This document shows, piece by piece, positions 1 through 35,139 of a DNA stretch of 35,139 bases. The position numbers were made by a program, and so were the translations under genes. The DNA lies in the NCBI GenBank assembly GCA_001516055.1, contig LOEZ01000095.1, positions 1 through 35,139 on the forward strand. The letters are read 5' to 3'. The DNA comes from Gracilibacter sp. BRH_c7a (GTDB lineage Bacteria > Bacillota > Desulfitobacteriia > Desulfitobacteriales > Syntrophobotulaceae). Each line of letters starts with the position of its first letter. The stretch's first letter is position 1. The notes beneath the pieces are model-generated. The model made no database searches. It was not told the DNA's origin and saw nothing but the letters and a program-made list of their open reading frames with translations.

Positions 1-485
1 GGCATGAACATATAGTTTACATTCACGTTTTGAGATAGAGACACTTCTCCCTCATTACCTGTATTCGAAACTTCCTTTAGATTATTAACGTTAACAAACT
101 GCGTAGGAAATGGACCATAAATATTCCCCTTATTATCTTGCAGCTGAATTGATACAGCTTCAGGTGCTTGCTGCACATAAGGCAGGTAAATCCCTTTCAG
201 GACAATATCTTCTCGAATCGAAAACCCGATTGGTGACATTTCTTCTTTAACCAGAGAATCATCAATCTGATATTTTCCTGTGTATCCTACAACGAGTGAG
301 GCACTGTTGTCGCAAGTTATCTGTTCTGTGTACCAAGTGCCTATTTTGACCAGAACTTTTTCGTACGGTTTAGCAGGTGGAGGTGTCTTCGTATCAGCGA
401 ATACCAGCGTAGGCATAACAGTAAACAAAAGAACAAAAATAATGAGTGTTGTAGCAGCAATCTTTTTCATCAAGCTCTTTTTCAT
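1..485 (-). CDS. Secreted protein of unknown function, C-terminus outside window
   Basis: The reading frame is open from ATG at 485-483 to the window edge (161 codons visible). The N-terminus is a typical Sec signal peptide: basic MKKSLMKK, a hydrophobic core to about residue 28, then a VFA-DT cleavage site after about residue 30. The mature part begins with a short proline-rich stretch (TPPPAKPYEK) and is then hydrophilic and probably beta-rich; I recognise no family. The ATG overlaps the stop of the upstream gene (TGATG), so translation is probably coupled and this is the last visible gene of the six-gene envelope operon. Export is well supported; function is unknown. Confidence 0.7.
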   Translation of the reverse strand, partial: MKKSLMKKIAATTLIIFVLLFTVMPTLVFADTKTPPPAKPYEKVLVKIGTWYTEQITCDNSASLVVGYTGKYQIDDSLVKEEMSPIGFSIREDIVLKGIYLPYVQQAPEAVSIQLQDNKGNIYGPFPTQFVNVNNLKEVSNTGNEGEVSLSQNVNVNYMFM

Positions 486-1039
486 CAGACTCCACCTCCT
501 TGCGTTAAGATTGAACGTAGCAAACTAATACCGCCTTCAAGCATACCAGGTGCTTTCACCAGAATTCGCGCTGATAATGTCCAAGTTAAAGAGAACAAAA
601 AGGATACCCCAGAAGATATCAATGTATTTTTGATTTCTCTTTTATTGACAATCTTTCCAATTTCAATGGCTGCAGCCGTACCGACAGCCATAATTCCTGC
701 TGAGATGAAGCCGATGGTCATAGACCATTTCAGAATAAAAGTAGCTATGATTACCATAACAGCAAAAGGGATTAAGAATAACATCCCGTTGTCTACTGCA
801 TAGTAGATAACTTTTTTTCCTTTTTCTCTTTTTAGTTTCGAGTTAGAAGCACCCAGAAAGCCCCTCAGGAACTTCTTGAAGAGCCATCCTAACAACATAC
901 CTACCACTATTCCAAAACCAATACTATATGGATTCAAAGGATCAAGCGGATTATAGAAAGCAGTAACCCCAAAGGCGATAAAACACAAGTTACGAAGTAG
1001 CCCTCGCCAAGCACTGCCGGAATACAAGTTTTCGTCCAT
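485..1039 (-). CDS. Multi-pass membrane protein of unknown function (184 aa)
   Basis: I chose ATG at 1039 because AGGAGG lies 8 bases upstream; a GTG at 1048 overlaps that ribosome site and is unlikely. The protein has about five hydrophobic segments (roughly residues 12-30, 38-58, 88-106, 110-130 and 145-165), separated by short basic loops such as KKFLRGFLGASNSKLKREKGKK. No catalytic motif is visible and I do not recognise the family. It sits 12 bases after the Yip1-like gene and overlaps the next gene by one base, so it is firmly part of the operon. The role is probably structural or regulatory in the envelope, by context only. Confidence 0.75.
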   Translation of the reverse strand: MDENLYSGSAWRGLLRNLCFIAFGVTAFYNPLDPLNPYSIGFGIVVGMLLGWLFKKFLRGFLGASNSKLKREKGKKVIYYAVDNGMLFLIPFAVMVIIATFILKWSMTIGFISAGIMAVGTAAAIEIGKIVNKREIKNTLISSGVSFLFSLTWTLSARILVKAPGMLEGGISLLRSILTQGGGV

Positions 1040-1051
1040 CTTTTTCACCTC

Positions 1052-1606
1052 CTATATTTGCCCGAATAATGACCAGGAAAGAAGAACGACTGCACCTACA
1101 ACCGTGGCGATAGGAATACTGATTTTGTTATTTCCCTCTGTCATCTCTCGGATTGCGAGAATCATCGGACCAGTTGCCCATAAAACACCAGTCACCCCAA
1201 AAGCAACTGAGGTCTTCCAAGCGAAGACTATGGAGAAAATCAGTCCCAAAATTCCATATACCAAAGCACCGCTATAACTTAGACAGAAGGATGAAACAGA
1301 CCATTTTATATCCTTATCGTTTTTGGCCAGTTTCAAAATAACCCAGACTAAGCCACCGACTAAGGGGATGAAAATCACCCCATAAAGCACTCCGGAAAAA
1401 CCGGATAATACAACAAACCCTAACCCCTTCTGTCCGGTCTTATAAAGGTCTAATCCGGTTTGCAGAAAGAACATCCCGAACGCTAAGCCCGACACCGCTA
1501 GAGAAAGAAACCACGGAAAACCAGAGACTGCAGTCTTCAGTGCCGCGGCTGGACTAATCATCATGGAAATAATAGTTCTGAAAATTGGGGAGTTCGTTTT
1601 TCTCAT
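1052..1606 (-). CDS. Yip1-domain-like membrane protein (184 aa)
   Basis: ATG at 1606 is preferred: GAGGT lies 7 bases upstream, whereas the GTG at 1615 is inside the ribosome site. The protein has about five membrane segments and begins with a short cytosolic stretch ending ISPAAALK before the first segment. That layout, and the GALVYGILGLIFSI segment, resemble the Yip1 family (Pfam PF04893), which is common in uncharacterised Firmicutes membrane operons; bacterial members have no established reaction. The neighbours are a PH-like membrane protein upstream (10-base gap) and another multi-TM protein downstream. The family call is by pattern only and moderately sure. Confidence 0.6.
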   Translation of the reverse strand: MRKTNSPIFRTIISMMISPAAALKTAVSGFPWFLSLAVSGLAFGMFFLQTGLDLYKTGQKGLGFVVLSGFSGVLYGVIFIPLVGGLVWVILKLAKNDKDIKWSVSSFCLSYSGALVYGILGLIFSIVFAWKTSVAFGVTGVLWATGPMILAIREMTEGNNKISIPIATVVGAVVLLSWSLFGQI

Positions 1607-1616
1607 CTCTACCACC

Positions 1617-2237
1617 TCACTTATTTTTTTTGTTCGATAACTTCAGGAGGTTTCTTTTAATCATTTTCTCTACCTCGCCATAGTTTTGCTCCGTACAGAA
1701 TAAGGCAATCTTTTCCGTCAACCCCCCTCTGACCACAATGGTATGACGTAAAGGATCGTATTTTACTTTTCTAATATTGTTCCAACGAAGGAATACATCT
1801 TGCTTAGATTGTGCAAGAAGCCCCGCCCCTGCAGCACTAGGCTTTCGAGATAGAATTCCTATAATAACAGTTAAGATATTAATTATCCTATTACGTTTGG
1901 CTTGTCGCTTCTGTGTGTAGTTTTGGATACCACTCTCGTTAATCACAAAGGCTGCTGCATATTTCCAGCCATATACCAACCGGATAAAAATGAAAGTCAA
2001 AATAAAGAGGATACCTATTAGACATAAAGCAAAGAATATATCTCTATGAAATCCCTTTAGTCCTCCAAGCACGACTAGCACAACCACAAGAATCCCAAAA
2101 GGAATTCCAATGGCTATTCCTAAATCTCTTAATATAACCTTGTTGGAAAAGATAGGAACATCTATAGCCCATTCAATCGAATTCTTCGAATTATCTTCTT
2201 TTCCCCGACTCTTCTTCATCTCTTTCATCTCATTCAT
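1617..2237 (-). CDS. Membrane-anchored PH-like (YcxB-type) domain protein (206 aa)
   Basis: A charged N-terminal tail (residues 1-25) is followed by two close membrane segments (about 35-58 and 66-90). A cytosolic domain of about 110 residues then begins AAAFVINESGIQNYT and contains FLRWNNIRKVKYD and HTIVVRGG. This two-TM hairpin plus a small beta domain with a W-x-x-I-x-x-V/I strand is the layout of bacterial PH-like proteins such as the YcxB-like family; the match is by eye. The C-terminus is lysine-rich. Several in-frame ATG codons lie within the first seven codons and the ribosome site is weak (TGGGGTAG), so the exact start is uncertain. It is the third gene of the operon. Confidence 0.6.
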   Translation of the reverse strand: MNEMKEMKKSRGKEDNSKNSIEWAIDVPIFSNKVILRDLGIAIGIPFGILVVVLVVLGGLKGFHRDIFFALCLIGILFILTFIFIRLVYGWKYAAAFVINESGIQNYTQKRQAKRNRIINILTVIIGILSRKPSAAGAGLLAQSKQDVFLRWNNIRKVKYDPLRHTIVVRGGLTEKIALFCTEQNYGEVEKMIKRNLLKLSNKKNK

Positions 2238-2246
2238 CTACCCCAT

Positions 2247-2807
2247 TTACTTCAGCAAAGGACATTTGCAGCGGAAACAATACTCATCAGTAATTTCATT
2301 GATTGAGGAGCAGGCTGTACAAAACAAGAATGTATCCTTGGATTTATCGTACTTTTCATATAATCCCAAACCCTTATGATGACGCACCTTATCCCCGATT
2401 TTGTAGTAATTGTAGACCGTAGCATCATTCTCAGTGCTATGCGTATATACTTTTCCGTTATCATCTCGCCTTACGGCGTACTCATAATCAGTATAGGTAG
2501 TATAGCTGTCCGAATTATTATCAAACCTTCGTCGATCATAAATCTGCTTATCTACCACCACTCCGTCCCAGGTAGAGTCTCGACTTTTACTAATGACCTG
2601 GAAAAAGGCTATGGCTACAAACATTCCACCAATTCCTAGTCCATAAAAGAACGAATACGGCATCTCCATTTCTCCACTGATTTCCCCATAGACAGGAAAA
2701 GCTATCACCGCAATCACAGCAATAATACCTGAGAATATTAGGGACCAACTCCTTGAATTTTTTCTATATTTATCAAAGGCTGGATCATCAATCTCGGGAG
2801 AATACAT
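2247..2807 (-). CDS. DUF3592-like membrane protein with C-terminal zinc ribbon (186 aa)
   Basis: ATG at 2807 follows GAGGAGG by 8 bases; the GTG at 2816 lies inside that site. Two membrane segments (about residues 21-43 and 54-74) are followed by a hydrophilic beta-rich domain (WDGVVVDKQIYDRR ... TYTDYEYAVRRDDNGKVYTH ... YKIGDKVRHH). Its pattern of variable linker, Y-x-Y-x-V strand and GDKV-R-H is like DUF3592 domains. The last 30 residues hold two CxxC pairs (FCTAC and CFRCKC), a zinc-ribbon fold. The pairing suggests a membrane protein with a metal-stabilised cytosolic tail. Function is unknown. It is the second gene of the operon, 32 bases after the LemA-like gene. Confidence 0.65.
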   Translation of the reverse strand: MYSPEIDDPAFDKYRKNSRSWSLIFSGIIAVIAVIAFPVYGEISGEMEMPYSFFYGLGIGGMFVAIAFFQVISKSRDSTWDGVVVDKQIYDRRRFDNNSDSYTTYTDYEYAVRRDDNGKVYTHSTENDATVYNYYKIGDKVRHHKGLGLYEKYDKSKDTFLFCTACSSINEITDEYCFRCKCPLLK

Positions 2808-2839
2808 AGTTCTCACCTCCTCATAGATTTTCTACACGT

Positions 2840-3124
2840 CTAATCGACCTCACTAGGTTGTTGATACCCGGGCAATTCATGCACTCCAAGAATCATACTC
2901 GCCAATCTATTGGGAAATCTTCTTAGGTATTGGTTGTATTCTGTAACTGCTTGATTATACAATTGGATTTGAGCGTCAATTATCTCTGGAGTATTATCAC
3001 TAATCTCCTCCCAATACTCTTCTGCCTTTAATTTCCTGTTTGTCATCTTGTTGTAAAAACCGACAAGCCATCCTGCAATGATAACGATCAATACAAAAAG
3101 ACTTCCTACAATGACTTGTGGCAT
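2840..3124 (-). CDS. Shortened LemA-like membrane protein (94 aa)
   Basis: ATG at 3124 follows a strong GGAGGT site. The N-terminus is one membrane helix followed by FYNKMTNRKLKAEEYWEEI. This resembles the start of LemA proteins (Pfam PF04011), where a helix is followed by YNxLVxLRNxVxxAWxxID. The C-terminal half, YNQAVTEYNQYLRRFPNRLA followed by MILGVHELPGYQQP, matches the LemA C-terminus (YNxAVxxYNxxxxxFPxxxxA). The usual protein is about 180-200 aa, so roughly 90 residues of the central helical bundle are missing, with no frameshift or stop at the join. It is first in the operon. LemA function is not established; an envelope role is inferred. Confidence 0.65.
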   Translation of the reverse strand: MPQVIVGSLFVLIVIIAGWLVGFYNKMTNRKLKAEEYWEEISDNTPEIIDAQIQLYNQAVTEYNQYLRRFPNRLASMILGVHELPGYQQPSEVD

Positions 3125-3217
3125 ATTTTACCTCCTTCTTTCAGCTTCCCCGCTTACCATCGGCAGCTTCAAATGACAATCTTGCTTGAGCATAACTCGA
3201 ATAGTGAACTTCCTGAA

Positions 3218-3283
3218 CACACAAAAGGGGTAGTTTTTTTATAAAATAGCCCACACAAAATGGGTAGTATCTCTTACCACCCA
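3218..3283 (-). promoter_or_regulatory. Repeated ACTACCC boxes upstream of the LemA-like operon
   Basis: Two 17-base direct repeats with one mismatch lie at 3218-3234 and 3252-3268 (plus strand CACACAAAAkGGGTAGT). The second is also the left arm of an inverted repeat at 3261-3283 (TGGGTAGT, 7-base gap, ACCACCCA; one mismatch). The array starts about 94 bases upstream of the first gene of the envelope operon and just downstream of the terminator of the LuxR-type regulator gene. It could be the operator of that regulator. No convincing -35/-10 pair was found, so the exact promoter is not called. Confidence 0.4.
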
Positions 3284-3298
3284 TAATTACCTCTTAAT

Positions 3299-3326
3299 AA
3301 AAAAACCTGTGGCTTAATACCACAGG
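3299..3326 (-). terminator. Rho-independent terminator of the LuxR-type gene
   Basis: On the minus strand a perfect 7-bp stem, CCTGTGG and CCACAGG, encloses a 7-base loop and is followed directly by seven T. It begins 18 bases past the end of the regulator gene that ends at 3345. Confidence 0.9.
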
Positions 3327-3344
3327 CATCCCTAGTTTATGAAC

Positions 3345-4772
3345 TTATCTTTTATCGTCCGAAAACATCCTAATCAGTTCCATTTTATTGTTTATGTGCA
3401 ATTTTTGGTAAATATTCTTGATATGGAACTTCATCGTGTTTTCGCTAATATGCAACTTTCCTGATATTCCTTTATAGGTATACCCACGAAGCAGCAACTG
3501 CACAACTTCCTTTTCTTTTTCTGTCAGTTGCTTATCCAGCTCAGATTCTGCAAAAGTTTTTTGCTGCTCACTTTCATCCCTAGAATCAAGGTGATTTAGA
3601 AAAACGTGATTCCTTAGTACTTTAGTAAGTAGGGTATTTAAAATAGGTAACATAATTAGGACAATAAATATAACAATCAGAGCTATCACTGAGATAGTAA
3701 TATAATCATTATCAATCACAATGAACCTCTTGGCGATAATACCACCAAGAAAAATTCCCATAACATTCATGGAAAGTCCTACCCCAAATATCTGAGCAGG
3801 CATTTTAGAATAATCCAGAAAACCTCCTAAAACACTCCACCAGAATAAATCGAAAACCCCAAAAGCTCCTAACATTAAGGTATCAATAATCAAATAGCTA
3901 ACAAATGAGCTATCAAGCCTCATAAAGGCAATGAAGGCTAGGCCTACCATAGCCAAGGCTATATAGAGGATATATGATTGGTTAAATTTCCTAGGTAGAT
4001 TTCTTAGGATTACAAGTGCTAGGATATAAGGCATTGCCCAGTAATAATTTGTCAATGGTGCTAAATATTCAAAGGCTGGACTCACTACTCTATACATCAA
4101 ACCCGAGTTGATTGTTATTATTAAAATAAATATATACAAGAATAATAGTGGTTTAAGTATTGAAGAGCTAACTGAATTTTGTTCTACTGATTTAATAGCT
4201 TTGGAAACCCTATCAATTGGGTGATCATCTAACCTAAATACCAGTAGCAATGCAGCAATCAGTAGGACGATTGAAGTCCCTAGTGCTATAAAAGCAGTAG
4301 TAATGGTTGTCAGTACACTGAGAAAAATCATAAGGATGTTCGAATAAATGATTACATCAGCAGCTGTTTTGAAACGATCTTTAAATTCAGAATAAGCCTT
4401 ATAATAAAATCCCCAGCTTGCAATGAGTAGTCCAGCGAAGAACGAGATATTAACAATGGCTAAATACCAGAGCATAGAAAAAGGAAGGAAGAAGATAAGG
4501 CTTCCAGCAATGCAGACGACTAAAGAAATAATCATAGTGACTTTAGCAGAATCTTGTCTTTTAACGAAAAAACCACAAATAAATAGACCAAGAAAATTAG
4601 CAAATATGGCAAGTATAAAGAGTAATTCCTTATCAACACCAGAATTATTGATACGAGCATATAAAATCTGTCCCTCAAACGGAACAGACAAAAGCCAAGC
4701 AGAAAAAAGAGTAAAGCTTATAATAGACAGTCTCTTCTGACGTAGTCCAATTCCGAGCAATAATTTTGTCAT
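3345..4772 (-). CDS. Membrane-bound LuxR-type one-component regulator (12 TM + HTH, 475 aa)
   Basis: Residues 1 to about 395 form about twelve hydrophobic segments in a major-facilitator-like arrangement. After a charged linker (LDSRDESEQQKTFAESELDKQL) the C-terminus is a LuxR/FixJ-type helix-turn-helix of about 60 residues, with LTEKEKEVVQLLLRGYTYKG, the recognition-helix region ISENTMKFHIKNIYQKL, and NNKMELIRMF. No receiver domain is present, so the membrane part is the likely sensor and the protein probably binds DNA from the membrane. Such MFS-LuxR fusions occur in Eggerthellales and Desulfitobacterium-like Clostridia, usually next to the genes they control. The next gene downstream is the LemA-like operon, with repeated boxes in between; the target is inferred. 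Confidence 0.85.
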   Translation of the reverse strand: MTKLLLGIGLRQKRLSIISFTLFSAWLLSVPFEGQILYARINNSGVDKELLFILAIFANFLGLFICGFFVKRQDSAKVTMIISLVVCIAGSLIFFLPFSMLWYLAIVNISFFAGLLIASWGFYYKAYSEFKDRFKTAADVIIYSNILMIFLSVLTTITTAFIALGTSIVLLIAALLLVFRLDDHPIDRVSKAIKSVEQNSVSSSILKPLLFLYIFILIITINSGLMYRVVSPAFEYLAPLTNYYWAMPYILALVILRNLPRKFNQSYILYIALAMVGLAFIAFMRLDSSFVSYLIIDTLMLGAFGVFDLFWWSVLGGFLDYSKMPAQIFGVGLSMNVMGIFLGGIIAKRFIVIDNDYITISVIALIVIFIVLIMLPILNTLLTKVLRNHVFLNHLDSRDESEQQKTFAESELDKQLTEKEKEVVQLLLRGYTYKGISGKLHISENTMKFHIKNIYQKLHINNKMELIRMFSDDKR

Positions 4773-4972
4773 CCCAAAGAATTACCTCTTTTTCAATATA
4801 CATAGTACAGCATGGAATATTTTATGATATATTACTTAGAATTAGAAAGAGCTCTTATTAATTTAAGAATTCTGCTTTTTCTTACTATTTCCTTCTATGT
4901 TAATCCAAAAGGAATGAAATTCAATTAAGATTATGTTAAATTATATATAAACAATTTTTGGAGGATAAACTA

Positions 4973-5419
4973 ATGAAACTCGTCGTATATCTAGCTGGTG
5001 AGATCCATAGTGAGTGGCGGAAAGAGCTAAAAGAAAAGGCACTGGCTAATCAACTACCGATAGACTTTGTAGGCCCTATGGAAAACCATGAATACTCTGA
5101 CAAAATCGGAGATATAATTCTTGGAACACAGACTGATAACCTTCACAGTGACGAAACAGCTTCACGCATTAACAATTTAAGGACTCAAATGTTACTTGGG
5201 AAAGCCGATTTAGTTATCGCACTTTTCGGGGAGAAATATAGGCAGTGGAATACCGCCATGGATGCCAGTGCTGCAATTTCTCAAGGTAAACCCTTGATTC
5301 TTATAAGACCTGAAGAATTACATCACCCACTAAAGGAACTCTCCCAGAAAGCAAATGTAACCGTAGAAACCGTGGAACAAGCAGTACAAGTCTTATCCTA
5401 TATTTTTGAGACAGAGTAA
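4973..5419 (+). CDS. ytoQ: YtoQ family protein (148 aa)
   Basis: The sequence begins MKLVVYLAGEIHSEWR and contains DFVGPMENHEYSDKIGDIIL and RTQMLLGKADLVIALFGEKY, the hallmarks of the YtoQ family, distantly related to nucleoside 2-deoxyribosyltransferase-like Rossmann proteins. The ATG at 4973 is preferred because GGAGG lies 8 bases upstream; a TTG at 4958 runs through the ribosome site. The resulting 148 aa is the usual length of the family. It is a single gene, divergent from the LuxR-type gene and convergent with the chemoreceptor gene. The biochemical role of YtoQ is not established. Confidence 0.85.
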   Translation: MKLVVYLAGEIHSEWRKELKEKALANQLPIDFVGPMENHEYSDKIGDIILGTQTDNLHSDETASRINNLRTQMLLGKADLVIALFGEKYRQWNTAMDASAAISQGKPLILIRPEELHHPLKELSQKANVTVETVEQAVQVLSYIFETE

Positions 5420-5468
5420 AACCTCTAGTGCACTATTTTTTAACAACAATACATCATTCCTACTCATT

Positions 5469-5500
5469 AAAAAGAGCCGTCATTCTAGACGGCTCTTTTT
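5469..5500. terminator. Bidirectional terminator between ytoQ and the chemoreceptor gene
   Basis: GAGCCGTC, a 6-base loop, and GACGGCTC form a perfect 8-bp GC-rich stem with A5 before and T5 after, extending it to 13 bp. It works in both orientations and lies 50 bases after ytoQ and 18 bases after the convergent chemoreceptor gene. Confidence 0.92.
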
Positions 5501-5518
5501 AATTGCATGATAGTAACC

Positions 5519-7522
5519 TTACAGCTTAAATTTATTGGTCATACCATTAAGATTTTCAACCATTTTAGCTAGATTCATTGAAGCCTCGTTAACTTTAACC
5601 ATTGATTGACTTGTATGATCTGTTCCTTGAGCTATCCCTTGAACCCCTGATGAGCTTTGGGTAATACTGTTGGTTACCTCTTCAATAGACAAGGCTACCT
5701 GAGATACAATCTCATTAACCTGTAATCCACTATTGGCAGCTTCGTTAGTAAGAATATAAAAGCCTAAGGCGTCTTCCTTGTAATTATTGGCGGTAATAAG
5801 GAAAGACTTATAATCCTGATCCACATCATTACTCATAAAATGAAGAAGTTCATTCGTATCGGCAGTTAATCCATTAATTGCTGCTTGGACCTCCTGGGTT
5901 AAGCTTTGAATATTGGTCACTGTCTTGGAAGACTCTTCGGCTAGCTTACGGACTTCTTCAGCCACTACAGCAAAACCTCTACCTTGTTCTCCAGCTCGAG
6001 CAGCCTCTATGGCAGCATTTAATGCTAACAGATTGGTCTGGGAGGCAATATCTGAAATCATATCTGCCATATGGGAGATTTCATTTATTATTTTGGATTT
6101 TTCAACGGCATCCTTCAATCTTCCTTCTAAAATACCCAGCTTATTCTGAGCTACTTCTTGCTTATGAACCACTTCCTGGTAAACTGTTTGGGCTCTTTCT
6201 TCTATTTTCTTAGCTCTTTTATTACCAGATTGCATTTCTTGATTTAAGGAATCGACAGAACTCCTCATCTCCTCACTAGAAGCATTTATTTCCTGGGCGG
6301 AAGCCGAGACCTGCTCCATGGTAGCCGCAATTTCCTCAGTAGAGGCAGAAATCTCTTCCATAGTGCTAGCGGAGTTTTGACTTATTTCAGTAAGGCTGTC
6401 ACTAGATCTAGCAACCTCCTTTGCTAAACCAGAGATACCACCTATCAATTGTCTGAAGTTTATAATCAGGGTGTCATAGGATTTTGCCAGGTAACCGAAC
6501 TCATCTTCACGTTGCAGGTGTTTTTGAGGAACTTCTACGCTTAAATCTCCCTTGGCTAATTCATGGGTAAGAGAAGCAACATCTTTTAAGGGACGGGTTA
6601 AGCCTCTTCCAACAAAAACCATAACGACAGCACCTAAGACAATCAATATAGCTGATGCAATTAAAAATACATTCCTTAGCTTATAGACATTAGCCATAAT
6701 CTCTTTTTCCAGAGCAGAAACGTTTATAGACCAAGTAGTTCCAGGTATAGGAGCGTAACCCATATACTTGATGTCTCCTTTAAATAGATATTTACCATTA
6801 CCCGTATTACCCGCCATCATCTCTCTATCAAGTGCTGCTACCTCGGCTAAAGAGGGATCATTCGCCAGATTCTCATTATTGTTGGTTCTGTTCAACACCA
6901 AATCACGGTTTTTATGGGCAATGACTGTTCCTTCCTTGTCTAAGATTACTGCACTGCCGGTCTCCCCGAAATTAATCTCATCCGTCATTACACTTAGATT
7001 AAGGCCATCCCGGATAATTGCCAGTACACCGACAATTTGATTATTATTGATAATAGGTGTGGCATAGGTAATTATTATAGTACTATCCACTTTACTGACC
7101 AAGGGGTCTGAAACTATATTATTTCCTTTCATTGCCTCGATGAAATAATTCCTATCACTTATATTTATCTCTGCCCCGTTAGTTAATCTAGCATTACCGA
7201 AAGTATCTGCTACTATTACAACAATCTGTTCACCCTGTTCATCTTCTAAATATAAAGCAGCCTCTTTTTCCTCCCAGCTGCTATTCATATCCTGGATTAC
7301 ATCTATCTCGGCCAAAGTTGTCAACACATTAAGTTGAGCGTCTAAATCCTTTCTAATAATCAATGCACCGTTAGAAGCTAATTCCAGTAAGGATTTATTC
7401 ACTTCTCCTTTTACAGAATTTGCAGCAAAGTAGTATCCAACGGAACCTAACAGACCACATACTGAGAACAATATTAAACAGATTATTATTATCAATTTCG
7501 TAGAAAAACTTTTGGATTTCAT
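5519..7522 (-). CDS. Methyl-accepting chemotaxis protein with Cache sensor domain (667 aa)
   Basis: ATG at 7522 is chosen: AAGGGGG lies about 8 bases upstream, and the protein then begins [19 protein letters not shown], a basic start plus TM1. A longer start at 7573 has no such site. An extracellular double-Cache-like domain follows (about residues 35-280, with [13 protein letters not shown] and [22 protein letters not shown]). Then come TM2 (about 283-305), a HAMP domain with [20 protein letters not shown], and a long cytoplasmic signalling coiled coil whose tip reads [20 protein letters not shown]. The RxxWY signature of the amino-acid-binding dCache_1AA class is not seen, so the ligand is unknown. 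It lies downstream of a response regulator and kinase in the same orientation. Confidence 0.92.
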
Positions 7523-7639
7523 GACATTTCCCCCTTTCTTAGTTTTTTTATTGAATATTTCGAATTCATTCACATTACTTTAAAGTATAAAAGAGTGATG
7601 TTCTAATTTACATTAGCTGAATTGCCTAAAAATTTGTCG

Positions 7640-7678
7640 AAAAACACAGAATAGTTATCTCTTAGAGATAACTTTCTG
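7640..7678 (-). terminator. Stem-loop after the response-regulator gene, likely terminator
   Basis: A 21-base palindrome at 7653-7673 has perfect 10-bp arms (AGTTATCTCT and AGAGATAACT) around one base. It extends by CAGAA/TTCTG across a single bulged base. On the minus strand it is followed by TGTGTTTTTC and lies 32 bases past the regulator gene end. It also lies about 120 bases upstream of the chemoreceptor start, so an operator role cannot be excluded. Confidence 0.65.
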
Positions 7679-7710
7679 GACAGTACGAGTATTTAATTAC
7701 GCTTTTCTGT

Positions 7711-8982
7711 CTAACTGTGTTTACTTATATTATAAAGCTTAATAGCTATTCCCAAGTTAAGCTTGGTTTCATAATTATTGAGAGAAACTCCTAGAATTTC
7801 TTCGATCCGATTCCTACGAAAGACAAGCGTTTTGGGATGAATAAAGAGATTGGCAGCAGTTTCTTTCAGATTATCATATCTCAGAAGCTCTTGGAGAGTA
7901 TTTACGAACTCTGTGCCTTTGGCATAATCATACTGAATAAGCTTCTCCAAGTTATCTTTCACAAAATCGTTAGCAATCACCTGTTTATTGATAGCAGTTA
8001 ACAGCTGTAAAACACCGACATCATGAAAATAATAAATGCCATGAACAGGTCCATCTTGTAATTTGGCAGCTACAAGTGAGGTTTGCGCCTGGTGATAACT
8101 ATTTTTTACACTATCAGGCCCGGTATTAATTTTACTGACACCTATTGTAACCTCTAAGTCTGGATAATAATTGTCAAGGGTGTCATTTATGCTGGAAACT
8201 TCCTTAAAGATTAGTTCCTCATTCCCATCTGTGTCGACCTGATGAAGAACACCAATCATCCCTCCGCAATCCCAGGCCAGACAATTTGGTGCCAAGCATA
8301 TGTGAGCGATTATCTCATCTTTTAATAACGGGTCTACAAAATTAGTCCTTAGATGATTATCTGTCGAAGCTGAATTGTTACTAAGGACTAATAGGCTGCA
8401 GAACAAAGAAGCATCTAAGATCAAATCTAAGTTTCTCGCCTCTTCTATTACATCCTGACTTACAATCATTTGGTCATGGATAATACGATTGAGCAAGTCC
8501 TTTCTACGGACTAGCTTAGCCTTGCTAATCAAATCCTCCCATTTATTATTATCCTTTAATAAGTGAATCAATGCTTTTTCCAATACAGTCTGCTCATTTT
8601 TAGTTTCTAAGGCATTATAAATGATTTTAACTATTTCTTCATTAACCCAAGGTTTAGCAATGTAATAAGTGATGATACCATTATTGATAGCGTTGATGAA
8701 AACATCGGTGTCGGAGTAGCCAGACATGAGGATTCTAATCGTGCCCGGTGAATTTTTTTTTACTTTTAACAATAGTTCAATCCCTGTCATCTTAGGCATT
8801 CTTTGATCACTTATTACCAGATCAATACTATTATTTTCGATAATTTCTAGAGCTTCTTCAGAGGAAGTCGTTATTAACGTTTCCAAATTATACTGTTTCA
8901 GTAGACGTTTAAGTGCTCGTAAGATATTTATCTCATCGTCAACAATAAGAATCTTTTGTTTATAAATGATTCTCCCCTCCAA
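7711..8982 (-). CDS. Response regulator: receiver domain plus PucR/CdaR-type output (423 aa)
   Basis: Residues 9-125 are a receiver domain: acidic pocket D15-D16, phospho-acceptor D59 in LVISDQRMPKMTG, S87 in ILMSGYSD, and K110 in YYIAKPW. The middle contains a degenerate GGDEF-like region (ITIGVSKIN, SYHQAQTSLVAAKL), as in CdaR/PucR proteins. The C-terminus carries the PucR-type helix-turn-helix, with LKETAANLFIHPKTLVFRRN and RIEEILG. Receiver plus PucR output is uncommon; most PucR proteins sense by other domains. The start is problematic: GGAGGGG (8974-8980) overlaps the only in-frame TTG (8982), and the best-spaced codon is an ATT at 8967. The partner is most likely the histidine kinase ending 142 bases upstream. 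Confidence 0.85.
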   Translation of the reverse strand: MEGRIIYKQKILIVDDEINILRALKRLLKQYNLETLITTSSEEALEIIENNSIDLVISDQRMPKMTGIELLLKVKKNSPGTIRILMSGYSDTDVFINAINNGIITYYIAKPWVNEEIVKIIYNALETKNEQTVLEKALIHLLKDNNKWEDLISKAKLVRRKDLLNRIIHDQMIVSQDVIEEARNLDLILDASLFCSLLVLSNNSASTDNHLRTNFVDPLLKDEIIAHICLAPNCLAWDCGGMIGVLHQVDTDGNEELIFKEVSSINDTLDNYYPDLEVTIGVSKINTGPDSVKNSYHQAQTSLVAAKLQDGPVHGIYYFHDVGVLQLLTAINKQVIANDFVKDNLEKLIQYDYAKGTEFVNTLQELLRYDNLKETAANLFIHPKTLVFRRNRIEEILGVSLNNYETKLNLGIAIKLYNISKHS

Positions 8983-9124
8983 AATCAGGTGACATTGTAA
9001 TTATTTGAAATCATCCTTTAGCACTTTTAAATTTTTAACAAACTTTCTCAACATCTTCAACTCGAACATTAAGAAAGTTTAATACTTTACGTTCAAGGGT
9101 TTTCGGCTTACAACTATCTTAAAA

Positions 9125-11251
9125 TCAAAGAGGAAATTTCAGAATAAATTTAGTCCCTTGACCAAGACCGCTTTCGACTTCTACGTCTCCATGGTGCTTG
9201 TTTACCATAATATCATAGACGATACTTAAACCCAGACCAGTACCTTCCCCCACAGGCTTTGTCGTAAAAAACGGATTATATATCTTCCCGATATCGGCTT
9301 GAGAAATCCCTATTCCATTATCCATAATTTCACAACAAACGTGATTTTCCGTTTGGTAAGTAGAAATCGTGATTAACCCGGTCTGACTAATTTTTTTGGC
9401 TTTAATCGCATATGTGGCATTTAGTAGAATATTTAATAATACTTGATTGATTTGTCCTATATTACCTTTTATTAAGGGGATAGCAGTAAAGCATTGTTCA
9501 ACGTGCGCATAGTACTTATATTCATTAATAGCCACGATTAACGTATTCTTAATCCCTTCATGAAGATCAAACTCTATTACTTCTTCATCATTATCCATTC
9601 TTGAAAACGCGCACAAACCTTTAACAATATTTTCCACTCTTTCCAGGCCTTCTTGCATATCTACTATTATTTCATTAATCTCTACCACTATATTGTTCGA
9701 TGCGTTTTGCCGATTAAACTTAATAAACCTTTCGTTTAGTTCTGCCGGTAGAGAAGCTTTCTTGAAAAATTCTGTATATTTCCAGAAGTTCTCCGTCAAT
9801 ATTTTTAAGTAGTGTTGTAGCGTACTGCAGTTACTAATTACAAAAGCTAACGGGTTATTCATCTCATGCGCCACCCCCGCTGCTAACTGACCTATCCCCG
9901 CTAGCTGTTCCTGTTGGATTAATCGACTTTGTGTTTCTTTTAGCTTAATAATAGTGTCCTGTAAAGCTGCATTATTCTGTTTTAATTCATTTTCCATACT
10001 TAACCGTTCAGTCATATCCCTACCGATGCTCATTACCACTTGTTGCCCGCTTAGCATAAATAGATGGGAATTCATTTCAACCGGCACTTTTGTCCCATCC
10101 TTGGCTACGTAATCCATCTCATAAGTAATATGACCCAATTGGCGAATCGTATCTTGAAGTATATAAAGATGCGGAACAAACTCTGGAGTGCATAAATCTT
10201 CTGCTGTCATTGTAAAAAATTCTTCCCGAGAAAAGCCAGTCTTCTTGCAGGCTAAGTCATTCACCTCAATGAAGCGCATTTTTTGGCCTGATTCTTCTAA
10301 GGTGTGAACACAAATAATATCATTGGCATTACGAAATAGCTCTCTGAACTTTCTTTCACTTGCTTTCAACGCTTCTTCGACCTGCAGACGTTCAAAGGCA
10401 TTGCTAAATATTTCTGAGGTTAGGTGAAGAAGAGATAAGTCCTCACGCCGCCAGCCTCCTGTTGCGTGTATATTGTCAAATCCTACAAAACCAAATAACT
10501 TTCTTTGTACAAATATCGGTAGAATGAGCAAAGAAACTATCTCTTGATTCTCTATTGTTTCTTTTCCTTTAACAAGAACTATTTCTCCTTTATGTAACTT
10601 CTCTATCCACCATGGAAATGAAGTCGATGGTATTTGCTGTAGGTTTTCTATCTCCGACGATATGCCTTCTGCGCACCATTCATAAGTATTGTCCAACATA
10701 TTCCCATTATCACTAAAGAGAAAAATATAAGAACGACTAGCGTTACTAAAACGTCCCATATCCTCCAAAGACATATTCATTGCTTGGTTTATATCAGAAA
10801 AACTGATAAACCGCGAGGAAATCTTTGAGACCAGCAGTTCAAATGCCAACCTATGAGTTAAAACTTCCTCCTCAATCTTTCTTTTTTTTATCGGGGTCGC
10901 AGCAATCCTTACACCTATTATTTCTTCTTTATCTGAAAGGATTGGGCAATAACAGACTTCAACCCAATAACTAATACCATCTAGACCGATAATCTCTTGT
11001 TCATACTCGATTAGTTCTCCCTTGTAAGCTTTATCTACAGATACTTTAATACTATCGACCTGCTCTTTGGCAAAGTAGTCAAAAAATAATTGACCGCTCT
11101 TCAGTTCTTGGTTAAGTATATCTTTAAAATAGATATTCGCAGTTTTATTAAATTCTTGAACTACGTATTTCTTATCAAGGATTATTACTAGATTAGGGTC
11201 GCTATCAAAAATATGCTTAAATGATAATTCGAAGTTTTCCAATAAATTCAC
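9125..11251 (-). CDS. PAS-GAF-PAS sensor histidine kinase (708 aa)
   Basis: No membrane segment is visible, so it is probably a cytosolic sensor. Domain order: PAS (about 10-125, with FNKTANIYFKDI and YWVEVCYCPI), GAF (about 150-290, with SRSYIFLFSDNGNML and KLFGFVGFDNI), a second PAS (about 300-420, with FREEFFTMTAEDLC and SIGRDMTER), a coiled-coil linker, then the transmitter. The H-box is GQLAAGVAHEMNNP with H462, the N-box NQVLLNILLNATYAI, and the G-boxes DNGIG and GEGTGLGLSIV. The start is GTG at 11251 with a poor site, or TTG at 11242, which has GAGG 9 bases upstream. The PucR-type response regulator immediately downstream is the likely partner. The signal is unknown. Confidence 0.92.
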   Translation of the reverse strand: MNLLENFELSFKHIFDSDPNLVIILDKKYVVQEFNKTANIYFKDILNQELKSGQLFFDYFAKEQVDSIKVSVDKAYKGELIEYEQEIIGLDGISYWVEVCYCPILSDKEEIIGVRIAATPIKKRKIEEEVLTHRLAFELLVSKISSRFISFSDINQAMNMSLEDMGRFSNASRSYIFLFSDNGNMLDNTYEWCAEGISSEIENLQQIPSTSFPWWIEKLHKGEIVLVKGKETIENQEIVSLLILPIFVQRKLFGFVGFDNIHATGGWRREDLSLLHLTSEIFSNAFERLQVEEALKASERKFRELFRNANDIICVHTLEESGQKMRFIEVNDLACKKTGFSREEFFTMTAEDLCTPEFVPHLYILQDTIRQLGHITYEMDYVAKDGTKVPVEMNSHLFMLSGQQVVMSIGRDMTERLSMENELKQNNAALQDTIIKLKETQSRLIQQEQLAGIGQLAAGVAHEMNNPLAFVISNCSTLQHYLKILTENFWKYTEFFKKASLPAELNERFIKFNRQNASNNIVVEINEIIVDMQEGLERVENIVKGLCAFSRMDNDEEVIEFDLHEGIKNTLIVAINEYKYYAHVEQCFTAIPLIKGNIGQINQVLLNILLNATYAIKAKKISQTGLITISTYQTENHVCCEIMDNGIGISQADIGKIYNPFFTTKPVGEGTGLGLSIVYDIMVNKHHGDVEVESGLGQGTKFILKFPL

Positions 11252-11356
11252 CCTCGTGACTGCTATTCTAACTTATTGACACTCTTAATTTATCATATAT
11301 ATATCAACATAGAAACTGGCTAATTTTTACTGCTAACTATACAACTCTCCCCAATC

Positions 11357-11560
11357 CTAGTTCTTAAAACTATGAATCGGAGCCGGAATCCTTCCTCCTC
11401 TGTTGATAAACTCTTCCGAACTAAATTCATTTAGTGCCATAATCGGCATATAGCCTAGCAAACCACCGAATTCCGCCGTTTCTCCTACTCCTTTACCATG
11501 GACTGGGATAACTCGGACAGCGGTGGTTTTGTTATTAATAATCCCGATAGCTGCTTCATC
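11357..11560 (-). pseudogene. Dead 3'-end fragment of the UPF0210 gene (68 codons with stop)
   Basis: The 204 bases match 21702-21905, the last 68 codons of the intact UPF0210 gene, at 202 of 204 positions (offset 10345). The two differences are at 11504 (synonymous, Pro) and 11542 (Val to Ile). Homology ends exactly at the last base of the stop codon on one side and at DEAAIG on the other. Upstream in frame only 12 foreign codons precede a TAG, with no start codon, so it is not a gene. It lies directly after the terminator of the SLC13-type gene. The rest of the long gene-free stretch 11252-11658 holds that terminator, and near 11630 a plus-strand AAGGGAGG with no gene after it. Confidence 0.93.
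11357..11560. repeat. Left copy of a 204-bp direct repeat bounding the catabolic island
   Basis: This copy and 21702-21905 are in the same orientation, 99% identical, and 10,141 bases apart end to end. The island of seven genes lies exactly between them. No target-site duplication or integrase was seen. Confidence 0.93.
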
Positions 11561-11565
11561 GGTTT

Positions 11566-11610
11566 CAAAAAGAAATCCTGTCGTAATGCTAGATGGCTAA
11601 CTAGACAGGA
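11566..11610 (-). terminator. Terminator at the end of the LacI-to-SLC13 unit
   Basis: On the minus strand TCCTGTC and GACAGGA form a 7-bp stem around a 21-base loop (11576-11582 with 11604-11610), followed by ATTTCTTTTTG. It lies 48 bases past the SLC13-type gene and abuts the repeated UPF0210 fragment. Confidence 0.65.
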
Positions 11611-11658
11611 ATATATATAAAATAAATTCAAGGGAGGACATAATCATTAATAACTGGT

Positions 11659-13095
11659 TTATATCTTAAACTTCAATATTTCCAAACCAACCAATGGCCA
11701 GTAATAAAACGCACTTAATAAAGTGACAACGACTGTAATAACAGTAAGTATAATTCCTACTTTTAAATGGTCTTGGAAGGTGTGATGACCCAAAGAGAAA
11801 GCCGTCATCCCACTAATAGTCTGCATTGGAAATAAAAAGCAGATACTACTTCCGATCAGGGTAATCATCCCCAACCAAATAGGATTAATTGAAGTAATCT
11901 TAGCAAAGGTAAAGACCAAAGGCATGAAAGAAGCTACCATCATGGTGTAATTCAAAAAACCAATTCTTATAAGCACAAGCGTTATCATGAGAATCAAAGC
12001 CACAATGAGAGCGGACGTATCTCCTAGGTATTTTTCTGCTGTTAGAGAAAGCCATCCGGTAATCTCACTTACTTCTAGGGCATCGGCTATGCTAAAGCCT
12101 GCAGCAAAGGCAAATAAAACACTCCACTCTATCTTAGTCATGGACTCTTTCCAATCCAGCAGTCTAATACCAGGTAGAAAAAGAAGCGAAGCCACAAAGA
12201 CAGCTGACATTGCAAGGGAAAATCCGTGGAGACTCTTGGTTATCCATAACATGAGCAAGAGAGAATATAGAATCATTATTTTAACTTCTTGCTGGTTTAA
12301 TTCTCCTGCCTTACTTCTCTCTTTCAATAGAAATTCTTGATCTACGCGAATACGATTATCCCGAAAGAGGAACGTAATTATCACGATCCAAAAAATAACA
12401 ACAATCACTAAAACCACTGGCCCCATCATCATTAGCCATTCAATATAACTCCAACTCTTGCCCATCGTCTCAAAAAGTTGAGCAGCGTATAAAGTGCCCC
12501 CACCGCCGGTTATGACTCCGAAGGAACCTATGAATGGAACAAAAGTCATAGCTGGGATTATTATCTTGCCTAACCCTTTTATCCCTTGCAGCTCTACAGA
12601 TTTTAGAAGTCCTACACAGATAGGTAAGATTAAGACCATTCTTCCCAATACACTCGGTATAAAAAAAGTTAGTGATAACCCAAATAACATCATAAATAAA
12701 ATTATCAGCCTCAAATTACCTTTAGCCAAAAGAAACATATTATAAGCAATCCGTTTGTGGATGCTAGTTTTTTCAATCGCTTGGCCCATCATAAGGGTCG
12801 CAATCAGTAGCCAAATTATTTCTTTACCGAGATTCCCTGCTGCCTGTTCAAACGCCAATATATCGAAGGCGGAGAAAAGAAAAATGGTTATCATCCCGGT
12901 AACGGCAGCCGGGATGATATCAGTAATCCAAAGAATAATCGCCAAAACTATTATTGCAATCGTAGTAGGTCCTCTTTCTCCCATCCCACTTGGAACTGGC
13001 AGAAAGAATGAGACTGCTACTAATAGAAGAGCTAGAATAATTAAAGTAGGCTTTATTACCCTTATCCGTCTAATGTCCGAAATTATCTTCTTCAT
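11659..13095 (-). CDS. SLC13/DASS-family permease, divergent (478 aa)
   Basis: About twelve membrane segments are present, with the N-terminal part (IIPAAVTGMITIFLFSAFDIL, LGKEIIWLLIATLMMGQAIE) characteristic of the divalent anion:sodium symporter family. Members import dicarboxylates, tricarboxylates or sulfate. The two re-entrant hairpins are recognisable by position but unusual. Where most bacterial members carry GTPPN or SNT, this one has ITGGGGTLYAAQLF, and the second hairpin reads GSSICFLFPMQTISGMTAF. Substrate specificity is therefore not predicted. The start ATG at 13095 has AGAGGA 8 bases upstream. It is the last gene of the LacI-headed unit, 68 bases after the beta-propeller gene, and a terminator follows. 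Confidence 0.82.
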   Translation of the reverse strand: MKKIISDIRRIRVIKPTLIILALLLVAVSFFLPVPSGMGERGPTTIAIIVLAIILWITDIIPAAVTGMITIFLFSAFDILAFEQAAGNLGKEIIWLLIATLMMGQAIEKTSIHKRIAYNMFLLAKGNLRLIILFMMLFGLSLTFFIPSVLGRMVLILPICVGLLKSVELQGIKGLGKIIIPAMTFVPFIGSFGVITGGGGTLYAAQLFETMGKSWSYIEWLMMMGPVVLVIVVIFWIVIITFLFRDNRIRVDQEFLLKERSKAGELNQQEVKIMILYSLLLMLWITKSLHGFSLAMSAVFVASLLFLPGIRLLDWKESMTKIEWSVLFAFAAGFSIADALEVSEITGWLSLTAEKYLGDTSALIVALILMITLVLIRIGFLNYTMMVASFMPLVFTFAKITSINPIWLGMITLIGSSICFLFPMQTISGMTAFSLGHHTFQDHLKVGIILTVITVVVTLLSAFYYWPLVGLEILKFKI

Positions 13096-13163
13096 ATCAT
13101 GATTCCTCTAATCCCTAGTTGTTCTAACGAGGCGAGATCGGAACAAATATCGGGATAATTATC

Positions 13164-14210
13164 TTAAGGTGTATAAATTTTTCTTTCAGCAGGCGTTTCC
13201 CATAGCTGCCCTTGTGGACTTTTTTCCCAAGCTTCGAGATCTAATAACCCTATCCCCCTACCGAGCCCGGGAGCATCGGTTCTGGTATTCACCATGAAGG
13301 CCAGCCACTTTCCATCAGGGCTAACATTACAGTTACTGCAGCGCCAAGGAGCACGCCCTAGCGATTGAGTCATTCTCACCCTTTCCCCAGACCCATCAAG
13401 CTTAAGCTTCCACAGATCAATCGGAGGCCAGTAATTTTCAAAATCACAAGAAGATTCAAGCGTAATATATTCATGATCCGGGAAGATCCCTTCACATTCA
13501 TTATGCGTCATAGGCTCATCGATATATATCTGAACCTCTCCTGTTTCCAGGTGGACACCTTTCACTACACATTTCCAGTTAGTAGTGTCTCTTTTAGGGA
13601 AACGGTTGACATACTCCGCAAAGATTAGCTCTTTATCATCGTAGCGAAAATCTTGTGGTTCCGGGACTCTTCGCCCCTTAGCCTTATATACAACCCGGTC
13701 CTCTCCAAGTTCAGGCCCATCAGCTCCGTACACGATCTCCGTAACATGTATCTCGAAATCATCTTCAGTACCTATGCTTGAATCATGATTACCGTTCATG
13801 GAATATGCTATTCTATTCGCAATAGCTGATACCGCACATCCCTCAAATATCCTTCTGCCCAACGGTTTCGGTGGGTTTTTGGCTTCTTTATCGAGAATCC
13901 ATAGTTCGGATTCCACATGACGGCTAACTTCATAATTCTTAAAATCTCTGGGGCCGATGAGTAAGTAATCCCCATTGGGCAATACAAGAACTCTTAGAAA
14001 AGAGTGGTACAATCCTTTGTCCTTAGTAAGATTACGTACTACTTTAGTCTCGAGGTCAATCTCACAGACATCCCCAAAACTATTCTCTATAAACGCAAGT
14101 TTCTTACCATCGGGAGTCCAATAAGGTCTCTCCCCATAGTCTAGAAGCCCGTAATGAAACTCGGGAGGGTCATCGAAAAAATGTGGTCCATCATAAGGTT
14201 TTTTATCCAT
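13164..14210 (-). CDS. TolB/PD40-like beta-propeller protein, cytosolic (348 aa)
   Basis: Several blade motifs of the PD40/TolB type are visible: WTPDGKKLAFIENSFGDVCE near residue 31, VLPNGDYLLI, and VSPDGKWLAFMVNTRTDAPG near the C-terminus. Between them lie aspartate- and histidine-rich loops, including MTHNECEGIFPDHEYITLES. No signal peptide is present. The fold is shared by oligogalacturonate lyase (family PL22) and by TolB-like binding proteins; the NExEGIFPD stretch looks conserved and could be an active-site or metal region. That is inference. The gene follows the glycosidase-like gene by 21 bases with a GGGAG ribosome site, so the two products probably act in one pathway. Confidence 0.75.
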   Translation of the reverse strand: MDKKPYDGPHFFDDPPEFHYGLLDYGERPYWTPDGKKLAFIENSFGDVCEIDLETKVVRNLTKDKGLYHSFLRVLVLPNGDYLLIGPRDFKNYEVSRHVESELWILDKEAKNPPKPLGRRIFEGCAVSAIANRIAYSMNGNHDSSIGTEDDFEIHVTEIVYGADGPELGEDRVVYKAKGRRVPEPQDFRYDDKELIFAEYVNRFPKRDTTNWKCVVKGVHLETGEVQIYIDEPMTHNECEGIFPDHEYITLESSCDFENYWPPIDLWKLKLDGSGERVRMTQSLGRAPWRCSNCNVSPDGKWLAFMVNTRTDAPGLGRGIGLLDLEAWEKSPQGQLWETPAERKIYTP

Positions 14211-14231
14211 CAGAATAACTCCCTTCTTTAT

Positions 14232-16361
14232 CTACTCGAAAACAACGATTTCATGATCAGATAATTCTGGCACGGTAACTTCTGCCCAGCCATTTACATA
14301 TTTCGGTTCAAGAGTGAGGTTGCTATTAAGAAGCCGTACCTTAGTTAAATTCTCAATCTTAAGCTTTACTGTAATGTCTTTAGCAGGGATAATGGTCTGC
14401 CCTGGTCTTCTCCAACCTGTATTCAAATGTATCCCTACAGGGTAGTTTATCAGATGTACTAATTTTCTCTCGGATTGAGAAACGTAAGCAATCTCAATAT
14501 TTTCCGGTGCAGAGACGATTATATCAGCCGCCTCTCCTAGTCCAGCCCAAACAGCATTGGCAAGGAGCATCCCTAAGTCCCTAAACCCATATCTGTAGAA
14601 AAGAAGATCCATTTGATTGGAGAAATAAACAGTCTTCCCTTCACCATATCCGCCATAAGAAAGAATAGGATGGTCAGTAGTAACGTCTATCAAACTGTAC
14701 TCAGGTATACTGATGGTCGACCCTGCATGAGCCTGGACAGGAGGTATTAGGGTTAGTGGTACAGTCCTTGACGCATCGGGTCTGAATAAGACCATGGAGC
14801 CATCATTCGGAAGAATATCAGTGTCTCCTATACCTTTTAGCATCTCATCATCTCTAATCTCGATATTGGCGTAAGAAGATTTAAGATTATCGCGAGTATA
14901 TCCCAGATATTCCCCACCGAACGCTTCTTCAAATAACGGTTTATCCCGTTTCTTACCCATTTCATCAAACATACCCGTTTCGAACGTAGTAATCACCGTT
15001 CCACCATCTCTAGCAAATTTCCGGACAGCTTCGGCACTATCATCCGACATACAGGCAGTATTAGGCAAGATCAAGACTGAGTATTTGTCTAGATTCTTAG
15101 AACATAGGAATTTATCTGAAAGAATATCAAAGGGAATGTGATTCTCTATTAGTGCAAGATAATAACCTCTAAAATGATCTAGATACTTTTTCTCAGGAGA
15201 ATCTCCCGCGTAATTATCCATGGTAAATCTGGAATACACCAAAGCAGTTTTGGCAACTGATTTAGCATCATCAAAGTATTCAGCCCATCTACCCTGTCTG
15301 TTCATCACCTCCTGAAGAGGCTTATATCCCCGACGGTCAAAGTAATCTGAATACCCTCCATTGATATGGAGCCAAGTGGATGTCCCAAAGGCAAACTGCT
15401 GAGCTAACCAGAAACGGTTTTCTTCCTCGGGAGCAGAATATACTCTCCACCAAGGATAGAAATAGCTGGCAGTCATCCATCGAGGTTTATCAGGAGCATT
15501 GGTCTGCAAGTATTTAGCCTGAGCTCCCGGCCACCAAGGCACAGTATAGCGTCGCTGACACTCAACTGTAATTACATCCTGATGCTCAATCCAGTAGTCC
15601 ACATCCCAGCCACCTGGCCTAGAGAAATCCCATGACTCCATAAGTTGTACAGCTGCCGTCCACACTACCTCAGGCTTGATCTGGTTCTTAAGATCATGTA
15701 CTTTTTTAATCCATTTCGCAATTTGTTTATAACGCCATTCGTTGAAAGTCAACCAGATTGGGTCTTTCCAGTCCTCCTCCATAGGAATATCAAAGCCTGA
15801 ATCTTCTTTAAAAATCCTACGACAGTTGTTACAATAGCAAGTTCCAGTATCCCAAGCACTAAATTTACCATGATTGTTCCACATACCATCTATATCATAG
15901 TTTTCCAAGAGTTCCCGCACTATCAAGAGCATATATTCGTTATAGTAACCACCATTGGGGCAGGTTACATAATGCCCGCTCACCGGGTACATGTTCCCAT
16001 CTTTATCCCTGGAGAACCATTCCGGATGCTTTTCTGAGTGTATCTTAGAAGCACAGCTTGGGTCGATACGAGCTAGAACTTTGAGTCCCTCTCTATGGGC
16101 GACTGGGATCACATCTGCCAATAGGTCTCTATCTCCAAGACTTTTGCTCTTGGGATGATCGAGTACTTTTGTATCATAGAAAGCTACTATGCCACCACCA
16201 TTTAGGCTAAAAGCAGTCGCATCAAATTTTTGAGCATTGGCAACCAGTTCTTCGGGAACTAATTTATGTTCGTCCCCTTCTCTGATATTGATGAGAAGCA
16301 AACGATTAGGCTCTTCCCACCATTTCTTATCTTGTGGCGATGTATGGTGCTGTTGTTCCAT
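14232..16361 (-). CDS. Glycosidase-like TIM-barrel protein with beta-galactosidase-type trimerisation domain (709 aa)
   Basis: ATG at 16361 follows AGGAGG closely. Residues about 18-345 form a TIM-barrel like Pfam Hyp_GHL_6: HPEWFSRDKDGNMY, TCPNGGYYNEYML, then DIDGMWNNHG (157-165) and the cysteine cluster CYCNNC (175-180). Residues about 372-610 resemble the class-I-glutaminase-like trimerisation domain of GH42 beta-galactosidases (YSVLILPNTACMSDDSAEAV, FARDGGTVITTFETGMFDE). A C-terminal beta domain ends DHEIVVFE. No signal peptide: the enzyme is cytosolic. The usual acidic residue after DG(I/M) is Asn here; E267 in VITVECQRR is a candidate acid. The substrate is unknown; the context suggests an imported oligomer or glycoside. 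Confidence 0.75.
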   Translation of the reverse strand: MEQQHHTSPQDKKWWEEPNRLLLINIREGDEHKLVPEELVANAQKFDATAFSLNGGGIVAFYDTKVLDHPKSKSLGDRDLLADVIPVAHREGLKVLARIDPSCASKIHSEKHPEWFSRDKDGNMYPVSGHYVTCPNGGYYNEYMLLIVRELLENYDIDGMWNNHGKFSAWDTGTCYCNNCRRIFKEDSGFDIPMEEDWKDPIWLTFNEWRYKQIAKWIKKVHDLKNQIKPEVVWTAAVQLMESWDFSRPGGWDVDYWIEHQDVITVECQRRYTVPWWPGAQAKYLQTNAPDKPRWMTASYFYPWWRVYSAPEEENRFWLAQQFAFGTSTWLHINGGYSDYFDRRGYKPLQEVMNRQGRWAEYFDDAKSVAKTALVYSRFTMDNYAGDSPEKKYLDHFRGYYLALIENHIPFDILSDKFLCSKNLDKYSVLILPNTACMSDDSAEAVRKFARDGGTVITTFETGMFDEMGKKRDKPLFEEAFGGEYLGYTRDNLKSSYANIEIRDDEMLKGIGDTDILPNDGSMVLFRPDASRTVPLTLIPPVQAHAGSTISIPEYSLIDVTTDHPILSYGGYGEGKTVYFSNQMDLLFYRYGFRDLGMLLANAVWAGLGEAADIIVSAPENIEIAYVSQSERKLVHLINYPVGIHLNTGWRRPGQTIIPAKDITVKLKIENLTKVRLLNSNLTLEPKYVNGWAEVTVPELSDHEIVVFE

Positions 16362-16370
16362 AGTGCCCTC

Positions 16371-17120
16371 CTATTTTGCTAGTTTAATTTTGTAATTTGT
16401 TGCTATAGATGAATTCGTATCGATAAATAGTGTGATTTCACAATCTCCTGTTTCATCAAAGACAATGTTCTTGTCTTGAAAGCTTAATGGGCGATCATGA
16501 CCACAGATTAACTTTTTCACACCCATATCTAAAATCATTTTTTGACTTGTTTTCAATTCTCTTATATCACCGAAGGTCCCCTGAGGAACTTCCGGCAGAA
16601 GATTTATTTCCCAAGCGTATTTAAAGAGATCACCACATATTCCTGTTCTATCTCCATTTGGTAAATCTACAACAACGCTTGAACTTCCTGGTGTATGGCC
16701 AGGTGTCAGTAAACAACGTATATCCTGGCTTATCTTTAACTCGTTATAGAAAACCACCAGACCGCGGTTTTCGATTCTTTCCAAAATATCTGGTATGAAA
16801 ACGTCTCCAACCTCAAGGTATTTTTTGTCTTTAACATATTCATATTCAGCACGACTCAATACAAACGACGCTTTTGTAAACAGATCATAATTGAGACAGT
16901 GATCAAAATGCAGATGAGTTAATATAACCCGATTTACCTCATCCGGTTCAATCCTGTTATCCTTCAAAGCTTGTAACAGGTGATGCCTGTTCCCATGGAA
17001 ACCTGTATCGACTAGTATTATCTCATCCTCGTTCTGTATAAGGGTAACGCTGGACCATCCGAGGGCCCCATCACTACCAGTGATGGGAACCCCTTTCAGG
17101 AGTGGAATGATCCTTGTCAT
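16371..17120 (-). CDS. Metallo-beta-lactamase-fold hydrolase, lactonase-like (249 aa)
   Basis: The metal-binding motif HLHFDH is at residues 69-74 (H69, H71, D73, H74). TPGHTPGSSSV supplies the third histidine, CGDLF the bridging aspartate, and CGHDRP the last histidine. This layout matches the quorum-quenching lactonase-like branch of the superfamily, whose members open lactones, but the reaction here is not fixed by sequence. In this operon a sugar-lactone or ester hydrolase is a reasonable guess. The start codon follows the stop of the binding-protein gene by one base (TAA-C-ATG), implying translational coupling, and the next gene begins 9 bases after its stop. Confidence 0.85.
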   Translation of the reverse strand: MTRIIPLLKGVPITGSDGALGWSSVTLIQNEDEIILVDTGFHGNRHHLLQALKDNRIEPDEVNRVILTHLHFDHCLNYDLFTKASFVLSRAEYEYVKDKKYLEVGDVFIPDILERIENRGLVVFYNELKISQDIRCLLTPGHTPGSSSVVVDLPNGDRTGICGDLFKYAWEINLLPEVPQGTFGDIRELKTSQKMILDMGVKKLICGHDRPLSFQDKNIVFDETGDCEITLFIDTNSSIATNYKIKLAK

Positions 17121-17121
17121 G

Positions 17122-18159
17122 TTAAATAAATCCTAATTCTTTATAAGCTCTTTCTGCCCCAGGGTGAAGAGGAACAATAGTTCCTTTCCAAGCATTCTCT
17201 GGTTCAAATGATTCAAAGGCTTTTTGACCGTTGAACCATTTCTCTTTATTCTCGAGGATTATCTTAGTTGTCTCATAGATTACTTCTTCAGGAGCATCTT
17301 TATGGGTGAAGACAATAGTATCTTCCATAAAGGTATTTACAGATTGATTAAGTGAAAACCAATCTGCAGGAGCTTGGAATTCCATAAAGCCATAGTTATC
17401 TACTAACTTGCTTACAATCTCATCGTCTATTTGCAGATATACAATGTCACGAGCACTTTCTAGTTCCTGTAAATCCGCTGCATGCGGCACATATGTCTGC
17501 CAAACTGCATCTGCATGACCGTTAACAACCGCTGCTACGCCATCAGAGGTGCTACTATAGGTTACTTTCCCACCCCAAGACTCAATGGTCTCGTAAGTAA
17601 GTCCATATGCTTCAAGCATTTTTCTAGTTGCAATCTCTCCACCTGTACCACGGTCTTTGGTGAATAGACGAAGCTTCGGCTTAGTCTCTAGGTATTGACC
17701 TAATGTAGTAACTCCCTCGGGAACCTTATCTTTTAAGACTGGTGCTAGGAACAGGGATTGCCTATTCAAGCGAACCATTGCTCTAACATTTTCAATTGGT
17801 CCTTTAGTTTGAGTAGCAAAATCGCCTTGGTGTTTTGTTCCATCGTAAAGAACAGTATTGAAGGCCAGTCCCATTATCATCTCATCTTCACTCTGCTCAA
17901 GCTTGACAACATTGGTGAAGCTTCCACCCATTACAGTTGAACCTTTAAAACCTTTTACGTTCTTTTCCCATTCATCCACGAACATCGCTCCAGCGGCCAT
18001 GTAACCGCCACCTTGGCTTCCAGTCAAAATAGTGAAATTGTACGTCTTAGCATCTCCAGAATCTGATCCGGTACTAGATGGAGTCGGAGCCGATGAACTA
18101 CACCCTACTAGAGCAATCGTGAGCATCGTAATTAATACTAATGTTAAAACTTTACGCAT
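17122..18159 (-). CDS. TAXI-family TRAP transporter substrate-binding lipoprotein (345 aa)
   Basis: The N-terminus is a lipoprotein signal, MRKVLTLVLITMLTIALVGC, with the lipobox LVGC followed by a serine-rich linker. The mature part carries TAXI features: TILTGSQGGGYMAAGAMFVD near the ligand site, the mid-protein RLFTKDRGTGGEIATRKMLE, and HADAVWQTYVPHAADLQELE. It captures a small solute outside the membrane and passes it to the fused permease encoded 69 bases upstream. TAXI ligands known elsewhere include glutamate and other organic acids; the ligand here is not predictable. A strong AAGGAGGAAG site precedes the ATG. Confidence 0.93.
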   Translation of the reverse strand: MRKVLTLVLITMLTIALVGCSSSAPTPSSTGSDSGDAKTYNFTILTGSQGGGYMAAGAMFVDEWEKNVKGFKGSTVMGGSFTNVVKLEQSEDEMIMGLAFNTVLYDGTKHQGDFATQTKGPIENVRAMVRLNRQSLFLAPVLKDKVPEGVTTLGQYLETKPKLRLFTKDRGTGGEIATRKMLEAYGLTYETIESWGGKVTYSSTSDGVAAVVNGHADAVWQTYVPHAADLQELESARDIVYLQIDDEIVSKLVDNYGFMEFQAPADWFSLNQSVNTFMEDTIVFTHKDAPEEVIYETTKIILENKEKWFNGQKAFESFEPENAWKGTIVPLHPGAERAYKELGFI

Positions 18160-18228
18160 TCTTTCTTCCTCCTTGATTTTTATTATTTCCCTTTTAGTAC
18201 CTTTGATATCTAAGGACCATATTATCTC

Positions 18229-20325
18229 CTATTTATTTATCACCCCACCTTCATATTGAGCACCTGTTTTCCCCAATATTGCCTTCAATGGATTTACTCT
18301 AGCTCTGATAGTCTGTAATATTACGACTATTGCCAACAGGCCAAACCCAATCAGGTCGCTGTCAAACCCAGGCTTAATCAGGAGTAAAGCTATACTTGCC
18401 ATCATCAGCCTCTCATACCAGCGTGATTTGGCAACCAGGTAACCTTGTACCGCAGAAGCTAGAGATATGATACCAACGGCTGCTGTGAGTGCAGCCGGAA
18501 GAGATTGGGCAATATTTCCTCGATAGAGAAGTGATGGACTGTAGACGAACATCACTGGCAGGATATACGCTGCGATTCCGATTCTTACAGCTTGTGTCCC
18601 GGCTTTGAACATAGTTGATCCAGCTATCGACGCCGCTGCATAAGCACTCATACAGACAGGTGGAGTTATAGTCGCTAAAATTGCATAGTAGAAGACGAAC
18701 ATATATGCCACGAAGCGATCTATACCGAGTTCTAATAATACAGGGACACCAAAGAGTGAAGCGATGATAAAAGATACTACAATTGGTAGATCCATACCCA
18801 ATAAAATGGTAGATACCGCAATCAGAGCAAGGGCTACAGGAAGTTGTCCTCCTGAGAGGTCAAGAATGGCTGCAGAGAATTTAAATGGCACCCCCGAGAG
18901 CTCTGTTGTGCCTACAATCAGTCCTGCACATCCAATAGCTATAGCGATAGGTGTCGCTTTTTTACCGGTATCAACCAAAGTGTGAATGAATTTATCTAAA
19001 TTGATTCTGGAGTGCCTTCTAAAGAAACTGGTTACTACCAAAGCCATAGAAGCATAGAACGCTGCAAAATATGGTGTAAAATCCTGTAATAACAAAAAGA
19101 CAAGTAAGATTATGGGTAATAACAGGTGGGCATCTCTACGAAATACATCTTTCAAGTTTTTAATGTCTTCAGATCTATACATAGGCAGATCTGTTTTTAA
19201 AGCTTGGAAGTGAACCATCCAGTAAATAGCCAAAAGGTACAAGAAAGCAGGGATAGCTGAAGCTAAAGCAACATCTTTATAAGCACTTCCTGTAAATTCA
19301 GCTATAAGGAAGGCAGCTGAACCCATGATTGGTGGCAGAACCTGTCCTGATGCTGAAGATACAGCTTCAACCCCCGCCGCGAAAGATCTCTTAAAACCTG
19401 TTTTGATCATTAGCGGAATAGTTATTGAACCGGTTGTATAAACATTGGCTACTGCACTACCAGAAATCATTCCGAAAAACGCACTGGCTATGACCGCTGC
19501 TTTAGCTGGTCCCCCTCGGGCTTTCTTAGTTGCTGAAATAGCCATATCCATGAAAAATTGGGATGCTCCTACAGTTTGCAGGAAACTTCCGAATAGAATG
19601 AACAGGAAAATAAATGTAGCCGACACCCCCACAATACTGCCATAAATTCCAGTAGTAGTTAGGAAAATATGATCAATAAACTGGTTGAATTTTACCCCTG
19701 GATGGTAAAGGATACCGGGCATATACTGGCCAAGAAGAGAATGTCCGATAAAAATTATCGCCAGTCCTACGAGACCCCAACCTACTACCCTTCGAGCAAG
19801 TTCTAAAATTAGAACAATTAGAATAATTCCAAAAATAAAATCTAAAGAGCTTAAAGGATCAAGATATGGATATCTCCAGGTAATCCTTTCATAGTTAAAC
19901 TGGATATGAAGTACTACTAAAATCGACATGATAGCAAAAGTCCAGTCATACCAGGGAATTCTTGTTTTCTTAACTCTCTTAGAGAAAGGATAGAGACAAA
20001 AACCCAAAAACATGGCAAACCCAAGATGAACAGGTCTTAGCCGGAATGGCTCAGGCATTCCCATAAAAGCTATTATTAGATGATACATACTCATGGCTGC
20101 CGCACCCCAGTAAACAACTTTGGCATGAAAACCTGTGAGTAAGCGCTGTCCAGCCGTTCGGTTACTCTCTCCTTCTTCACGTGCTTCTAGGGAGTTATCA
20201 TTCTTTTCCCCTTCAGCTTGGATCTCAGGAGTCATTATTTCTTGTTCGGCACTAATTTTAGATTCATAATCTGGAGAGTTAACTTGCTGTTCGTTAGTTT
20301 GATGATTAGATTTATTTTCCTTCAT
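18229..20325 (-). CDS. Fused DctQM-type TRAP transporter permease (698 aa)
   Basis: I chose ATG at 20325, which has GAGAGGAG 6-7 bases upstream and overlaps the regulator gene by 14 bases. The upstream ATG at 20382 would lengthen the overlap. A charged N-terminal tail of about 60 residues is followed by four segments (small Q-type subunit), then about twelve more (large M-type subunit): GGPAKAAVIASAFFGMISGS, EAVSSASGQVLPPIMGSAAF, TITPPVCMSAYAAASIAGS. The C-terminal part resembles the extra DUF3394-like region of TAXI permeases. It couples uptake to an ion gradient together with the TAXI binding protein. The long acidic N-terminal tail is unusual and may be regulatory. Confidence 0.93.
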   Translation of the reverse strand: MKENKSNHQTNEQQVNSPDYESKISAEQEIMTPEIQAEGEKNDNSLEAREEGESNRTAGQRLLTGFHAKVVYWGAAAMSMYHLIIAFMGMPEPFRLRPVHLGFAMFLGFCLYPFSKRVKKTRIPWYDWTFAIMSILVVLHIQFNYERITWRYPYLDPLSSLDFIFGIILIVLILELARRVVGWGLVGLAIIFIGHSLLGQYMPGILYHPGVKFNQFIDHIFLTTTGIYGSIVGVSATFIFLFILFGSFLQTVGASQFFMDMAISATKKARGGPAKAAVIASAFFGMISGSAVANVYTTGSITIPLMIKTGFKRSFAAGVEAVSSASGQVLPPIMGSAAFLIAEFTGSAYKDVALASAIPAFLYLLAIYWMVHFQALKTDLPMYRSEDIKNLKDVFRRDAHLLLPIILLVFLLLQDFTPYFAAFYASMALVVTSFFRRHSRINLDKFIHTLVDTGKKATPIAIAIGCAGLIVGTTELSGVPFKFSAAILDLSGGQLPVALALIAVSTILLGMDLPIVVSFIIASLFGVPVLLELGIDRFVAYMFVFYYAILATITPPVCMSAYAAASIAGSTMFKAGTQAVRIGIAAYILPVMFVYSPSLLYRGNIAQSLPAALTAAVGIISLASAVQGYLVAKSRWYERLMMASIALLLIKPGFDSDLIGFGLLAIVVILQTIRARVNPLKAILGKTGAQYEGGVINK

Positions 20326-21364
20326 GTATTGCTCCTCTCTTTGAACTGATCTCCTTCGTAGTGCCTCTAACAACGAGTTCACATGGGAGAATCTCTTTCA
20401 ATGGTTCATCTCTTAGTCCATTAATCTCCTCTAGGATATACTCTGCAGCCATCTTTCCTGCTCTAAAAATAGGGAAGTTCACAGTGGTCAAACCTGGATC
20501 TGCATATTCACTAAAGAATTGATTATTAAAACCTACAACCGAGATATCTTCCGGTACCCGTAACCCTCTCTTATTCCAAGCCTGGATGGCACCGAGTGCC
20601 ATTGCATCATTAGCAATAAAGGCAGCAGTGGGCATTTTTTCTTGACTGAAAGACTCAATCATCTTTTCGGCCATTTCGCCACCCGCTTTATACTGATCTC
20701 CATCATTTTCAAAAACCAGGTCCTCATCAAAAGCTATACCATAATGTTCTAAAGCCCAAAGATAACCCTTATACCTACGAGCGAAGGCATTATGCACCCC
20801 ATCATCTTTCGGTCCACTCATATAAGCGATTCTTTCGTGTCCTAATTTTATAAGGTGTTTAATTGCATTGAATCCCCCACGGAAAGTGTCGATCATGATT
20901 TGGTTTATGGTAGGATCTTCAGTACTACGATTGATGAGAATGATTGGGATCCCTTTTTCTCGGAAACTGTAGATATGGTTATAATTTGAAGTCTCTGAAG
21001 CAGAAACAATTATAGCTCCGTCAACATCTCTTTCCTCTAGCATTTGGATTAACTTTATTTCTTTATCTAGCTTTTTCTCTGTGTTTCCAAGAATCATACT
21101 GTAACCATGCTGATCAAGAACTTCTTCTATCGCTTTAATAATTGGAGGATACAGAGGATTAGTTATATTAGAAATAATAACTCCTATAGTATTCGTAACT
21201 TTTTTGATGTGCTGCACGGGTTGTTCATAATTAAGCTCTTTAATCACTGCTAGGACTTTTTCTCTTTTTTCTGGGCGAACCTTATCAGGTGTCTTGAGTA
21301 CATTAACTACTGTTCCTAGAGAGACTCCCGACAATTTTGCTATTTCACGTATGCTTGTCGACAA
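20312..21364 (-). CDS. LacI-family transcriptional regulator (350 aa)
   Basis: The N-terminal helix-turn-helix reads SIREIAKLSGVSLGTVVNVL with the hinge region after NYEQPVQ. A periplasmic-binding-protein-like sensor follows, with IGVIISNITNPLYPPIIKAI, RDVDGAIIVSA, HERIAYMSGP and PEDISVVGFNN. The start is TTG at 21364, with GGAGG 10 bases upstream. It is the first gene of the unit and is co-transcribed with the transporter, so autoregulation is likely. Palindromic TTTTGAAC boxes flank its promoter. LacI regulators mostly sense sugars or sugar derivatives, which hints at a carbohydrate-related inducer although the transporter is of an organic-acid type. Confidence 0.95.
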   Translation of the reverse strand: MSTSIREIAKLSGVSLGTVVNVLKTPDKVRPEKREKVLAVIKELNYEQPVQHIKKVTNTIGVIISNITNPLYPPIIKAIEEVLDQHGYSMILGNTEKKLDKEIKLIQMLEERDVDGAIIVSASETSNYNHIYSFREKGIPIILINRSTEDPTINQIMIDTFRGGFNAIKHLIKLGHERIAYMSGPKDDGVHNAFARRYKGYLWALEHYGIAFDEDLVFENDGDQYKAGGEMAEKMIESFSQEKMPTAAFIANDAMALGAIQAWNKRGLRVPEDISVVGFNNQFFSEYADPGLTTVNFPIFRAGKMAAEYILEEINGLRDEPLKEILPCELVVRGTTKEISSKRGAIHEGK

Positions 21365-21437
21365 TCCATTCTCCCTCCTCTCCTATGTTCAATTCACTTC
21401 TTAAAACTTTTTTCTCTTCCGTTGACTCACTTAAACC

Positions 21438-21466
21438 TTTTTTGAACACTTTTTGAACATTTCAAA
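21438..21466 (-). promoter_or_regulatory. Downstream operator cluster of the LacI-type regulator
   Basis: TTTGAAC occurs at 21441-21447, and an inverted repeat TTTGAA-CAT-TTCAAA at 21452-21466. The latter lies about 10-25 bases downstream of the expected transcription start, a classic repressor position. The half-site is the same as in the long palindrome at 21549-21568. Confidence 0.65.
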
Positions 21467-21482
21467 TTATTCTGTTAATTCT

Positions 21483-21510
21483 ATTATATCTGAAAATGCA
21501 TATTTTTCAA
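21483..21510 (-). promoter_or_regulatory. Sigma-A-type promoter of the LacI-headed unit
   Basis: On the minus strand TTGAAA (21505-21510) and TATAAT (21483-21488) are separated by 16 bases. The start of transcription would be near 21476, about 110 bases upstream of the TTG start codon. Confidence 0.65.
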
Positions 21511-21548
21511 CAATTATATTCCATAATACAAATATTTTATAATCATTT

Positions 21549-21568
21549 TATTTTGAACGTTCAAAATA
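21549..21568 (-). promoter_or_regulatory. Perfect 20-bp palindromic operator
   Basis: The site is two perfect 10-base arms, TATTTTGAAC and GTTCAAAATA, meeting at a central CG, as in many LacI/PurR-family operators. It lies about 73-92 bases upstream of the predicted transcription start. Its centre is about 100 bases from the downstream operator, so looping across the promoter is possible. Two more half-sites of the same type occur at 21601-21617. Confidence 0.75.
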
Positions 21569-21616
21569 TGTAGCCCTTTTAATCACAAACAATACGATAT
21601 TTTGAACACTTGAACA

Positions 21617-21673
21617 AATAAAAAAGGGTTATCTTCAGCATTACTTATTAAATAGCCAGAGATATCCCTTTTC
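21617..21673 (-). terminator. Terminator of the UPF0210 gene
   Basis: On the minus strand AAAAGGG-A-TATCT pairs with AGATA-A-CCCTTTT (one mismatch), followed by TTATTTG. It lies 30 bases past the UPF0210 stop and separates that gene from the LacI unit, which is read in the same direction. Confidence 0.7.
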
Positions 21674-21701
21674 TATACGGTTATATTTGCCCACCTTTTA
21701 T

Positions 21702-21905
21702 CTAGTTCTTAAAACTATGAATCGGAGCCGGAATCCTTCCTCCTCTGTTGATAAACTCTTCCGAACTAAATTCATTTAGTGCCATAATCGGCATATAGCC
21801 TAGCAAACCACCGAATTCCGCCGTTTCTCCTACTCCTTTACCATGGACCGGGATAACTCGGACAGCGGTGGTTTTGTTATTAATAACCCCGATAGCTGCT
21901 TCATC
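21702..21905. repeat. Right copy of the 204-bp direct repeat (3' end of the UPF0210 gene)
   Basis: This copy is in frame with the intact UPF0210 gene and matches 11357-11560 at all but two positions. Beyond 21701 and 21905 no similarity to the left copy's flanks is seen. Confidence 0.93.
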
Positions 21906-23060
21906 AGCGATAATGGCGGAAATTGTTGATTCCTTGGTATCTCCAGGGACAGCAATCATATCCAAGCCCACCGAGCAGACACTAGTCATAGCTTCCAGCT
22001 TATCAAAGGTAAGTGCTCCGTTTTGGACAGCACTAATCATCCCCTCATCCTCACTCACCGGGATAAAGGCTCCACTTAGTCCCCCTACTGAAGACGAGGC
22101 CATGATACCACCTTTCTTCACCGCATCATTAAGCATTGCAAGTGCCGCAGTGGTCCCGTGGGTACCGCAGGCTTCCAAGCCCATCTCTTCCAGAATTCGT
22201 GCTACGCTATCCCCAATTTCCGGGGTCGGAGCAAGCGAGAGATCAAGGATTCCGAATGGAACTCCCAGCCTGTTAGATACTTCGTTACCAATTAACTGTC
22301 CAGCCCTGGTTATCTTAAAAGCAGTCTTCTTGATATTTTCAGCAACTATATGTAGAGGCTCTCCTTTGACTTTCTCCATAGCGCACTTCACCACTCCCGG
22401 TCCACTAACCCCTACGTTAACAACTACTTCTGGTTCCCCTACACCATGAAAAGCACCGGCCATAAAGGGATTATCATCTACCGCATTGGCGAATATCACA
22501 AGCTTGGCACAGCCTAGAGAATCCCTGTCTCGGCTCAAGTAAGCAGTATCCTTAATAATCTTGCCCATCAGCTTGACGGCATCCATATTAATACCTGCTT
22601 TGGTACTGGCAATATTAACCGAGGAACATACCCGTTCAGTCTCATTTAAAGCTTGGGGTATAGAATCTATCAGAATCCTGTCTCCGTTGGCAAAACCTTT
22701 CTGAACCAAGGCCGAAAAGCCGCCAATAAAATTAACTCCAACTTCTTTAGCTGCCTTATCTAAAATCTTTGCGAACTCAAAGTAATTATCCTCTCCACTG
22801 GCTGAAGCAATTAAAGCAATTGGCGTCACAGCAATTCTCTTATTAATGATAGGAATCCCGTATTCCATTTCAATCTGATCACCGACTTTAACCAGATTCT
22901 GAGCATAGCCCGTTATCTTATCATAAATCCTCTGCCTTGACTTATCTCCCGAGGAATCGATACAGTCCAAAAGCGAAATTCCCATAGTGATCGTTCTGAT
23001 ATCCAACTTTTCTTTCTCAATCATCCGAACAGTTTCAAAAATATTATTATATAACGTCAT
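21702..23060 (-). CDS. UPF0210 (DUF711) family protein (452 aa)
   Basis: The protein matches the UPF0210/DUF711 family over its whole length: [20 protein letters not shown] near the N-terminus, [33 protein letters not shown], and [20 protein letters not shown], in the middle; [20 protein letters not shown] and [13 protein letters not shown] at the C-terminus. Length is as expected. The biochemical role is not established. The small ACT protein encoded 47 bases upstream (UPF0237) is its usual neighbour, also in streptococci, so the ACT protein may regulate or bind it. The last 68 codons are duplicated at 11357-11560, and the gene ends exactly where the repeat ends. Confidence 0.92.
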
Positions 23061-23107
23061 TAAGTACTCTCCCCTTCATGTTCTCGCAAATGGCGACTAA
23101 GTCGCCG

Positions 23108-23377
23108 CTAGATATTATGCATGTAATTAAAAATCTCTTCCCTCTGAACTTTTACCGATATCCCTATCTCTTCACCGAAGTTCTCCAACTGTTGCTTAAA
23201 AGTGTTGAATTCACCTTTCATATTGGCAAGATTAACCAGCATCATCATTGTAAAATACCCTTTTAGAATAGTCTGGTTAATATCTTCCACACTGACATTA
23301 TAATCAACCAGTACCTTGCTGACACCATGGATAATACCTACCTGGTCTTTGCCTACAACTGTAATTATTCCTTTCAT
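23108..23377 (-). CDS. UPF0237-type ACT-domain protein (89 aa)
   Basis: ATG at 23377 follows GGGGGTG; a longer frame from 23434 has no site. A single ACT domain fills the protein: MKGIITVVGKDQVGIIHGVS, the Gly-Ile/Val loop typical of ligand-binding ACT domains, then VDYNVSVEDINQTILKGYFT and MMMLVNLANMKGEFNTF. GcvR-like ACT proteins bind amino acids or other small effectors. The gene pair with UPF0210 downstream is conserved in Firmicutes, so a two-protein function is likely, though not known. Confidence 0.9.
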   Translation of the reverse strand: MKGIITVVGKDQVGIIHGVSKVLVDYNVSVEDINQTILKGYFTMMMLVNLANMKGEFNTFKQQLENFGEEIGISVKVQREEIFNYMHNI

Positions 23378-23526
23378 TATTACACCCCCTTGATTTATAT
23401 ATATTGTATCACTAAGCAACCGAAACGCACCCAAGAAAGTTTTTAATTGAATTCCCTCACATCTTTATGTAATAATCTACTTATACATATTATCACCTAA
23501 TATTTTACAGAAAAGGAGTGTCCTTA

Positions 23527-24690
23527 ATGCTTAATTTCAACTATGATATCCCCACGAAAGTATTCTTCGGCAAAGGCCAAATATCGGTTCTAGCTGAACA
23601 GATCAAGCACTACGGTTCCAAGGTGTTATTGGTATACGGTGGGGGAAGTATCAAAAAGTATGGCATCTATGATATTGTCACTTCTATCTTAAAAGAGAAT
23701 AATATTCCATATTGGGAACTAGGCGGTGTGGACTCTAACCCTCGGATTACCAGCGTCAGAGCGGGAATCAAGATATGCCGGGAAAATTCAATCGACTTCA
23801 TCCTCCCCGTTGGTGGGGGAAGTGCTATAGACTGTGCCAAGGCTATCGCTATTGGATTTTACTCTGACAGCGATCCCTGGTATCTGATAACCAAACAAGC
23901 GGAAAGCAAAAACGCCCTACCCATTGGGACAGTACTTACCTTAGCGGCCACCGGTTCAGAGATGAATATGAATGCCGTAATCAGCAACTTAGACACCATC
24001 CAAAAATTTGTTGTCTTCCATCCACTTATTAAACCTAAGTTCTCCATCCTGGATCCTACCTATACCTTTACCGTCCCTGCCTATCATACGGCTGCTGGGG
24101 TGGCCGATATCATGAGCCATACCCTCGAATGCTATTTCGGTCATGTTAAAGATGCCTACCTGGTGGATAAAATAGCGGAGGCCATCCTCTTGACCTGTAT
24201 CAAATATGGACCAGTCGTAGTGAGTGAGCCGGAAAACTACGAAGCTAGGGCCAATATTCTCTGGGCTTCCAGTCTGGCGTTAAATGGTTTACTCAAATAC
24301 GGAAAAGAAACTGGTTGGTGTGTCCATCCTATGGAGCATGAATTGAGTGCTTATTATGATATTAGCCACGGTGCGGGGTTGGCAGTCTTAACCCCCAACT
24401 GGATGAATTACGTACTAAATGATCATACAGTTGATCAAATCTCCCAGTATGGCATTAATGTCTGGGGATTACCTGCTCAAGAAGATAAATACTCTACCGC
24501 AAATCAGGCCATCGCCTTAACCAGAGAATTTTTCATCTCAATCGGCCTGCCTACTACTTTGACAGAGATGGGAATCCCCGAGGAAAAACTTGCTGTAATG
24601 GCCAAATCTGCAGTGAACGGCGGGACAATAAGTAGTTTTAGGCCTTTAAATGCTCAGGACGTACTCAATATTTACCTGAACTCTTTGTAA
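23527..24690 (+). CDS. Iron-type alcohol dehydrogenase, butanol-dehydrogenase-like (387 aa)
   Basis: ATG at 23527 has AAAGGAG 8 bases upstream; a GTG at 23518 overlaps that site. The N-terminal NAD(P)-binding domain carries VLLVYGGGSIKKYG and PVGGGSAIDCAKAIAIG. The metal-binding half has the GVADIMSHTLECYFG segment, then HPMEHELSAYYDISHGAGLA, with the expected Asp and three His ligands. The pattern is that of the BdhA/YqhD branch, which reduces aldehydes with NADPH. It is a single gene, divergent from the ACT/UPF0210 pair and converging on the ABC permease gene after only 15 bases, with no terminator visible between them. The physiological aldehyde is not predictable. Confidence 0.93.
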   Translation: MLNFNYDIPTKVFFGKGQISVLAEQIKHYGSKVLLVYGGGSIKKYGIYDIVTSILKENNIPYWELGGVDSNPRITSVRAGIKICRENSIDFILPVGGGSAIDCAKAIAIGFYSDSDPWYLITKQAESKNALPIGTVLTLAATGSEMNMNAVISNLDTIQKFVVFHPLIKPKFSILDPTYTFTVPAYHTAAGVADIMSHTLECYFGHVKDAYLVDKIAEAILLTCIKYGPVVVSEPENYEARANILWASSLALNGLLKYGKETGWCVHPMEHELSAYYDISHGAGLAVLTPNWMNYVLNDHTVDQISQYGINVWGLPAQEDKYSTANQAIALTREFFISIGLPTTLTEMGIPEEKLAVMAKSAVNGGTISSFRPLNAQDVLNIYLNSL

Positions 24691-24705
24691 CTTTACTTAT
24701 ATATA

Positions 24706-25872
24706 TTATTCATATCTTAAGGCATCTATTGGTCCTAGTCTTGAAGCCTTGTAAGCTGGAACTATTCCGAAGACAATACCAACAGCCAAAGAGAAGGAAA
24801 ACGATATTAAAATAATATCCAAGGAATAGGCCATAGGAATCCCAAACGAAGCCAAGGCCTTTCCACCTGCCATACCAATGATTACACCTAAGATTCCACC
24901 GATGGAAGATATGACCAATGCTTCAATTAGAAATTGGATTAGTATGTCTTTTTTCTTTCCTCCTAATGCCTTCCTGATACCTATTTCTTTTGTTCTTTCC
25001 GATACCGACACTAACATTACGTTCATCACACCAATCCCTCCAACGATTAAGGAAATTGCCGCAATTCCCCCTAACATCATGGTCAAAATACCGGTTATTG
25101 ATCCTAAAGTCTCCAGTAGTTGTTTTTGACTTGTCACCGAATATACTTTTACGTCAGCTTTAAAATACCGATCCAAATAACTATCTATTTGATTAACAGC
25201 CAGATTAACAACCCCTTCATTATGGGCACGGACATACAACATCTTAATCTCCATCTTACCAGATAGAGATACCGCTTTAGACAACGGTACCAGAATCATC
25301 TCGTCCACATTATTGCCCAGGCTGCTGCCCTGGGCTTCCAAAGTCCCTATCACGAAATAAGTATTGCCGTTTAACTCGATACTGCCTCCTACGGGATTAC
25401 CAAACCCGAATAAATCCCGAGCTTTATTTGCACCTAGAACCGCAACACTCTGCCTGTTCTCATCATCTAAGTCGGAGATGAACCTTCCGTTACTTAAGTT
25501 CATCCCTCTTATAGCAAGTAATTTTCTAGTTGTCCCTGTGACAACAGCGTTCTCAACATATCTCTCTTTTTTCAAAGTCACCTCGGTCGGAATAGTTGGT
25601 GCTACCTCATCCACTCCTGAGAGTAATCCGATCTCCTCGATCGAATTAATAGATAGCTTCTTATCCCAGCCACCATATAAATTCACCGTAATCAAGTTAG
25701 GTCCTAAAGAGCGAATCTGAGAAGTTATACCTTGGGCGGAACCACTCACCAGCGACACCAGGATGATAACTGATGAAATACCAATTATTATCCCTATCAT
25801 GGTCAATATAGACCTTAACTTGTTATTACGGATACTTTTCAACGCCAGCTTAATAGTCTGCAATAAACGCAT
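24706..25872 (-). CDS. MacB-type ABC transporter permease (388 aa)
   Basis: Topology is of the MacB/FtsX class: one N-terminal membrane segment after KSIRNNKLRSILTMIGIIIG, a large extracytoplasmic domain (about residues 45-260; ATIPTEVTLKK-like core and GRFISDLDDENRQSVAVLG), then three C-terminal segments. The conserved SERTKEIGIRKALGGKKKDI lies at the first cytosolic turn and the end reads PAYKASRLGPIDALRYE. It forms a mechanotransmission-type exporter with the ATPase and adaptor encoded upstream. Export of peptides, antibiotics or lipoprotein-like cargo is the family role; cargo here is unknown. Confidence 0.92.
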   Translation of the reverse strand: MRLLQTIKLALKSIRNNKLRSILTMIGIIIGISSVIILVSLVSGSAQGITSQIRSLGPNLITVNLYGGWDKKLSINSIEEIGLLSGVDEVAPTIPTEVTLKKERYVENAVVTGTTRKLLAIRGMNLSNGRFISDLDDENRQSVAVLGANKARDLFGFGNPVGGSIELNGNTYFVIGTLEAQGSSLGNNVDEMILVPLSKAVSLSGKMEIKMLYVRAHNEGVVNLAVNQIDSYLDRYFKADVKVYSVTSQKQLLETLGSITGILTMMLGGIAAISLIVGGIGVMNVMLVSVSERTKEIGIRKALGGKKKDILIQFLIEALVISSIGGILGVIIGMAGGKALASFGIPMAYSLDIILISFSFSLAVGIVFGIVPAYKASRLGPIDALRYE

Positions 25873-25884
25873 ACTTTGCCTTCC

Positions 25885-26574
25885 TCATACTCCTACTGAT
25901 AAAGTTTCATTTCTATGACATATTCTCCCGTCCTGAATCTGCAATACCCGTTCTGCTTGTTCTGCAACTTTCTGGTCATGTGTGATTAGTAGGACTGAAT
26001 GCCCTTGAGAATGAAGACCTTTTAAGAGTTCCATAATCTCTTGACCTGTGATACTATCAAGTGCCCCGGTCGGTTCATCGGCTAAAAGTAATTCCGGTTC
26101 CCCCACCAGGGCCCTGGCTATTGCTACTCTCTGTTGTTGACCACCTGAAAGTTGATTCGGTTTATGATCTTCACGGCCCGTTAACCCTACCTTAGCAAGA
26201 TAGTTAATTGCTTTCTTCCTGCATTCCTGCTCTTTAAGCCCGCGATACTGCAGAGGAACCTCTACATTCTCCAAAGCGTTAAGCTTGGGTAAGAGGTTAA
26301 AATTCTGAAAAATGAAACCAATTTTGTTATTTCTTATATCAGCAAGATGATTATCTGAAGCTTTCGAAATGTTCTTCCCTTGGAAAAAGTAATCTCCTTC
26401 GTCTGGAGTATCCAGACAACCGATAATATTCATGAGGGTAGATTTACCTGACCCTGAAGGCCCAACAATAGCTGCAAATTCATTTTGTTTTATATGAATA
26501 TCCATTTTATCAAGGACTATAACTTCATTTTCCCCCATCTTGAACTTCTTAGATACGCCAATCAGTTTTATCAT
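25885..26574 (-). CDS. MacB/LolD-type ABC ATPase (229 aa)
   Basis: All nucleotide-binding motifs are present: Walker A GPSGSGKST, Q-loop FIFQNFNLLP, signature LSGGQQQRVAIARAL, Walker B LLLADEPTGALD, and H-loop LLITHDQ. The spacing and the PTGALD D-loop are typical of the MacB/LolD branch. The ATG overlaps the adaptor gene's stop (ATGA), so translation is coupled, and the permease starts 12 bases downstream. It powers the permease at the membrane. Confidence 0.95.
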   Translation of the reverse strand: MIKLIGVSKKFKMGENEVIVLDKMDIHIKQNEFAAIVGPSGSGKSTLMNIIGCLDTPDEGDYFFQGKNISKASDNHLADIRNNKIGFIFQNFNLLPKLNALENVEVPLQYRGLKEQECRKKAINYLAKVGLTGREDHKPNQLSGGQQQRVAIARALVGEPELLLADEPTGALDSITGQEIMELLKGLHSQGHSVLLITHDQKVAEQAERVLQIQDGRICHRNETLSVGV

Positions 26575-27527
26575 AATACTTCTTCATCCTCTGTAGAATC
26601 ACCGTCGGTCTGGATACTTTCATTTTTGGACGGGGAGATAAATTCACTTCTTTCCTCTCCTTGCACCGGGAATCCCCCAGGTATTAACTGGAAAAGGTCA
26701 TTGGTAGTTTGAGGCAGCTGAACTATTTCCTCCTCGGCTAGCCCGCTGATAATCTCCACCATAATATTACTGGAAATACCTGTTTCTACTGTCCTTTTCT
26801 CAGTAGTACCATTCGGATTTTCCACCAACACGATCTTCTCCCCATCTACTATACTTACCGCTTCGATTGGTACTACAAGGGCTTCTTCCTTCATCGCTGT
26901 CACTATGGTTGCCTCCGTGGTCATCCCAGCTCTAATACCACCAATCTCTTCAAGCCTAATAGTAACTGGAAAACTCGATATTCCATTGGCTGTTCTTCCT
27001 TCCTGACTGATATCGGTCACCTTGCCGATAAAAAATCTTTCTGGGAAAGCCTTTACCACGATTTCGGCCTCTTGTCCGATTGTTATACTCGGTAAATCCA
27101 ATTCATCAACCATAATCTTAGTTAGAAAGTGTTTATTATCAAATATCTCTATAAGTGGCTGCCCTTTACTCACGGGATCTCCATCATCCACAATAATTTT
27201 AGCAATAATGCCATCATAAGGCGCATTAAAAGTATTACTTCTACTTTTGAAGGTGATAAGTTTAGACCCTTTCTTGACTTCGCTATTCTCTTTTACCAGT
27301 ACTTTATCAACGATATACCCATCTCCAGCTTTGAGTACATCACGCTTCTCAGGCTCTACCACTCCGGGAGCCGAAACCCTCATCTCTATTCTATCTATCC
27401 GGGCAATGGCTGAAGCATGTTCTGGTTGACCTACATTACCCTTCTTAGCAGCGAAATATTGATAACCCCGCGCAGCACCGAAACTTAGAATTAATAATAC
27501 CAGTATTATAACAAAAGCTTTTTTCAT
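26571..27527 (-). CDS. HlyD/MacA-like efflux adaptor, membrane-anchored (318 aa)
   Basis: ATG at 27527 has AAAGGAAT upstream and yields MKKAFVIILVLLILSFGAAR, one uncleaved-looking membrane anchor. Then follow the split biotinyl-lipoyl half-motifs (VEPEKRDVLKAGDGYIVDKV and FNAPYDGIIAKIIVDDGDPV), a beta-barrel domain with LPSITIGQEAEIVVKAFPE, and a membrane-proximal domain ending IVQLPQ. The helical hairpin is almost absent, as in many Gram-positive MacA-like adaptors without an outer-membrane partner. The C-terminal 45 residues are acidic and low complexity. It is the first gene of a three-gene exporter operon; a direct repeat AAGTATTA (27567-27574 and 27578-27585) lies upstream. Confidence 0.9.
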   Translation of the reverse strand: MKKAFVIILVLLILSFGAARGYQYFAAKKGNVGQPEHASAIARIDRIEMRVSAPGVVEPEKRDVLKAGDGYIVDKVLVKENSEVKKGSKLITFKSRSNTFNAPYDGIIAKIIVDDGDPVSKGQPLIEIFDNKHFLTKIMVDELDLPSITIGQEAEIVVKAFPERFFIGKVTDISQEGRTANGISSFPVTIRLEEIGGIRAGMTTEATIVTAMKEEALVVPIEAVSIVDGEKIVLVENPNGTTEKRTVETGISSNIMVEIISGLAEEEIVQLPQTTNDLFQLIPGGFPVQGEERSEFISPSKNESIQTDGDSTEDEEVL

Positions 27528-27623
27528 TAATGAATTCCTTTCTAGAAACAACCCTATTTAAAAACAAAGTATTACTTAAGTATTATTTGTAAAGATAGAC
27601 GATAATATGAAGCATTCAGGAAT

Positions 27624-27664
27624 AAAAAAATGAACCAATTCGCAATTCCGAATGGTTCATTTTT
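27624..27664 (-). terminator. Terminator of the GNAT gene
   Basis: AATGAACCA and TGGTTCATT pair perfectly and continue as TTCG/CGAA across one bulged base, with A7 on one side and T5 on the other. It lies 16 bases past the acetyltransferase gene and would also insulate the efflux operon; the symmetric A/T tracts allow both directions. Confidence 0.85.
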
Positions 27665-27679
27665 CAATGTGTAATTATG

Positions 27680-28594
27680 TTAGTCGAAAGCTATACCTAG
27701 ATAACCACGATCTTCAGAAGTTACCTTCGGTTCAAAATCACCATGTTCCTTAATCATCCCAAAGGAGCGAACTTTCCCTCCTAGATTCTTACCCAAGTAG
27801 GCCGGTGTTCGTAATATATATTCCTTAGCGGGAACAAGCTTAACTATCTCTTTAATAACCGGATGATAAGACTCTTCAGATATTAATAGCTCTTTAATTA
27901 GTACTTTCTCAGAAGATATCCTCTCGATCACTGCGCAACCCTTTACGACACAACCGGCTGTTTCCTCAATACTAACCCCATAGATATCCGCTCCAGAATG
28001 CTGAGAAAGCTTTTTCTGATATTGTATATCCTCATCGCCATAAGCGATAAAAAACTTCCCTTTCAATTGTTCGTTTCGCCTTGCATTGTACTCTTGAGGC
28101 TCAAGAGATGAAAGAGTACATGACTGCGGCCTAAGCGCTTCCAGACCAGGAATCAGGCTATCGATTTTATCATAACGGAATGGTAATTCTCTAAGATAGA
28201 AGTTCTCTTTATACCCTTGATTATGATAGAAATCAACAATCTTCTGATTGACGGGAACAAGGATGGAAAATCCAATATTATTTTCTTCGAGATTTTGACG
28301 GCATAAATCCATTAATTGCGTGCCAAAACCCTCATGCTGGTATTCGGGGTGAGTCCCCACGGCATAAAGCATGCTTGAAGCAGCACTTTGATTGTCGGGG
28401 AAAACCGTCCTGACAGGCATGAGGGTAAGCATAGCAATAATCTCACCATTATACAGCAGCACGAGTGTTTCATCTTTCTTATATCTATTGGCAAAATAAA
28501 AATCAATATACCACTCTGGATCTCCAAAACAAAGCTTCCATAATTCTTTCTGGCGGTCTATCTCTCCTTCTCTCGCCCATCTGACTTCAACCAT
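27680..28594 (-). CDS. GNAT acetyltransferase with C-terminal extension, Eis-like (304 aa)
   Basis: ATG at 28594 is preferred because GGAGG lies 5 bases upstream; the ATG at 28606 contains that site. The N-terminal 160 residues are a GNAT domain: VRWAREGEIDRQKELWKLCF, YNGEIIAMLTLMPV, and the acetyl-CoA loop GTHPEYQHEGFGTQLMDLC. The rest (about 165-304) is a second, degenerate acyltransferase-like domain, as in the Eis/enhanced-intracellular-survival layout. It lies 60 bases downstream of a DUF2156 gene; both have the GNAT fold. The acceptor substrate is unknown. Confidence 0.85.
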   Translation of the reverse strand: MVEVRWAREGEIDRQKELWKLCFGDPEWYIDFYFANRYKKDETLVLLYNGEIIAMLTLMPVRTVFPDNQSAASSMLYAVGTHPEYQHEGFGTQLMDLCRQNLEENNIGFSILVPVNQKIVDFYHNQGYKENFYLRELPFRYDKIDSLIPGLEALRPQSCTLSSLEPQEYNARRNEQLKGKFFIAYGDEDIQYQKKLSQHSGADIYGVSIEETAGCVVKGCAVIERISSEKVLIKELLISEESYHPVIKEIVKLVPAKEYILRTPAYLGKNLGGKVRSFGMIKEHGDFEPKVTSEDRGYLGIAFD

Positions 28595-28654
28595 TTTGTC
28601 CTCCATATTTGTAACGAACCATTTATATCACGTATATTATGCTTTGCTTAAATA

Positions 28655-29554
28655 TCACTTAATATGTTTGGCTGAATATTTTTCCTCCATTTTATCAGGG
28701 TAATAAGAAAGTTTAGCCTTTCTCAAGCCTTCATAGCCCATATCTTCCTCACGATTGACATACGTCAAATGGGGATAGGTTTGCTTAATATATTCTGCGT
28801 ATTCTCGATTTATCATTTGATAGGCACCCCGGATCTCACTAAAGGCCTTCTCAATGTGGATGACATAAGAATCGGAATTCAATCTCTCTCCAATGGTAAA
28901 AGCAATAACTTTCCCATCTTTACGAATTAGACCACCCCCCAGACCTAAGGCCCAGTAATTATCAAAACAGCGGCGGACAGCACAATATTCCCTATAGAGA
29001 AATTCGTCTTCCTTGCAGTCATTATCTATACACCATTTCTTATTCATTTCCCAGCACTCTTCAAAATTTTCTGGGGATATCAGCTCAAAATTCCACGTAT
29101 AATTCTTTTTAAAATAGTTGATATGATTACGTTTAGAATGCAGCTTATTTCCTGATAGCTTCACGAGCTTATCCAGGTAATAGACATAATCAGAACTATC
29201 CCTCATCTCTTCATACTTGAATTCACCTGGGAACAAGCTATTAAGCTCTTCTATGTTTTCAGGTAAGACACCTAAAATCTTAAAACTATGCCCACAGTCG
29301 ACTGAGTCTTGCATCATAGTCTCGATTACCTTCTTGATGTCACCCTCACCAGCGGGATAAAGATAGTGTTGGTCTTCCTCGGTAGCCCCCTTGACCACAA
29401 GATGATTATTAACCTTGGCCACACGAAACTCAAGTATTTTAGACCAAGCAAACATATTCGTAAAGTTTTGATGGCACGCTCTCATATCGGAAGCGACAAT
29501 TAAAGGTTCCATCCACTCTTTATCTTTTATCTCAATCTCTTGGAATTTAATCAT
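28655..29554 (-). CDS. DUF2156 (phosphatidylglycerol lysyltransferase C-terminal-like) protein (299 aa)
   Basis: The protein fits DUF2156: an N-terminal acyltransferase-like half (EIEIKDKEWMEPLIVASDMR, FTNMFAWSKILEFRVAKVNN), a central LSGNKLHSKRNHINYFKKN followed by TWNFE, and a C-terminal GNAT half with GGGLIRKDGKVIAFTIGERL and HIEKAFSEIRGAYQMINREY. The K-H-S/R-K-R-N-x-I/L-x-x-F motif is the family hallmark. The fold is that of aminoacyl transferases such as the catalytic domain of MprF, but there is no membrane flippase part, so lipid aminoacylation is not assured. A site AGGAG precedes the ATG. Confidence 0.88.
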   Translation of the reverse strand: MIKFQEIEIKDKEWMEPLIVASDMRACHQNFTNMFAWSKILEFRVAKVNNHLVVKGATEEDQHYLYPAGEGDIKKVIETMMQDSVDCGHSFKILGVLPENIEELNSLFPGEFKYEEMRDSSDYVYYLDKLVKLSGNKLHSKRNHINYFKKNYTWNFELISPENFEECWEMNKKWCIDNDCKEDEFLYREYCAVRRCFDNYWALGLGGGLIRKDGKVIAFTIGERLNSDSYVIHIEKAFSEIRGAYQMINREYAEYIKQTYPHLTYVNREEDMGYEGLRKAKLSYYPDKMEEKYSAKHIK

Positions 29555-29590
29555 ATGTGCTTTTTTCTCCTATATTTATATATCTTTATA

Positions 29591-29620
29591 ATTCTATCAC
29601 TAAAATGGTGTTCTTGACAA
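29591..29620 (-). promoter_or_regulatory. Candidate promoter of the DUF2156-GNAT pair
   Basis: TTGTCA (29615-29620) and TAGAAT (29591-29596) are separated by 18 bases on the minus strand, about 37 bases upstream of the DUF2156 start codon. The -35 box touches the U-tract of the preceding terminator. Confidence 0.45.
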
Positions 29621-29669
29621 AAAAAATACACCTCCAAATGTTAGTTCATTTTATCTGACATTTGGGGTG
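29619..29669 (-). terminator. Terminator of the cytochrome b / Fe-S operon
   Basis: On the minus strand CACCCCAAATGT pairs with ACATTTGGAGGTG (one bulge) around a 16-base loop and is followed by TATTTTTTTT. It lies 65 bases past the cytochrome gene. Confidence 0.85.
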
Positions 29670-29733
29670 CACTTCATATCCAGGTATGGTACTTCCTTTT
29701 GTTTTCCTTGTTTCTTCTTTTTAATCTTCCTAC

Positions 29734-30456
29734 TTATACATCTAGTGATTGATTTTTTGCCCTGGTTTTTTGCTTAACTTCCTTCGCCTTGGTCTTCAAC
29801 TTATTCTTATTTTTTACTCTGTTGTACCATAAAGAGTGTCGTTCTTCGGCATACTCTTCATCAACAGTTCCCAAGAACATACCCCGAATAAGAGGTCTGT
29901 TCGCTTTCAGAACAAAGGCTACAAGATGGGCACCAATTCCCAGAATGAGAAGTACTGTCGCTAGATTATGCAGATGAGTGGAAGCAGATACTAAAGTAGC
30001 AGGAATTTGAGAGCCTTCCAAGTTTTTTAATACTTTCACAATTCCGGTTAGAATCAATACTAAAATATTGACCCCAATAAAGAGATAAGCAAGTCTTTGT
30101 TCTGCAAGGTATTTTTCTGCCGGGGGCTCTTTCCCACCTGTCAGCATAGCTTTGATGATGACATAAGACTCTTTGATATCACCTTTTTTAGGCATGATGT
30201 CAAATTCTCGCCGTAGAGTATGATAAACCAAATGAAAACTTACGACAAAGATTAATATCCCAGCGGCCAGATAATGAAGATCCAGCATTTCGAAAAAGCT
30301 GCCTAACCATTCTCCACCTGGAAGGGTAGTAACATAATAACGTTTATAAATCGGCAATTGACCTAAGCCGGATATTATTAAGAATAAGATGGAGATAGCG
30401 GTACCCCAATGAATAAAGCGATTCGCCCTACTCTGGCGGAGGATTTTCTTAGTCAT
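29734..30456 (-). CDS. Membrane cytochrome b subunit, formate-dehydrogenase-gamma-like (240 aa)
   Basis: Four main membrane segments carry histidines suited to bind two b hemes: H16 in NRFIHWGTAISILFL, H61 in LDLHYLAAG, H75/H79 in SFHLVYHTLRREFD, and H162/H165 with H178 in the last helices (STHLHNLATVLLILGIGAHL). The RxxHW start and overall length are those of the NarI/FdnI-like b-type cytochromes, which move electrons between a periplasmic Fe-S subunit and the quinone pool. The C-terminal tail is very lysine-rich (about 30 residues). It overlaps the Fe-S gene by 8 bases, so the two products surely pair. Confidence 0.85.
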   Translation of the reverse strand: MTKKILRQSRANRFIHWGTAISILFLIISGLGQLPIYKRYYVTTLPGGEWLGSFFEMLDLHYLAAGILIFVVSFHLVYHTLRREFDIMPKKGDIKESYVIIKAMLTGGKEPPAEKYLAEQRLAYLFIGVNILVLILTGIVKVLKNLEGSQIPATLVSASTHLHNLATVLLILGIGAHLVAFVLKANRPLIRGMFLGTVDEEYAEERHSLWYNRVKNKNKLKTKAKEVKQKTRAKNQSLDV

Positions 30457-31459
30457 CTACCTTCTCTCCCTTCATAGCCTTATAAGCTGTTACTGCCGCT
30501 AAGGCGGCTCCAGCTATCGGAGCAGTTAATACGCCTAGAGCCATTCCTTTTTCCGTATTGAGATAGTTTTTGACATCTTCTGGCATTAACGGTCTCCCAG
30601 GTTTCGTATCCTCTTGAGCTTTTTTAGCGGCTGCAATAGCCTCATTTATCTTGGCAAAAGGTACTTTCGATATATAGAAAGTGGAAGTCCCCCCATTCTG
30701 GGTATCCCCGTAGATGTAGCCGCCGACTTCTTGGACTCGGGTCTTGGCATACTCTTTCATTTCCTCTTTCGGGCCAGAGATTATTGCATTCTGAGGACAA
30801 GCAGTCTCACAACGGGGTTTCTCACCCTTAGCAAGAAGATCACGGCAGAGATCGCACTTGTACATCACCCCACCACCGGCTAAGGTGGGAGCAAGATCCA
30901 GATATAAACCTACCCCCGCTTGACGTTGGGGAATACCCCAAGGGCAGACATCCCTACATTTAGCTCCACCAAAACAAATGTTTTCGTTAATCGAGACGGC
31001 ACCACTCGCATCTTTACTAATCGCACTAAACGGACAGATTTTTTGACAAGTAGCATTATCACAATGCATACAGCGACGCATAACATATACGTCCTCTTTT
31101 TCACCATTGTGTTCAACCTCAACATGTTCTACATAGTTCCAATTATACGGTGTTAAACGAGTAGTTAAACCCCGTTTATCAGACCAGTCCTCATGTTTTG
31201 GTTGGGGCCAATAATCATTAATGGGCTTCTTAGGTTCAGGGAACTTTGCTTCATTCTTTTGACGGCATGAACTTACACAAAGCGGGGTTCCTAGATCTTT
31301 ACACCCATCACATTTCGTCAAATCAATTACTGTACCAATCTCTTGGGAATCTGAGATTCCATAGGCGGGCTTGTTAAGTCCTGCAGCAGCAAGAAAGCTT
31401 AAAGCCCCAGCAGCAGCAGATCGTTGGAAAAATGAGCGACGACTAATTTTATCAGACAA
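30449..31459 (-). CDS. Tat-exported four-cluster Fe-S electron-transfer protein, HybA/FdnH-like (336 aa)
   Basis: The start is TTG at 31459, with GGAGG 8 bases upstream; a TTG at 31474 overlaps that site. The N-terminus is a Tat signal: ISRRSFFQRSAAAGALSF followed by LAAAGLNKPAYG. Four ferredoxin-type cysteine sets follow (CDGC...CVSSC; CMHCDNATCQKICP; CFGGAKCRDVCP; CDLC...CETACP). The C-terminus has one hydrophobic helix, a probable membrane anchor. Such proteins relay electrons from a molybdopterin enzyme or hydrogenase to a cytochrome b, which is encoded next. No catalytic subunit is in the window, so the partner is encoded elsewhere or is another redox protein. Confidence 0.9.
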   Translation of the reverse strand: MSDKISRRSFFQRSAAAGALSFLAAAGLNKPAYGISDSQEIGTVIDLTKCDGCKDLGTPLCVSSCRQKNEAKFPEPKKPINDYWPQPKHEDWSDKRGLTTRLTPYNWNYVEHVEVEHNGEKEDVYVMRRCMHCDNATCQKICPFSAISKDASGAVSINENICFGGAKCRDVCPWGIPQRQAGVGLYLDLAPTLAGGGVMYKCDLCRDLLAKGEKPRCETACPQNAIISGPKEEMKEYAKTRVQEVGGYIYGDTQNGGTSTFYISKVPFAKINEAIAAAKKAQEDTKPGRPLMPEDVKNYLNTEKGMALGVLTAPIAGAALAAVTAYKAMKGEKVDD

Positions 31460-31490
31460 GAAGAACACCTCCAAAAAATTAATATACCAT

Positions 31491-31536
31491 TACCCCCCAA
31501 GGGTATATTATAGTGTATGCACTTCTCTCTTTTCAA
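31491..31536 (-). promoter_or_regulatory. Promoter with CsoR/CstR-like operator for the Fe-S/cytochrome operon
   Basis: On the minus strand TTGAAA (31531-31536) and TATAAT (31507-31512) are 18 bases apart. Immediately downstream, over the expected start site, lies TACCC-TTGGG-GGGTA (31491-31505), a G-tract with TACCC/GGGTA arms. It is embedded in a 9-bp inverted repeat, TAATATACC and GGTATATTA (31480-31510). This is the look of operators bound by CsoR/CstR-family (DUF156) repressors that sense copper or persulfide. The promoter is well supported; the regulator's identity is inferred. Confidence 0.6.
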
Positions 31537-31700
31537 GATGTATTTTTAAATAGTTAAAATCTTACAATTTAGATATTTCAATCAATTTAATATTGGTTAT
31601 TGCAGGGATTTTCTTTTAGCTTCTTAATTAAATATGATATACTTTATATACGTATCTTTTTTGTGCATAGCCTTGCTGGCTTTTATTTTTTTGGGAAAGT

Positions 31701-33452
31701 GTGGCCGTCCAGATGAGAACCTTAAATAAATTCATTGAATATTATAAGCCTTACCGCTTCCTTTTTTATACCGACATGCTCTGTGCTGTAATTGTCTCTG
31801 TGGTAGATTTATCCTTTCCTCAGATTCTTAATTACCTCAGCAAAAACTTATTCACCCTGGATAAGCAGACAATTCTACAAGCTATTGGTTACGTAGGTCT
31901 AATCTTACTTGTTCTGTATATCATTAAGTATTTTTGTCAGTATTTCATTACCTCCTGGGGTCACATCATGGGAGCTAGAATGGAAGCTGACATGCGCAAA
32001 GATCTATTTAACCACTTCCAAAGACTATCCTTTTCCTACTATGATAAAAGCAACACCGGAGAAATGATGTCCAGACTCGTCGGCGATCTCTTCGATATCT
32101 CCGAGCTAGCTCATCATGGTCCGGAAAATATCTTTATCTCAGCCTTAAAGATTATTGGCTCCTTCATCCTTCTCACTATGCTTAATGTTAAACTTACTCT
32201 GATCTTACTTGTCGTCACCATGATTATGGTCAGCTACAGCATATATAAAAACCTCAGGATGAGAGCTGTCTTTATGGATAATCGAGTCAAGATTGCTAAA
32301 GTCAACTCCAGTCTTCAGGATAGTCTGGCCGGTATCCGAGTAGTTAAATCCTTTGCTAACGAAGAAGTGGAAAGAAGAAAGTTTAAGCATAGCAATCAGG
32401 AGTTCTTAGCCTCCAGATCCACAAGCTACAAAATGATGGGGGGCTATCATGCCTGGAATTCTTTCTTTACAGGTCTGCTTTATATCGTAGTTATCGTCTT
32501 CGGCGGGATCTTCATTGCCGATGGCTCTCTGGGAGTCACTGGGTTAGCCATATATATCCTTTACATCAATATCTATGTTCGCCCCCTAGAAGTCTTAATT
32601 AACTTCACCGAACAATTCCAAAAAGGCTTCGCAGGCTTTAAACGCTTCGTGGATATCCTGGATACTGCCCCTGATATACAAGATAAACCAGGGGCAATCC
32701 CTCTGGGGAATGTCCAAGGAGAAATCGAATACAAGAATGTCTCCTTTAACTACAATAATGATATAGATGTCCTGCATGATGTAAGCATTCAGATCAGAGC
32801 CGGTAAAAACATCGCCCTAGTAGGCCCCTCCGGTGGGGGGAAATCAACTTTATGTTCCTTACTGCCCCGCTTCTATGATGTTTCGGCCGGGAGTATTACT
32901 ATTGACGGTAAAGATATCCGCGATTTAACCTTAGACTCTCTTCGAACTTCTATCGGAATCGTTCAACAGGATGTCTATATGTTCAGCGGCACCATTAAAG
33001 AAAACATCGCTTACGGCAAAGCAGATGCTACTGATGAAGAAATCATGGAAGCGGCGCGCAACGCCAATATCCATGACTTCATCATGTCCCTGGATCAGGG
33101 CTATGATACTTTCGTGGGAGAACGCGGTGTCCGACTTTCAGGAGGGCAGAAACAGCGTCTTTCCATCGCCAGAGTCTTCTTAAAGAATCCCCCGATATTA
33201 ATCTTAGATGAAGCCACTTCCTCCCTAGATAACGAAAGTGAAAGATACATCCAACACTCCTTAGAAAAACTATCCAAAAACCGTACCACCATTGTTATCG
33301 CTCACCGTCTCAGTACAATAAAAAACGCCGATGAGATTATAGTCATCACCGACGAAGGAATCAAAGAAAGAGGGTCACATAAACAGCTCATCAACAAAGA
33401 CGGCATCTATGCCCACTATTATAATATGCAGTTTGAGGGGCTGGAATCTTAG
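31701..33452 (+). CDS. ABC exporter half-transporter, fused membrane and ATPase domains (583 aa)
   Basis: Residues about 1-315 hold six membrane segments of the type-I exporter fold (YRFLFYTDMLCAVIVSVVDL, then SPRTG-like RADMRKDLFNHFQRLSFSYY and SNTGEMMSRL). The nucleotide-binding domain has Walker A GPSGGGKST, signature LSGGQKQRLSIARV, Walker B ILILDEATSSLD and the H-loop AHRLSTIKNAD. As a half-transporter it should dimerise; the export cargo (lipid, drug or peptide) is not predicted. The start is GTG at 31701 or ATG at 31713; neither has a strong ribosome site. It is a single gene on the plus strand. Confidence 0.92.
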   Translation: MAVQMRTLNKFIEYYKPYRFLFYTDMLCAVIVSVVDLSFPQILNYLSKNLFTLDKQTILQAIGYVGLILLVLYIIKYFCQYFITSWGHIMGARMEADMRKDLFNHFQRLSFSYYDKSNTGEMMSRLVGDLFDISELAHHGPENIFISALKIIGSFILLTMLNVKLTLILLVVTMIMVSYSIYKNLRMRAVFMDNRVKIAKVNSSLQDSLAGIRVVKSFANEEVERRKFKHSNQEFLASRSTSYKMMGGYHAWNSFFTGLLYIVVIVFGGIFIADGSLGVTGLAIYILYINIYVRPLEVLINFTEQFQKGFAGFKRFVDILDTAPDIQDKPGAIPLGNVQGEIEYKNVSFNYNNDIDVLHDVSIQIRAGKNIALVGPSGGGKSTLCSLLPRFYDVSAGSITIDGKDIRDLTLDSLRTSIGIVQQDVYMFSGTIKENIAYGKADATDEEIMEAARNANIHDFIMSLDQGYDTFVGERGVRLSGGQKQRLSIARVFLKNPPILILDEATSSLDNESERYIQHSLEKLSKNRTTIVIAHRLSTIKNADEIIVITDEGIKERGSHKQLINKDGIYAHYYNMQFEGLES

Positions 33453-33455
33453 ACA

Positions 33456-33845
33456 CTACCTTCCAAACAAATCGCGCAAATGATTTATGCTCTCGGTGTA
33501 ACAACCAACTACAATCATCCCAAAAATAAAAGTGGAAGCAACTGTCTCTATCATATGGCTGAAACGCACACTAGCAATTGGGAGTAGCGGATTCTCTAAA
33601 ATGTGACTAAGGTTCTGCGGAATACTGAATATCAGTCCCGCCAGGAGAATAAAGAATAACGCTACTGGAATTCCCATAATAAATAAACGGGGCAAGAGTT
33701 CAGCACCGACGGTAAGATCAGACAGAAAATACCATGTCTCGATTTGCATAACAAATGTCACCGTACCATAATAGGCAAAGGATAATCCCAAGGCCAGTTT
33801 CCAGCCTATCCAGCGAGAATTTAAGATTAGTCCGGTTATAAGCAA
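33456..33845 (-). CDS. Small membrane protein of unknown function, start unclear (129 aa)
   Basis: Three to four hydrophobic segments are visible: WKLALGLSFAYYGTVTFVMQ, LFIMGIPVALFFILLAGLIF, and ETVASTFIFGMIVVGCYT, with a WYFLSDLTVG loop. I do not recognise it. The only usual start in frame is a TTG at 33845 with no ribosome site, and a TAA lies eight codons upstream, so the 5' end may be lost or the start unusual. It ends 4 bases after the convergent ABC exporter gene. It may be a remnant of a longer protein. Confidence 0.45.
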   Translation of the reverse strand: MLITGLILNSRWIGWKLALGLSFAYYGTVTFVMQIETWYFLSDLTVGAELLPRLFIMGIPVALFFILLAGLIFSIPQNLSHILENPLLPIASVRFSHMIETVASTFIFGMIVVGCYTESINHLRDLFGR

Positions 33846-33943
33846 GGTGTTGATTATACATTCTTTTTACATAAATCATTTAGTTCGGAAAATAATACTC
33901 AGGTATAACTTTAAATCTTGCGTCGAGCGAAAGGATATATACT

Positions 33944-34870
33944 ATGTCTGCTGCTAATAGATCCTACGGTACAGAAAAATTAGCCCGTTTGCGGACGGCA
34001 ATTCTACATAAGCCAAACCAATCGCTTCATCTTGTAAACCAATCCAACTACCAAGATTACCTGTTCAGCTTCCCACCCGACATCGAGCAATATCAGCATG
34101 AACATGATCAATACGCTGATCTCCTGCGCTCTCAAGGAGTAGAAGTGCTGGAACTCGAGGATTATGTTCAGGATAACAAAGTCTTGATACCGACTCTCCC
34201 CAATCTACCTTATCTCAATGATAGCTCCGTAATTACCAGTCAGGGAGCCATACTCTCCAAAATGTGCCCGGGAAGCCGAGCTGGAGAGGAATTAGTGGTT
34301 AGGGAAGTCCTAGATAACTTAGGGATCCCCATCTTTCATGCCTTTGAGGGTGACGCTGAGTTCGAAGGATGTCTAGTCATTTCTCCAGACATCCTCTTCA
34401 TAGCTGACACAGAGAGACACAGCCGCACAACTATAGAAGGCTTCTTTAATAAAGCCCTGGAACTTTTCCCTGAAATTATCTTCGCTGAGATACCTCAGGA
34501 AAGAAGATATATGCACCCCGATATGATATTCGGTAGAATCAGTGATAATCTGGCTTTGGTCTACCCACCTGCCTTTATCAAGACTTTTCTAATTACTAAA
34601 AAACAGCGTACAGAGATAAATCTCAAGAACTATCTTGCTAAGAAAGATATGGAACTAATCGAAGTCTCCGACCAAGAACAACAAAAATGGGGTTGCAGTT
34701 TCGTCGTCCTGCAACCCAACATTTTCATTCACTATGATATCTCCCTTAATCTTAAAACACAGAACCAACTCAGCCGCAGAGGAGTAGAAATTATCGAATT
34801 CCACCCCGATGCTCTCTTAGCCGGAGGCGGGAGTCTTCATTGTCTGACTTTAAGGGTATGGCGAGAGTAA
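33944..34870 (+). CDS. Arginine-deiminase/amidinotransferase-family enzyme (308 aa)
   Basis: The pentein-fold residues are all in place: PNLPYLND with D93 (the FTRD position), EGD at 135-137, SRTT at 160-163, YMHPD with H191 and D193 (catalytic His and Asp), and GGGSLHCLT with the nucleophile C300. The layout is closest to arginine deiminase and dimethylarginine dimethylaminohydrolase-type proteins, which hydrolyse guanidino groups. At 308 residues it is shorter than standard ArcA (about 400), lacking the extra helical domain. No carbamoyltransferase, carbamate kinase or antiporter is adjacent, so a classic ADI pathway is not indicated. The substrate is open. Confidence 0.85.
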   Translation: MSAANRSYGTEKLARLRTAILHKPNQSLHLVNQSNYQDYLFSFPPDIEQYQHEHDQYADLLRSQGVEVLELEDYVQDNKVLIPTLPNLPYLNDSSVITSQGAILSKMCPGSRAGEELVVREVLDNLGIPIFHAFEGDAEFEGCLVISPDILFIADTERHSRTTIEGFFNKALELFPEIIFAEIPQERRYMHPDMIFGRISDNLALVYPPAFIKTFLITKKQRTEINLKNYLAKKDMELIEVSDQEQQKWGCSFVVLQPNIFIHYDISLNLKTQNQLSRRGVEIIEFHPDALLAGGGSLHCLTLRVWRE

Positions 34871-34900
34871 AAAGAAAATAAAAAAATTTTATTTTCTTTT
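34870..34900. repeat. AT-only hairpin after the deiminase-family gene
   Basis: Perfect 14-base arms (AAAAGAAAATAAAA and TTTTATTTTCTTTT) enclose three bases directly after the stop codon. The stem has almost no GC, so it would be a weak terminator. Confidence 0.55.
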
Positions 34901-34963
34901 GAAACTTTTTAACTTATTATGTGTATTAATGCACATAGAAATAAAAAAGGATGGGCGAGCGCT

Positions 34964-35139
34964 TTGGATTCATCAGACGCAAGTATCCTTAAAATCTATA
35001 ACAAGAATAAACATCAAGGGTTGGAATTGCTATATGAACGGTATAAGAAATACATTTATACCATCGCCTACCATTATGCCGGCAATCGAGAAGATGCCCT
35101 TGACTTAACCCAAGAAGTCTTTGTATCCATTTTTAAATC
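34964..35139 (+). CDS. ECF-type RNA polymerase sigma factor, partial (C-terminus outside window)
   Basis: The frame runs open to the window edge. It reads LDSSDASILKIYNKNKHQGL then ELLYERYKKYIYTIAYHYAG and NREDALDLTQEVFVSIFK, the sigma-70 region 2 signature of ECF sigma factors, including the DLTQEVF motif. The start is TTG at 34964, placed by family length; AAGGA lies 12 bases upstream, longer than ideal. An in-frame ATG at 34919 has no ribosome site. Only about 58 codons are visible. A cognate anti-sigma gene, if any, would be outside the window. Confidence 0.8.
   Translation, partial: MDSSDASILKIYNKNKHQGLELLYERYKKYIYTIAYHYAGNREDALDLTQEVFVSIFK

Follow-up and report, generated by a model that had tools for sequence, protein, structure and literature searches.

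A candidate catabolic operon for an acidic sugar derivative in Gracilibacter sp. BRH_c7a pairs a GH151-like barrel and a conserved beta-propeller with TAXI-TRAP and DASS transporters

Seven genes at 11659-21364 of a 35,139-nt stretch (hereafter the window) of contig LOEZ01000095.1 of Gracilibacter sp. BRH_c7a, a genome of 4.1 Mb in 98 contigs, are read here, on balance and with modest confidence, as an operon that was gained horizontally and serves the catabolism of a small, negatively charged sugar derivative: a sugar acid or its lactone, or else a glycoside of a sugar acid. The operon is a variant of an uncharacterised propeller–GHL6 catabolic module with exchanged transporters, and the GHL6 and propeller components appear to be conserved proteins that nobody has characterised. 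No paper describing this gene set was found by the literature search terms used. The original prediction of an import and degradation operon of undescribed type, with cytoplasmic enzymes under a LacI regulator, was borne out, and its substrate class, an acidic sugar derivative, remains the leading hypothesis. The prediction did not cover the operator cluster, the duplication of 204 bp of DUF711 or the absence from a sister species, all described below.

Gene content and organization

All seven open reading frames are present on the minus strand, in the order and with the families that had been predicted, as judged from Pfam and TIGR matches. The first encodes a LacI-family repressor (20312..21364; PF00356/PF13377, listed start TTG) and is followed by genes for a fused TRAP permease of 699 aa (18229..20325; TIGR02123), a TAXI solute-binding lipoprotein (17122..18159; TIGR02122), a lactonase-like metallo-beta-lactamase-fold hydrolase (MBL) with a complete metal site (16371..17120), a GHL6/GH151-like (beta/alpha)8 protein with a GH42M domain, assigned by Pfam and structure matches (14232..16361), a PD40 (TolB-like) beta-propeller, which is the best-conserved member of the gene set and carries no export signal (13164..14210), and a divergent DASS/SLC13-type permease (11659..13095; PF00939, E 2.5e-54). 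The gaps between the TAXI, MBL, GHL6 and propeller genes are 1, 9 and 21 nt, respectively, those between TRAP and TAXI and between propeller and DASS are 68-69 nt, and the LacI and TRAP genes overlap by 14 nt. The best start for the permease is the ATG at 20325, with the ribosome-binding site AGAGAGGAG ahead of it; the listed GTG at 20382 is less likely. The seven genes are a real operon. Neither Rfam models nor a tRNA search gave a match in the window.

Predicted operator, promoter and terminators

A 20-bp perfect palindrome, TATTTTGAAC/GTTCAAAATA with a central CG (21549..21568, unstranded; sequence TATTTTGAACGTTCAAAATA), is situated just upstream of the promoter match and is the probable LacI operator. 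Three half-site copies surround it, one at 21600..21611 (TTTTGAACACTT) and two side by side at 21440..21462 (TTTTGAACA(C/T)TT), likewise unstranded. LacI-family operators are typically central-CG palindromes, and local control of the operon by its own LacI is thus likely, as far as the sequence goes. The 16-bp core of the palindrome occurs exactly once in the 4.1-Mb genome; all other genomic matches to it have two mismatches each, and their count is not above that of a reversed control pattern.

The single promoter that had been proposed was recovered in part. A predicted sigma-70 promoter, TTGAAA-16-TATAAT (21483..21510, minus strand), matches at 11 of 12 positions about 120 nt ahead of LacI and is the best in the region, but the region as a whole does not exceed chance in the number of such matches (43 found, 40 expected). 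Likewise, the terminator scan listed none at the end of the operon, where one had been claimed, but folding revealed a terminator-like hairpin and T-run after DASS (11563..11610, minus strand; -12.5 kcal/mol, z -3.4), with the hairpin itself at 11576-11610 followed by TTTCTTTTT. A second hairpin and T-run past DUF711 (21610..21690, minus strand; -21.2 kcal/mol, z -4.3), also terminator-like, separates the operon from that gene.

Probable acquisition of the operon

The operon sits between an intact DUF711 gene (21702-23060) and a truncated duplicate comprising the final 204 bp of that gene, which bounds it at 11357..11560 (minus strand) and is identical at 202 of 204 positions to the matching 3' end of the intact gene at 21702..21905 (minus strand). 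A sister species (genome G001) has DUF711 with a protein 97% identical, and since the intact copy agrees with G001 at both differing sites, the truncated copy is the derived one. The G001 contig aligns with positions 1-5503 (less 1623-2838) and 21697-33643 (less short gaps, including 23423-24707) of the window. With synteny preserved on both sides, the intervening approximately 16 kb, 5504-21696, is absent from G001 and 637 unrelated bases are found instead. Also missing from the G001 contig are two ORFs at 1617-2237 and 2247-2816, which belong to a series of ORFs of similar size, and one at 23518-24690.

Besides the operon, the 16-kb stretch holds three minus-strand genes, encoding a chemoreceptor (5519-7573), a CdaR-like response regulator with GGDEF_2/HTH_30 (PucR HTH) domains (7711-8982) and a PAS/GAF histidine kinase (9125-11251). 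A chemoreceptor gene also adjoins the MBL gene of Shinella (L003, 5628-7523). The absence of the 16 kb from the sister species, together with the duplicated DUF711 end bounding the block, indicates from sequence comparison that the block was probably gained horizontally, and integration, by homology, of DNA that brought along a DUF711 end would account for the duplication. A caveat to this order of segments is that the genome, in 98 contigs, had to be assembled across a repeat of 204 bp. The four flanks of the direct repeat could alternatively pair as an excised 10-kb circle with the operon and an uninterrupted chromosome.

The propeller–GHL6 core in other genomes

A profile of the propeller, searched against 84,980 species, returned two groups of homologues. 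The first, at 53-67% identity, covers Bacilli, Lachnospiraceae, Alpha- and Betaproteobacteria, Actinomycetes and Chloroflexota, i.e. at least four phyla, and the second, at 31-39% identity, is found mainly in Acidobacteria and Bacteroidota. Within the phylum of the window, a clear homologue is present in only 1 of 398 genomes; six weak profile matches in the same phylum (E about 1e-4) cover short stretches and were taken as unrelated PD40 repeats. A tandem pair of propeller genes with 64-65% identity to that of the window is found in Paenibacillus agricola (L009, 10001-12161).

The neighbours of 27 first-group propeller genes (the window, L003 and L007-L031) were searched by tblastn. A GHL6 gene was located within 10 kb of the propeller gene in nine of these loci (the window, L003, L011, L012, L014, L015, L019, L030 and L031), two of them from Betaproteobacteria with GHL6 identities of 54-55%, and an MBL gene is present too in five of the 27. 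MBL genes are found beside the propeller–GHL6 pair in Shinella and Rhizobium, the MBL of the operon being 31.7% identical to that of Shinella. In Paenibacillus cremeus the GHL6 gene is about 13 kb from the propeller gene on the same contig and strand, and among 17 further genomes with a propeller gene, 11 have a GHL6 homologue at some location. The corresponding figure for the order of the window is 1 of 74 genomes, the window's own only; no p-value is given for this comparison, as the two sets were sampled differently and searched with other thresholds. Two conserved large proteins of about 880 and 700 aa also adjoin propeller and GHL6 genes (L007, 2046-6977; L142, 4370-13784), and the members scanned have no Pfam match.

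The transporter beside this core varies. Dpp-like ABC genes are found in Shinella-type loci, carbohydrate-type ABC genes (judged by size and order) in Paenibacillus and Lachnospiraceae, and adjacent TctC receptors of the tripartite tricarboxylate type in Betaproteobacteria. No TAXI-TRAP or DASS genes were seen near the propeller or GHL6 genes of relatives, nor was the full seven-gene set seen elsewhere, and the combination of TAXI and DASS thus looks specific to this lineage. Conservation of the neighbouring genes, which had been expected for the whole set, consequently holds for the enzymes but not for the transporters. Organic anions are the cargo of tricarboxylate, TRAP and DASS systems; LacI regulators and sugar ABC systems indicate sugar. 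An acidic sugar derivative would fit both, and the mixture of carbohydrate and organic-anion signals noted earlier in the operon is reinforced by the recurrence of the enzyme pair beside sugar-type or carboxylate-type transporters and hydroxy-acid enzymes in distant phyla.

Gene context and the substrate class

GHL6 clusters of relatives contain GlxR (tartronate-semialdehyde reductase), an OtnI-type isomerase and glycerate kinase, and propeller loci contain LarA, glycerate kinase and enolase-superfamily proteins, the latter closest to sugar-acid dehydratases at scores below every curated cut-off. By analogy, this context suggests that the products enter C3-C4 hydroxy-acid metabolism. Many of the GHL6 proteins beside hydroxy-acid genes are only 24-29% identical to that of the operon, and the sugar-acid genes sit in the relatives, the operon of the window being without any; the host genome yielded a single glycerate kinase and a single clear enolase-superfamily protein, neither of them on this contig. 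The relatives' clusters share a GlxR-type reductase, glycerate kinase, enolase-superfamily dehydratase-like proteins and a sugar-diacid regulator with galactarate/glucarate-type pathways (dehydratase, GarL, GarR/GlxR and GarK; CdaR), whereas the operon studied here contains none of those enzymes. A cluster in Lachnospiraceae CE91-St56 (L143, 5766-15170) combines four GHL6 genes with three 2-hydroxyacid dehydrogenases, a GlxR-type reductase, a MOFRL glycerate kinase and a Diacid_rec sugar-diacid regulator, and is a good place for finding the substrate of the GHL6 clade.

In place of sugar-acid genes, some relatives carry genes for Amidohydro_2, Rieske and PhyH proteins, which are not indicative of sugar acids. 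Together with the location of relatives on plasmids of Shinella sp. HZN7 and of a tomato-associated Sphingobium, and with an MBL protein whose closest matches are N-acyl-homoserine lactonases and related hydrolases, these genes favour a non-sugar natural product (aromatic, alkaloid or lactone) on which GHL6 and the propeller would do unusual chemistry. We consider such a substrate unlikely, since LacI, sugar ABC transporters, and the GlxR, OtnI, glycerate kinase and sugar-diacid regulator genes in other GHL6 clusters indicate sugar-acid chemistry.

The GHL6 protein

The GHL6 protein matches PF14871 at 70.1 bits (curated Pfam cut-off 35). Over its full length it resembles the GH151 alpha-L-fucosidase 6tvk (Paenibacillus thiaminolyticus ALfuk2; Foldseek E 3.6e-32), with which it shares the architecture of a (beta/alpha)8 barrel, a Rossmann-like middle domain and a C-terminal beta-sandwich; a VIA superposition aligned 615 residues at Z 25.8, rmsd 4.3 and 18% identity. 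The structure model used has a mean pLDDT of 69 and a pTM of 0.79. An alpha-L-fucosidase reported under GHL6, Mfuc3, has since been moved to GH151.

The catalytic nucleophile of GH151 is Asp154 (PMC10154630). In a profile alignment this residue, at the end of strand beta-4, pairs with Asn163 of the GHL6 protein, chain residue 183 of 6tvk being taken as Asp154 from the entry's own numbering, since the chain has a 29-residue tag. Asn occupies the nucleophile position in 23 of 23 non-redundant GHL6 homologues (24-57% identity). In the same set Arg98, Asp100, Asp342 and Arg344 are invariant where aligned, and Gln269 and Arg271 are conserved in 22 and 20 of the 23, respectively. Position 267, at the end of strand beta-6, is Glu in 11, Asp in 11 and Ser in one; GH151 enzymes have their general acid/base Glu235 at the end of this strand, and position 267 may be its counterpart. 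In the model, Arg98, Asn163 and Glu267 are found at the C-terminal ends of barrel strands, the usual place of an active site, and Arg98, Asp100, Gln269 and Arg271 are at or beside strand ends, where they would be suitable for binding an acidic ligand. The conserved barrel residues and the Asn at the nucleophile position indicate a site that is under selection yet unlike that of GH151.

GHL6 differs from the GH151 fucosidases in its Asn for the nucleophile Asp, in the conserved Arg98/Asp100 and Gln269/Arg271, and in its gene context. By its sequence, it is a GH151-like barrel and not a canonical GH151 fucosidase; candidate reactions are substrate assistance, inversion or a non-hydrolytic conversion. 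We know of no TAXI, tricarboxylate or DASS transporter for neutral oligosaccharides, and no fucose pathway genes were seen in the window. Both points, and the replacement of Asp154 (PMC10154630) in all 23 homologues, argue against an ordinary glycoside operon, in which GHL6 would be a working GH151-type exo-glycosidase that takes up an imported oligosaccharide and cleaves off fucose or another neutral sugar like it, a reading which we regard as improbable in spite of the LacI regulator and of the full-length structure and profile matches that make 6tvk the best hit. The earlier label 'glycosidase' does not hold in its ordinary sense.

Transport proteins

The single fused TRAP membrane component adjoining the TAXI gene scores 616.5 bits against TIGR02123 (cut-off 320.65; E 5.7e-185), and the TAXI protein scores 120.5 bits against TIGR02122, above the family cut-off of 84.35. 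The DASS permease scores 185.5 bits against PF00939 (Na_sulph_symp; curated cut-off 27) and 172.8 bits against TIGR00785, below the cut-off of 198.6, and is thus indeed divergent, as had been proposed. Searches with the TAXI and DASS proteins, which covered plasmids only, gave no conserved neighbourhood and distant matches, at best 29% and 27% identity, respectively. Breakdown of the substrate inside the cell had been called unusual for a TRAP-imported compound; this is contradicted by sialate and dicarboxylates, which are imported by TRAP systems and undergo catabolism inside the cell.

Characterised TAXI proteins bind glutamate or 2-oxoglutarate, and in VcGluP of Vibrio cholerae Gln93 contacts the ligand (PMC11574862). 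VcGluP and the 2-oxoglutarate TAXI system of Proteus mirabilis likewise consist of a TAXI binding protein and one fused membrane component, whereas the operon studied here adds LacI, GHL6, the propeller, MBL and the DASS permease. In the alignment, which has a 2-residue insertion nearby, the Gln93 position is Phe in the operon's TAXI protein, making binding of glutamate in the VcGluP manner unlikely. The known TAXI ligands (PMC11574862) and the failure to find the full set elsewhere would agree with a chance assembly, that is, TRAP-TAXI uptake of a common acid such as 2-oxoglutarate or glutamate sharing an operon with unrelated enzymes. Beyond the Phe at the ligand-contacting position, however, the tight gene spacing, the single operator and the recurrence of GHL6 and propeller (and MBL) beside different transporters in several phyla make this quite improbable.

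Propeller and MBL hydrolase

The propeller model is confident (pLDDT 94), and fold searches with it gave generic TolB-like, SMP30-like and PL22 matches only, with no stand-out. PL22 oligogalacturonate lyases and TolB-like propellers, both among the top Foldseek matches, have PD40-type propellers of like size, whereas the propeller of the operon is only 12-16% identical to them. Arg28, Arg73, Glu123, Gln186, Asn237, Glu238 and Glu240 are conserved, and this Arg/Glu/Gln/Asn set may line the central pocket. The overall fold resembles PL22, with no PL22 Pfam match and no invariant His among 41 homologues. First-group propellers and their GHL6 partners have no signal peptide, as judged from visual inspection and a simple hydropathy scan, whereas Sphingobium homologues have one; a cytoplasmic location is thus likely common to the first group.

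In the MBL protein the metal ligands are complete (HxHxDH at 69-74, H142, D164 and H208), and by sequence it resembles lactonases only distantly. Quorum quenching, with MBL degrading acyl-homoserine lactones and the transporters scavenging the products, is very improbable, because the AiiA/AttM similarity that speaks for it is weak (E about 1e-13) and reaches 51.8 bits against the AHL lactonase equivalog, far below the cut-off of 390, because the operon is without acyl-chain catabolism genes, and because GHL6 and the propeller would be left unexplained.

Proposed pathway and significance

Under the favoured reading, a catabolic operon for an acidic sugar derivative, LacI on the palindromic operator would keep the operon off until an inducer appears. 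The TAXI lipoprotein would then capture the substrate and the fused TRAP permease import it, with DASS possibly serving as a second importer or product exchanger. Two proteins, the GHL6/GH151-like barrel and the propeller, would act on the substrate in the cytoplasm, and MBL, from its family, might open a lactone or ester. The product may pass to hydroxy-acid metabolism, as GHL6-type genes in relatives lie beside those for tartronate-semialdehyde reductase, glycerate kinase and sugar-acid-dehydratase-like proteins. A bolder and more doubtful proposal, which we put forward tentatively, is that the propeller-paired GHL6 clade uses the GH151 scaffold as a new class of enzyme. Its reaction on an acidic sugar would be substrate-assisted, inverting or non-hydrolytic and would depend on the Asn that replaces the nucleophile and on the conserved arginines, and the propeller would be its partner in a catalytic or presenting role. 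Both would belong to a sugar-acid pathway that has passed from phylum to phylum and whose transporters can be swapped.

The compact operon brings together, along with a binding protein and a repressor of its own, two protein groups that have no function assigned: the clade of PF14871 in which Asn takes the place of the nucleophile, and a family of PD40 propellers that retains 53-67% identity across phyla. Since the substrate can be approached independently through the TAXI ligand and through the LacI inducer, one ligand screen could open the pathway. Very few ligands of TAXI transporters are known, and one found here would widen that class; the pathway thereby opened would serve soil Rhizobiales, Burkholderiales, Paenibacillus, Chloroflexota and gut Lachnospiraceae alike.
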